From Branchiostoma floridae (Eukaryota; Chordata; Leptocardii; Amphioxiformes; Branchiostomatidae), in contig NC_049989.1 of the NCBI RefSeq assembly GCF_000003815.2, forward strand, positions 15,142,058 through 15,206,057: a DNA stretch of 64,000 nucleotides, given 5' to 3'. The notes below the pieces were generated by a model. That model did not search any database. It was given only the letters and a program-made list of their open reading frames with translations, and was not told where the DNA came from. This document shows, one piece after another, positions 1-64,000 of the stretch (the first letter of the stretch is position 1; each line of letters starts with the position of its first letter). Both the position numbers and the translations under genes were made by a program.

Positions 1-428
1 ATAGACGCTATCTTAAAACAGATAGGTTATACTATATATTGCAGAGCATCTTGTTCAGCTTTATTTGACTCATTAAGTGTTTCCTCTATAACTGTAACAA
101 AATAGTTCCTCTGAGGAAATTGATCCTGAGGTACCAAACTCCTGCATACAACCTTCACCCTTCAGTTCACAGAAACTTTTGCGGCCTTGAAATTTGATGA
201 CCTGTTTCATGATTGCAGCCGCCAAGTGCACATGCCAATTGGATACTGGGTTGCCCTTGGTAACAGCAAAAAAAGTCTTGCTGAGCAAGCGCTGTTGTAT
301 TACATTCTGCCGCCTCACGCAAATCAAATCCATTGCTATCGCTGCTGCATCAGCGTTCTTGCCTTAGAGTCATCCACAGATTGGGAATATCACCCCTACA
401 ATACCTTCGACTGCAGACAATCAGATCC
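1..428. other. 5' flank of GPCR copy 1
   Basis: No gene is recognised here. From about 185 onward the sequence is clearly similar to 6869-7124, the 5' flank of the second receptor; both contain the stretch ATGCCAATTGGATACTGGG. The block is therefore part of the tandem duplication and probably holds the receptor's promoter and 5' UTR. I could not identify a TATA box or initiator with confidence. Confidence 0.5.
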
Positions 429-1643
429 ATGATGTTCAACAACAGCTCCGACCCATGGATGCTCACTGAGGGGACATCTGTTCCTCAGTTTGTAGACTTG
501 CTGTCCTGCTATAAGTGGCATCTACAGAACGCCAACGCATCCATCGCACAAGCCAACGAAGCCTGCTCCATGCACGAGGACCTTGTGAGATTGGGAACAG
601 AGACTGACATTGTCTTCTCACTGATAGGACTTATCACAATTATCAGTAATGCTGTTGTGATCTTGGGAATCATCGGTACAAGAGAACTCCGCAGACCCAT
701 CTACTTCTACTTGGCAAATCTGGCAATGGCAGATGTTTTTGCAGGCATTGGTCATCTGTATCACACACTAGGCCATGCTGGACACAATCTAATGTATGAC
801 TTTATATTGACTTATTTCAACTTCATCATATTTAGTCAGTTGACTTCAGCATCAGCTCTATCTCTATTGTCTGTAAATAGCTATGTTGGTGTGAAACATC
901 CTATTTACTTCCACATCCATGCTCACAGTGCCAAACTGCGTGCAGTTGTAGCTATGACTGTTTCATGGGTTGTTTGCTCACTGCTTGCCTTCTCACCCAG
1001 TATGGGCTGGAACTGTCTCCACATGCAAGCCCTCACCACTGGAAACTGCAATCATTACTATTCCCTAGCCTTTGTCATCATTTGTGTATCTACGTTGTTG
1101 TTGTTGTGCATAGTCATGTTGTTCACAAATATCAGTCTGTATGTAGCAATCAGAGAACGAGAAAAGAGAAGGCTTGAACAGGCAGGGGTTCCCCCGGGGG
1201 CACCAGGAGAAAATGGCCCTGTACTAAACGTAGAAGGGGGTGACCAGCTAAACAATGCTGCACAAGAGGAGGCACAGAGGATATATGAAGCAAGGGTGTA
1301 CAGGTCCAGGACTGTCATGATTCATGTAGTAGTGGCTTTTGTGTTCTGGCTGTTACCCCTACTGTTGATGGCAGTGTGCAGGAGTCACCCAGATATGTGT
1401 CCTATCAGGATAGGTACGGTAATATTCTCATTCTTTTCCCTTAACTCACTCATTAACCCAATGGCAACCCTCTACCGCACAGCGGAGTTAAGGGATGCAA
1501 TCTGGCAAAAACTGACAGGCATCAATCAGACACTTGTCACCGTGATACGGGGAAACCGTGTGAATCCACAGGAAGACCAACTTGAAGCTGGAACAGGAGA
1601 TCCCCCAAATCTACAGGAAGGTCCCACACATGGAGAGGGATAA
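429..1643 (+). CDS. Rhodopsin-class GPCR, lysophospholipid/MECA-like, copy 1
   Basis: Single-exon frame of 404 residues. I start at ATG 429 because the paralogue starts at the same MMFNNSSDPW sequence, whereas the longer open frame upstream has no ATG. Seven hydrophobic segments lie near residues 60-84, 92-113, 128-150, 171-190, 212-240, 296-317 and 325-349. NNSS at residues 4-7 gives potential N-glycosylation sites. LANLAMAD in TM2 carries the conserved Asp (102). SMGWNC (191-196) plus Cys207 in loop 2, with no Cys at the top of TM3, resemble S1P/LPA (EDG) and other MECA-group receptors. The usual D/E-R-Y is NSY (150-152), CWxP is FWLLP (306-310) and NPxxY is NPMAT (343-347). Loop 3 is long (about 241-295) and rich in Gly, Asn and Glu. 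It is likely a plasma-membrane receptor; the ligand is unknown, and atypical G-protein coupling is possible. Confidence 0.85.
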   Translation: MMFNNSSDPWMLTEGTSVPQFVDLLSCYKWHLQNANASIAQANEACSMHEDLVRLGTETDIVFSLIGLITIISNAVVILGIIGTRELRRPIYFYLANLAMADVFAGIGHLYHTLGHAGHNLMYDFILTYFNFIIFSQLTSASALSLLSVNSYVGVKHPIYFHIHAHSAKLRAVVAMTVSWVVCSLLAFSPSMGWNCLHMQALTTGNCNHYYSLAFVIICVSTLLLLCIVMLFTNISLYVAIREREKRRLEQAGVPPGAPGENGPVLNVEGGDQLNNAAQEEAQRIYEARVYRSRTVMIHVVVAFVFWLLPLLLMAVCRSHPDMCPIRIGTVIFSFFSLNSLINPMATLYRTAELRDAIWQKLTGINQTLVTVIRGNRVNPQEDQLEAGTGDPPNLQEGPTHGEG

Positions 1644-2490
1644 AACATCCAAAGTGTGGCTGGCTCCAGATGAGCCTCCATTGCAAAGTCCATATTTGCC
1701 AAGGAATGCAAAGCTCCAAAATGACTCCAAAAAGGCAGAGTAGGAATCCACCAACAATGGTGGATATATAGAAGTCCTTGAAGTTTGGCTGAAAACCCTT
1801 CGCAGGAAAATAAGGAAAAATAGTACACATTGTGCAGCTCCATGAGTAAACAATGACAAGTACATGTACAAATTGAACTGTTTGAATTTTATGATTTTAT
1901 TGTGTAGACAAACATGGAAAATGAGGTCTCCTCACAATCTGAGTGGCACAACAGAAAGTTTTACAGTCTGTATTAACGTTACATGTACATGACGTTGTAT
2001 GGTCACCAAAATTTAGTTGACGTAACGTTCCTGGAAAACCTCAACAAATTAATTTAAATGTATAATATATACTGAATCATAGAGCTGTGTCTATATACAA
2101 AACAGTTACTGTATTAATAGTTATGCATTTAGTCCACACTGTGTACTGATTTTATGTTGTATAAGAGCACAATATATTTAGTAAATGATTGTGAAGATGT
2201 TTGCACTTGTGAGACATTACAGATAGCGACATTTGAAATCTGAAAAAGCCTTGTCTTCCCTGTTATCATATTTCTGATTACAATGTACATTGAATGCTCA
2301 AAAGCGTGGAGAACAGCCCAATAACCCATAAGCCCAAGTTACAAGCTTGGCAGGTGGTCACTGTTTTGGCACAGCCTGTTACTAATTGTAGTGTTTGGCA
2401 TTTATGTTTTTACATGTACCTCATTTGAAGAATAGCATCCTCTTCCTGTGATCTGGTAGAAAACAGGTTTTATACCCTAACTATATGTTG
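1644..2490. other. 3' flank of GPCR copy 1
   Basis: AT-rich non-coding sequence. The part from about 2110 to 2490 is similar to 8660-9110 downstream of the second receptor (shared stretch GTGAAGATGTTTGCACTTG), so it belongs to the segmental duplication and probably includes the 3' UTR. No gene seen. Confidence 0.5.
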
Positions 2491-2639
2491 ATAATCCTGG
2501 GTACCAGACCAGCCAGACAGTCGGCCAGTCTCTTCGGCAACGTAAGGCAGCCTGCCCGCTGGTCTAAAACAAGTGCTTTGGGGAGTTTAGCCCGATGGAG
2601 GTTTTCCCTGCCCTTTGGCAACTGCAGGGCTCGAAATAC

Positions 2640-2954
2640 GGGTTCGCTTAAAAGGCTGGGCTGTCTACCAGGCCAGGCTACCTGGCCTGTCTACCTGGCC
2701 TGGCTATCACGTCAGGCTACTCAGATCCCCCCATTCATAGCCCCATCATACGGCACTCAGCCAAAATAGCTGATTGACAGGCATAGTAATTGCTGATCTC
2801 CAACCCTGCTAGTGCCAGTGACCCAAGGTTGCCCTGTCCACCACAGTGGCACCACTGGCTGGGCCCTTCGGGAATATGTCTGGGAGGCCTTGCTTGCAGC
2901 ATGTCAGGAACACAAGTATCAGCACTGTGTTTGTGTATGTTTGTGTGTGTGTAA

Positions 2955-2996
<42 letters not shown>

Positions 2997-3700
2997 ATGG
3001 GCTTGCCAGCAACAGAATTTTGTTTCTTTATTGAATATCTATCTTCTAGAATAGAAACTCAGCTTGTGCAACAAGATGGGAGAGCATAAATCACTTGCTC
3101 ACTGTAAAGCTAAACTTGTACTGACCAAGGGGGGTATAATTACATGTACCTCCTCCTTGTTCTCTATGCTAGTAGTATGCCATGTTGACATATAAAATCT
3201 TAGTAGTCACATAGCATTTTTGAGGCTGTGGATTGTTATCCACTGTACAATTTTTGTGTCCAGGACAGAGCCCAATCCTCTCCTTCCACTGCCAATAATC
3301 TCTAAGACGTAAGAGTGGGGAAAGTACTGTTAACAGCACAGATTTTGTGACATGTCAAAGGATTTGAACCCAGGACCTCTGTTTTCTAGGTCTAACACCC
3401 TAAAGCATTTACCAAACACAGTACTGGTATAGTACTTGAATGTGTTCCTGACAGCTGCAAGGAAGGCCTACCACTACCAGACACATTCCCGAAGGGTCCA
3501 GCCAGTGGACAGGCAAACCTCAGGGCACTGACAGTGTTGAAGATTAGCAATTACTATGCCTGTCAATCAGCTATTTTGGTTGAGTGCCACATGATGGGGC
3601 TATGAATGGGGGGATCTGAGTAGCCTGACGTGATAGCCAGGCCAGGTAGACAGGCCAGGTAGCCTGGCCTGGTAGACAGCCCAGCCTTTTAAGCGAACCC
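2640..3700. mobile_element. Fold-back DNA element nested in a MITE, 9-bp target duplication
   Basis: Long inverted arms (about 2640-2925 and 3420-3700) begin with GGGTTCGCTTAAAAGGCTGG and its complement. The element is flanked by a perfect 9-bp duplication, TCGAAATAC, at 2631-2639 and 3701-3709. Removing it restores the interrupted hAT-like MITE exactly. Long arms with a 9-bp duplication suggest a Mutator-like (MULE) non-autonomous element; the assignment is inferred. It contains the TG microsatellite and no transposase frame. Confidence 0.8.
2935..2992. repeat. (TG)n microsatellite
   Basis: Nearly pure TG dinucleotide repeat with a few interruptions, inside the spacer of the fold-back element. 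The short open frames over it are by-products of the repeat. Confidence 0.9.
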
Positions 3701-4135
3701 TCGAAATACTGGGTGCATGTGCACCCAGGTGCACCCAAAATTGGAGCTGTGCACCCAATTACTTTCTGTGGGTGCACCCAAATATTTTTTGACACATGTA
3801 TGTAAAGATAACAAAGTATATTAGTATTCATCATATTCTTGAAATCTAAGTGTTAGAAAGATAATAAAAATGTTTGTCATGGTACTTGTTTTAGGCTTTG
3901 ATAGCCTGTAACTAAGTTTTATTATTAGATTATTACTTAGATTTAAGTGCACTCAAAATTTTTTGGGTGCACCCAATTTTTTAAGCTGGGTGCACCAGTG
4001 CACCTAATCCCAAAAATGAATTTCGAGCCCTGGCAAGGGATAGTGGGGGCCAGCTGGATTGTCAGGCGGTGTAGCGGGGATCGGTAGTGAGCCTTTCCTG
4101 CACCGGCTTGAACCAGTCTGGTTTCCCAGGGCACA

Positions 4136-4546
4136 ATGGGTGATGAAATGTGGCCACTATAGAGAAATGTTGATCAATTGACCACAAGCAATGGGTTACA
4201 CATGTTTTCATTACCCACTAATCTTTCTCACCAAGAATCATTGTCTCAATCTTCTCAGAATTCAACTTAGCCTGCAAAAGTTAAATCTACCAAAAATGAT
4301 TGATATTGCCATGTGGAATGTTGGTAAATTTGCTGAAAAAGACTTGCACTATAAAGTTGATACTTTCCGCTACCACCAAAATAACTGCCGGGAACTCCAA
4401 ATACTCGCAAACTATGATTTTAAACTGGGTACAGGGTGACATATGGCCACTGTATGATCGCAATTTGCAGTGTTTGAGTATCTACGGGACCGGAAATCGT
4501 GTCGCCATAGCCGCATTGGACAGATGGTTGCCATAGGCTATTTCTT
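4136..4546. other. Intergenic, no feature seen
   Basis: Non-coding stretch between the nested MITE and the GC-rich element. No gene or repeat structure was recognised. Confidence 0.3.
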
Positions 4547-6693
4547 CCTCTGTGAAAATTCAAGCGTCCGAAACTGCCCGGACGGCGTCTACAAGCGTCC
4601 AATGGCGTCCGAGCGCGTTTCAGACGTTCTGGACGCGTTCATTGCCGTCCGAAACGGCCGCGGACACATCGTGAGCGTCCGTGCCGTTCTGTCAGTTTTT
4701 ATGGTGAACGCCCGAACGGCTGAAAGACCTTCCATTGCCGTCGGAGACGGCCACTGATGGGGCTATAAAATACTTAGTCACCCGACGCCGGCAGACGGCT
4801 GCGTCTTTTCTTATGATCCCCACGGGAAACATGACGTTTTAACTTCTGCACATGCGCCAATTTCAGCGGGTGAATTCGAATTTCAGACCGTTGAACACTC
4901 CGGCGGTTCCAGGACTTACGTTCAGAAGGTGACTATTTCTGTGGATTTCATGTCCGTTTGTTAAATTTTGCGCACTTTTGGACCAAGGACTTCACGTCTA
5001 GACGTAGCAGCTGATGTTTGTACGACATTGTGCTGAGGTTGGGTTTACGGCGATGACTGTATCCGTTATTTACACTAAAAAGAATGTACAAAAATTATTT
5101 GTCGTGCGCCGACAAGGGGGAAAAATTATACTACTTACTCGAAGCAGCAAACCTTGGACAGCAGAAATCACAGATGTGACAGACGTCAAAAGAAGCAGCG
5201 GTTCTTCCGTTAGCTGATTGTCGATACTTTGCAGGCGCCGGTAAGTGAATACTTCGCATTTTATTCTAATTTTTTGTACATTCATCTGTTGCAAAGTTTA
5301 CCGACGACTTGTTGTTACGGGTGCCCTCCCCACATACGCGAAGAAATGATAAAATTTAGGATCTTGTTTTGATGCCACAAAATAAAAAGAATTATGAACA
5401 CGTTGTAGAATACTTGTAAAAAATATCTGTTGTTTCTATTAAGAATGATAATGCTGTTAAAATGTAGATTTAGACAACAGATAATGAGATAGCACCTACC
5501 GATTTTGCCGGTGCCAATCAAAATCTTAGTCGGCTCTTCCAACTACTTGGGGTTAGGAACTTATGAAACGGAAGACTTTATTTCGCTACCTCGAAATAAA
5601 AAAAATGACTTATGATCTTTGTAGAAAATTTAACGTTATTTCACATTTATATATCCAGTCTTTAGCAAATACTGGTGCAATTGAAATTTACGATAGAAAA
5701 TTTCAAACGTCCTGTATTTACCCTTGATGTTATGTGGGCTCGTCCATTCTGATGTAACGTGTCGGCACGGCGGCACAAAAAGCCGCGGACACGATTGAAG
5801 GCCGGATTGAATTTCGTACATGTAGCAAAGTTGATTAAACGCCGCGGAGTACGTGTAAACAATTTACGAAGAAATTTGTTCAAGTTGTGTTTGATTTTAG
5901 CTAAACCTAACGGCCCGGTGGTGGGTGGTCTTCTACAATTCACTGCCTGGCTGAATATTTGTTTGTTTGGTATGTGGCAACGCTTGTCCCAACAGGCCAT
6001 AAAATTATAGCCGTGACCGGACGGCGTCAGAAACGGCGTCCGGGCAGCCGTCTACGCACGTTCCAAATTAAATGCACCGGCCCGTTATGAGTTTCTACCG
6101 TACTGCCTGACTAACTAAAACTGTGTCTTGAAGAAAAAATATTTTGCTAGGAGTTTGGCCCAGATATTAACCTTTAATAATATAGCGATGACAGCCTCTT
6201 AGCCTTTCATTCCATTTTCTGTCGAATTTTACGATCTGTACCCCCCGTGGGAAGGCGTGGTGGAGGCTGCCGCCCGTACCAGCGGCCTGGATTACGCCGT
6301 TTATGCCCGTCGCAACCGGCGTCCGATCCGTCCCAGCAGCCTGGATTACGTCATTTACGTCCGTCGCAATCGGCGTCTGGTCCGTCCGCAGAGACGTCTG
6401 TTCCCAGCGGGGGGCCCGCCCGACGGAGCGCGGGAGCGTCCGGCTGCCCGCTTTCAGACGCCGTCTCGGACGTCCCGAACGTCCGACCGGACGCGTCTAA
6501 AGTGCCAATCTAGACGCGTCCAAGCGTTTGTTATGCCGTTCGGACCGTCTTGGACGTTTCGTCGGGCGTTCAAAAGCCCGTCCCATGCCGTCCGCCGCCG
6601 TAACCGTCCAAAGCGTCCCAATAATTTAAGACGCCTTGGACGGTTGTCGCAAACGGCGTTTCGCCGTCTGAGACGCTTGAATTTTCACAGAGG
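4547..6693. mobile_element. GC-rich DNA element with CGTCC/GGACG subterminal arrays
   Basis: A 22-bp terminal inverted repeat bounds the element: CCTCTGTGAAAATTCAAGCG... at 4547 and its exact complement ending at 6693. Inside both ends are GC-rich arrays (about 4565-4760 and 6010-6675) of the degenerate words CGTCC, GGACG and ACGGC, not otherwise collinear. A 54-bp direct duplication lies at about 6278-6385. The AT-rich core (4770-6000) has no recognisable transposase. Subterminal word arrays are typical transposase binding regions of several cut-and-paste families. I could not define a target duplication, so the superfamily is open. Confidence 0.65.
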
Positions 6694-7124
6694 TTAAAGC
6701 TAAGACTTATATAAAAATTATGTCAATGGGAAAAATCCAAAGGACAAAGATTACCGCAAAGGCCAGGTTGCTATGCAAAGGTGGACGATAATACAGGTTT
6801 GACTCTACAACCTTCTAGTACAAATGTAGTAGCCATGTTAGCAGTGTTATGTTAACCTTTGCAGTATTGAAATTTGATCACCCATTTCATCATTGCAGCT
6901 GCGGAGTGTAGATGCCAATTGGATACTGGGTCGCCCATGGTAACAGCAAAAAAAATTCTTACTTAGCAAGCGCTGTCGTCACATTCAGCGGCCTCAAAAA
7001 AAATCAAACCCATCGCTATCAGGTGCTGTTGCATCAGCATTCTTGCCTTAGAGTCATCCACAGATAGGGAATATCACCCCTACAGTACCTTCCACAGTGA
7101 CTGCAGACGACCTGAATCAGATCC
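6694..7124. other. 5' flank of GPCR copy 2
   Basis: No gene. From about 6869 it is collinear with the 5' flank of the first receptor, so it probably carries the duplicated promoter and 5' UTR. Confidence 0.45.
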
Positions 7125-8444
7125 ATGATGTTCAACAACAGCTCGGACCCATGGATGCTCCCTGAGGAGACATCTGTGCCTAAGTTTATAGACTTGCCGT
7201 CCTGCTACAAGTGGCATCTACGGAACAATACCGTATCCATCGCACAAGCTGACAAAGCCTGCTCCATGCACGACGACCTTGTGAGTTTGGGAACAGAGAC
7301 TGACATCGTCTTTTTGCTGATAGGACTTATCACAATTATCAGTAATGCCGTCGTGATCTTAGGAATCGTCGTTACAAGAGAACTCCGAAAACCAATCTAC
7401 TTCTACCTGGCAAATCTGGCGATGGCAGATGTTTTTGCAGGCATTGGACTTTTGTATCACATAGTTGGCCAGCCTGGACACAATCTAATGTATGACTCTA
7501 TGTTGACTTACTTCAACTTTGTCATATTTAGTCAGTTGACTTCAGCATCAGCTCTATCTCTATTGTCTGTAAACAGCTATGTTGGTGTGAAACATCCAAT
7601 ATACTTCCACATCCATGCTGACAGTGCCAAACTGCGTGCAGTTGTAGCTATGACTGTTTCATGGCTTATTGTCTCACTACTTGTTTTCTCACCCAGTATG
7701 GGATGGAACTGTCTCCACATGGAGACCCTGACCACTGGTAACTGCAATCATTACTACTCCCTAGCCTTTGTCATCATTTGTGCATGTATACTGTTCTTGC
7801 TGTGCATAGTCATGTTGTTCACAAATATAAGCGTGTATGTACATGTAGCACTCAGAGAACGTGAAAAGAGAAGGCTTGAACAGGCAGGGGTCCCCCTGGG
7901 GGCACCAGGAGAAAATGGTCCTGTACAAAATGTAGAAGGGGGTGACCAGCCAAACAATGCTGCACAAGAGGAGGCACAGAGGAAATATGAAGCAAGGGTG
8001 TACAGGTCCAGGACTGTCATGATTCATGTAGTAGTGGCTTTTGTGTTCTGGCTGTTACCCCTACTGCTGATGGCAGTGTGCAGGAGTCACCCAGATATGT
8101 GTCCTACCAGGATAGGTACGGTAATATTCTCATCCTTTTCCCTTAACTCACTCATTAACCCGATGGCAACCCTCTACCGCACAGCGGAGTTAAGGGATGC
8201 AATCTGGCAAAAACTGACAGGCATCCATCAGACACTTGTCACCGTGATACGGGGAAACCGAGTGAACCCACAGGAAGACCAAGCTGGAACAGGAGATACC
8301 CCAAATCTACAGGACAGTCATGGAGAGGGACAAAACACTCCACAGTTGGCTTCAAATGAACAGCCTTCAGTGGGAAACCAGAACCAAGCTGGAACAGGAG
8401 ATACCAAAAATCTACAGCAAGGTTCTGTACATGAAGAGGGATAA
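7125..8444 (+). CDS. Rhodopsin-class GPCR, lysophospholipid/MECA-like, copy 2
   Basis: Single-exon frame of 439 residues, closely similar to the receptor at 429-1643 over the whole seven-helix core. It starts at the same MMFNNSSDPW sequence. It keeps the same departures from the family: NSY in place of DRY, FWLLP in place of CWxP and NPMAT in place of NPxxY. It also keeps SMGWNC and the second Cys of extracellular loop 2. Differences are a two-residue insertion after TM5 (YVHVAL) and a longer C-terminal tail in which an AGTGDT-x-NLQ segment occurs twice. Copy 1 has one such segment. Likely a plasma-membrane receptor of unknown ligand. The shared deviations argue that they are a property of the lineage rather than decay. 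Confidence 0.85.
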   Translation: MMFNNSSDPWMLPEETSVPKFIDLPSCYKWHLRNNTVSIAQADKACSMHDDLVSLGTETDIVFLLIGLITIISNAVVILGIVVTRELRKPIYFYLANLAMADVFAGIGLLYHIVGQPGHNLMYDSMLTYFNFVIFSQLTSASALSLLSVNSYVGVKHPIYFHIHADSAKLRAVVAMTVSWLIVSLLVFSPSMGWNCLHMETLTTGNCNHYYSLAFVIICACILFLLCIVMLFTNISVYVHVALREREKRRLEQAGVPLGAPGENGPVQNVEGGDQPNNAAQEEAQRKYEARVYRSRTVMIHVVVAFVFWLLPLLLMAVCRSHPDMCPTRIGTVIFSSFSLNSLINPMATLYRTAELRDAIWQKLTGIHQTLVTVIRGNRVNPQEDQAGTGDTPNLQDSHGEGQNTPQLASNEQPSVGNQNQAGTGDTKNLQQGSVHEEG

Positions 8445-9110
8445 AACACCCAAACTGTGGCTGACCAAGGAATGACAAGTTCCAAAATGCCTCCAAGAGG
8501 CAGAGTAGGAATCCTACAAACAATTGTGGAGATAGAGTGAACTGCATGAAGTTTGGTTAAAAACACTTCAAGGGAAAAATTGTATACAATCATGTACAGC
8601 TCCATGGGCAGTGATGACAAGGAAAATGAGGTATAGAGTTGTGTTTAGACAGTATTGCATATTCCACACTAGTAGTTGGGTCTGTGCATAGTCCACACTA
8701 GTAGTAATAGTTCTAGTACTAGTGCTGTTTACTGATCTTTTTCTTGCAGAATATAATATATTTTAATAGTAGGAGATGTGAAGATGTTTGCACTTGTGAG
8801 ACATTAAAGACAGCGACATACGAAATCTGAAAAATATGCCCCAGACTCATGGTCTTCCCTGTTATCATAGTGCTGATTAAATTGAATACTCAAAAAGGTG
8901 TATCATAGCGTAGTATTCCATAAGCTCAAGTTACAAATTTTGCAGATTGTAATTAGATATTTTTGTTTTGGTGCAGCCTGTTTACATTATTGTAGTAAGC
9001 TGTTATGTTTTACATGTACCTCCTTTGAAAGTTTGAAGAATAGCATCCTCTTCCTGTGATCAGGTAGAAAAACACTCTCAGACTGGTTTATACTCATTAC
9101 TTTATGATGA
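8445..9110. other. 3' flank of GPCR copy 2
   Basis: Non-coding, AT-rich. The stretch from about 8660 is similar to 2110-2490 downstream of copy 1. No gene recognised. Confidence 0.45.
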
Positions 9111-9117
9111 ATTGATA

Positions 9118-9352
9118 ATCCTGGGTACCAGATTGACTGCTGTTTTCTTCGTCAACCCAAGGCAGTCTGCTTGCCGATGTAAAATTAGTGCTCCAGGAAG
9201 TTAAGCCCAATCCAGGTTTTTGCTGCCCATTGGCAAACGATAGTGGGGGCCAGCTGGATTGTTGGTCGGGTGTAAATTGCGGGGGGATCAGTGGTGAACC
9301 CTTCCTGAACCCTTCCCGCACCATCTAGTATCAGTCTAGTTTCCCAGGGTAT
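9118..9352. mobile_element. MITE flanking GPCR copy 2, uninterrupted
   Basis: Begins CCTGGGTACCAGAT and ends near CTAGTTTCCCAGGG, which are imperfect inverted ends. It contains ATAGTGGGGGCCAGCTGGATTG. It matches the split copy at 2493-4135 and shows the state of that element before the two nested insertions. It sits at the same position relative to its receptor, so it was duplicated with it. Confidence 0.6.
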
Positions 9353-10030
9353 GAACTGATTTGCACAAGAGATGAAGATAATTTTAGGTAGTCCAATGCA
9401 ATAGGAAACAACAGAAAACAGTCTGAGATCTCTTCAGTGTCACTGACAAAAGATAGTGGATGCTAGAAATGTCTGACCATTTCCAAAATCATATCATTAT
9501 CCAGTTGTTTGAGAAACTGCTTTTTGGCATGTCTTTATTACCAGGGTGTCTAACCATCATCATCACATTTAACGGCCATAGAAACACATAATTGTTTTAG
9601 TGTAGCTTTCATCTAGTGTAGTTTATAGAACGTCCAACCTCTGCAAGACAGGGAACAATGGATGCTAAACCATGTGGGACCGCGTAGCGCAGTGGGACCG
9701 TGTTCGCCCCGTGACCGAGAGGTTATATTTATCAGAAATATTATAAAGAGAGAAAATTTGCAAATGGAATGTTGGCTTCCCAATTTTGCCAACTCGCACC
9801 ACTGTACTCTTTATGCACAGACACACCAACAACACATTTCATATTGGGCTGAAACCTTACGTAAACCCAGTTTCTGATAACTAATAACTATAGCCCATTA
9901 AAAGGACTGTTTCCTAATGCAATTATCATATTACTAGATGCTAAGTGCTTTATTCATTAAGTCCCTGGGGTTTTCTTTCAAATTGTTAGATTGGGTTTCC
10001 ATGGCAACATGACGTCTGCCACACCTGCAC
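9353..10030. other. Intergenic, with a tRNA-SINE-like fragment at 9676-9730
   Basis: No protein gene seen. At 9676-9730 the sequence CGCGTAGCGCAGTGGGACCG and the following GTGACCGAGAGGTT resemble the A-box end and the start of the B-box half of a tRNA-derived SINE. The unit is truncated and is not a functional tRNA. Confidence 0.35.
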
Positions 10031-10252
10031 AACAGGTATTACTGTAAATGCAGAAACTTTCGCGGTGGTCTAATGTTTGCAGTTTTCGCGGTGGCCCCTT
10101 CACCGCGAACTTAAATCCACCGCGAACATTTTTCCATGTCAGTAAGAGACTACAGTGCATGGTGCTACCGCCAAATTAAAACCACCAGGAAAAGTCCTTT
10201 TCCCGCTACAGCAAAATTAAATCCCCGCGAACTTAAATGCATTTACAGTATC
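10031..10252. mobile_element. MITE with ACTGTAAATGCA ends
   Basis: Inverted ends ACTGTAAATGC and GCATTTACAGT enclose repeats of TTCGCGGTGG and CACCGCGAA. Truncated relatives occur at 10600-10690 and about 11236-11420. No coding capacity. Confidence 0.6.
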
Positions 10253-10807
10253 TACCAAAGCAGGTGTTGGGAAACTGCAGAAGGGAGCCGGAAACTTGAG
10301 CTAAGCCATTAAGTCTCAAGGCTAACAAGTATTTCAAAAACATATTTAACATTATTATACTGATGGAAAAACTTTCTCTTACCGTGCGTAGGTCAACCAA
10401 AATCCACACGCACCTGCTTAACAGTTAACAGCTGTGTCTAGTGAGCATTTCTGTACTACTCGGAGCTTTTAAAAGCTTGAATCAGACATGTTAGCTACGG
10501 CCTGCAGACAGTGTAGTGCCAATGTTAACGGAGCACAACCCAATTCTTCTGTGACAGGGGTCCATGCTAAGACAAGGGGTAAGGCAGGCAGAAGGCAGAA
10601 CAATTTTTGGAGTGGTCTTCAGTTTGTGGCAAACATAAAACGTAATTGCGAACATAAAACCACCACAAACTTAATGCATTTACAGTATAGTGACTGCTAT
10701 AATTTCTTTAAAATTTATACGGCTAATAGTTGTTAACAGTCAATGCAGCTAATAACAATCCACATACACCTCCATCATGGGACATTTAATAATATGTATA
10801 AAACCCA

Positions 10808-10918
10808 GTACATGGATTAGTGCAGGTTAGGTGCAGGTAGACACCAGAAATACCTGTACAGCTCCAATTTTACCTGCACTAACCTGCAAAACTATGCAGG
10901 TGGTACTTCGAGCCCTGC
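10808..10918. mobile_element. Half of a hAT-like MITE with ACCTGCA words
   Basis: The right end is TTCGAGCCCTG, as in the elements at 2625-4032 and 21636-21998. Read on the minus strand, the scaffold AAAATTGGAGCTGT is also shared. The subterminal word is ACCTGCA/TGCAGGT instead of GGTGCACC. The left end was not found. Confidence 0.45.
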
Positions 10919-10987
10919 GGATGTATGCATGTGTTGTTGAACATTCTTCGGGAATAAGCAAGACCCAAAGGCTAATTCTATCGTTAG

Positions 10988-11721
10988 CTAGAACATTTTC
11001 TGGAAAAATGCTGAAAAAGACATCTGACATACCGGTACTTCCCTTGGCTCGAGGTCTTCCCCGTACTGTATGGCACTGTCGATGGTGTTCAGGACTATGT
11101 CGATGGAGTCCTCGTCTGATCTGTCTAATGGTAGGAACTGAACCAGGCTGAAGTCATCCACCTGAAATAAAACCACAATTTAGAGAAATGCTAAAATTAA
11201 ACATTAATGGACCCTGTAATGTATTGTCTAAGGAATTACTGTAAATGCCTTTAATTTCACAGTGTGATATAATTACCAGTAGGAAGAAAATTGACTCTGT
11301 GGGGTAGTTTGCGTTAGTGCTATAGTCACATTTTGTACAGTAATGGAAACACTGTCAGTTGTTTAAGTTGCGATGAAGCAGTCACAAAATTAAAACCACT
11401 GCAAAAATTTCAAGAACTACAGTAGCCAATATTCTCATGGCAACAAAAGTGGCAGAAGCATGTGTTGCAAACCAATGCCATCTATTGCAAGTAAGAAACA
11501 AAAAAGCAGTTGAAGAGAAGAATTTCTAACCACTGTTCCCAATGCTTTTGTCAGTTTCTGGAATTTCTGGTCGAAATATCCTTCCCTGCCATCGGCGAGA
11601 ATGCCTCTGATGTCTGGATCAAGATATCTGAAAGGATGTGATACACTTCTTCAGAATATGCATGGTGGCTTTATAAGGGTATTTTATCAGAATCAGTGTG
11701 TGTGTGTGCTTATGTGTGTGA

Positions 11722-11765
<44 letters not shown>

Positions 11766-14700
11766 TGGAACAGAAACTTTATTATATAATTATTCATGTC
11801 ATACCTGGGCCGCTAAAACATTCAATACAGGTGTTCCAGATAAAAAGCTGTATCACACAGGCTTCAAAGTTTTATCACACAGGCTTCCATCGAACATTTC
11901 GAACGTACTCTGCCCATGCCGAGTGCGGCGCGGTCGAAAACTCGAATACAACTTCTGGCACATTTCGCATCGAAACATGTCTTCTCGGGTGGGTATGACA
12001 TAAATAAAACACAACACAGTGTATACCGCATCACCCTCGGGCCCAGCCCTCCCGCGGGTCGGCTCACCCTCCGGCCTTCAGGCGATCCTACCCGTACTCG
12101 AGCTGGGACCTCAAGTGATAGGGAATACACTGTGTTGTATTCTATATTATTTTTTGTGAAACAGTAAATCGCCCCAATGCCAGGGATGTCCTTGTAGCTC
12201 AACTGGTAGCAGCCTCACAGTTGAGCACCTGGTTATATTAGGAGACCCAGGTACAATCCTTAGTAGGGCATCCTAATTGGAGCTTCAAAGATCTTTTGGA
12301 AGGGACATAAAATGTAGTCCTATGTTATAGAGCACACTAAGGGGGATGGGCTAGCAACCCCTCCCTGTAAAAATATACCCTGCTATAGAAACAGCACAAA
12401 ACCTTGCTACACTATGTGCCACAAAGCACTTCAAGAGTCTAAACAAACCCCAGTACCTGAAGATATCTTACCTTTCTATCTCTTTCTTGGCCTTTTTGCT
12501 GAGGAGGTCCATCTTGGTCATGACATTGATGTGTGGAACCTCCAAGGTCACCATTGCTGACAGGGCAGACAGCACACCCGACAGGAACTTGGAAGGGTCT
12601 GGAGAAGTTCAAAAGTTGTGAAAGTTCTTTCAGATCTTCTTGAATATGAATTATACACATGGGTGCTGGCTGTAAGATTGGTACACGTACAAATGTAGAT
12701 TATAGTCAATGGTTCAAAGGAATAAAAAAAAGTACATTTCTGAAATGCTTTCCAGAAAAATCTTACCTCAATACCTTACTGTGTAAAAGACTAAAGCTCC
12801 TGAACGAGGACGTGTAATTTGTAATTTGTGCAGTGAATGTTGGTTAATGTGTCATATCATTTTGTCACTGCACTCAAACATTCACTTATAATGATATCAA
12901 GTTACATTTGTAGTGCTTGAAATCCTGACTGTAAAAAATCAAAACAATTCAGTCTTTTGGGCTATAATTGTTTTTAATGTCAATAAATCATTTCTCTAAA
13001 AAAACAGATCAGGTCAAGGATAGGGCTTTTTCTTTTCTACTGCTTCTGAAGCCCTTTAATTAGTAACAAAGATATCATAATATGAATTATAGATTAGCAA
13101 TGTAGTTTAGTCTTCATCATTTAACACCATACATGTGTATTCTTCATAATGTATACTATATACGGAATCTCTAGTTGTTGATCCCTTGCAATTAGCCCAC
13201 AGGTGCAAATTTGCAATAACGCAATATCAGAATGAAACACATGGGGCTTAACCAGAAATAAATCATACAGCATATTGGCTTTCATACTTGCAGCATATTA
13301 GCTTTCCTGTTTTCAAAATATCAGTTTGGCTCAAGATTACTTTACATGGAAAGTGCTTATGATTGATATTAAAAGTCCAACTCATACACCTGTCAGTGTT
13401 AACTTAAGCTGCCACAGTATATCCCATATACAGATACATTTTTTTTTCTTTTCCAATGCATACAAAGAAGTCAAGCCTATAATCAATCAATAACAAAGAT
13501 ACTACGAATTATAGATTAGCAATGCAGTTTAGTCTCATATGTGTATTCAATCTCTTTCTAATACACCGAATCACTAGTTGTTTATCACTTGCAATTAGCC
13601 AACAGGCACAAATTTGCAATAACTTGCTAAAAGAGTCAAACCCACAGGTGTGGACTAATCATATTAAGCATATACAATATTGGCTTTCATACTGGCATCA
13701 TATTGGCTTTCCTGTTTTCAAAATATCAGTTTGGCTCAAGATTACTTTACATGGAAAGTGCTTATGATTGATATTAAAAGTCCAACTCATACACCTGTCA
13801 GTGTTAACTTAAGCTGCCACAGTACATTGTATATATCCCGTATACAGATACATACCCTCTGTACCAAGCCCGGTTGTAACCTGTATATGGTACTCCCCAA
13901 AGAAAGAAGTACAGTCAAACCTGCCCAACACGAACACCCGGGGGACCAGGCATAAGCGGTCGATTTGGTCACTGACAGGTGGTTGGTTAGAAGAGTATCA
14001 ACTCACAACATGTCCGATGCATAGTTTAAATGGTTTCCGTTGTGTTTAATGGCAAATAGCAAGCACACGCACGTGCATCCACCGCCGTCTTTATTTTGAA
14101 CATAACACCGTAATGGTAGTCAAAATCCGGCGCAAACTGGCTGAATTCGGCATAAAATCGTGCTAGTTATCATTGAAAATCAATGACACCTCAAGATTTG
14201 AAAAGGACGCAGTCGTTATGGGCAGGGATTTGGTCCCAATTTTTTGGCAGTCGTGGTCGTGTTGGCTAGGTGGTCTTCGTGAAGAGGTCGCTTAATGCTT
14301 ACGTCAATGGGGAAAATTTTTGGGACCGAGAAAAAGTGGTCGTAATGGCCACATGGTCGCTAAGAAGAGGTGGTCGCTTGGGCAGGTTTGACTGTATTGC
14401 ATAAGTGTAGCACATGAAATCCAGAAGTTGGCCTTGTTTGTGGGTTTCAGCTGTGAGTTCAGTGCTCAAACCCTGGCACTGACACTCTGGCAGATTAAGG
14501 GCTGCCTGTTAGCCAGGCATGCATCATGGCATCATCACACGCCTTGCTTAAAAGAACAGGAAATTAGATGCACTAGATGACCTTACACTGGGGAACAGAT
14601 CCTCTGACAAGCATGAAATTCTGATTGACCAGAGATACTACTACGTCATTTGTGGTCACAGTCCTTTACTGTGACCTCTCTGGCAGTACTTTTGGCCCTC

Positions 14701-17700
14701 AGGATACCTTAGAATGCATCATTTTAACTTAAAATTCTTGAAAACTCTGTATCATGGAAGGTGGATGCCCCCGGCCCCCCTACAATAGCCGTGCCTACCA
14801 GTATATCACTTACCGCGACTTGCCAAGAAATTCGTACCCCCTATAGTAAAATTCTAGCTAAAAAAAGCCTGGTGAAGAAACGTGTACCTACCAACCATGA
14901 ACTGTGAGTCAATGAGGAAGACAGCACAGACCCTGAAGTTCCAGTGCTGTAGTGTGTCCACTAACTGTCTCATCACAGGGATGTGTGTGTACAGCTCAAT
15001 CTGACCTGCAATGGCACGGGGAAGTTCAACCATTAGTTTAGAGAACCCACGGCTTCTCTTATTCAAATCCCTAACAACTTCATCCTTAAACAGAGAAGGT
15101 GGGCGCCATAGACTTCCTGCAACGTATGATCCACTGCTTACGTGTTCTATCTGCATAACGTGACGTCATGACAGCAGTGGATTGTTCATTCCTTGACAAA
15201 GACTGGTGGTGTTCAGTCGAAAATTTGGGTGAGTCCAATTTTTGTGTTGGATATTACAGTTAAACTACCGTATATTCTTGAATAAAGTACGCACTTTTTG
15301 GATTTTTCAAAACTGAAAAGGTGCTACAAGTTGTTGCCAAAGTCTGGGTGCGTACTTTATTTGAGGTTATTGCATTGATAAATGGTAAAAGAGCCTAAAG
15401 TAAAGCCAGTTGTAGCTGCACTTCCAGGAAGGTTTCAAAACATACACATTGGAGTTGTCTTGGTGTTGTCTTACCAAATAATTGTCTAAACATAATTTAC
15501 ATAAGACTGGCATTTACATACAATCCTTTTGAGTTAGTGACTTTGACAGTTGTACAACTGGTTTTCCCAGTTAGATGTACTAGCTGAGTTCTTCTGCCAG
15601 TTCATTCTCGGTGATTTTTACAAGTTGCAGTTAGGCAATCCACAAGTTTAAAGAGACAATGACAGTGTAACCCCAGGTTATTTCATGCAAAATAACCTGA
15701 GGAAAACATCATAAATTTGAATTTAACCAGTTCAAGGTCTGTCCAAATTGATGGAGAGGGGGTGCGTACTTTATTTGAGTTTTTCCATTTTACCTTTCAG
15801 TCCCACAGATCTGTCTAAGACTATGCCCCAAATCAGGGGTGCATACTTTAATTGGGGTGCGTACTTTATTCGAGAATATACGGTAGTTATGTTTATAATG
15901 ACTTCTACCAACACAGATGAACTTTCAAGTTAACTTCATCCTTAAACTGCAACCAACACATTGTCATAGATGAGTGGATGACTCTACATATACATGTAAT
16001 CTTACCAGTGCAGTTGAGCATAAGGGGTCTCTATGCTGTGATTTGTATCCCCTATACTGTGATTTGAGCCCTATGCTGTGTTTCAATAAGCATAGGGGGC
16101 TATTCTGTTGTTTAGAAAATAATGTATAAGTGTCGGCTTTATTTCATGGCCCTAGAAATGCAGGTAATGCTTTTTCTGGGGGTCATAATTTTGTAAAAAC
16201 TTTCAGGGGTAAGATGCCCCAGATCTCCAACAAGGCTTGGTCCTGTGCCACTTGCCACCTGGTTTGGCTGTACTATAAGATGCCTCCTATGCTGTGAAAC
16301 CAGGGTTGCAGCCAGCCTGAAGTCATTTTCTGTCCCCTTGATTTTGAATGGAAATCCTATTGAGCGCCGAAGGCACAGTGTGCCTTTCCAAGGGGTGTCC
16401 GGGAGCATGTTCCCCATAAAATTTCGACATCTATTCTAGACCCTTTGAAAAGCCATTTCCTGCATTTTGAGCTGTAGATTTTTAGTCTGGTAGACTAAGC
16501 CGTTCAACGGCATTTGTTCTGGTGAAAAACTCTCCAAGGGTTTCAGGCTGAATTTTTTTTACATATCCATTTTTCTCTGTCACAGAGGACGGAATGGGCA
16601 AAAAATTTTTCCGCCCCCACCTGCAAAATTCTGTCAAAGGACGGAAGTATGGGCGCTGGCTACAACCCTGTGTGAAACCATCATGGTAAGAACTAGGGGT
16701 GGGTACCGGTACAGAAAATTCAGGTCCAGGTCTGGTTCAGGTCTGGTTCAGGTCCAAAGGATCAGGTCCAGGTCCGGACCTGAACCTGGACCTGATTCAG
16801 TATGACTCATACCAATGGTCCATTTCACTACAAAGAAATCTGTTTGGCGGAGTATTAGACTTACACTGGCGTCTTAAAATCATAAAACGCTAACTGCACA
16901 TGTACCATTGACTGTAAAACCTAGTAGAAATTACTATAAACTCTTAGACTCTACTTCACTCTTGTTATTTTCTTCCACCTGCAAGTGCCAAAACGTGTAA
17001 ATGCCTGATCAAATAATCTGTTAATTTTCTAATCGGTCCAACACCCGATCCACCTAATTTTTCAGGTCCGGTTTTACTGGACCGGTCCAATAAGAAAACC
17101 AGTTTTGTACCGGTACGCTGCACTGGTACCCAGCCGTAGTAAGAACCCTGATATCTGTGTTATTGTACAATGATAACAGGTGGCCTCACCTGGGCAATCA
17201 AACAAGAAGTAGTCATCCTCTCCTTCACCCAGCTCCTCTTCTAACCAGTCAAAGTTTTGGATGAAATATCTGTAAAAGATGAAGAAGAGAAATCATTTTT
17301 CTTCACATCCCCATCTAATATTAATTAGGCTAACTTAGCACTTTAAACATGTTTCTTCAAATCAACAGAGATATTGAAAATATAGCTACTTATATTATAT
17401 TCATACAGGCAAGGACTATTGTGTATACCAAAATCTTTCAGTTTACTATAATAATTAGTAAGTATTTCCTGCTGACAGCATTAGGGCCAGCATCAGGTTA
17501 ATGCTAGATGCTATTAACTCAATACATTTTGTTGCACTTTCCACTTCCAATACATGTGAACAAACATATGCATTTATGTCATACCTGAGACGTGCAAACG
17601 GTCGATACGGGTGTTCCGGACTGGGTGATAATTTCCGTATGAGACAGGCTTTAAGTTGTATCACACGGGCTTCATTCGAATAAATCGAACTGTTTCAAGC

Positions 17701-19546
17701 GGACCGAGTGCGGCTCCATTGAAAGTTCGAATACCTGATTTGGACGTTGGAACATTGCTGTTGTAACACTTTTGTTTGAGGGCACCAAATTTGTTCAACT
17801 TCTGTCGCATTTCGCATAAAAACAGGGGTTTTGTCAGGTGGGTATGACATAAATAAAATACAACACGGTGTATTCCGCATCACCCTCGGTCCCAACCCTC
17901 CCGCGGGTGCGGGTCAGATCACCCTCCGGCCTTCGGGCGATCCGACCTGCGGTCGGGCTGGTACCTTGGGTGATACAGAATACACCGTGTTGTATTCTAT
18001 ATATATTCTTACTCCTGGAAAGAGTACATGTAGAAGCATAGACAAAGTTCTACTTCCAGTATTCTCTATCATAAATTCTGTGTGTCTGGGCTTTTCCATG
18101 TAAACCTGAGCCCCAGACTCAATCATTTTGAGACTTTGACCCAATATTATCAAGTAAAGGTTACATACAGGGTCTAACTTACTCCATACAGAAGACCAAG
18201 CCTCCGTTTGGGCCGAATCTGAGAGAGTCATCCTCCATGACATCATCCACACTGATCAGCTCACGGATGTCTGAACACAACAAACGTTTATTTATTTACT
18301 TATTTATTACATTTAATGGAAGGGTAACATGGTTTCCTCATAAACTTTATACATTTGCAGGTATTAATGTAAAGATCAACAACAGCATGTGCAGTACAGT
18401 GGTTAGTGACCTTGCCTCTGGACCAAGAAGCTGTGAGTTTGACTTGCAGGCCAACATGCAGGCTACTGGAAATGGTCAGTTTTTAGAAGGGGACATTCCA
18501 CTGTACATTGTACTTGTTAAAAAGAGCTGAGTTTCCTTGGTACAATGCACCTCTAAATACTGCACATAATCATTGGTCTTCTCTGTGACAACCAGTGGAA
18601 GAATACCTTACCTTAGCAGTGAGCTAAACTGGATCTGGATCACTTTCTTTTGTTCAACCAAAGCCAGATGAAAAAAAATAACGAAATCATATTCAAAAGA
18701 TAAAAATCAACAACAGACATGGTGATAAAATCATACAGCAAACTTTTTGTTTTTCAAAGTTAATGACTCATGTTGAAATATACTGTTGAGACTCTATATG
18801 AATACTCAAATGTTGATACTCAAACATTGCTACTTTACCTGCCATGACTGGATAATCAAAATACTCCGCTGCAGGGTCCAGGTTCACAACACGCACGCTT
18901 CTCCTCAGTGCCTCACAGTGTTTCACAATGGTACTGCAGTACGTGCTCTGCAAAAGTTTGGTATCTTTTTATTTCTATTGAATCTTGAAGCCCCATGCAA
19001 TGTCTTAGTCAAATTTGGGCAAATATCGATTATAAGCATGTTCACAGATCCAATTGCACATGTGCAGGTCAAAGGTGAAGACCCCAGATACATACGGCCA
19101 TGTGGTGCATTGACACACCTGATCCCCTCGATCTCGGAAGTTAAGCAATGTACAGTCCGGACAGTACTTGGATGGGAGACCACCCAAAGGACTACCGGAT
19201 GCTGTAGCCCGACCAAGCATTCCACGAATTCGTCTTTCGGAAGGGACATAAAACGGGGGTCCCGTTTTCAAGGATGCGCCTTGATGTGCATGTAGTAATT
19301 CAGCCTCATTACTGACACTTTGGGTACCTAATGGCTGCAAGTAATACACCAGAATCTCGTATACACAAAACATGTCTGGAGGGATGTTACCTGGCTATCT
19401 TAATATCCCAACACTAGTCTACACAATAGATAAATGGAACACTACGCAAGTGCAGTTAGACCTATGAACGCACTTATTAGAAGTCACAGAAGAGGTCCAA
19501 CCTTCCCACTCCCCGCGGGACCCATCACCAGCTGGGCGTATCTCAT
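10988..19546 (-). CDS. GPN3: GPN-loop GTPase 3 (8 exons)
   Basis: Exons on the minus strand: 19546-19502, 18947-18839, 18270-18183, 17269-17190, 15005-14892, 12598-12472, 11627-11531 and 11161-11033. All have GT/AG borders and stay in frame (263 codons). The P-loop GPAGSGKST spans the exon 1/2 junction. Exon 2 has VVNLDPAAE, exon 3 the GPNGG loop that defines the family, exon 4 DCPG, exon 5 [11 protein letters not shown] and exon 6 TKMD of the G4 motif. GPN GTPases form dimers and act in assembly and nuclear import of RNA polymerase II. After residue 263 there is a good donor (GTATGT), but I found no further exon. Reading through it instead adds 14 residues ending FSAFFQKMF and a stop at 10988, giving 277 residues, near the roughly 284 of the human protein. 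The 3' end is therefore uncertain. ARPC3 lies head to head. Confidence 0.9.
11696..11764. repeat. (TG)n microsatellite in GPN3 intron
   Basis: TG dinucleotide repeat with a few interruptions at its left end, in the GPN3 intron between exons 6 and 7. Confidence 0.9.
11795..12147. mobile_element. Composite MITE, copy 1 (GTCATACC/GGGTATGAC)
   Basis: Starts ATGTCATACCTG, has an internal GGGTATGACAT complementary to that start, then a second inverted pair around AACACAGTGTA/TACACTGTGTT. A second copy in the same orientation lies at 17575-18004. No coding capacity. It sits in a GPN3 intron. Confidence 0.6.
12184..12420 (+). mobile_element. tRNA-derived SINE
   Basis: The head resembles a tRNA: TAGCTCAACTGGTAGCAGC looks like an A box, and GGTACAATCC sits where the B box would be. 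A non-tRNA body follows. It is inserted in a GPN3 intron. It cannot be a functional tRNA because the acceptor and T stems do not pair. Confidence 0.5.
13063..13855. repeat. Direct tandem duplication, unit about 0.4 kb
   Basis: Unit 1 (about 13063-13445) and unit 2 (about 13490-13855) share stretches such as TTTGGCTCAAGATTACTTTA and GAATTATAGATTAGCAATG in the same order. Both lie in the GPN3 intron between exons 5 and 6. No gene content. Confidence 0.65.
13912..14394. mobile_element. Tc1/mariner-type MITE with TA duplication
   Basis: Ends CAGTCAAACCTGCCCA and TGGGCAGGTTTGACTG are exact inverted repeats flanked by TA on each side (13910-13911 and 14395-14396). The interior repeats short GTGGTCG words. 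No transposase frame. Lies in a GPN3 intron. Confidence 0.75.
15268..15883. mobile_element. TA-flanked MITE with CCGTATATTC ends
   Basis: The ends CCGTATATTC and GAATATACGG are inverted repeats, extending with a few mismatches through AATAAAGTACGCAC and GTGCGTACTTTATT, and are flanked by TA dinucleotides. This is consistent with a Tc1/mariner-type non-autonomous element. Lies in the GPN3 intron between exons 4 and 5. Confidence 0.75.
16693..17137. mobile_element. MITE with GGGTACCGGT ends
   Basis: Begins TAGGGGTGGGTACCGGT and ends ACTGGTACCCAGCCGTA, an imperfect inverted pair. The interior holds AGGTCCAGGTC and its complement (16720-16795), able to fold. No coding capacity. Lies in a GPN3 intron. 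Confidence 0.6.
17575..18004. mobile_element. Composite MITE, copy 2
   Basis: Same order of parts as 11795-12147: ATGTCATACCTG, GGGTATGACAT, then AACACGGTGTA paired with TACACCGTGTT. Lies in the GPN3 intron between exons 3 and 4, about 180 bases from exon 3. Confidence 0.6.
19085..19352 (+). mobile_element. 5S rRNA-derived SINE (SINE3-like), copy 1
   Basis: The first 120 bases (about 19090-19210) match 5S rRNA: ATACGGCCAT at the start, GATCTCGGAAGTTAAGCA in the middle and TACTTGGATGGGAGACC near the end. Unrelated SINE body follows, with CGGAAGGGACATAAAACGGG. It is therefore a 5S-headed retroposon, not a 5S gene. It lies in GPN3 intron 1. A second, antisense copy is at 43722-43984. Confidence 0.75.
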
Positions 19547-20864
19547 CCTGCTGATGGAGTCTGATGTCTGTAGTACCTGCTAGTCACTCCTCAAAGAGGT
19601 CTTCCTGGGAGTTTAAGAGTGCGACAAATATTCATCATTTATTGATGGACAGGGCTATTATGTTCCTGTCAATAGTGAAATAAGGCTTATTGACAGGAGG
19701 CACAAGAATAGCTTTGCGAGAATGGATGCAATATGAGCTGAGGGATCGTGATGAGGGATCATGATGTCATACTGACGCACTGGCAGGCATAAAGCAGGTA
19801 GAAGGCAAGGTTTTTTTCTTCTTCTTTTCTTCTCCTTTTAGTTAAGGCAGCCGACTTCAACTTATTAAAGATTATGGTGCTTGTAGTATAAAGGTTTACT
19901 GCGAAGCGTGGGCAGTAACGGAGTATTGTAACAGGGAGGGAGGAACGGGAAAGGAGGGAGTTAAATTTTGTACATATGTAATTTGAAACTGTCTAGGGTG
20001 GCGCTGAGGTGAGGGCTACCTGTGCTGGGAGACCGCTCCAGTCCTTCACAGTTCTGAGAAAGAAGGCAGACAGCTGCTTCCACCAGACGATAAGAAGAAG
20101 AAGGTGTTTTTACCCTGACAATAGTGCAGGAACGTCATGTTAAACATGATAGCCTCGACCGATCAGTTGGTCAATCTTGCATGTACATGTATAGGCGCAG
20201 CCTACTTCACCTAGACATCATCAAGGTATCATCAAGGTATGTACATGTATACATGTACGTTCACATGTACTTGTGCACATGTGTGCACGTAACGTTACAT
20301 ATGTACGTGCACACATGTGCACAAGTACATGTGAACGATTCGGAAGTCCGAGCGAAAGAAACCTACCTTTTTCAGTCTATAGAGTCATTCAAATGCAGCG
20401 TATCTTTGCCCAAGGTTATCGTGATCAAAGTCCACACCGTAGCATATTCAAAACAGTGAATACAGATATGAAAATCTAAAAATTATGACCCAAAACGCGT
20501 TGTTTTTATCCCGACGCGGCCATTTTGAACCACATGACGTATTGGGATATTACATTACCAATTTGAGGGGTGTTATGACCTTAACATATCTAACGCTATC
20601 AAAATTATTTCAACAACAAAATGCAAGCTATTTTATAAAACTAATATATTTTATTATATAACATATATTTGAATGCTTAGAAGCATATGCTAGGAGCAAT
20701 TGAAATTTTAACATGTTTTTATTTCTGCCCAATCAAAAGTGGAAGAGTCTCAGGGATTCTGGGTCCCAAAATGATCACATGATCCACTTCCGCCTCCTGG
20801 GCGTATATCTTTGCTGGAGTACTGAAGATTTTCTAGATTTTGTCCTAAAAAACACACCACAGTC
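19547..20864. promoter_or_regulatory. GPN3-ARPC3 divergent intergenic region
   Basis: The start codons of GPN3 (minus) and ARPC3 (plus) face apart across 1.3 kb, so both promoters should lie here. I see no clear TATA box. The region holds a strong hairpin (20258-20337) and SINE-like debris around 19720-20110. Whether one bidirectional promoter serves both genes is not shown by the sequence. Confidence 0.45.
20258..20337. repeat. 34-bp perfect inverted repeat
   Basis: Arms 20258-20291 and 20304-20337, beginning CGTTCACATGTACTTGTGCA and its exact complement, with a 12-base loop. The arms are made largely of alternating purine-pyrimidine GTGCAC and CATGTA words. It lies about 530 bases upstream of the ARPC3 start codon. 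Confidence 0.8.
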
Positions 20865-23800
20865 ATGCCGGTAAGGAAACCTTTCGTTGTCTCCGTGTTC
20901 TATAAAACTTTAAGATTAGCCATCAAGTTAGTAATGTGTTATGAGTCGAAAGTATCGCTACTTGTGGCAAATTTTCCTGAGCAACAGTGGAAGCTCTAGC
21001 ATGCACTGAGTCTAGTAGTAAGAGGAAATGCCGGTCTAACTCTATCCTTAAATACGAATATTGATTTAGATTGACCATAAATTTAATGTCTGTCTCAAAT
21101 ATAGAAATGTAAACATTTAGCAGATTCATCTGTAGTTGCCATCAGTCCAAAAATTTCGTCATAAGACTAGTGTTTACACGTACGTACACATACCTTACTT
21201 GGTTTTATCTGTTTCCTTGGTTTTAATGTGATTTTTGGCTCATTATTGTCATGCAAAAGCTGAACATCTCTTACCAGCTTATGTTTACTTTTAAAATGAA
21301 TTGAAACCAAAGAAGACAAACTGACCATCAGTTACTGGCCCTAACAGGTGTATGAAGAAGATCCTGTGTGTGAATGTTTATGGGCATATTTACCCTATTT
21401 GTAAAAGTGTGTTTGTTCAGTTGTGGAAATTCAATACCCCTAATAAAAGAGGAAGCTGTGTTGTTGTGCTCTTCTATCTTGAAAGATGATTTCTGATACC
21501 TCAGCAGTCATTTACTACTGGTTACCATCCCTTTTTTTTGGAGGGTGACAGAAACTTGGCAACCCTATGTTTGAGGGAGCTTTTGATGATGCATCAAGTT
21601 ATTAGCCTTTAGCATCAATCTGCTTTTTGTAGAAGCAGGGCTCGAAATACTGGGTGCATGTGCACCCAGGTGCACCCAAAATTGGAACTGTGCACCCAAT
21701 TATTTTCTGTGGGTGCACAGGGTGCACCCAAATATTTTCTTAGGTTTATGTATGTAAAGATACCAAAGTACTAGTACTAGTTAGTATACAACATATTCTT
21801 GACATCTAAGTTAGAAAGATAATAAAAATGTCTGTCATGGTACTTGTTTAAGAATTTGATAGCTTGTAACTCAATATTATTATTAGTTTATTACTTAAAT
21901 TTAAGTGGTGCACCCAATTTTTTTTGGTGCACCTGCACCCATTTTTTTAAGCTGGGTGCACCTGTGCACCTAATCCCAAAAATGAATTTCGAGCCCTGAG
22001 ACGAAACCAACACACTTATTGAGAAGGGTTGTGGATGTGGTGACGCTGTGTGTTTGGTGAAAACACAAGATGTAGCAAAGCCTTTAGCATTGATCCTCTG
22101 CTCGTAAAAGAGCCCAGCACACTTATAAGAGTACTAGTACTGGTGTGTTTGGCCAAAACACAATACATAGCAAAACCAGCAAAACCACATTGCATTATCT
22201 ACTTGAAAAGCATAATGCTTGCTAGACCATTTCCTTATTAGTAATATTACTGGTCTCAGTCTATGCATAAGATTAGCCTTTGAAGTTCAAGCAGTTTTGC
22301 TCAATTATTTTACTAGAGTAAAAGTAAAATAAATATTTCCTAGTCACCTCGTGGATTTTTAAAAGAATACTAATACAGAAAGTATTAATCGTCCATATAG
22401 CTAAGTTTTATATCTGCCCACAAATAGAGCTTACTGTCAGTAATACTGGAGTTAGGGGGTCTAGTTAATGTAAAGGAATTAAATGAAATTTTCTATTATT
22501 AGCTTATACGTTTGTTTCTCTTCTTTTATGCCAGCTATAGTTTTCTGTGCATTCTTTCACATTTTGTCACACATTGTGTTCAAATGCATGAAATATTTAG
22601 TATAACTGCTTACATTTTCTGTATCACTTCAGCCTTCATTGCTGATTAATTCTATATCTGCAATTCTTTCATGCATTGCTTGGTCACAATTGATTCCTTG
22701 CTTTAATTTGTTAACTTTTGCTGCCTCATTCTTCGATTCCTTTCTCTTTGTCCATTTCTTTTCTTCACCTTCTGTTCTTTCCCCTGTACCTGACCTAGCG
22801 CCCTACTCAGATACTGGATACAAGAAGACGGGGAGACCAGGTGTAGATAAAGGGCAACTTAAGAACTTTTCTTTTCTCAAGCAGCATATAGAGAGACATA
22901 CATGATTGTACAGAACATGATAGACATTGCTGATGGAATTTTAACTTACTGCGTCTGAAAATTGGACATGTTTTGTGTACCTTATAACTGGTTAGAAAAT
23001 AGCTAGAAAAGAATCACATATTTAGCATATGGGGAACAGAGAAGTTTTAAACAAAATCCATATGTACATTTGTGACCTGGAATTGAAGAAGCCATCTGTG
23101 CATGTACATGTACAATATGATAAACATAATTTTATGTATGCTGAAGTTCATTTTTACATTTCAATGCATGAAGATCTAGATGAAACCATGTTTTTTTGGT
23201 GTTGTTCAACTCTGCATTTACTAACAATTACAAACTTCAAGTGTAAGCATGTATGTCTTGCTCAGAGTACAAATGAAGACTTGCTTGGAGTAGAGTGTAT
23301 GTACTGTATGTCCCACATTTTTAAAATGTGTGGCAAAATTTCTGATACCCAAGCCAAGGGCTTGTGTTGTTGTGAATTGTCTTTATGATTGATACTAATC
23401 ATGTATGAATGGTTTCTACCCACAGGCCTACCATTCCTCGCTCCAGTCCACCCTCTCCCTGGGGAATATGGCCCTTGTGCCCCTAAGGACACAGTTTAAA
23501 GGACCAGCACCCAAAACAGGTCAGATAACAGTACATTGTACGTCAGGGTTTTCATTAGGTTACCTCGATGTAGGTTAGACATTCATGTGATAAGATACAC
23601 CAAAAAGCATTTACTCAAGCAACTGGATATGATTTTGGAAATGGTCAGACATTTCAGATAGCATCCACTATATTTATTTTAATCAGTGACTAATAATGAA
23701 TTCATGTAAAGCCATCATTTTTTTTTACCTTTTTTCACAAACCAATAGAAAAGTACTGTTGTTCTCCTCCAGAGTCCATTGCTTGAGTCAGGTATCATCC

Positions 23801-26800
23801 TAATATATAATAACTGAAAGGCAACTACTGGTACCTCCACAAAATGAATGTCAAATGTTTGCTTTTTGCTTTTTTTTGTTCAGGAGAATCTGACATTATA
23901 GATGAAGCTATGCACTTCTTCAAGGCCAATGTTTTCTTCAAGAACTACGAGATAAAGGTGAGTACAGCTGTCAGTCAATTCTGTACTGTTATTAACTGTA
24001 CATTCACTTACTAAATGCATTTTTGTTTTTTGAGTAATGTAATGCAAGGCAACACATTTTCATCATAAATGTTGCAAAAATAAAACCACTATGAAAATTT
24101 CAATACTCACAATGCATTTATGAATGATCGCAATTTTTTTCCAGAGTGAAGCAGACAGGACGTTGATATACGTGACCCTGTACATCTCCGAATGTCTGAA
24201 GAAGCTTCAAAAGGTGAGTAGGGTCTGTTTGGGCCTTAGTGACATTGTCTATCAAAGATTGACTTTATGTGTACATCAAAAACTAGTGTACTTGTAGTAT
24301 GACATTGAAACTATTTGTGTTTGTTGCATGTAGAATTATGTACTACTAGTAAATTACAATCATATTTGCAGTGAAATTTTTCTCTCTTTGAATATCATTC
24401 TTTGATTCTTCTTGCACTTTCCAAAGGTGTACAGAAAAAAGGAGTTGTATATACAGCGTGCAAAATACCCACTTGCACACTTGCACATTGCAACCACTTT
24501 TTGCTTGGTGCAACTTACTTCTAGACTCAGGTTGCACAGGGTGCAACTTAGATTTTGAGCCTCAGAACTCGGTTTTGTTGTCAATTTACTTCGAAGAAAT
24601 AAATGGACCGAGGCAGCTCTGTTTCATATCAGCCAAACATGTATGTATCATTTGTACCTTTTTTTCAGAAATTAGTGAATTGTAGGTGGTGCAACTTGAA
24701 ATTCAGTTGTGCAACCTAGTCTTTGCCCTGGGTTGCACCCTGTGCAACCTGGCTTAGAAAAGTATTTTGTACACTGATATACATGATGTGGAAAAGTTAA
24801 AGACATGATTGTATGTTGTAACTGCCCTTTGCAGTGCACATCTAAGAACAATGGACAGAAGGAGATGCACACGTTAGCGCTCGGCAAGTGGCCCATCCCT
24901 GGAGAGGCTGGCTTCCCCCTTAATGCCCTGTATGGTAAACCTAAGGACAGGCAGGAAGAGGGTATGTAGTCTTTTATTTGCTTTGTTTATTTTACATAAC
25001 ATAAGGCCACACCAATTTAATTTCTTGGTTCACGGATTTTTTCATAAAAAATATGGAGCGAGAGGGCGAAATAAAAATGAAAATTGTAAAATAGTTGGGG
25101 TAAAGGTGACGGCTAATCCAAAACATAAAGAAAAAAAGCTTTCAGCTTGAAAAAAGTACAAAAACACCATTACTGTACATTAACAGCACCTGTACTCACA
25201 CTTTAAGGAGCTTATAATATAAAGGCCAATTTGCTACACCAGAAAGTTGGTGAATGGTTTCATTAATGGTGAAAATTTGCTGAGTGGTAATTTTTATTTT
25301 TATTTTTTTTTCCAAAAAAATAGGAGCGAGCGAATCCGTGAACCAAGAAATTGAATTGGTGTGGCCTAAGCAGTAAACTGCCTTTTAGCCTTGCTTTTAG
25401 GTACATGTATAACACACCAGTTTTATAGAATATATATATATGGCCTCCTTGGGTCAGTATTGACCATGGTAAAATCCTAATTGATATCAGCCCTGCAGCG
25501 TTGACTATAGCTAAACAGTCCTATACGAGAATGACAGTCTCTGCCACATAGGGCACATCTGTAAGCTGACTCAGGTCTGTTGCAGAGTTCTTATATATAG
25601 AGAGTAGGTAGGTTTTAAACTAGGTACAAGCTTAAGCTGCATAAGACCGGACTGTAAGGTTTGATCCACGCACATTGGGAAGGACCCGTACTCTTTTCAA
25701 TAAATGTGATGGGTGCTTTGACGTGGTCGCGGTTTGGCTGCCCTCAAACATGGGACTGACTTTATGTACAATCTGACAGGATGTTTTTGTAAACAGATGT
25801 TGCTGCCCAAAGCGCCACAAGGCACGATAGGGGAACGTTTCACATTGTCTTTTTAGCTTTTCAGCCTCTTAGTATGAACTCGGACTGTAAGTAAGCTAGC
25901 TTGATAAAGGTGACATGATTATTCGTTTTTGCTTGGACATTCATGTTACTTAGAAAGCGAAAACTTATTGTCCCCTTTTCAATCTGGATTCAGAAAAAAC
26001 TTTAGAACAAGCGATAATGTTTTTGTGCTTAAAACACTGATTGACCAACAAATCTCCAAACCTGCAGGTAAACTATATGCTTGTTTCGTTGATTTCCGCA
26101 AGGCGTTTGATTCTGTGTGGCGGAACGGTTTATTTTACAAACTTTTGTCATCAGGTATAGGGGGGAACTTCTTCAAAATCATTAAATCAATGTACTCTAA
26201 CGTAAGATATTGCGTAAAAACACCAAATGGCCTATCACCATACTTTCAATCATCATGTGGGGTGCGACAAGGGTGTAACCTTAGCCCCCTCCTCTTTAAT
26301 TTATATCTAAACGATCTTCCTAACATATTAAATTCACGAGCGTCTGATCCTCTCATTCTACAAGACACACCCATCAACAGCTTATTCTGGGCAGATGATC
26401 TCGTTCTTCTATCAAAATCTGAATCAGGCCTGAAGGAATGTCTAAGAACACTTGACCAATTTTGCTCCATTTGGAAATTATCAATAAATGAAAAGAAAAC
26501 TAAAGTAATGATATTCACAAAAAATGGACGGACAAACAGTCAACATTCTACATATAAAATACAAGGCCGCACAATTGATATTACTACTTCTTATACATAC
26601 CTAGGAGTCGATCTAACCCCCTCAGGTTCATTTAACCGCGCCAACAAACAGCTAAGATTGAAAGCTCTTCGGGCTTCCTTTAAACTAAAATCACTTTTAT
26701 CCACAAATTTCAATCCATCCATTCGACTAGCACTTGACCTATTCAACAGTTGTATCAAACCAATTCTACTATACTGTGGTGAAGTTCTTGGAACTAACGC

Positions 26801-28832
26801 TCAAGGTAGAGACCTTATATTCCATGGTATAGAAGAAAGTCAAAGTGAGAATACCAGAGATTCAATAGCTAGGATCCTCAGTACGACACTGGGATCAGAA
26901 ATTCACATCCTCAGAGCTTCTCGTATCGGCAAAACATCAGACACTTCCACACCGCGCCCTGTCCTTCTTCGATTTAAAAAATACAGTGACAAATTAAACA
27001 TTATCTATCAATCAAACATACTTAACAGACAAAACGTAACACTACAGCAACCAACAGTATCCTATGAAATTGCGGATTTAGAGTTTGTACTATTGAACTA
27101 TTGCAAAATTACTCTCGGCGTTCCCAAAAGCTCTATTAACGCCGCGGTCAGGGGTGAGCTTGGAGTTTTTCCTCTATACATTGATTCACAAACACAGTTG
27201 ATAAAATATTGGCTTAGATTACATAGTCTCCCAAATGACAGACTCGTAAAGAAAGCTTACAATACTTCTGTTCAGCTACAACAAGACTGGGCTGTCCATG
27301 TACAAGACATGTTATGTAGACACGGCTTCCAAACTGTTTGGCTCAACCCTGCGGTGAATGCCAATCAGTTTGGAAATTTATTCAAAAACCGCCTGATAGA
27401 CACATTTCTCTCTGGCTGGAGACAAGAAATAAGAAGTCTAAGCAAACTTAGTACTTATTGCAGAATCAAAAAAGATTTCTGTTTTGAAAATTACCTTTCA
27501 ACTGTTCAAAACAAATCCTTTAGAAATATCATTACGAAACTAAGAATTAGTGCCCACTCCCTACAAATCGAAAAGGGTAGACATCACAACACACCAGCCA
27601 GTGAGAGACTGTGTCCAACGTGCCATGATAATATTGAAAATGAATCCCACTTTATAATGGATTGTCCAACTTATGATAGAGAGAGACAAAAAATGTTACA
27701 GTCTATTAAATGCAAATCTGATACTATGTTACCACCTACCAAGACAGAAATGTTCAATATGTTACTATCATGTCCTGCTGATATATCTGCCTATGTCGGT
27801 CAATTTATATATAACTCATTTAAAAAACGTGACAATATTATACTATCATGAACCAGCACATAATGATAGCCTGATTGTAAATATTATATACCATGTGTAA
27901 AATAGATTAGTCTCTTAGATTTTTAGATACTAGTAACTCATGTAGTGTTCTGTTCTGTATGTATTGTATGTTCAAGTTGCCAAACACTGTATCCTTTACA
28001 GTTGTCGTGCAATAAAGTTCTTCTTCTTCTTCTTCTGTGCTCAGCTTATAAGACTGTTGTCGGGTCTTCATATGTTTTGCATCTTTCTTGATCTCATGTT
28101 GGTGCTTCCCTCCCCTCCCCAGATTCCATGCAGCAGTACCTCCTCCAGTTACGACAGGAGACCGGCATGAGGCTGTGTGAGAAGGTGTTCGACCCCAACA
28201 CTGACCAGCCTAGTAAGGTGAGCCATACCCTGAATTAGAAATCACCTGTTAATACTGCTGCATACCTATACACTGGACCAGAACTGGACTTGTAAAACAT
28301 TTAGGTAAAGTTAAAAGAAACCTATTTGAATAAGCTGCAAAAAAGAACCAGGAACCAGATTCAATTTGTATACAGATCAATTTGTATATGGTCTCTCTTG
28401 TATGAGGCATTATAATCCACAGACTTACTATAGACCATTTTGTCCAGAGGCATACCACAGTTAAAAATACCAACCTGTCACAGCTGTCATATTTTTCAAT
28501 ATTCCTTGCTCTCTAGCCTGGCTCAGTAGTGGAAGCTTTCACAGTTAGGGTATTCAAAGCCAGGTAGACCATCTGCTCATTGTAACTCACACACACATAC
28601 ATACACACATGCAGGCATATACATACATTCACACACACGTGTGCGCACGCATACGTACGCACAAGCAAACACACACACATGCACACACACACGCATGCAC
28701 ACAGCATTATTGAACGTAACCTTTAAGCTTGAGACCTGTAAGTTAACCCTGTCTGTTTGTTTTCCTCAGTGGTGGATGTGTTTTGTCAAGAGGAAGTTCA
28801 TGGACAAGAGTCTGTCTGCACCGGGCATGTAA
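20865..28832 (+). CDS. ARPC3: Actin-related protein 2/3 complex subunit 3 (7 exons)
   Basis: Exons: 20865-20870 (only ATG CCG), 23426-23519, 23884-23957, 24145-24213, 24835-24961, 28123-28217 and 28770-28832. All borders are GT/AG and the total is 176 codons including the stop, giving 175 residues against 178 in human. The product begins MPAYHSSL and contains [50 protein letters not shown] and [16 protein letters not shown], and ends near [11 protein letters not shown], all typical of p21-Arc. It is a structural subunit of the seven-protein Arp2/3 complex that nucleates branched actin filaments in the cytoplasm. The two-codon first exon and 2.5-kb first intron are notable. Intron 5 carries a LINE. 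GPN3 lies head to head upstream. Confidence 0.95.
21636..21998. mobile_element. hAT-type MITE with GGTGCACCCA words, complete copy
   Basis: Same family as 2625-4032, with ends CAGGGCTCGAAAT and ATTTCGAGCCCTG and subterminal GGTGCACCCA repeats at both ends. 363 bases, no insertion. No clear 8-bp duplication in the flanks. Lies in ARPC3 intron 1. Confidence 0.7.
24463..24765. repeat. GTGCAAC-word inverted repeats, hAT-MITE relative
   Basis: Repeated GTGCAAC and GTTGCAC words at about 24470-24550 and 24685-24760, and a GTGCAACTTAGATTTTGAGCC segment that recalls the right end of the element at 21636-21998. Boundaries unclear. Lies in ARPC3 intron 4. Confidence 0.35.
25005..25366. mobile_element. 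PIF/Harbinger-type MITE with TAA duplication
   Basis: Terminal inverted repeats GGCCACACCAATTTAATTTC and its near-exact complement at the right end are flanked by TAA at 25002-25004 and 25367-25369. A 3-bp TAA/TTA duplication with GG-rich ends is the hallmark of PIF/Harbinger elements. No transposase. It lies 43 bases after ARPC3 exon 5. Confidence 0.8.
25900..28036 (+). mobile_element. Non-LTR retrotransposon (LINE), 5'-truncated, with RT frame
   Basis: An open frame of 640 codons (25929-27851, no certain start) encodes reverse transcriptase: [32 protein letters not shown] and [12 protein letters not shown], the active-site block with F/W-A-D-D. The C-terminus has a [18 protein letters not shown] motif, like the Cys-His motif of many LINE proteins. 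The usual upstream endonuclease domain is absent, so the copy is 5'-truncated. The 3' end has AATAAAG and a (TTC)n tail at about 28018-28036. It lies in ARPC3 intron 5, in sense with the gene. The unbroken frame points to a fairly recent insertion. The left boundary is approximate. Confidence 0.85.
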
Positions 28833-29712
28833 GCTTCAACCAACAACCAAGATTTTCATCAATTTCTTAGAAAAAAGATGTTTCCAATCTTCCTTTCTTT
28901 GTACAATGTACCAATAAGGCCACATTGATATGAGTATTGATATTATAGTATAGATGATACCTCTTGCATCGCTTTTTGGAAAGTGAGGAAAGAGTTCGCA
29001 AAATGAGACAAGACAGATGTATGCATTTTTATAGTTTAGTGTTTTCAATATACACTTGTTTATGATTGAGACATTTTTTATATTAGTACATGTTAGCAAT
29101 TGAAAGTAGATTATCTGACATAATTATTTTCAGTAAGACAGTAAGTGCATACATACACCATGCATACAAAATGATACTTTCCCATTTATATCAAGGATTT
29201 GAATTCAATAAACGCTGTCCACATCAGTTTGCTACAACTTTCTTAATAAGATTTTGTTCCAATATATGCTGCTTTTCTTCATTTTTCCATAGTGCTGTTA
29301 GATTATTATTTGTATCTAGGGTAAAGTTACCAAGGATTATATAATATACAAACTGTCCAACTATGGCCCAAACCTTTACATAGTCCTATATCTTCATTCA
29401 AAATCAATATGCAGACTAGCTAACAGGTTTTATTCCTGTATCATAGAACATATAGTGATGGGTCTGGTAGTTGGAACATGAAAGAGGTAAAGTTTGCGGA
29501 TAATATTTTGATTCCAAAATTATGCATGCCTGATGACATTTGATGCCTATGTCAATAAATACTAGTACACCATTTACAACGAAAAGAACTCTTTGTCTTT
29601 AGTTTGTTTGCATTCTTGTCTACTGTTACTTAAAATTGACATTATAAAAATCTATTGTCACAGTTATCAAGTGCCTTATTTATTATTGTATTAGCAATGG
29701 TTAGGTGCATAT
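28833..29712. other. ARPC3 3' flank, source of a block copied near NLR genes
   Basis: Non-coding. From about 28980 to 29650 the sequence is similar to 37760-38400 beside NLR-B and, inverted, to about 56800-57270 beside NLR-C. Shared stretches include ACAGATGTATGCAT and TTTAGTTTGTTTGCATTC or close variants. It probably contains the ARPC3 3' UTR. Confidence 0.6.
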
Positions 29713-30005
29713 CAGGGCTCTAGCCAGGTCGAATTTTTTTCCGTCAGCAAATTCCCATTGTCGCAAAAACACTATTCCAGGAGTTAGAGAGACTGAACTG
29801 AGACCTTGAAAAATGTTTTTTTTTTAATGAGATTATTGTATGCGAAAGGGCACCAACACACTTCGTCAACAATAATAACAATAGCCTGTAGCTTCCACCA
29901 AGGATTTTTGTCTGTCAAGGTTGACGGATTGGTTTTAAAATATTTCTGTCACACGCAGCAAATTTCCGTCAATTGACGGAAAAATGGACCCTGGCTAGAG
30001 CCCCG
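29713..30005. mobile_element. hAT-type MITE with perfect 8-bp target duplication
   Basis: Ends CAGGGCTCTAGCCAGG and CCTGGCTAGAGCCCCG are inverted repeats with one mismatch. GTGCATAT flanks both sides exactly (29705-29712 and 30006-30013). CAGGG ends and an 8-bp duplication define hAT. No coding capacity. Confidence 0.85.
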
Positions 30006-30013
30006 GTGCATAT

Positions 30014-30774
30014 ACATATAGAATACAACACAACCGAGTGGGAAGTTATCACCTTCTCCAGAACACCCGAATCAAACGTTATCTCGGCTCAGATATGATA
30101 TAAAGTCTGTTAAAACATCCAATGGTCATCTAATGTTAGCCTGTACAGCACAAGACCTCACTGCCGTAAGAGAACTTATTAGCTACCTCCAGATGCAGAT
30201 GCTTGGAGAACACTGTCTTAGTTACTGCTTGGCATTATAATAAACAATTATCTGGACATAAATGAAAACACAGATTTCAAAGAAAATTAGGTTTCTGTCC
30301 TACAGTCTTCTTTATACCCGTCACATTTTTCAATAATCGATCAGACGACGATTTTGCAGCAATCGTCCGAGCCTCGCTTATGATAATAACTTCATTGCAC
30401 AACAATACGAGCGATCGCTGTTGTTATTTATATCCGGGGTATTCGACGGCTGGCGCCTACCAGGACGTCAGTAGATTAAAAATTGATATTTAAATTAGCA
30501 GATCGAATTACCGGTTAATATGTAAATCAATCTTTCACCAAACACCTGCTTTTTGCCTACTACTGCGTCATCGTGACATCATCGCGATCGCTCGTATTGT
30601 ACAAGGTACAAAGTATGGCTTATATGTGACAGGGACGGTTTTCAGGTGAAAAATATGCGCAACCCTCTGTCGATCCTAAATATGGCCGATATCGATCTTC
30701 CATCGATACGCCCGAAGATCGTGGATAATGTGCAATGCTCTGACCATGGGTAGTACACAAATGATACAAGCCTG
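30014..30774. other. Intergenic, with an inverted repeat ACAATACGAGCGATCGC
   Basis: No gene. The word ACAATACGAGCGATCGC at about 30401 and its complement ending near 30600 suggest a further small MITE of about 200 bases. The rest is unremarkable. Confidence 0.35.
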
Positions 30775-31118
30775 TTAAAACCATGTCAGTGCGCGTTGTG
30801 ATTTTTTTAACACATCCATAACTTTCTTATCCCCACCAGGACCTGTCATGTTGGATTGGAAGTCGAACATTTTCATGTGTGGACAGTGCTGCACGACTGC
30901 AGTGGCTGTGTGTTGAAAACAAAAACAATATCGTTTGGAATACAATGAAGTTTTCGTCTCAAAATTAGCAAAATTTACTTAAATTCTATCATGTACAAGT
31001 GCTACTATACTGAAAGGCAAATATAAATTTTGTAACCAGCCATTATGTGAACGACATAAAAGTTAAAATTAAACTAGATTAGAATGATACAAAAAACAAT
31101 ACAATGATAAACTTTCTT

Positions 31119-31308
31119 CCTGCACAAAGGTATACATGGATCAAATTTTCAACGACCACTGTCGCCTTCTTCAGGATCAACACTGATGAACAATCACTTC
31201 ATAACGTAAACTCGCGAGAGTTAACGACACGTGATCTTGCGGCTGCGTGACGTCAGCAATTGGCCAAACGTGCCAGGAATTTGATCCGTGTATACCTTTT
31301 GTGTAGGA
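31119..31308. mobile_element. MITE in NLR-A intron 4
   Basis: TGCACAAAGGTATACATGGA and the complement of CCGTGTATACCTTTTGTGTA form imperfect inverted ends continuing into GATCAAATT/AATTTGATC. Non-coding. Lies between exons 5 and 4 of NLR-A. Confidence 0.55.
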
Positions 31309-31717
31309 GGAACGTTTAGCATTGCAATATGATAACTACCAACAACGATAAACTTCAATGACAAAAGAATAATCTTTACCTATATCAAGAACGTCCTCCA
31401 GAGTTAATCCACAATCATACACCGTCAGAACCTCCAGGCCAGACAAGGAACGAACAAGCCCTGAAATGTCATTTCCACAACCTTCAAACTGACTACCAGA
31501 GAGATACAATTTCTTAAGGTTGACTAGCATTTTTAAGGAAGGCAGTAAGACAAGCAAGTCCGACCGGAAGAGATCATTCCAAGACAACACAAGTTTTCTC
31601 AAACTTGTTAGGTAAGGCAGCTGTTGTGCCAGGCGGGCACAAGGTCCTGTATTGGGGTCATGACCTGCAAGACAAGCAATACGAAGGTTCAACTCAGACA
31701 AACTCATCAACTTCAGG

Positions 31718-32348
31718 GGGTGTGCCTAAATACCACAAACGACCACAAACGACTCGGAAATACCACAAACGACCACAAACGACTCTAGTATGCAGTGTAC
31801 ATGGGTCAAAGACCTTGTGTGGCGCTCTGGAGACATTGTTTACACATTTATGAATTTAAAAAACGCAGCAAGTCCTGCGTATTCACCAGTTTAGTCCGCC
31901 TGTTTCAAGATCGAAGCGATTCTGCGCTGTCAATGAATGCGTGCTTGCATTGAGGCTGAAAAACACTAAGTATACAAGTTTTATAAGTTGACAATGATAG
32001 AATAGTGCCATGCTATAATCTATGAACCAACAGCCGTCCATAGTTTTATCGTCCTGTCGTCTATGGAGCCGTGGAAGGTATCGAGAACTTCCCCATGCTG
32101 ACTCCTAGCACGGGCGATCCAACATGGCGGCCGAGAATCGCTTCGATCTTGAAACCGGCGGACTAACTTGAAATAACTGGTGAATACGCAGGACTTGCTG
32201 CGTTTTTTAAATTCATAAATGTGTAAACAATGTCTCCAGAGCGCCACACAAGATCTTTGACCCATATACACTACATTTTAGAGTCGTTTGTGGTCGTTTG
32301 TGGTATTTCCGAGTCGTTTGTGGTCGTTTGTGGTATTTAGGCAGACCG
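31718..32348. mobile_element. Fold-back element inserted in NLR-A exon 4
   Basis: Inverted arms of about 210 bases (31718-31930 and 32130-32348) start GGGTGTGCCTAAATACC and its near complement, then carry a doubled ACCACAAACG unit. The flanking 9-bp duplication AACTTCAGG (31709-31717 and 32349-32357) is perfect. NLR-B and NLR-C are uninterrupted at the same place. Long arms and a 9-bp duplication suggest a Mutator-like element. It splits the LRR region. Confidence 0.85.
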
Positions 32349-34692
32349 AACTTCAGGTAGTCAATGACAGGACTGACATAGCATTGCGCCGTGTCTAGTG
32401 ACCAACCAGAGTGATTTTACATTTCTAAGGGATTGGGGTTGAATCTTGTTCAGAACATATACCAAGGCGTTGTAGACACGAGGGCCTACATTTGAAAGCT
32501 GAATAACACCTTTAGCAAGAAAGATGTTCTCTACCTGTGTGAGACAACCACTCTCGTAGAAGCACAACAGTGCGATCTCCATGTACACCTGGTAGCGAAA
32601 GAAAGCCAACTCAGAAGGACTCAAAAACTCTCCTTCATTCCCCGTAGCCCGACATTTAGAATAAAGATAGTGGTCTATGTGTCTGTGATGGAGCCTATGA
32701 CTGAAGGTATCAGACAAATGTTCTACCTCCTCTTGATAGAGTTTGACAAGAAGGGCCAATATAACATCCGCTTCGCGTCCTAACTTCGCACAGGCAAAAA
32801 TGACCATGTTTTCCAAGTCACGCACATTTTTAGCCGTTCTTAGGTACGTGTTCAGAATGGCATTTCCTGCTGTCTCGTCTTGAAGCCTTTTTGCGAAATA
32901 CAATCCTGCAAAATACTCCTACATCGTTTTGTGGGAGAAGGAAAACTGGTCAGAAGGGTTGAGTCTGGAGGGACTTTCTTGTCTGTGAAGGATCCCTAAA
33001 AACACAAGCTCTTGCAAACTGTCTTCATCACAATACTTGGCAACGTCGTCTTTGCTATATACAAGCCTATTTTCTATCAATCCATTGAAAGCAAGAGCCC
33101 CGGCACACAACAACGCGTCTCTGATGCTGTCAGGAATACCTTGGCAGAATGAAAATATGAAAAACAATGTTGTTCCTAACGCAATGTCGCCTTATGGTGA
33201 AGGAAACTAGCTCATCATAAAGGGGAAAGATTCGACCTCCAAACACCAAATCCTGCTTCTCTTCCCACATCATGCAGGTCAACAAAAGCAGTATTGGTGT
33301 TGCCAGAATGCCTGTGGGGATTAGAGAGGAGTCCAATTTGCTGACTAAGGCTGCTGCCTTGGCCTCGTCTCCCGTGAAGAACCTGTGGACGTAAGTGCGG
33401 ATGTTGTCCTGACTGAAGCCCGTGATCTCCACCTGTGTGTCCGGACACATCAGACTCTGCAGCTGAGGGGCGTGGGAAGGTCTGGTGGTCACCAACAGGC
33501 AACAGTCTCGGAGAACCTTACCTGAAAGGAAGGGAGGATTTGCACTAAGGCTCGCCAATGTTGTTTAGACCAATGGTTTAATGTCAGCCCTGACATATGG
33601 GGAGGACATCCATTCATATCATGTTGCAATGTATGTGTTAACGCCAGTTCACCTTTATCAACAGGGTAACCTATATCCGTTGATCTAAAAAAACCCAGAG
33701 TATTTGGGGATATCAAGTTGAATTGGAATATTTTATATTGCAGTTTAGAGCCACCGTCCGTCAAGTTTATATCCCTAAATACCCTTGTTTAAAAAAAACG
33801 GCAACGATTGTCACCCAGATAAAGTGAACTAGAATTAGACGGTCCGTTTGAAATGGAGTGCCTACCAGTCAGAAGTTTAGTGACGTCATGCCCTTCATGC
33901 CTAGCCCACTCGTCGAAGCCGTCGAGAATGATCAAGACTCGGTCATTCCCCTTCAAGTACGTTTCTAAGTCCGACTCTTGGAACGGCACATCTTCTGGTA
34001 GGAGTTGGTCGAAGATGCACTCCGTGAGGGACTGGGACTCACCAACCTTCCGCAGTGCGATCGGGAAAACCAGATCATACTTTTTCAGAACGGGAGAACG
34101 CCCCTCGGCCCAGTCAAAAGCGAGTTTAGAAACTTCGGTCGTCTTCCCTATCCCTGCGTTACCTTCGATCAAAATGCGCCGGGGCTGGGGACAATCGGGC
34201 CTGGCAGTCAAAGCGTCGACAGTAGAGGGGAGGGCGCGACGTTCAATGTTTCCTCCTTGTTGTGTTCGCGTCACGAGGTCTACAGTCGTGAAGATGTCCT
34301 CAATCTTCATGGTGAAAGTTTCATTCCACGCTAGTGGGTGAAGGTTGCTCAGTCTTGTCTTGAAATACGACTTAAGTGAATCTTGACATTGAGCCAGGGG
34401 AAAATTTTCAGGGGCACTGTCAATGTTGGGACCTGAAAAAAAGTCAAACAAATTGACGACAGGTTATACATAGCGTGTACTAGGTCATTTCGCTACATTG
34501 TCAGTTTGATACAGTACGTTTGGCTACATGGCAAATCGTTTCATTACATGGTAGGAGTCGTTTGGCTGCATGGTAGAAGTAGTTTTGCTAAATTTGGATG
34601 TTATCTAGTGTCTAAATAGTGTAATGACATTTCTTCCTTGCGGAGTGAACACAGGGGGTTGTCTTTGATGGCGGAAATATTTAGTCGTCAAG

Positions 34693-34819
34693 GTCAACCC
34701 TGTGGTTCCGCAGGGTACAATTTTAGGCCCTCTGCTCTCTCTACTATACATAAATGACCTCACCAACTCCGTAGGTTCACATGTTTGCCTATTTGCTGAC
34801 GATTGCTTGATTTCTCGAG
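34693..34819 (+). pseudogene. LINE reverse transcriptase fossil in NLR-A intron 2
   Basis: The plus strand encodes VPQGTILGPLL, LLYINDLTNSVG and CLFADDCLI, the RT active-site block, antisense to NLR-A. Equivalent remnants occur in the same intron of NLR-B, NLR-C and NLR-D, so the insertion is older than the gene duplications. Confidence 0.75.
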
Positions 34820-35483
34820 CCATCAGTTTACCCTTCTTATCAAGCACTCACCTGTGTTAGGTTCATCGGATGCTCCGTGGAAGGAAGTGATGTTGACGGT
34901 GGAATGGGGTCCGATGTTGATGACCTTGTTGCCTTGGCCGCTCACTTGACTAGGGTTTGTAATTTGGGTCACTGTATTTTCTGTACAAAACACAGGAAGG
35001 CAACTGTTTGTACAAAATAAAATGAATTTTTCTCATGTATACGTGGAAGGAAAAATATGGTTGTGAAATACAAATGTCTGGAATATCATTTCTTCTACCT
35101 GTTTCTGAGAACGCCACCACCTCTCCGTCATTGTAGCATTCACGCCCACCGTCCAAGCCTTGAGTGTCTCTCCCCTGATCCAGCGCTAGTAAGGCCATGT
35201 CGTAGGATTCCTGATCATGATGAAGATCGACGTCAGTGGCCTGACACGTACCGACCCCTTCCTCATCCTCATTGTCAAGGCTAGGAGCGATGTTTGTGGG
35301 TTCGTCATTGTCCAATACGTTGCTTCTCATGTCAACATTTGCCCCGTGTTCTCTACTAGTTTCTTCCGAACGCGATCTCGTTTGGTGTGGCGCCCGACTT
35401 TGCCCTTCGTCTTGCCTAAATTCGCCTCCGGTCAAACTCTGGTCGGACCTCAGTTTTGCTGCCTCTGACGCTTTCTGGTCCAT

Positions 35484-35757
35484 TTTAGGCTGGACTGTTG
35501 ATAAAACAAAGAAATCTTGACTTATGTCCACACTCATCTATTATTATTCTTGTTTCCCGGACGTATGCATGAAATCAATGGTGACACCGACTGTGGTATA
35601 CCCATCGCCTCTTCACTCCACTGTACTACAGTATACACATTGCGTACACTGCAGTGTATACATATAATGGCATGCAGTAAAACCTGCCGTGTTCCACAAT
35701 GCCTGGCTTTGTTTACACACCTCGTGTTCAATCAGGTGTACCACATTTCACACGTCA
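35484..35757. other. 5' flank of NLR-A
   Basis: Upstream region of NLR-A. Read on the minus strand, the stretch before ATG 35483 ends in a pyrimidine-rich tract with TCAACAG, like an intron acceptor. The same pattern precedes the matching ATG in the other three copies, so an untranslated or short coding first exon may lie further upstream. An alternative in-frame ATG lies at 35537. Confidence 0.4.
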
Positions 35758-36405
35758 TACCACGGCCACATATCATACAAATCAACAAAAACATGTTGTA
35801 TTTTCCATGCGCTCGTCTGTTACTTCAGTATCCACCACCTCATGTAAGACTCTATGGTGCGTGTCTGAAGTATGTGACGTCATTTGTTTATCTGGGTATA
35901 CATCCAAACCCTACACTTAGCGTTGACGACTGTGTACGTGCGCAGCTGAAGAGTCTGTCTAGTCGTGCTAATTGTATAAATCGCAAGTTCTCCCTTTGTT
36001 CTCCACCTGTTAAGAAAAACTTGTTTATGGCGTACCGTGGCCAAATATATGGCGCGCAATTATGGAACTCTGTCGGTGCGGGTGTCCTGTAAGTGCCGGG
36101 TCGCATACAATAACTGTTTCCGGATCATTATGAATTTGCCACGCTGTAGCGCCAATACAATGTTTGCGTACCATTCGACTGACAGTTTTGAAACAAGGCG
36201 AAGGAGGGTTTGTTATTCTTTTCTACAAATATTACTATCCCCCAATAATACTTTTGTCAATAACTTGCTGAATTCTGACATGTTCTACAGAAATATCTTT
36301 TTCACAACTGTTATGGCTTATTCTACAGGTAGAGGTTTTAATGTATATGTATGTATTTTCTGTGTATCTATGGATTTTTAACCTGAAATACTGAGAATAA
36401 AGTAA
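35758..36405 (+). mobile_element. LINE 3' fragment with frameshift
   Basis: Two overlapping frames encode the C-terminal part of a LINE reverse transcriptase: FVYLGIHPNPTLSVDD and YRGQIYGAQLWNS, then (frame +1) VAYNNCFRIIMNLPRCSANT. They are broken by a frameshift near 36080. The 3' end has GAGAATAAAG. It lies upstream of NLR-A. Boundaries approximate. Confidence 0.6.
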
Positions 36406-36984
36406 ACAAAGATGTATTCGTCATCACCCGGGGAAATTTGGGGGAGGGGGTTTCCACACGTACACGTAACCAGACCAACAAGTTCCCTAAAATGAATTCA
36501 CTGCCGTATACAAAATGCTTAATTCTAAGGTTGAAAACCTTTCGAACACACGAACAGTTATTTCGTGCAGCGGGAAAATTCTTAGAAGTCACGTTTTCTG
36601 TGTAACAGTGGGGTAAGTACCCGGAGTGGGGTTCAACGGGGAATACGTACCTCTATAGCCTTACCTCACGCTCAGAAAGAGAAAACGCACGACAGGTTGT
36701 CCTTAGTGGTCCAAGGGGCATGTACAATTCTAAATCCCACTTTAATTTACCGAGGGCGACTGTCAAGCGGCGCGTTTCTCTTCCTGGCTATTGTACACAA
36801 TACAGCTCCGGGGCAAAGGTCACTGCGTTTCGCACCTGGCGGTTAGTGCTTTGCTTAGAACGATGTGGGCAAAATCATACAAATGTCTGTAGTTGTGTCT
36901 CAAGAATAGTACGACGTTGAGTTCTCAGTGTGGTATGGTGCCACATATTCTTATATGCGGATGAACAATTAAGAAAAAGCACAA
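36406..36984. other. Intergenic block shared with the NLR-B and NLR-D flanks
   Basis: No gene. At about 36660 the stretch CCTTACCTCACGCTCAG, then AGAAAACGCACG, recurs at 43988 and about 59690 in the same plus-strand orientation, although NLR-A/B and NLR-D point opposite ways. Confidence 0.5.
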
Positions 36985-37235
36985 GGGTATTCGGCCCAGA
37001 GCCCTGGGTTCCAATCCTGTTATGCTATACCGATCTTGTGCCCTTGGGAAAGGCATTTAACTCGACTTTCCTCACTACATCCACGTGTAAATATGGGTAT
37101 TTGACTTCGGCCTGGGGATTCAAAACGCGGTGAAAGGAGTGGGATGGGTCCTGCCTTCCAATATTGTGCCTGAGACACAGTGTACTAACGTACTGCCCCT
37201 ACGGCCATAAAGTGGCTATAGGATTACCTTTATCT
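36985..37235 (+). mobile_element. tRNA-derived SINE of Deu type, copy 1
   Basis: A B-box-like GGGTTCCAATCCTG is followed by GCCCTTGGGAAAGGCATTTA, which resembles the conserved core of V/Deu-SINEs, and by AAATATGGGTA. Related copies at 45251-45442 and 59995-60235. Family name inferred from the core motif. Confidence 0.65.
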
Positions 37236-37442
37236 TAGGTCAATCTTTTGTATGTGGCACTGTAAGATAAGTGCATTGCCACATTGTCCTTGCCTGTCTT
37301 AAATCAAATCAACACAAAAAGTAAAGCGGAAACGTCTAAAGTTGCAAACGTTCTATGAAGACTTTTGGATAATTATATTTTGGGAATCGTTCACTGACCA
37401 ATAGACGTTAATGTCTTACGTATTTTTACATTTTAACAAATC

Positions 37443-37511
<69 letters not shown>

Positions 37512-37512
37512 G
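37443..37512. repeat. (CA)n microsatellite
   Basis: CA dinucleotide repeat of about 33 units. Confidence 0.95.
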
Positions 37513-37759
37513 CACACAAACACACAAACGCGGATTAAAACATAACCTTGATATGGGTAATAAACATTTCAGAATACATGTATATCAGTCGTGAAGATTT
37601 GCATCATTTGGCAAAGTATGGGGTTGTAGAAGTCTAGTTTTGTTGTTGTTGTTGTTGTTTTTAACACGTCTTCGGGACTAGTTCTGTTACTTTACAAAAG
37701 CAAGAATTTTCACCAACCTCTCAAATCCTCACTGTTTTTTGTACCAGTAACACTGATAA

Positions 37760-38400
37760 ACAAGTGCGCAAAAATACACAAAACAGATGTATGCATCTTT
37801 ATAGTTTTCTTTATACTTTGGCTTGCATATGATTATCTGTGATATTAGTAATTGTTCTAAAGGTGCATGTATACAATGGAAGGGGATTATATGACATAAT
37901 GGTATTCCCATGCATACTCTGATCGTTGTCCATTTACAGTTTTCTAAGACTCTCTTGACAATACACAATGTGTAGTCAATATTTGCTGCTATTCTTCACT
38001 ATTTGATAGTCAAGTGCTGTTAGGTTGTTATTTGCAGTTGTATCCAGTGAAAAGTTACCAAGGGTTATCTTTACAGTCAAACTGTGTAAACCTTTACATA
38101 CAGTCCTATTCTTATACAAAGTCACTATGTATATCTAGACTACGCCAAAATTTGGGGGTAAGTCCCAATTAAACTTGGTGTTGGTTAAGTCAAGTTTAGT
38201 TTTTCTACTATATATGTAGACTAGCTATTGACAGGTTTTTATCCCAGTATCATTGCATTGCATGTCTGATCAAAACCTCAGCTAAAAGGTTTGTGATTTT
38301 CTGTCAACAAACATACTATTTACGACAGCAAGAACTCTTAAGTTTGTCTTTGGTTTGTTTGCGTTCTCGTCTTCTGTTACAGAAATGACATGGCAAAAAT
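37760..38400. repeat. Copy of the ARPC3 3' flank next to NLR-B
   Basis: Similar to 28980-29650, directly downstream of ARPC3, in the same orientation. Shared segments include ACAGATGTATGCAT, GTGCTGTTAGGTTGTTATTTG or its variant, and TTTGGTTTGTTTGCGTTC. It implies that the unit that gave rise to NLR-B included DNA next to ARPC3. Confidence 0.6.
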
Positions 38401-38578
38401 GGTAAGGGTATTCCATAACTCATACGATGATTAAAATGTTCATCCACCGAAGTAGATGAGGACCTTGACTTTAACATCTGTCACCCCAAATGACTTGATG
38501 ATTTGTAACTCAAATGTACATGAAAACAGCCTATTCAGCCGCAGAAAACATTAAGTGAAAGATTGTCAATTTAGAGAA

Positions 38579-38598
38579 AGGACGTTATATAACGTCCT
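38579..38598. repeat. 20-bp perfect palindrome downstream of NLR-B
   Basis: AGGACGTTATATAACGTCCT is its own complement. The identical palindrome occurs at 56594-56613 downstream of NLR-C. Confidence 0.8.
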
Positions 38599-39159
38599 TG
38601 GTTAGTGCTTGGAGTTTACGTTTGCCTTGAGCATGTCCGGTGCTAGACTGATGAATGGTGTGTATGAGCCTGATGAGGAGGGAGTTCCGGGCCCACCATG
38701 AGTAACTGATTCCTGGAGGGAAGTACATGTTGAAAGAACGTGGCTGTTAGGTAGTGTTGGATGCAAAATGTACAGATGTAAAAAGTTATCGGGTACCTTT
38801 ATGTGGCTTTATTAAAGAAAATCCATTAGTGTGTTCACAATGGCAAACTTTCCTGGACGTCTTAACAGAACCATGAACAACTTAGAAAACATTCATCAGC
38901 ACAATATTTACAATACTATTTACTTGTACACCAACAAGCGTTGTGTCTATGTTGTTATGTAGAAAACTGACAAAGGCTGACAAAGCGTCTAAAATGTCAT
39001 GCAAAACAAGCCGAAGCCTACCCTCTGCTAGGAGGTACAGTTTTGGGTGCTCTGTGCTGTAATTTCAATTAATAGTACATACATGTACATGTACATCTCA
39101 AGCAAGCTACATACTCAATGAATGATACCACATACCTTTCGTGTACTCATTTCTGTAGG

Positions 39160-42100
39160 TCATGACTTTAAGCCCCCGAGAACTTCCCAAACTTTCCTTT
39201 CGTCCTCCTGACCTGTCACATTGGCTCTCCACTCAAACACTTCCATCTTTGAGCAGTACTGCACTACTGCAGTAGCTGTGTGTTAAATTGAAAACAACAG
39301 TATTAGAACCTTAGCCAAGAATGTTATGACTTATGTTGTCTGGACTGTTCATGTTTGTGTGTGTCTATCCGTCTGCTAACATAACTCTAGGATGCCTGGA
39401 TGGATTGTCTTGACACTTGGGATGATACTTGGAAACCGTCAATGTAAATTTTGATTTCAAAACATACATAATGAGCAAACATCGCAAGAAGAAAAAGGAT
39501 ATTTGTTATTCAACATGTGATTTTACATGTGATATGAATTATGTAAGTAAGAGGCTACTTTTTATATTATCTGCATTCCAATGATATAAAATTACTAATT
39601 GGGAGGGTTATTAAGTAGTTTTGATCAGTACACAACAAGTTTCATCAATTTTATACCAAGCAAGTGGTACATGAATAAGGAATTATAGAAAAGTATCGAT
39701 GTAAAACAATGAGGTGAATAAGAACATGCCCTTACCTATCTGTAGAACATCCTCCAGGCTAAGTTTGCACTCATATACGTTCAGGACTTTGAGGTTCCGT
39801 AAGGAGCACGGCAGTTCTGAGATTTCCTTTCCACAACCTGCTAGTTTGTTACCAAAGAGGTTCAACCATTCAAGGTCCACCAACATCTTCAAGTAAGGTA
39901 ATAATACAAGTAGATCTGAGCAGGAAAGATTGTTCAAACACAACACAAGCTTCCTCAAACTTGTGAGGTAAGGCAGCTGTTGTGCCAGGCGGGCACAAGG
40001 TCCTGTATTGGGGTCATGACCTCCAAGACAAGCACGATAAAGGTCCAACTCAGACAAATTCATCATCCCCAGGTAGTCAATGACAGGACTGACAAAGCAT
40101 TCCGTGGTACCCATCAACCTGAGGGATTTTATACTTCTAAGGGATCGAGGTGGAATGTTCTTCAGAACATGTTCCAAGGCGTTGTAAACATGAGGGCCTA
40201 CATTTGAAAAGTGAATAACACCTTTGGTTGGAAAGATGTTCTCTACCTGCGAGAGACAACCACTCTCGTAGAAGCACAACAATGCGATCTCCATGTATGT
40301 CTGGAGGTGAAAGAAAGCTAACTTAGAAGGACTAAAAAACTCTCCTTCATTCCCTGCAATCCGACATTTAGAATATAGAAAATACTCCATGTAGTGTGGA
40401 TACCCACCACTGGAGGTATCAGACAAATGTTCTACCTCCTCTTGGTGGAGTTTGACAAGGTGAGCCAATATAACATCTGCTTCAAGCCCTAACTTCGCAC
40501 AAGCAAACATGATGACGTTTTCCAAGTCACGCACACTTTGAGCCGTTGTCAGGTATGTGTTCAGAATGGACTTTTCTGTTGTCTCGTCCTGAAGCCTTTT
40601 TGCGAAATACAACCCTGCGAAATACTCCTGCATCGTCTTGTGGGAGAAGGAAAACTGGTCAGAAGGGTTGAGTCTGGAGGGACTTTCTTGCCTGTGAAAA
40701 ATCCCCAACAACACAAGCTCCTGCAAACTGTCTTCACGACAATACTTGGCAACGTCTTCTTTGCTATATACTAGCCTATTCTCCAACAAGCCATTGAAAG
40801 CAAGAGCCCCGGCACACAATAACGCATCTCTGATGTTGTCAGGAATGCCTTGGTTTGAACCAATGTTGTTCCTAACGCAATGTCGCCTTATGGTGAAGGA
40901 AACTAGCTCATCATAAAGGGGAAAGATTCGACCTCCAAACAACAAATCCTGCTTCTCTTCCCACATCATGCAGGTCAACAAAAGCAGTATTGGTGTTGCC
41001 AGAATGCCTGTGGGGATTAGGGAGGAGTCCATTTTGCTGACTAAGGCAGCTGCCTTGGCCTCGTCTCCCGTGAAGAACCTGTGGACGTAAGTGCGGATGT
41101 TGTCCTGACTGAAGCCCGTGATCTCCACCTGTGTGTCCGGACACATCAGACTCTGCAGCTGAGGGGTGTGGGAAGGTCTGGTGGTCACCAACAGGCAACA
41201 TTCACGGAGAACCTTACCTGAAAGGGCAGGATTCACACTTTACACTACCTTTCAGCAATGTTCTTGTTTAGAACATCGATTCAACGTTAGTCCTTACATA
41301 AGGCCAGACACCCATTCATATCATGTTGTACAGTATAAAAATGGATATAGGTTACCAATCAAATAAAGGTGAACTAGCGTTAGACGGTCATTATGAAATG
41401 GAGTGCCTACCAGTCAGAAGTTTGGTGACGTCATGCCCTTCATGTATGACCCACTCGTCGAAGCCGTCGAGAATGATCAAGACTCGGCCATTCCCCTTCA
41501 AGTACGTTTCCAAGTCCGACTCTTGGAACGGCACATCTTCTGGTAGGAGTTGGTCGAAGATGCACTCTGTGAGGGACTGCGACTCGCCAACCTTCCGCAG
41601 TGCGATCGGGAAAACCAGATCATACTTTTCCAGAACGGGAGAACGGCCCTCGGCCCAGTCAAAAGCTAGTTTAGAAACTTCGGTCGTCTTCCCTATCCCT
41701 GCGTTACCTTCGATCAAAATGCGCCGGGGCTGGGGACAATCGGGCCTGGCAGTCAAAGCGTCGACAGTAGAGGGGAGGGCGCGCCGTTCAATGTTTCCTC
41801 CCTGTTGTGTTCGCGACACGAGGTCTACAGTCGTGAAGATGTCCTCAATCTTCATGGTGAAAGTTTCATTCCACGCTAGTGGGTGAAGGTAGCTCAGTCT
41901 TGTCTTGAAATACGACTTAAGGGAATCTTGACATTGAGCCAGGGGAAAATCTTCAGGGGGACTGTCAATGTTGGGAACTGAAAAAAGTCAAACAAATTGA
42001 CGACAGGTTATACATTGCATGTACTAGGTCGACCGGTCCTGCATTGTCAGTTCAATACAGTACGTTTGGCTACATGGCACGTCGTTGTATTTTATGGTAG

Positions 42101-43017
42101 GAGTCGATTGGCTACATGGTAAAAGTAGTTTAGCTAAATTTGGATGTTTTTATTGTCTACATAGTGCAATGACTTTCCTCACACAGAGAACACAGAGGGA
42201 ACATCTTAAGTCGCCAAAGTCATCCCTAGGGTTCTGGCGGGCATAGTGTTAGGCTCTGCTCTTTCTACTTTACATTGATCACCTCAATACCTGACTACTA
42301 GTAGATTCACATGTTCGACTATTTGCTGACGGTTGCTTGGTTTATCGAACCATAGGCAAGCCTTTTATCAAGCGCTCACCTGTGCTAGCATCATCGGATG
42401 TTCCGTGGAAGATATTGACGGTGGAATTGGGTCCGATGTTGATGACCTTGTTGCCTTGGCCGCTCACTTGACTAGGGTTTGTAATTTGTGTCACTGCATT
42501 TTCTGTACAAAACACAAAAACGCAGTTGTACTTTTAGTCATGTGCTTCACGTCTATCTACAGTGTTCTAAAGTACATGCTGTATACGTGGAAGGACAAAA
42601 GGGTCATGAAATATAAATGTCTGGAGTATAACTTCTCCTACCTGTTTCTGAGAACGCCACCACGTCTCCGTCATTGTAGCATTCACGCCCGCCGTCCAAG
42701 ACTTGAGTATCTCTTCCCTGATCCAGCGCTAGTAAGGCCATGTCGTAGGATTCCTGATCATGATGAAGATCGACGTCAGTGCCCTGACACGTACCAACCC
42801 CTTCCTCATCCTCATTGTCAAGGTTAGGAGCGGTGTTTGTAGGTTCGTCACTGTCCAAGACGTTGCTCCTCACATCAAAATTTCTCCCATGTTCTCTAGT
42901 TTCTTCAGAACACGACATCGTTTGCTGTGGCGGACTTTGCCCTTCGTCTTCCCTTCTTTGTTCTCCAATCAAACTTCGGGACCTCGGTTTTGCTGCCTTT
43001 GACGCTTCCTGATCCAT
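39160..43017 (-). CDS. NLR-B: NACHT-LRR protein with RHIM-like exon
   Basis: Exons 43017-42642, 42502-42380, 41977-41411, 41217-39736 and 39275-39160, all GT/AG, open through 887 codons. Residues 1-125: charged, low-complexity head beginning MDQEASKAAK, with NEDEEGVGT and a conserved ECYNDGDVVAFSETG end; no known domain. Residues 126-166 (exon 2): GQGNKVINIGPNSTVNI, where INIGPNSTV (146-154) resembles the RHIM core [IV]Q[IVL]GxxNxM. NACHT: Walker A GNAGIGKTT (about 257-265), Walker B VLIILDGFDEW (about 332-342), sensor-like CLLVTTRP near 362. A winged-helix/helical region ends in FSFSHKTMQEYFAGLYF. LRRs lie near 720-849 and exon 5 is a conserved tail. It is probably a cytoplasmic ATP-driven innate immune sensor that oligomerises. 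I start at MDQ because the upstream stretch looks like an intron acceptor in all copies. Ligand and partners are unknown. Confidence 0.85.
42218..42347 (+). pseudogene. LINE reverse transcriptase fossil in NLR-B intron 2
   Basis: Decayed counterpart of the fragment at 34693-34819, at the same intron position and orientation relative to the gene. Matching bases run through the stretch CACATGTTCGACTATTTGCT. Confidence 0.6.
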
Positions 43018-43721
43018 TTTAGGCAGGACTGTTGGTAAAAAAAAATAGTTTTCTTACTTTAGTCCGCATATTCATTTAATCTGTTCAAATCCTACTTCTC
43101 GGACTTTAACATAGAATCAATGGAGCGACCGACCCCCTCCCCTCGCCCGCCATATTGTTTTACTCCAACGCACTGTAGTACGTGTCAAGTAAACAGCGTG
43201 TACAATGCAGTGTATACATAAAGTGACATGAAGTAAAATTTATCGTGCCCTCAAACACCTGCCTTTGCTTAAACACAACGAGAGTACTGAGGCATATCAC
43301 ATACATGTATCACCAAGATATATATAATGGCTCGGTCTAAAATGAATATAATTTTAACTTGAAGATAAACCACAACCGTAAATTCTTAATTTTAATGGTG
43401 AATACCTTTGAAAGTAAAATATACACAAGTATATCGTGGAGCAGATAAATGGCGAAACATCTGCCTTGTTTGCCCATCCCCTACCCACCATTGCATCCCC
43501 GCAGAACATCGTCTTCTGTTAACGTTATAATGTAACTTTGCTCAATTTGTTAGAACGTAACTATATGATGACAAAACGACCTTAACATGTATGATCGCGA
43601 CAAACCCTGGACATGCAAACCCAACTGTTATAACCATAGTCATTATCATTAGTGCTAGGGACTATCCAGAATAGGGTCACCTGGGATAGCTTTACTATAC
43701 CTTACCGTAACTTAATAATAA
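43018..43721. other. 5' flank of NLR-B
   Basis: No further gene. From about 43318 to 43520 it resembles 59285-59490 upstream of NLR-D in the same plus-strand orientation (shared ACTTGAAGATAAACCACAAC). The NLR-B promoter should lie here; no core element is recognised. Confidence 0.45.
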
Positions 43722-43984
43722 TAATCACCAGGTGTATTTTGCCAGCCAGTAGGTACCCATTATGAGTAATGAGGCTGATTAACGTGGTCGAGGCACCTCC
43801 TCGAGCACGGGACCCCCGTTTTACGTCCCTCCCGGAAGACGATTTCGTGGAAAGCTTCGTGAGGCTACAGCAATCCGGACGTCCTTGGTTGGTCTCCCAT
43901 CCAAGCACTGTCCGGACCGTCGTGTTGCTTAACTTCCGAGATCGAGGGATCGGGTGTACCAACGCGCCACGCGGCCGTAGCTTA
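43722..43984 (-). mobile_element. 5S rRNA-derived SINE (SINE3-like), copy 2
   Basis: On the minus strand it starts GCTACGGCCGCGTGG and keeps GATCTCGGAAGTTAAGCA, CTTGGATGGGAGACC and GCTGTAGCC of 5S rRNA. A body shared with 19085-19352 follows, then a (TTA)n tail at 43722-43730. It split a block that is continuous at about 59680 near NLR-D. The flanks share CTTAA as a possible target duplication. Confidence 0.8.
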
Positions 43985-44184
43985 AGCCTTACCTCACGCT
44001 CAGAAAAGAGAAAACGCACGAACTGAGCTGGTCTTTTAGTAGTCCAATGGGAAATTCTAAAGTCTCTGCAATCTACCAAGCTCAACTATCAGGCGATCGG
44101 CTTCACTCCCAGATTATGGTGTCGATCACGGCACGTACAGCTCCAGGCCAAAGGTCACCTACGTTTCAAAACACCGGGCGGTTA

Positions 44185-44290
44185 ATGAATAAATGAATGA
44201 ATGAATGAAGACCTTTATTGCACATTTTTGCCACACCGGGCTAAGTACAGGTCATAATAAGGCATAATGAAAAGTTACAGTTAACAGTTA
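44185..44290 (-). mobile_element. LINE 3' terminus
   Basis: On the minus strand, GTGCAATAAAGGTC is followed by a (TTCA)n tail (44185-44210). This is a typical LINE 3' end with polyadenylation signal and simple tail. Only the terminus is present. Confidence 0.55.
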
Positions 44291-45250
44291 AGAAAATGAG
44301 ACTATTGCTGGATAAATTCAACTTCTCCTCGCTTTTCTGTTATAGTGGAGACAAAAAAGCACATAATATTAACGGTGGCCGCCCTAAGACGGTTCCCGTC
44401 CTAAGACGGCACGGATTTTTTGCTGATCTTATTATTCATAAGTACACCGTGTTTGTTGCCACTGGCTTTGCTGATTACAAAGGTAAATAAACCACGTCCA
44501 TGCACACAGCTTTAATGTTTTATTCCAAGTATACTTTGAAATATTTACTTCATGTTTTTTTTAAAAACAGAATTCTAACAGTAATGTTGACAGTGCTGAA
44601 TCACTGCGGTCACCGGCCTCTGTGTATTGGCGGCTCGTGTCGCTAACTATACGAACTCTTTCAAGCAGTCACAAACTGCCATGATACACATAAATAAAGC
44701 TCCATAAAACACTATGAATATTTGTCTTCAAATGTTTGTTAAGTAGAAAAGCAAGCAAAAGGAAGCGACATAAACATTGCCACCATTGTACTCCCAAGTA
44801 CTCCCTTACTTCTGAAGAGAGCAAAATATAAAAAAAGCGTACCAAGTTAGGCACACTGTCCAGCGTAGCACAAAATTGGAAGGTTACATACACGAAATTG
44901 TCTCACAGTGTTTGCCGCTTGTAACACGCAGCGCGAAAGGTTCATGAACCACATGAATGCATTTCTTATTCAAGTATGTTGTTCAAATCTATGTGTAAAA
45001 AACTCAGTCATCAAAATTTGACCACTCTCAGGCAACTAGCGATGGAGCGCCATGAGTTTGAGCGCAAGAAAAAGCGTACCGTGTTGGGGCACCTCCCGTT
45101 ATATTATGTTTTATGATCGATGGTTTGTCTAATTGCACTTGGAATGTCTAGTTGCTTTTCTACAGTACTTAGGTGTATGAAATAAGGAAATTGGTTTTGT
45201 ATAACCTTATACAGTTCACTTCTCTATGGCGTTGTTTTCTTAGTATTTTA
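44291..45250. other. Intergenic, no gene seen
   Basis: Non-coding sequence between NLR-B and the LINE. An AAGCGTACC word recurs at about 44835 and 45073. No recognisable gene or structured RNA. Confidence 0.3.
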
Positions 45251-45442
45251 TGGTACTTGGCCCAGAACCCAGAGGTCCTGGGTTTGAATCCAGTCATGCT
45301 ACCGAACCCGTGCCCTTGGGAAAGGCATTTGATACGACTTTCCTCATTACACCCAGGTGTAAATATGGGTACCTGACTTCGGTTTTGGACGTCCAAGGCG
45401 GTTACAGGAGTGGGATGGGTTCTGCCTTCCAATATCGTGGTC
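45251..45442 (+). mobile_element. tRNA-derived SINE of Deu type, copy 2
   Basis: CCTGGGTTTGAATCCAGT (B box) is followed by GCCCTTGGGAAAGGCATTTG and AAATATGGGTACCTGACTTC. It stops where the LINE 3' tail begins at 45443, so it is cut at its right side. Confidence 0.65.
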
Positions 45443-47090
45443 TATTTCTATTTCTATTTCTATGCTGTACTGGGCAAAGCCCCTTTTAGGGGCATCCCGC
45501 CCAGGTGAGAAAAACGAGGTGCACGGCATTAGTGCGACCGGTGGTGGTGGTGGTGCTCCCAAAAAGAAAAAATAGTGAGTGCATCAAAAAGTAACAACAC
45601 AACAAAAAGGTGAGGTGATGGCCGCACTAATGGTATGTATCTACATGTGGGGGACGGGGAGGCCCATGTGCTGGGCCAGCCCCGTCTTGAAGGTTGTCAG
45701 TGATGGAGATGTGACAAGCTGTGGTGGAAGGCTGTTCCATTGTGGTATTGTTCTGGGGAAATAACTAAATCTGTAGGTGTCTGTTCTGCATAAGAATGTA
45801 TAGTATCTATGTTGATGGCCTCTGGTGGGATTCTTGTTCCTTACAATATAATCATGGATGGGGATGGCTACCAGGCCGTTGATGGCCTTGTATAGTAGAG
45901 TCAAGCGTGCCTGTTGTCTCCTTTCAGTGAGAGTGGGCCACCCCAAGTTGGTCTTGAGTTGGGATACACTGGCAGTGGTTCTGTAATCATTGGATACATA
46001 CCTTGCTGCTCTGTTCTGTACTGATTCAATCTTATCTTCTAAAACATTGGACTGTGCGTATTGACGTCTACATGGATCCCAGACTGTAGAAGCGTATTCC
46101 AGTTTTGGTCTTACTAAGCTAGTGTATGCCTTTGATCTCACCTGTCTATTAGCCCTCCTTATATTCCTCTTGAGGAATCCTAGTGTGCTATTTGCCTTGG
46201 CTGTGATGTTGTTGATGTGAGCTGTCCATTTCAGATCATGTGAGAGGATGATCCCTAGGTAAGGGTGCTGGGTAGTCACTTCTAGAGGTTCTGCAAACAT
46301 TGTATACATGTAGAGTGATCTATGTTTGGACTTATGCACATGAATGATACAACACTTTTTTACATTGAACCTGAGCTGCCATTTATCTGACCAAGCGCAT
46401 AGTCTGTCTAGATCTTTTTGGAGGTCTTCTTGGTCTTCTTCTGAATCTATAGGTCGGTAGATAAGACAGTCGTCTGCGAAAAACCGTAGTTGTGAGGAGA
46501 TATCTTGGACGATGTCATTAATGTAGATTAAAAAAAGAAGGGGACCCAGAACTGTACCCTGAGGTACGCCCGATTTTACTCTGGTTGGCGTGGATAACTC
46601 TCCGTCTACCATTACACTTTGATTCCTATCTATTAACCATGATTTAATCCATCTGAGATTATACCCCCGAATACCGTAATAGTGAAGTTTGTTGATTAGT
46701 CGATTATAAGGGACACTATCAAAAGCTTTGGAGAAGTCTAATATAGCTAGGTCCACTTGTTTACCTTTATCAAACCATGCTGTCAAGTCATGCAGAGTGC
46801 ATATCAACTGAGATTCACATGAATGCCGAGCCATAAAGCCATGTTGGGTGGGGAGGAGTATGTTCTGACTATCAAGGTGTTTCATGGTGGCTGAATATAA
46901 GATGTGCTCAAGTAGTTTACAACAAACGCTGGTAAGAGAGACTGGCCTATAGTTAGCTGGCTCTCCTCTGTCACCTTTCTTGTAAATTGGGTGTACGTAG
47001 GCTCCCCGCCAATCTTCAGGGACATTCTGGGCAATCTGTCGAGACACTCTGGGCAATAACTTACTGTGCATTCGTACTCAATATGATAAC
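45443..47090 (-). mobile_element. CR1/Jockey-type LINE, 5'-truncated, with RT frame
   Basis: An open frame of 476 codons (47071-45641) encodes YKKGDRGEPANYRPVSLTSV, LDFSKAFDSVPY, SGVPQGTVLGPLLFLIYIND and FFADDCLIYR, the fingers and active site of a CR1/Jockey-group reverse transcriptase. C-terminal sequence follows (RRQQARLTLLYKAINGLV). The endonuclease and ORF1 are missing. On the minus strand the 3' end has a (TAGAAA)n tail at about 45443-45463. It abuts the SINE at 45251-45442. The frame is unbroken, suggesting a young insertion. Confidence 0.85.
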
Positions 47091-47100
47091 AATAACAACT

Positions 47101-47692
47101 AGAGTTCCATGAACACATACCTTCGCCAAATAAACAAGGGTTATTATGAAAAAAGCCTGACCGTTTTTCAGACCTTATAAATCATTGGCATTATGATGGT
47201 CCTGTCCTATTGTAGATATAACTGGATTACAAGGTTCCTTAATTCGATATGCAAAAAAATGTCCAAAATATGAAAGTCCTATCTAATCTGCACGATGTAT
47301 GCCTGATAGTGTTCACCTTCACTAAGCTTCATAACGCTACATGTATGGAATTTCCATTAATTACCACTCCGGAATTATAGTAAAAACTGGCTCCACTGCA
47401 GTACCTTGGAAAGGCGCTTGGGGCCATTATTGAACTTGACCTTCATTTCCTGACCCCTACCTACCAAACATACCCATCTACCAAATATCACCAGGATCCA
47501 TCCAAGGCTTCTCGAGTTATGTTGTTTATGGACAGTCACTCACTCACTCATGTGCATGATAGATTAGAGAACTCTATGATCCAGTAAGATCTACTGTACA
47601 ATTGGACAAGACATTCCATTAAGGATTTATAATGTCAACACTTTTCAAAATAACCCTTGTTTATTTGGCAAAGATATGTGTTTGCGGAACTC
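47101..47692. mobile_element. Fold-back MITE with AGAGTTCC ends
   Basis: Arms of about 48 bases: AGAGTTCCATGAACACATAC through CAAATAAACAAGGGTTATT at 47101-47147, and the complement ending at 47692. The interior is non-coding. It sits next to the truncated 5' end of the LINE. Confidence 0.65.
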
Positions 47693-48530
47693 TATCTCTT
47701 GATAATTTACCGTGCACATCTTTCCTCACATCGTGCTTTGTTTGAAAAACACAACCCCTCATTCAGATGTTTGAAAAATAAACCACACACGCTTGTTTGT
47801 TTGTCTGACCTACTTGCAACCGAAACAGAGGCAGATACTGTCCCTGATCAGAGGTCAGTTCATAGCTTGAATATAAGATTACACATTCTACCCAATAGCT
47901 ATGTAATGACGCCTTATTTTGCATAAATGAATTTGACATTTTTTAATCATCACCTACAGTACCTGCCTACCGAAAACAATGAATATTCATCAATTCCTAC
48001 TGGAGTTATCCTTCTTAAAAGTTAGAAACAAAAAGGTTTACTGCAGTTCAAAACAAGTTGCCAGGGGCCCAAACCTACACCACTTGCTCCCTGCACCAAG
48101 GCCTATCCACCACCTAAAAGATCATCAACCTGGCACCAGCAGAAAACTTAACGTCCAACTTTGAACCTCCGCTGCAGTACCACAACTTGTCGCCAGGACG
48201 CCCAAAATCGAACTTGACCGTCGTTTTCCAAACCCCTAAATAACTACCAAATATAATGCAAAACGATCCACAGCGTCAAAAGTTATCTTGTCCGCAAATA
48301 CACACACACACACACATTCACCCCGCTGTACTCACGACAGAAAGTGCCAGAAGTTCCATTTTCGTACAAAACCTTGGTAAACGTAACCGCTACTCAAATA
48401 CCAAATATCGCGACATTCCATCCACAGCTGCCTGACTTATATGAGATTGACCTACATACTGGGACACACAAAAATTTTCCAACCAAAACATAACCTTCTT
48501 GGCGAAGGCAATAACAATAACTCGATTACA
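47693..48530. other. Intergenic repeat debris
   Basis: No gene. Repeated phrases such as ACTACCAAATAT, near-copies of ATCCACAGC and a short CA repeat (48299-48317) suggest degenerate tandem or LINE 3' material. Nothing intact is recognised. Confidence 0.35.
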
Positions 48531-50000
48531 GTGTCACATTGTCTTTGTCTGTCTTAAAGCAAATCAAATCAATAAAGATAAAGCGGACGATGTCCACTAT
48601 CTTATAGGTCTTACGTTTCACTGACTAGTCGACTTTAACCCTTACTCTAAGCGCTATGTCAAATCCGTCGAACGCAGCGACGCCGTTAACGTTAACTTGC
48701 CGCAGCTTCAATGCCATTACTAATACTATTACAGGTCGTATCTCACTGCACTTGGGGCACCGGTGCGGCACTGCGAGGTTCGAAAGATTACAGAGATGAA
48801 GAACGAATTTTCTCACGTCTTATACATTTTTGTTGTCTTCTAAGTCATACTTTAACGTATTCCGCAATATCTAGGTTATAACAAATTGGCGAAAATGACA
48901 CAGCAGTGCCGCAGTGAACGAGCCCCAGTGCCACACCGGTGCCCCAAGTGCGGTGAGATACCACCTTTTACCCTCTTAACCGACCGGCCGCGGGAAACGC
49001 AGTTGACCTTTGTCCCAAAGCTGAATACATTGTGACGCCACAACCAGAGAGTGAACGGCTTCACTTGGGCTCAATCCATACAGTAGAAGTTATTGGTAGA
49101 TTGCCGTGAGACATGCCTGTTAGATCACTGAGGACAACCTAGCAGTAGCGTGCGTTTTCTCTCTTCTTAACGCGAGGAATAAAGGCAGTGGAGCTACCCA
49201 CAGTGAAGCTGGCCACACTTGTCACCGGGCTTCGTCACTCACAAGTACGTGACCGTTTTTATCAGTTAACTATTGTCATATGGCACATCGATATCTTACG
49301 GGCCTTTCGTCATTCTGTTGAGGTTAAAAGTAAAGTACGCATTATAGAATGATAGAAAATACTGGCGGAGAAGACCTAGCGTTTAGCGAAGAAACAAATT
49401 GAATGGATAGGTGATGTGATTTCCAAGAAGATTATGTGTGATCTCTGGTACCATTTAAGTATCAAAAGCAGAGGAGTGTAGTCGGCCTTGGCTTACCTTG
49501 GACTCTGTTTGGCTACCGGTACTAGACACTCCTATCCCGGCTTCACTCCTCTGCCAACTTTTGATACTATCTTATGGTACCTTATGATCTGCTTGGTTAA
49601 GGTGAGTTGACTTTTTACTGGTTGTAGATCAAACATGGTGGATTTCTGTAACTGCGTCACTGCGGCGCCACAGAACACGAGAGTCTAAAGTCTAAGTCTA
49701 ACTGGGTGGGTGTCGGGAACACGCCAGAGGGCGGAACCTCTAGTAATTTCTGAAAAATCTTCCCAGTGTTTAGAAGGTTGCCTATGCGACGCCTTGAGAT
49801 TAATAAAGACTCAACGTGGACGGTTGTGGTTAGTGTTAGATTTAAGGGGAGTCGTTTTAAGGAAACTTTTTGACTTGGCTACGTGCGGACAAGCTCCGAA
49901 AATTGATTATGTTGATAAACAACACCTTTGTATGACGTACATAGAATTTTGATACGCCACGGTGCTCTTTTGCAAGCAAATGTTAAGACAAAGGTGCCAT
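48531..50000. repeat. Upstream block shared by NLR-C and NLR-D
   Basis: Collinear with about 60290-61540: AAAGCGGACGATGTCCACTA, GGTTGCCTATGCGACGCC and CTCAACGTGGACGGTTGTGG occur in both in the same order. It contains a MITE (48725-48965, ends GTATCTCACTGCACTTGG/CAAGTGCGGTGAGATACC) also present at 60484-60720, and an inverted repeat at about 49447-49582 built on TGGTACC and AGTATCAAAAG. It may include the promoter and 5' UTR of NLR-C. Confidence 0.6.
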
Positions 50001-50043
50001 GCAAACTTCTTATTATAATAATTGATCTCCAGATTGAAATAGT

Positions 50044-50108
50044 CTCCAGATTTTAAGAAGAATCTTCAGATTTTCTGGGAATTTGAAGATTCTTCTTAAA
50101 ATCTGGAG
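50044..50108. repeat. 25-bp perfect hairpin upstream of NLR-C
   Basis: Arms 50044-50068 and 50084-50108, beginning CTCCAGATTTTAAGAAGAAT and its exact complement, with a 15-base loop. AT-rich, about 310 bases before ATG 50417. It could be a very short MITE or a transcribed hairpin. Confidence 0.75.
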
Positions 50109-50416
50109 TTTTCAAAAAAATCATGGAAATTGAGTATGGAGTATTGAGTATCATAGAAGTTTTCCACAAAGTATGAACTTCATAGGTATTACCTACCCTA
50201 TAAAGGGTTAGAAATGCTTGTTCAATGTTCAATATTTGTCCAAAGTTACTGCATACTATGCGCACACATGCTAGTGTAAACAGTGCATAGTAATACCACA
50301 GAACAGAATTTTAGTCGGCCGCTCTGTTGATTTCACGCAAAGTCTGAGAAGCAAAGCATTAGATGAGTGTGGACTTAGGTGAAGACTTCTTTATTTTACC
50401 AACAGTCCTGCCTAAA

Positions 50417-53400
50417 ATGGATCAGAAAGCGTCGAAGGCAGCAAAACCGGGGTCCCCGAGTGTGACCGAAGGACAAAGAAGGGAAGACGAAAGGCAAAGT
50501 CCGCCGCACCATTCGGAACAAACTAGGGAACACGGAGCAAATGTTGACGTGAGTAACAACGTCTCGGACAATGGCAAACCTACAAACATCGCACCTAGCC
50601 TTGGCAATGAGGATGAGGAAGGGGTCGGTACGTGTAAGGCCACTGACGTCGATCTTCCTCATGATCAGGAATCCTACGACATGGCCTTACTAGCGCTGGA
50701 TCAGGGGAGAGACACTCATGATCAAGTCTTGGACGGCGGACATGAATGCTACAATGACGGAGACGTGGTGGCGTTCTCAGAAACAGGTAGAAGAATTTTA
50801 GAAATTGTATTCCAGACATTTATATTTCAAGACCATATTTTGTCTTTCCTCATATACATTAGAAAAAGTCATGATCATTTTTTTTGTACAAACAGTTGCC
50901 TTTCTGTGCTTTGTACAGAAAATGCAGTGACCCAAATCACAAACTCTGGTCAAGTGAGCGGTCAAGGCAACAAGGTGATCAACATTGGGCCCCATTCCAC
51001 CGTCACTATCTTCGATGGAACATCCGATGAACCTTACACAGGTGAGTGCTTGATAAAAAGGCTTACTAATGGCTAGATAAATCAAGCAATCCTCAGCAAA
51101 TAGTCGAACATGTGAATTTACGGAGTTGGTGAGGTCATTAATGTACAGTTAAAAGAGCAGAGGGTCTAATATTGTACCCTGTTGAACCCTGCGGGCGACC
51201 TTGACGGCTTCATATGTTCCGCCATCAAAGGCAACCCACTGTGTTCTCTCCGCAAGGAAGGAATGTCATTACACTATTTGGAGAAATGATATCCAAATTT
51301 AGCGAAACTACTTCTACCATTTAGCCAAAAAACTCCTACCATGTAGTGAAACAATTTGCCATGTAACCAAATCTACGAATCGAATTAAATCGAACTGACA
51401 ATGTAGCGAAACGACCTAGTACCCGCAATGTAAAACCAATCTTCAATTTGTTTGACTGTTTTCCAGTTCCCAACGTTGACAGTCCCTCAGAAGATTTTCC
51501 CCTGGCTCAATGTCAAGATTCACTTAAGTCGTATTTCAAGGCAAGACTGAGTTACCTTCAACCACTAGCGTGGAATGAAGAGGTTGAGGTTAAGATTGAA
51601 GACATCTTCACGACTGTAGACCTCGTGACGCGAACACAGCAGGGAGGACACATTGAACGGCGCGCCCTCCCCTCTACTGCCGACGCCTTGACTGCCAGGC
51701 CCGATTGTCCCCAGCCCCGGCGCATTTTGATCGAAGGTAACGCAGGGATAGGGAAGACGACCGAAGTTTCCAAACTCGCTTTTGACTGGGCCGAGGGCCG
51801 CTCTCCGATTCTGGAAAAGTATGATCTGGTTTTCCCGATCGCTCTACGGAAGGTTGGCGAGTCCCAGTCCCTCACAGACTGTATCTTCGACCAACTCCTG
51901 CCAGAAGACGTGCCGTTCCAAGAGTCGGACCTAGAAACGTACTTGAAGGGGAATGACCGAGTCTTGATCATTCTCGACGGCTTCGACGAGTGGGCTAGGC
52001 ATGAAGGGCATGACGTCACCAAACTTCTGACTGGTAAGCGATCCATTTCATACACAACATGAATGGGTGCCCTGCATGCCCCTATCTGAGGACTAACATT
52101 GAACAACTGTTCTAAACAGGAACTAGAAAGACCGACATTTGCTTGAGAGCAAATTCAGCATCGAGGTCATTGGCCCCTGTGGCCATTGGAAAATGACCCA
52201 AAAATCATTTTGAAGTGGTTCCTGCCAAAAATCATACATGGGTCATTTGAATAAATATCTAGTGCACCCCTGTAGCAAAATTTAGGCCATTGGTTGTAAA
52301 CCAGTGAACAGGAGCCAAATGTGGCCTTTCTTTGTAAAATGAATGGACTTTTCTAGCACACCCCATGTAAAATTGCAAAATAGACCAGTCCAAAGATACA
52401 CCCACTGAAAGAGTATATACTGGCATACAGTTCTGCAAGTGAGAAAGCTGAACATGGAGTCAACGACCTTGAGGTAATTGATCCTGTGGCCATCGGAAAA
52501 ATGACCCAAAATATCCCCCCCCCCAAATCGTTTTGAAGTGGTTTATGCCAGAAATAATACATGTGTACATGAGTCATTTGAATGAATATGTAGTGCAGCC
52601 CTGTACCAAAATTTAGGTCATTTGGTTGCAACCAGTCTACAGGAGCCAAAAGTGTCCTTTTTTGTCAAAAAATTGACCACAAAATCGGAAAATTATTATT
52701 AGTTGTACTGTATGCCAAAAGTGTTGAATCCATGTGCGCACATATAAAGTACACTTCTATGACAGATTTCAGCTCAATGGTTGTAAAACCAGGGTACAGG
52801 AGCCAAAAATGTCCTTTTTTGTCAAAAAATGGCCAAAAGCATTTTGTTGTACTGTATTCCAAAACTGTTATTGACTTCATGTGGGCATATGATCAAGGCA
52901 CCTCTGTACCAAATTTCAGGTCATTCTGATGTAAATCCATGGTACAAGGGCCAAAATATACACATTTGGTCTAAAAATTGCCAAAAAAAACTTCAATCTA
53001 AAACTAAAATCAATTTAGGGGCAGATATGAAAAAAAATGAAAAAAAAAACTCTGGGGGTATTTCCAAATTTCAAGTCATTCGGTACAGGAACGACGGAGA
53101 TACCGTGTTTTGAAGATTTGACAGGAGAAAGAAAGAAAGAAGAAGAAGAAACATTACGAATTATTATATAGCCAGGCGCCGCGGACCAATCAGAAGGCCC
53201 CGTTCCACGTTGGTTATGACGCGGTAACACATAGATTCCGGCCAGGCAGGTGTGTATCCTCCTTCTGATTGGTTAGAATGAATCGACACCGGCACCGATG
53301 TCGATGCAAATCGACACCGGTGCCGGTGTCGATTCATTCTGACCAACCAGAATGAGCGATACACACAAGATATGCAGTCTTTGGCCGATGATAAGGAGCG

Positions 53401-56068
53401 AAATACATGCCAAACCAGAGGGAATAAGTACAGACTGCAGGGGGGCTCTTTCTGTTAACATTGATAATAAGTTTTGTTGTTCCATAAAGCCAAAGACTGC
53501 AATGTTTTGAATATTTTCTGTGGAAATTTTGGTTTCAAACTGCAATCTGTAATCTCCTTACAAATGTATGTACCAAGGAACAAATGTGAACTTTCAGAAA
53601 TTCGACAAAGGAATTCACACGTATAGGATCTATGCGTCATACAGGAGTTTGCAAGTTCGGGTAGGCTATGTGATAATAACGTTAATGACCCGCCTGTTCC
53701 TCGGTGTAAATGGTGTCATAACGCCTGGTCCTTTGCTATAGCCACCTCATAAAACCACCTCGTTCGCATCGCTCACTCGGTGGTTTTATTCGGTGATTAT
53801 AGCAAAGGACCAGGCGTTATGACACCATATACACCTCGGGGCGGGTCATTAACCCTTACAATATATTTCACCATAGCTATGGTATGGCTGCAATATAATT
53901 ACAAAGACAATATGTTTAACCATAGCTATGGTATGGCTGAAATATGAATACAAAATATCAACATTGGTCAGACAATTTTGAATTCTTTCCTTCTTTTTAG
54001 GTAAGATTTTCTGTGACTGTTGCCTGTTGGTGACCACCAGACCTTCCCACACCCCTCAGCTGCAGAGTCTAATGCGCGCATATATGCGTCCAGATACACA
54101 GGTGGAGATCACGGGCTTCAGTCAGGACAACATCCGCACTTACGTCCGCAAATTTTTCAAGGGAGACAAGGAAAAGGCAGCAACCTTAGTCAGCAAAATG
54201 GACTCCTCTCTAATCCCCACAGGCATTCTGGCAACACCAATACTGCTTTTGTTGACCTGCATGATGTGGGAAGAGAAGCAGGATTTGGTGTTTGGAGGTC
54301 GAATCTTTCCCCTTTATGATGAGCTAGTTTCCTTCACCATAAGGCGACATTGCGTTAGGAACAACATTGGTTCAAACCAAGGTATTCCTGACAACATCAA
54401 AGACGCACTCTTGTGTGCCGGGGCTCTTGCTTTCAATGGCTTGTTGCAGAATAATCTAGTATATAACAAAGAAGATGCGGTTAAGTATTGTGGTGAAGAC
54501 AGTTTGCAGGAGCTTGTGTTGTTGGGGATCCTTCACAGACAAGAAAGTCCCTCCAGACTCAACCCTTCTGACCAGTTTTCCTTCTCCCACAAAACGATGC
54601 AGGAGTATTTCGCAGGGTTGCATTTCGCAAAAAGGCTTCAGGACGAGACAACACTAAAGCCAACACTAAACACGTACCTAAAAACGGCTCAAAGTGTGCG
54701 GGACTTAGAAAACATGATTATTTTTGCATGTGCGAGGTTAGGACCTGAAGCAGATGTAATGTTGGCTCATCTTGTCAAAATCTACCATGAGGACGTAGAA
54801 TATTCTAGTGGCTTTACAAAACTTTTGTACTTATCCCGTTCTGAGTATTCTAAATGTCGGGTTTCGGGGAATGAAGAAGGGTTTTTGAGTCCTACTGATT
54901 TCGCTTACATTCGCTACCAGACATACATGGAGATCGCACTGTTGTGTTTCTATGAGAGTGGTTGTCTCTCACGTTTCGAAAACATCATGCTAGCCAAAGG
55001 TAATATTCAGTTTTCAAATGTAGGTCCTCGTGTCTACAACGCCCTGGAACATGTTCTGAACAAGATTCCACCCCAATCCCTCAGAAATGTAAAATCGCTC
55101 TGCTTGTTCAACACCACGCAATGCTTTGTCAGTCCTGTCATTGGCTACCTGAAGATGATGAGTTTGTCTGAGTTGAACCTTAATAGTGCTTGTCTTGGAG
55201 GTCATGACCCCAATACAGGACCATGTGCCCGCCTGGCACAACAGCTGCCTTACCTAACAACTTTGAGGAGGCTTGAGTTGTCTTTGAACAATCTTCTCTG
55301 CTCACACCTACTTGTGTTATTACCTTCCTTGAAGATGTTGGTGGACCTTGAAAAGTTGGATCTCTCTATTAATAAATTAGCAGGTTGTGGAAAGGAAATC
55401 TCAGAACTGCCACGCTTCTTACGGAACCTCGAAGTCCTGGACGTGTCTTTCTGCAAACTTAGTCTGGAGGATGTTCTTCAAATAGGTAAAAGCATGATCT
55501 TATCCACCTCATTGTTTTACATCAAGACTTTTCTATAATTCCTTATTCATGTACCACTTGCTTGGTATAAATTTGATGAAACTTGTTGTGTACTGATCAA
55601 AACTACTTAATAACCCTCCCAATTAGTAATTTTATATCATTATATCATTATAGCAAATAATATAAAAAGTAGTCTCTTACTTACATAATTCATATCACAT
55701 GTAAAATCACATGTTGAATAACAAATATCCTTTTTCTTCTTGCGATGTTTGCTCATAAAGTATGTTTTGAAATCAAAATTTACATTGACGGTTTCCAAGT
55801 ATCATCCCAAGTATCAAGACAATCCATCCAAGCCTCCTAGAGTTATGTGGACGGATAGACACACATAAACATGAACAGTCCAGACAACATAAGTCATAAC
55901 ATTCTTGGCTTATGTTGAAGGTTCTAATACTGTTGTTTTCAATTTAACACAGCCACTGCGGTGGTGCAGTACTGCCCAAAGATGGAAGACTTTGAGTGGA
56001 GAGGCAATATGACAGTTCAGAAGGACAAAAGGAAAGTTCGGGAAGTTCTTAGGGGCTTAAAGTCATGA
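50417..56068 (+). CDS. NLR-C: NACHT-LRR protein with RHIM-like exon
   Basis: Exons 50417-50786, 50919-51041, 51467-52033, 54001-55485 and 55953-56068, all GT/AG, open through 886 codons. An in-frame ATG at 50363 would add 18 residues, but the stretch TTTTACCAACAG before the matching ATG is acceptor-like in all four copies. Exon 1 is a charged head (about 123 residues) with ECYNDGDVVAFSETG. Exon 2 holds GQGNKVINIGPHSTVTI, a RHIM-like Gly/Asn motif. Exon 3 has Walker A GNAGIGKTT and Walker B VLIILDGFDEW. Exon 4 has CLLVTTRP, the winged-helix end FSFSHKTMQEYFAGLHF and LRRs with LSELNLNSACLGGHDP. Exon 5 is the 38-residue tail ending REVLRGLKS. It is likely a cytoplasmic immune receptor. Intron 3 is long (about 2 kb) because of inserted repeats. 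Divergent to NLR-B. Confidence 0.88.
51083..51208 (-). pseudogene. LINE reverse transcriptase fossil in NLR-C intron 2
   Basis: Counterpart of 34693-34819, again antisense to the NLR gene and at the same intron position. Readable matches are GAGGTCATTAATGTACA and CAGAGGGTCTAATATTGTAC. Confidence 0.6.
52150..53160. repeat. Degenerate repeat array in NLR-C intron 3
   Basis: Four to five diverged units with AAATTTAGGTCAT or TTTCAGGTCATT, then GGTTGTAAACCAG, then ACAGGAGCCAAA and a TTTGTCAAAAAAT tract. They start near 52160, 52470, 52755, 52895 and 53055. The array ends in a GAAAGAAAGAAGAAGAAG tail. It was inserted in this copy only; the matching intron of A, B and D is under 400 bases. No coding capacity. 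Confidence 0.6.
53252..53364. repeat. About 53-bp hairpin in NLR-C intron 3
   Basis: Near-perfect arms 53252-53304 and 53311-53364 with a 6-base loop TGCAAA. The inner part is GAATCGACACCGGCACCG and its complement. It is probably the core of a small palindromic MITE. Confidence 0.75.
53686..53848. mobile_element. TTAA-flanked MITE in NLR-C intron 3
   Basis: Ends TGACCCGCC and GGCGGGTCA begin arms of about 55 bases (through GGTGTCATAACGCCTGGTCC and its complement). The element is flanked by TTAA at 53682-53685 and 53849-53852. A TTAA duplication points to piggyBac or Kolobok type. No transposase. Confidence 0.75.
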
Positions 56069-57270
56069 CCTACAGGAGTTCACGAAAATCTGCTGTCAGG
56101 TATGTGGTGTCATTCAATGGGTATGTAGCCTGCTACATGTATGTAATTGAAATTACAGCACAGATCATCCAAAACTGTACCTCCAAGCAAGGCTCTGGCT
56201 TTGTCAGCCTATTCTGAACTATTCTGTCATGTTTTTCAACATAAAAACATATAGCCAAAGCTTCTAGATGTACAAGTAAATAATATTGTAAATATTGGGT
56301 TCAACTTGATGAATGTTTTCTATGTTGTTTATGGTTCTGTCAAGAAGTCCAGGAAAGTGTGCCGTTGGGAACACCACTGATGGACTTTCTGTAATGAAAC
56401 CTCATAAAGGTCCCCGATAACTGTTTTACATCTGTACATTTTGCAGCCAACACTACTTAACAGCCACGTTCTTTCAACATGTACTTTCCACCAGGAATGA
56501 GTTACTCATGGTGGGCCCTCCTCATCAGGCTCATACACACCATTCATCAGTCTACCACCGGCCATGCTTAAGGCAAAATCCAAGCACTAACCAAGGACGT
56601 TATATAACGTCCTAGCACTACATTTAGTCTTTCACTTAATGTTCTTTCCCGCTATATTGGCCGTTTTGGCATATTATGTACATTTGAGCTACAAATTATG
56701 AAGTCATTTGGGGTGACAGATGTTAAAGTAAAGGTCCTCATCTACTTCGGTGGACGAACATTTTAATTATCGTATGAGTTATTGAATACCCTTACCATTT
56801 TTGCCATGTCATTTCTGTAACAGAACACGAGAACTCAAGGCAACCAAAGACAAATAAGTTCTTCCTGTTGTAACATTTGTTGACAAAAAATCACAGACAT
56901 TTAGCTGATGTTTTCATCAGACATGCAATGTTTTGGAATCAATATGTTATCCATGAACTATCAGAGTTCTCACAATTATAGCTTTTATGATACTGGAATA
57001 AGGATATATTATGTATACTATCATTAGCTAGTCTGCATATACATAGTGACTTTGTATGATTATATATAAGGATAGGACTGTATGTAAACTTTAACTGTTA
57101 AGATAACCCTACCTTTTTCACTAGATAAAATTGCAAATGACAGCTGAACAGCACTGGTCTATCAAATAATGAAGAAAAGCAGCAAATATTTGAGACAAAC
57201 TTTTGTCATGGGAGTCATTGAAAACTGAAATGGAAGGTACGTTATGAAACCGGCAAACTATAAAAATGCA
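56069..57270. repeat. NLR-C downstream block, mirror of the NLR-B downstream block
   Basis: Inverted relative to about 37720-39160: the palindrome AGGACGTTATATAACGTCCT, the stretch GGGCCCACCATGAGTAACT and CATCTGTACATTTTGCA (or complements) occur in matching order. Its outer part (about 56800-57270) also resembles the ARPC3 3' flank. No gene. Confidence 0.6.
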
Positions 57271-59280
57271 TATAATCTGGCGAATTTTATACACATTTTC
57301 CTCAGTCTTATTTGCATGGTTTTAAAGAAATGGCCGATTTGAGATATCTAAGAATTGTAGAAAGTTCTTGGATCCCAGTTGAAGTTGTCCCTTGCTTTTC
57401 TGTATTTCCTTTGGTATTTGCTAACAGATAATTCTATAAATTCGACTTATTTCTTTATGATTATCTTTAGTTTTGATCATTTGCAGCATTATGATTTTCT
57501 TGGTGCAGTTTCAAGTAATGTCATTTGTTGTTATTATTTAGCTTTAATTATGTATATTATGTTTCATAATCATTATGATTATGTACATTACTAATCATTG
57601 ATACCTTTTTCACTTTACGGGCTTGTACTTAAGCCATGTCACATGATATTTTAAGTCAGATAGGCTGGAATTAGGTGTTTGCCGGCCCCAGACTTTTTTA
57701 CATCCAACAACACTAAATGAAGAGTATACACAGTCAGGTGTCAAACAGTGTTTAATGTTCACCCAAAATTCTTCCATGCATTCCAAACAGAACCCAGCTC
57801 TTTCCATAATCCATCAGCTAATTATTATTTCTCTAGACACCAAAAAATATCTAACAATCTATATCATTTCTCTCACAATACATTTCTCTTAAACCTTATT
57901 TCATTTCTAGAATTCTCCAGTTAACAATGAACCACCAAACAAGTTATTAAGAACCTTAGTAACTTACCATAGCATGAGCGTTGCAGCTAATACCCAAGCA
58001 GATGTTCGGGTAGAAAATTGTACTGTTTACTGAGTTGCCAGGCATCTCTGACAGCCACTACCTGTCAGAAAACCCGGCAAGTCAAAAAACGACACCATCT
58101 TCCACCTCAAGATCTGATAGTTAACCTTTAGGAATAACTAAGAAGTCTGTACAACAGACTTTCTCTTTGCAATCTCATATTCGTTCTTTGCTATGTAGCT
58201 GAAGTATTTTCCGTTTCTGACATTTTGGGGGGGGGGGGGGGTGAAGTCAAAGTTTCATTACTGTTGTAAATGTGTTGATGGTACGTAAGTCAAATAATAG
58301 TGAAAAGGGGGATCAGGAATAGAACATCATTAGTATGGGGATAGAAATAAAATAATACAAATTTGTGTAAGTTGCAAACAGAAAACCCACTTAAAGACAC
58401 CCCCCCCCCACTTGAAAAAAAAAATCAGCACTTACAAAGATGGCACTTGACCAGAAAGAAGAGGATCCAAACTATTTCCTTTGGAACATCTTCAATCTGT
58501 GAACAAAGGTCCAAGTGTCGGTCTTAAAACAACCGACCAAGAATTGAAAACTGGAATCCAATGCAAACTGTTGTGCACCAGACGAGATCTATGCAAAAGC
58601 CAAGCACTCTTTAACATGGGATCACGATTCCATGAATACATTATTCATAGTCAAAGTTATATTGCGAGGTATCAAATCCTAAAATAAATAGGACAACACT
58701 GCCAAAAATCAACAAAATTCTCCTCGTAACTCCATACACGCCTTTTCTAGAACAACATCGCTACCAACCCTGCGGACAAAAACCTACATCTGAACAGAAG
58801 TCGTCATTTTGCGCCTGTAAGACGAAAAAAACAACTCAAACTTGCATATGTTAAACATGGACACCAAGACTGCTAAACAGACAGTTGTCTACATGATTAT
58901 TGCTAAGGCATATACATTTCTAGTGAACAGTACTACATGTAAATGTGAATCTATCTAGTATCTTCTTTCTACAAATCTATACATTTTATTTCACCTAGCA
59001 GCAAAGCTCAAATATGTGGCTTACACCAGTCAGAATCAAGGAAAAGCTCCCTAACATTTTGCAAAGCTACCTATCAAAGCATGTTACAGACTTGTATACA
59101 TTAAATCTGCTTACGCTGAATTTCCCAACCATCCCACTGCCAGCATTCTTACTTATGCCTGTCAGCACGTTCGTGCATTTTACGTGAAAATGTCTGTAAC
59201 AGAATGAAGAAACCTCCAGACAGAAATCACATTGAAGGAGTGACCATGTTTAAATGGCCTCCAGTAAAGAATTCATAATC
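57271..59280. other. Intergenic, no gene recognised
   Basis: AT-rich non-coding DNA. It contains a G run (58228-58241) and a C run (58401-58410). Open frames here are short and without recognisable motifs. Confidence 0.35.
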
Positions 59281-59994
59281 TCATAATTCAAGATATATAC
59301 AATGGCTCGATCTAAAATGAATTTCTTTAACTTGAAGATAAACCACAACCGTAAATTCTTAATTTTAAGGGTGAATACCTTTAAAAGTAACACATGCACA
59401 GGTTTATAGAGGAGCAGGAAAGTGGCGAGAAATATGCCTTGTCTGCCAGTCACCTACCCACAATTTGATCCCCACAGAACATTGTTCGTTTGCTGAACGA
59501 CGAGAAATCATATATGTATATGTCTATAATGTTACTTTGCTCAGTTTATTAGAATGCAACTAAGACGATCGCGACAAACACTGGATATGCAAACCCAACT
59601 GCTGTAATAGTAGTCAAGTGCAAGGGACTACCCAGAATACGGGGCGCCTGGGATAGCTTTCGTTCCTATACCTTACCGTAACTTAATCCTTACCCGACGC
59701 TCAGAAGAGGGAAAACGCACGGACTGAGCCGGTCTTTAGTGGTCCACCGGGTATGTGCAATTCTAAACTCTCCCAGGTGATCCGTTTCACTTCCTTGCAA
59801 TGGTGTCACAGTACAGTTCCGGGCCAAAGGTCACCTGCGTTTCAAATTAAACACCTGGCGGTTAGTGCTTTGCTCGATGTGTGCAAAAATAATGCTTATT
59901 ATGATGTCTCACGAATAATATGACGTTTTGTTCTCATTGAGTACTTTGTGGTCTGGTACTTTATGCGGATGAACAATTGAGCAAAATGACATGA
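59281..59994. repeat. Block shared with the NLR-B and NLR-A flanks
   Basis: Similar to 43315-44180 (without the 5S SINE) and to about 36655-36950. It includes ACTTGAAGATAAACCACAAC, CCTTACCGTAACTTAAT and GCTCAGAAGAGGGAAAACGC. No gene. Confidence 0.55.
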
Positions 59995-60235
59995 GTGTTC
60001 GACCGGCCCAGAACCCAGAGGTCCTGGGTTTGAATCTGGTCATACTACCGAACTCGTACCCTTGGGAAATGCATTTAACACGACTTTCCTCACTACACAC
60101 AGGTGTAAATATGGGCACTTTAAAGGTGGTAAAACGAGTGGGATGGGTTCTGCCTTCCAGTATCGTGTTCGAGGCAAGGTGGGCAATAACGCATTCGGCC
60201 ATATAATGGCTATAGGATTACCTTTAACTTCTGTC
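59995..60235 (+). mobile_element. tRNA-derived SINE of Deu type, copy 3
   Basis: CCTGGGTTTGAATCTGGT, CCCTTGGGAAATGCATTTAA and AAATATGGGCACTT match the SINEs at 36985 and 45251. It occupies the same place relative to flanking sequence as the copy at 36985, so these two are one insertion copied by duplication. Confidence 0.65.
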
Positions 60236-60289
60236 AATGTTTTGCATGTGGCACTAGCTGCCAATACGTTACTAAATTGATTACAGTAC

Positions 60290-61540
60290 CACATTGTTCT
60301 TGTCTGTCGTAAAGCAAATCAAATAAAAAAGCTAAAGCGGACGATGTCCACTATCTTATAGCATGAAATATAGGTCTTACGTTTCAAGCAATTGTTCACT
60401 GACTAGTGGACTTTAAACCTTGCGCTAAGTGCTATGTAAAATCCATCGAACACAGCAACGCCGCCAACGTTAACTTGCCTCAACTTCAAGGTGGTACCTC
60501 ACTGCACTTGAGGCACCGGCGCGGCAATGAGAGGTTCGAAATATTACTCAACCAATTTCAGAGATTAAGAACAAAATTTCTTACGTTTTGTGAAGTCATG
60601 CTTTTACGTATTACGCAACATCTAATTTATAACAAATCTGCGAAAATAACACACAACAGTGCCACAGAGAACGAACCCCGCAGTGCCACACCGGTGCCCC
60701 AAGTGCGGTGAGATACCACCTTTTACCCTCTTAACCGACAGGGAAACGCAGGTGACCTTTGTCCCAGAGCTGAATACATTGTGACGCCACAACCAGGGAG
60801 TGAAAGGCTTCACTTGGGCTCAGTAGTGGCGAAATATACAGCCGAAGTTATTGGTAGATAACCGTGAGACAAGCCTGTTAGATCATTGAGGACCACCTAG
60901 CGTGCGTTTTCTCTCTTCTGCACTCGAGGTAAGGCAGTAGACTCCCCCCCAGTGAACCTGACCACGCTTGTCACCGGACTGCGTCGTTCACAAAGTACCG
61001 CTAAGTACGTGACTTAATTTATCAGTTTTCTAATAGTATTTAACTGTATTATGTCTACTCCCTAATCGTACATGTTACGGACTTTTCGTCATTCTGGTGA
61101 GGCTAAAAGCAAAGTATGTATAAAGAAGGTACAAGTGGAGATGATCTAGCCGTTTAGGGAAGGAACAGCTGCAGACTGAATGGATAAGTGAGTGGGCTAT
61201 TTTCTGGCTGTATATAGATCAAACATGGTTGATTTCTCTAACTGCCTCTTATCGCATACCGTTAGAGTCTAAAGTCTAAGTGTAACTGGGTGGGTGTCGG
61301 GCATACGTGCCAGAGGGCGGAACTAGTAGTTATTTCTAAAAAAAAGTCTTCTCTGTGTTTGGAAGGTTGCCTATGCGACGCCTTTGGATTAAGCAAGACT
61401 CAACGTGGACGGTTGTGGTTAATCTTAGATTTAAGGGAATTCGTTTTAAGGAAACTTGTTGGTTTGGCTACGTGTGGACAAGTTCTGACAGCCGGAAATC
61501 GAATCATTCATAAGCAACACCTTTGTATGACGACGTATAG
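60290..61540. repeat. Upstream block of NLR-D shared with NLR-C
   Basis: Collinear with 48531-50000, including the MITE at 60484-60720 and the segment GCCAGAGGGCGGAAC to CACCTTTGTATGACG. It ends at the assembly gap. Probably holds the NLR-D promoter. Confidence 0.6.
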
Positions 61541-61640
61541 NNNNNNNNNNNNNNNNNNNNNNNNNNNNNNNNNNNNNNNNNNNNNNNNNNNNNNNNNNNN
61601 NNNNNNNNNNNNNNNNNNNNNNNNNNNNNNNNNNNNNNNN
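61541..61640. other. Assembly gap (100 N)
   Basis: Exactly 100 unknown bases, the usual placeholder for a gap of unknown size. The sequence after it does not continue the NLR-C/NLR-D collinear block at once, so material may be missing. Confidence 0.99.
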
Positions 61641-62008
61641 AAATCGGCTTCCCTTCTACGGGAAACCCGATCTCCCCTCGCACGTACAAGCTTTCCGGTG
61701 TATATTCCTTTCCCGGCATATATTCCTTTCCCGGCATAATATTCCCGGTTAACAATCGCGAATCGACCTACCGCCCCCCCCCCCCAAAAAAAATTGCCAA
61801 GGTTCCCACAGAGGCCGGTGAAGGAGGCTAGGTTCTACTGCATACTATGTATACACATGGTAGTGTAAACAGTAAGTAGTATACCATAGAACAGTCAACC
61901 GCTCTATTGATTTTATGCAAAATCTCACAAGCAACAAATTAGATATCATGGACTCAAGTCATGAACTTAAATAAAGACTTCTTTGTTTCACCAACAGTCC
62001 TGCCTAAC

Positions 62009-64000
62009 ATGGATCAAAAAGCGGCAAAGGCAACAAAAACGAGATCCCAGGGTTTGTCCGAAGGACAAAGAAGGGAAGACGAAATACACAGTCCGCCACA
62101 CTATTCGGAAGGAACTAGACAAGATCCAAATGTTGACGTGAGAGGCAACGTCTTGGACAGTGACGAACCTACAAACACCGCTCCTAACCTTGGCAATGAG
62201 GATGAGGAAGGGGTCGGTACGTGTAAGGCCACTGACGTCGATCTTCATCATGATCAGGCATCCTACGACATGGCCTTACTAGCGCTGGATCAGGGGAGAG
62301 ACACTCAAGTCTTGGACGGCGGGCAGGAATGCTACAATGACGGAGATGTGGTGGCGTTCTCAGAAACAGGTAGAAGAAATTATATTCCAGACATATATAT
62401 TTTCTGACCATATTTCCTTCCTCATATACATTACAAAAACTTTATTTTTTTGCACAAACAATTGCCTTCATGTGCTTTATATAGAAAATGCAGTGACACA
62501 AATTACAAACCCAAGTCAAGTGAGCGGTCAAGGCAACAAGGTCATCAACATCGGGCCCCATTCAACCGTCAATATCTTCCACGGAACACCCGATGAGCCT
62601 AGCACAGGTGAGCGCTTAATAAAAAGGCTCACTGATGGCTCAATAAATCAAGCAATCGTAAGCAAATAGTCAAACATGTGTATCTACGGAGTCAGGTCAT
62701 TAATGTACAGTAGAAAGTGCAGAGGGTCTAAAATTGTACCTTTCGGAACTCCAGGGGTGACCTTGACGGCTTAATATTTCCGCCATCAAATACAACCTTC
62801 TGTGTTCACTCCGCAAGGAAGAAATGTCATTACACTACTTAGACACTAGATAACATCCAAATTTAGCGAAAGTACTTCTACCATGTAGCCAAACGTACTG
62901 TATTGTAAAGGATTGAACTGACAATGTAGCGAAACTACTTAGGACCCCTGCAACGTATAACCCATCGTCAATTTCTCTGAATTTCTTTTTCAGTGACCAA
63001 CGTTGGAAGTCCCTCAGAAGATTTTCCCCTCGCCCAATGTCAAGATTCACTTAAGTCGTACTTCAAGACAAGACTGAGCTACCTTCACCCACTAGCGTGG
63101 AATGAAACTTTCACCATGAAGATTGAGGACATCTTCACGACTGTAGACCTCGTGACGCGAACACAACAGGGAGGACACATTGAACGGCGCGCCCTCCCCT
63201 CTACTGTCGACGCCTTAACTGCCAGGCCCGATTGTCCCCAGCCCCGGCGCATTTTGATCGAAGGTAACGCAGGGATAGGGAAGACAACCGAAGTTTCCAA
63301 ACTCGCTTTTGACTGGGCCGAGGGCAGGTCTCTGATTCTGGAAAAGTATGATCTAGTTTTCCCAATCGCGCTGCGGAAGGTTGATGAGTCCCAGTCCCTC
63401 ACAGAGTGCATCTTCGACCAACTCCTACCAGAAGACGTGCCGTTTCAGGAGTCGGACTTAGAAACGTACTTGAAGGGGAATGACCGAGTCTTGATCATTC
63501 TCGACGGCTTCGACGAGTGGGCCAGACTTAAAGGGCATGACGTCACCAAACTTCTGACTGGTAGGCACTTCATTTCAAATATAGTTCAACATAACATGAA
63601 TGGGTGTCCTGGCCCTATGTCAGGGCTGACATTGAACCGATTCTCTAAACAGGAAATACAAAAAATCAACATTGGCGAGCCTTAGTGCAAATCCTCCCTT
63701 CTTTTCAGGTAAGGTTCTCCGTGACTGTTGCCTGTTGGTGACCACCAGACCTTCCCACACCCCTCAGCTGCAGAGTCTGATGTGTCCGGACACACAGGTG
63801 GAGATCACGGGCTTCAGTCAGGACAACATCCGCACTTACGTCCACAGGTTCTTCACGGGAGACGAGGCCAAGGCAGCAGCCTTAGTCAGCAAAATGGACT
63901 CCTCCCTAATCCCCACAGGCATTCTGGCAACACCAATGCTGCTTTTGTTGACCTGCATGATGTGGGAAGAAAAGCAGGATTTGGTGTTTGGAGGTCGAAT
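62009..64000 (+). CDS. NLR-D: NACHT-LRR protein with RHIM-like exon, cut by window end
   Basis: Exons 62009-62369, 62485-62607, 62994-63560 and 63709 to beyond the window. Starts MDQKAAKATK; an in-frame ATG at 61961 is an alternative. Exon 1 is the charged head ending in ECYNDGDVVAFSETG. Exon 2 gives GQGNKVINIGPHSTVNI, the RHIM-like motif. Exon 3, of exactly the same length (567 bases) as in the other three copies, has Walker A GNAGIGKTT and Walker B VLIILDGFDEW. Exon 4 starts GKVLRDCCLLVTTRPS and is open to the end of the window. No disruption is visible in the part present. The winged-helix, LRR and tail regions are outside the window, so whether the gene is intact cannot be judged. Confidence 0.85.
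62640..62765 (-). pseudogene. LINE reverse transcriptase fossil in NLR-D intron 2
   Basis: Counterpart of the remnants in the other three NLR genes: TCATTAATGTACAGTAGAAA and CAGAGGGTCTAAAATTGTAC, antisense to the gene at the same intron position. Confidence 0.6.

What the first reader, a model, noticed from the sequence alone, without database searches (positions are those of the whole stretch)
62485..62607. RHIM-like amyloid motif on its own exon in an NLR family
All four NLR loci have a 123-129 base second exon encoding a 41-43 residue Gly/Asn/Val-rich peptide: 62485-62607, 50919-51041, 42502-42380 and 34980-34852. The core INIG(P)(H/N)STV fits the RHIM pattern [IV]Q[IVL]GxxNxM with N for Q, S for N and V for M, and is preceded by a second turn-like unit, QVSGQGNKV. 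The core is unchanged or nearly so even in the pseudogene. RHIM proteins (RIPK1/3, ZBP1, TRIF), Drosophila cryptic-RHIM proteins and fungal HET-s-type NLRs use such motifs to template amyloid signalling. An animal NLR with such a motif just before NACHT would be a prion-like immune relay. The similarity is read by eye and remains a hypothesis.
Basis: partly seen in the sequence, partly recalled or inferred. Interest (0 to 1): 0.85.

Follow-up and report, generated by a model that had tools for sequence, protein, structure and literature searches.

The report
Shared beta-motif exon in animal NLRs
A short, selectively conserved two-turn motif on its own exon sits just before the switch domain of a family of animal immune receptors, and much the same motif occurs in other genes of the genome, so it may be a receptor-to-partner docking or amyloid-like switch; it is not the known RHIM motif.

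Summary
All four NLR genes have a separate second exon (123-129 bases, phase 1 at both ends) encoding the Gly/Asn/Val peptide. The genome has 11 such copies, and four diverged NLRs have a matching exon at the same place. The window copies are young duplicates, so their identity alone shows little, but codon counts show selection: pN/pS is 0.13 in the core, 0.71 in exon 1, 0.22 in exon 3 (NACHT). RHIM fails: Pfam RHIM does not match, and the RHIM tetrad is absent from 13 of 13 motif types. The motif is two G-x-x-N/S-like units, nine residues apart in 12 of 13 types. Candidate partners exist in sequence: nine places with no listed NACHT nearby carry it, and an HMM built from those nine alone ranks 11 NLR exons first in the DNA fetched, though it misses the C9 type and ranks gene C among chance. 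I think it is a homotypic beta-motif standing in for a death-fold domain, working like fungal or bacterial amyloid signalling motifs. Assembly, pairing and amyloid state are inferred, not shown.

The parts
62009..62369 (+). NLR gene D, exon 1: hydrophilic, low-complexity N-terminal region
   Evidence: splice borders and translation
62485..62607 (+). NLR gene D, exon 2: the two-unit G..N/G..S motif (the finding)
62994..63560 (+). NLR gene D, exon 3: pre-NACHT and first part of NACHT
   Evidence: NACHT by Pfam on the homologous gene B; genome NACHT match
63709..64000 (+). NLR gene D, exon 4: rest of NACHT, cut by the window end
50417..50786 (+). NLR gene C, exon 1
50919..51041 (+). NLR gene C, exon 2: motif
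51467..52033 (+). NLR gene C, exon 3: NACHT, first part
54001..55535 (+). NLR gene C, exon 4: NACHT end to leucine-rich region (open frame; true 3' border not determined)
42642..43017 (-). NLR gene B, exon 1
42380..42502 (-). NLR gene B, exon 2: motif
41411..41977 (-). NLR gene B, exon 3: NACHT, first part
39686..41217 (-). NLR gene B, exon 4: NACHT end to leucine-rich region (open frame; true 3' border not determined). NACHT E 3e-30 on the spliced protein
35099..35483 (-). NLR gene A, exon 1
34852..34980 (-). NLR gene A, exon 2: motif with a two-residue insertion after the core
33866..34432 (-). NLR gene A, exon 3: NACHT, first part
33133..33521 (-). NLR gene A, exon 4, interrupted: the frame stops early compared with B and C; a similar frame resumes at 32918-32364

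Best explanation
Exon 2 is a short homotypic interaction motif: two beta-turn units nine residues apart, rough consensus V-x-G-x-x-N-x-x-V-x-x-G-x-x-S-x-V-x-I, placed just before NACHT in an NLR family for which no Death or DED exon is listed in front. On activation the NACHT domains would bring several copies together. The copies would stack as beta strands (an amyloid-like or beta-solenoid seed) and recruit or template the same motif in non-NLR partner proteins, as fungal and bacterial NLR amyloid motifs do. Shown: the exon, its constraint, its presence in diverged NLRs, and a like motif in nine places with no listed NACHT nearby. Inferred: that those places are partner proteins, that the motif forms beta assemblies, that NLR and partner motifs pair, and that this signals.
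For: (1) Same exon position and phase in the window-type genes examined, two C9 NLRs and two C8 NLRs, borders of the last four read by eye, while exon 1 differs between types by eye. (2) Core pN/pS 0.13 (bootstrap 0.02-0.32) against 0.71 (0.50-0.98) in exon 1; the difference is <=0 in 1 of 2000 resamples. (3) A genome search with the C8b motif found a place outside NLRs (C1:19124407, 425-aa open frame, E 0.50). A search with that motif found 8 further places with no listed NACHT nearby (E 5.9e-6 to 0.70) and, in return, 7 NLR exons (E 0.60-3.6). (4) An HMM from those nine motifs alone puts NLR exon-2 frames (26 rows, 11 distinct places: both C8 types and 9 of 11 window-type copies) at ranks 1-26 of the six-frame ORFs of all DNA fetched (E 2.6e-7 to 9.3e-3), with 0 of 5000 shuffles reaching the window, C8a or C8b peptides. 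(5) The two units are 9 residues apart in 12 of 13 types and 10 in one; the first has N in 13 of 13, the second S in 10 of 13 (C or A in the rest). (6) From my 35-place subset of the Death list, no match lies upstream of 11 of 11 window-type or of the 4 diverged NLRs, but one lies upstream of 19 of 81 NACHT places outside the window type (the 81 include those 4). (7) AlphaFold: two strands in the core, mean pLDDT 63.
Against: No fibril, structure or expression data. The domains upstream of the motif in the nine other places are unknown and no execution domain was found: the one open frame read in full (L072) has no Pfam match at E<=1, and a PDB sequence search gave only three hits at E 0.51-1.1. 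That the nine are not NLRs rests on a capped NACHT list (103 of 152 candidates scored). Two of the nine match weakly (E 0.11 and 0.70). They are not next to the window NLRs; the 64-kb window holds only the four NLR copies. The partner HMM gives the C9 type 2.7 bits (62 of 5000 shuffles) and ranks window gene C and copy 17 among chance matches (E 1.4 and 0.72). The motif is internal, after about 120 residues, whereas fungal motifs are at the N-terminal end of the receptor and C-terminal in the effector (PMC5485727, passages).
Confidence: 0.5

Rival explanations
1. Exon 2 is a soluble beta-hairpin or strand-swap element that helps NACHT oligomerise or holds it inactive, within one protein, without amyloid and without partners.
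For: Strands predicted at 15-23 and 26-33; purifying selection as strong as in exon 3; position directly before NACHT.
Against: A like motif in places without a listed NACHT.
Confidence: 0.25
2. The NLR and non-NLR motifs resemble each other by convergence: Gly/Asn/Ser/Thr/Val-rich beta-turn repeats arise often, and the nine other places carry an unrelated low-complexity segment.
For: Short, biased composition; only five invariant columns in the four NLR types; E-values of the cross matches in whole-genome search are 0.5-3.6; C9 and gene C not well matched by the partner HMM.
Against: Composition-preserving shuffles reach the scores in 0 of 5000 cases for three of four NLR types and in 0 of 10000 for the C1 motif (that candidate had been chosen with a related query, so not independent); the genome matches are reciprocal.
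Confidence: 0.15
3. Exon 2 is a true RHIM that binds RIPK, TRIF or ZBP1-like proteins.
For: INIG resembles the tetrad with N for Q; this genome has real RHIM proteins that could be partners.
Against: No Pfam RHIM match; tetrad absent in 13 of 13 types; RHIM HMM scores reached by 41 (window), 134 (C8a), 668 (C9) and 801 (C8b) of 5000 shuffles.
Confidence: 0.03
4. Exon 2 is a neutral linker whose sameness reflects only recent duplication.
For: Gene copies share stretches of 83-98% identity.
Against: Core pN/pS 0.13 at pS 0.22; pattern kept in diverged NLRs.
Confidence: 0.05

Closest known systems
Fungal NLR amyloid signalling motifs (HET-s type, sigma, PP) and bacterial BASS1-10 motifs
   Same: Short Gly/Asn-rich motif on the N-terminal side of an NLR without a recognised effector domain, with a like motif in other genes of the genome
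   Different: Animal NACHT receptor; motif internal on its own exon; other genes not adjacent; no HeLo, Bell or other effector domain identified; no profile comparison with these families could be run here
RHIM (Pfam PF12721; RIPK1, RIPK3, TRIF, ZBP1)
   Same: Short motif with G and N/S three residues on
   Different: No (V/I)-Q-(V/I/L/C)-G tetrad; no profile match; this genome's RHIMs are in other genes
Death-fold NLRs of lancelet (Death- or DED-NACHT)
   Same: Same receptor class in the same genome
   Different: A Death or DED match lies upstream of some others; none is listed in front of the 15 motif-bearing NLRs (capped lists, Death subset hand-picked)

Membership tests
RHIM | Core tetrad (V/I)-Q-(V/I/L/C)-G | tested here: not met
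   0 of 13 motif types; definition from passages of PMC9444067
RHIM | Match to Pfam PF12721 | tested here: not met
   0 matches at E<=10 for two exon-2 peptides and the spliced gene B protein; genome search lists 7 other places
NLR-associated amyloid signalling motif | Short motif on the N-terminal side of an NLR in place of an effector domain | tested here: met
   (no other N-terminal Pfam match in gene B); no Death or DED match listed upstream (lists capped, Death subset hand-picked)
NLR-associated amyloid signalling motif | Same motif in other, non-NLR proteins of the genome | tested here: met
   nine places without a listed NACHT nearby; one frame read in full and not an NLR by Pfam, the other eight read only around the motif
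NLR-associated amyloid signalling motif | Partner is a cell-death or effector protein, usually encoded next door | tested here: inconclusive
   no motif-bearing non-NLR neighbour in the window; upstream domains of the partners not found; no Death or DED match listed near them
NLR-associated amyloid signalling motif | Forms fibrils that seed the partner | not testable with these tools
   needs experiment
BASS families 1-10, fungal PP/HRAM/sigma | Match to the family profile | not tested
NACHT NLR | NACHT domain | tested here: met
   gene B, E 3e-30
NACHT NLR | Leucine-rich repeats | tested here: inconclusive
   gene B, LRR_4 E 1.7 and LRR_1 E 6.6 only, on an incomplete gene model

The most novel reading that the evidence does not exclude
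A chordate genome carries a family of RHIM-independent amyloid signalling motifs shared by a clade of NLRs and by separate partner proteins, so prion-like receptor-to-effector relays of the fungal and bacterial kind exist in animal NLRs, with the motif taking the place of the death fold.
Probability: 0.35. Interest if true: 0.9.

Novelty: new variant of a known kind. Interest (0 to 1): 0.72.

Why it matters
[quoted passage not shown] A constrained motif shared by animal NLRs and other genes makes that question directly testable with short peptides. It would also show an animal NLR group signalling without a death-fold domain.

Tried and rejected
RHIM membership: rejected by Pfam, by the tetrad and by an HMM of six of the genome's own RHIMs. 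A first run of that HMM test gave no scores and was repeated with other options.

Conservation among the four window copies as proof of function: set aside, because the copies are recent; replaced by codon counts and diverged genes. In those counts exon 1 used 8 of 11 copies (7, 16 and 17 left out: no start codon found near, and for 16 a stop in the stretch cut), exon 2 used 10 of 11 (17 left out, its exon 3 borders not found) and exon 3 used 9 of 11 (5 and 17 left out, border not found). The 20-codon core was delimited by me.

Homology between motif types from the motif alone: the window-only HMM finds C9 at E 1.2e-5 and 3e-4 but C8b at 1.4 and C8a at 14; the C8-only HMM finds the window type at 0.47 at best; the window+C9 HMM gives C8a E 25; the C9-only HMM finds the window type at 6.5e-5 at best. 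The C8 link therefore rests on exon position and on the partner HMM. The HMM is circular (it holds the rows it finds) and is not used as evidence of homology.

Known-family searches with exon 2: PDB sequences, NCBIfam, PADLOC and Pfam gave nothing. Plasmid tblastn with the C8b motif: no match. Partner upstream exons: about 3 kb before the C1:19124407 exon and 1.4 kb before C5:4295521 show no clear exon by eye. Relatives C8:16228712 (L068, which has a run of N) and C18:7095440 (L070) show no exon-2 motif in the 3.5 kb read. Death and DED lists show nothing near the motif genes, but the Death search scored 150 of 588 candidates and the DED search 150 of 172.

Unanswered: whether the nine other places share the C-terminal region of L072 (search not answered), and a search with the C8a motif (not completed).

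Full report
Setting. The window is G000:C11:15142058-15206057 of an unnamed 513-Mb genome in 431 contigs.

Observation. The four exons are real by splice sites, phase and frame. The gene plan is: exon 1, 120-128 residues, hydrophilic; exon 2, the motif; exons 3-4, NACHT (E 3e-30 in gene B) and a leucine-rich region (LRR matches only at E 1.7 and 6.6). No match on the N-terminal side of NACHT was listed for gene B by Pfam at E<=10.

Age and constraint. The copies share stretches of 83-98% identity. In whole-genome search the 41-residue peptide has 11 matches at E<=0.001, ten on contig C11 between 15.177 and 15.260 Mb and one on C10. Across copies pN/pS is 0.71 (bootstrap 0.50-0.98) in exon 1 (8 copies), 0.26 (0.15-0.44) in exon 2 (10 copies; core of 20 codons 0.13, 0.02-0.32; flanks 0.41, 0.21-0.89) and 0.22 (0.15-0.30) in exon 3 (9 copies). 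Flank minus core is <=0 in 50 of 2000 resamples, exon 1 minus core in 1 of 2000. So the core is held as firmly as NACHT while exon 1 drifts. Pairwise counts reuse the same changes, so the intervals are rough.

Diverged NLRs. A 29-residue query at E<=10 found a twelfth place, C9:14366785, E 1.13, which proved to be an NLR with a low-complexity first exon, a separate motif exon (TQQEGSNNRTYNIGPQSTVHIYEGPSS) and NACHT. Its neighbour at C9:14.373 Mb has the same plan. Reading upstream of NACHT places with a similar pre-NACHT sequence gave two more, C8:16.222 Mb (VQTTVTGDHNISVTTGDNSEVNIYQY) and C8:16.2125 Mb (QNQASVSGDGNISVIASGDGSVINISQN). Read by eye, the exon is phase 1 at both ends in these four. 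The four types share five invariant positions, G, N, G, S and I. Two other relatives read the same way (L068, L070) show no such motif.

Not RHIM. The RHIM tetrad as defined in PMC9444067 (passages) is absent from 13 of 13 motif types. Pfam RHIM does not match exon 2. The genome-wide RHIM search listed 7 places, two over the cut-off; three genes among them carry paired canonical motifs such as VQVGNHN and VQIGDNNIM (as whole frames two of the three pass the Pfam cut-off). An HMM of six of those RHIMs scores the window peptide 4.8 bits, reached by 41 of 5000 shuffles, and C8a, C8b and C9 2.9, 1.0 and -1.3 bits, reached by 134, 801 and 668 of 5000.

Partners. The C8b motif as query matched itself and one other place, C1:19124407, E 0.50, inside a 425-residue open frame with no Pfam match at E<=1. 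HMMs of NLR motifs score it 34.7 bits (all rows), 19.2 bits (window and C9 rows) and 23.6 bits (C8 rows), each reached by 0 of 10000 shuffles; the candidate had been chosen with a related query, so this is not an independent test. That motif as query listed 16 places at E<=10: itself; eight further places on C4, C5, C1 and C219 without a listed NACHT nearby (E 5.9e-6, 1.9e-5, 3.0e-4, 1.2e-3, 0.019, 0.045, 0.106, 0.70; the NACHT list scored 103 of 152 candidates); and seven NLR exons (E 0.60-3.6). The sequences show the same two units, for example VQGHGNITVNAGSGSTINI and VRGDGNITVTAGSGSTIII. An HMM from these nine alone, searched against six-frame ORFs of the window and of loci fetched, puts NLR exon-2 frames at ranks 1-26 (E 2.6e-7 to 9.3e-3). 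These 26 rows are 11 distinct places: both C8 types and 9 of the 11 window-type copies. Copies 17 and C (the window's 50919 exon) come lower, among chance matches (E 0.72 and 1.4), and the C9 type is not in the 45 rows printed. Against shuffles: C8a 31.4, C8b 21.9 and window gene D 19.5 bits, 0 of 5000 each (the best window shuffle reached 18.6); C9 2.7 bits, 62 of 5000; two RHIM stretches 3.4 and 0.5 bits, 108 and 271 of 5000, the third unscored. What these genes do is open: their upstream exons were not found, eight of the nine were read only around the motif, and the end of L072 looks helical to my eye but has no Pfam match.

Death fold. Of 81 NACHT places outside the window type (merged by hand; they include the four diverged motif-bearing NLRs), 19 have one of 35 hand-picked Death matches within 8 kb upstream on the same strand; 0 of 11 window-type and 0 of the four diverged motif-bearing NLRs do. 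By eye, DED matches lie within about 3 kb upstream of at least five other NLRs and of none of the motif genes. Both lists are capped, so absence is suggestive only.

Structure. AlphaFold2 on the single 40-residue peptide gives strands 15-23 and 26-33 with a turn at Pro-His, mean pLDDT 63 in the best of five models (52-58 in the others) and pTM 0.31: compatible with a beta-arch or hairpin, not evidence for amyloid.

Literature. Fungal and bacterial NLR amyloid relays are described in PMC7889193, PMC5485727, PMC8086366 and PMC12261475 (passages). Lancelet NLRs are described with CARD, DD or DED connectors (PMC2575513, passages). Searches combining amyloid, NLR, RHIM, amphioxus, NACHT and invertebrate terms listed no paper that by title or abstract start reports an amyloid motif in lancelet NLRs; listings were partial, and subscription papers and supplements were not searched.

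Verdict. A real, constrained motif shared by a group of NLRs and, with good but not complete sequence support, by other genes; RHIM no; amyloid-like relay plausible and testable.

Noticed in passing
L020 (G000:C148:156001-166000), L021 (C11:2595001-2605000), L023 (C135:200001-210000): Three genes with an exon holding two RHIM matches each, followed by an open frame weakly matching TRADD-like N (PF20694, E 2.5e-4 to 0.17, below cut-off) and, in L020, a weak Death match (E 0.004, below cut-off). A study of RIP kinases states that RHIM was identified only in vertebrate RIPKs (PMC9573974, passages); these look like RHIM adaptors in this genome.
   Followed up: partly
L067 and L036/L071, exon 1: The diverged motif-bearing NLRs start MGNLLSK and MGQGHSK/MGQGQSK followed by basic residues, which resembles an N-myristoylation signal (recalled pattern); the window genes start MDQ.
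   Followed up: no
window 33521-32364 (-): Gene A is interrupted in exon 4: the frame ends early against B and C and a similar frame resumes about 215 bases on.
   Followed up: no
window 285-1640 and 7116-8441 (+): Two similar open frames of rhodopsin-type GPCRs (7tm_1 E 7.5e-21 and 6.3e-22).
   Followed up: no
window 25914-27848 (+) and 45644-47077 (-): Two reverse-transcriptase frames of retroelements (RVT_1), the second between NLR genes B and C.
   Followed up: no
L070 (G000:C18:7092000-7095500): An NLR relative without exon-2 motif has a 602-residue upstream frame with tandem GTTEKSP repeats and coiled-coil-like sequence.
   Followed up: no
window 61541-61640: Assembly gap of 100 N just upstream of NLR gene D.
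   Followed up: no
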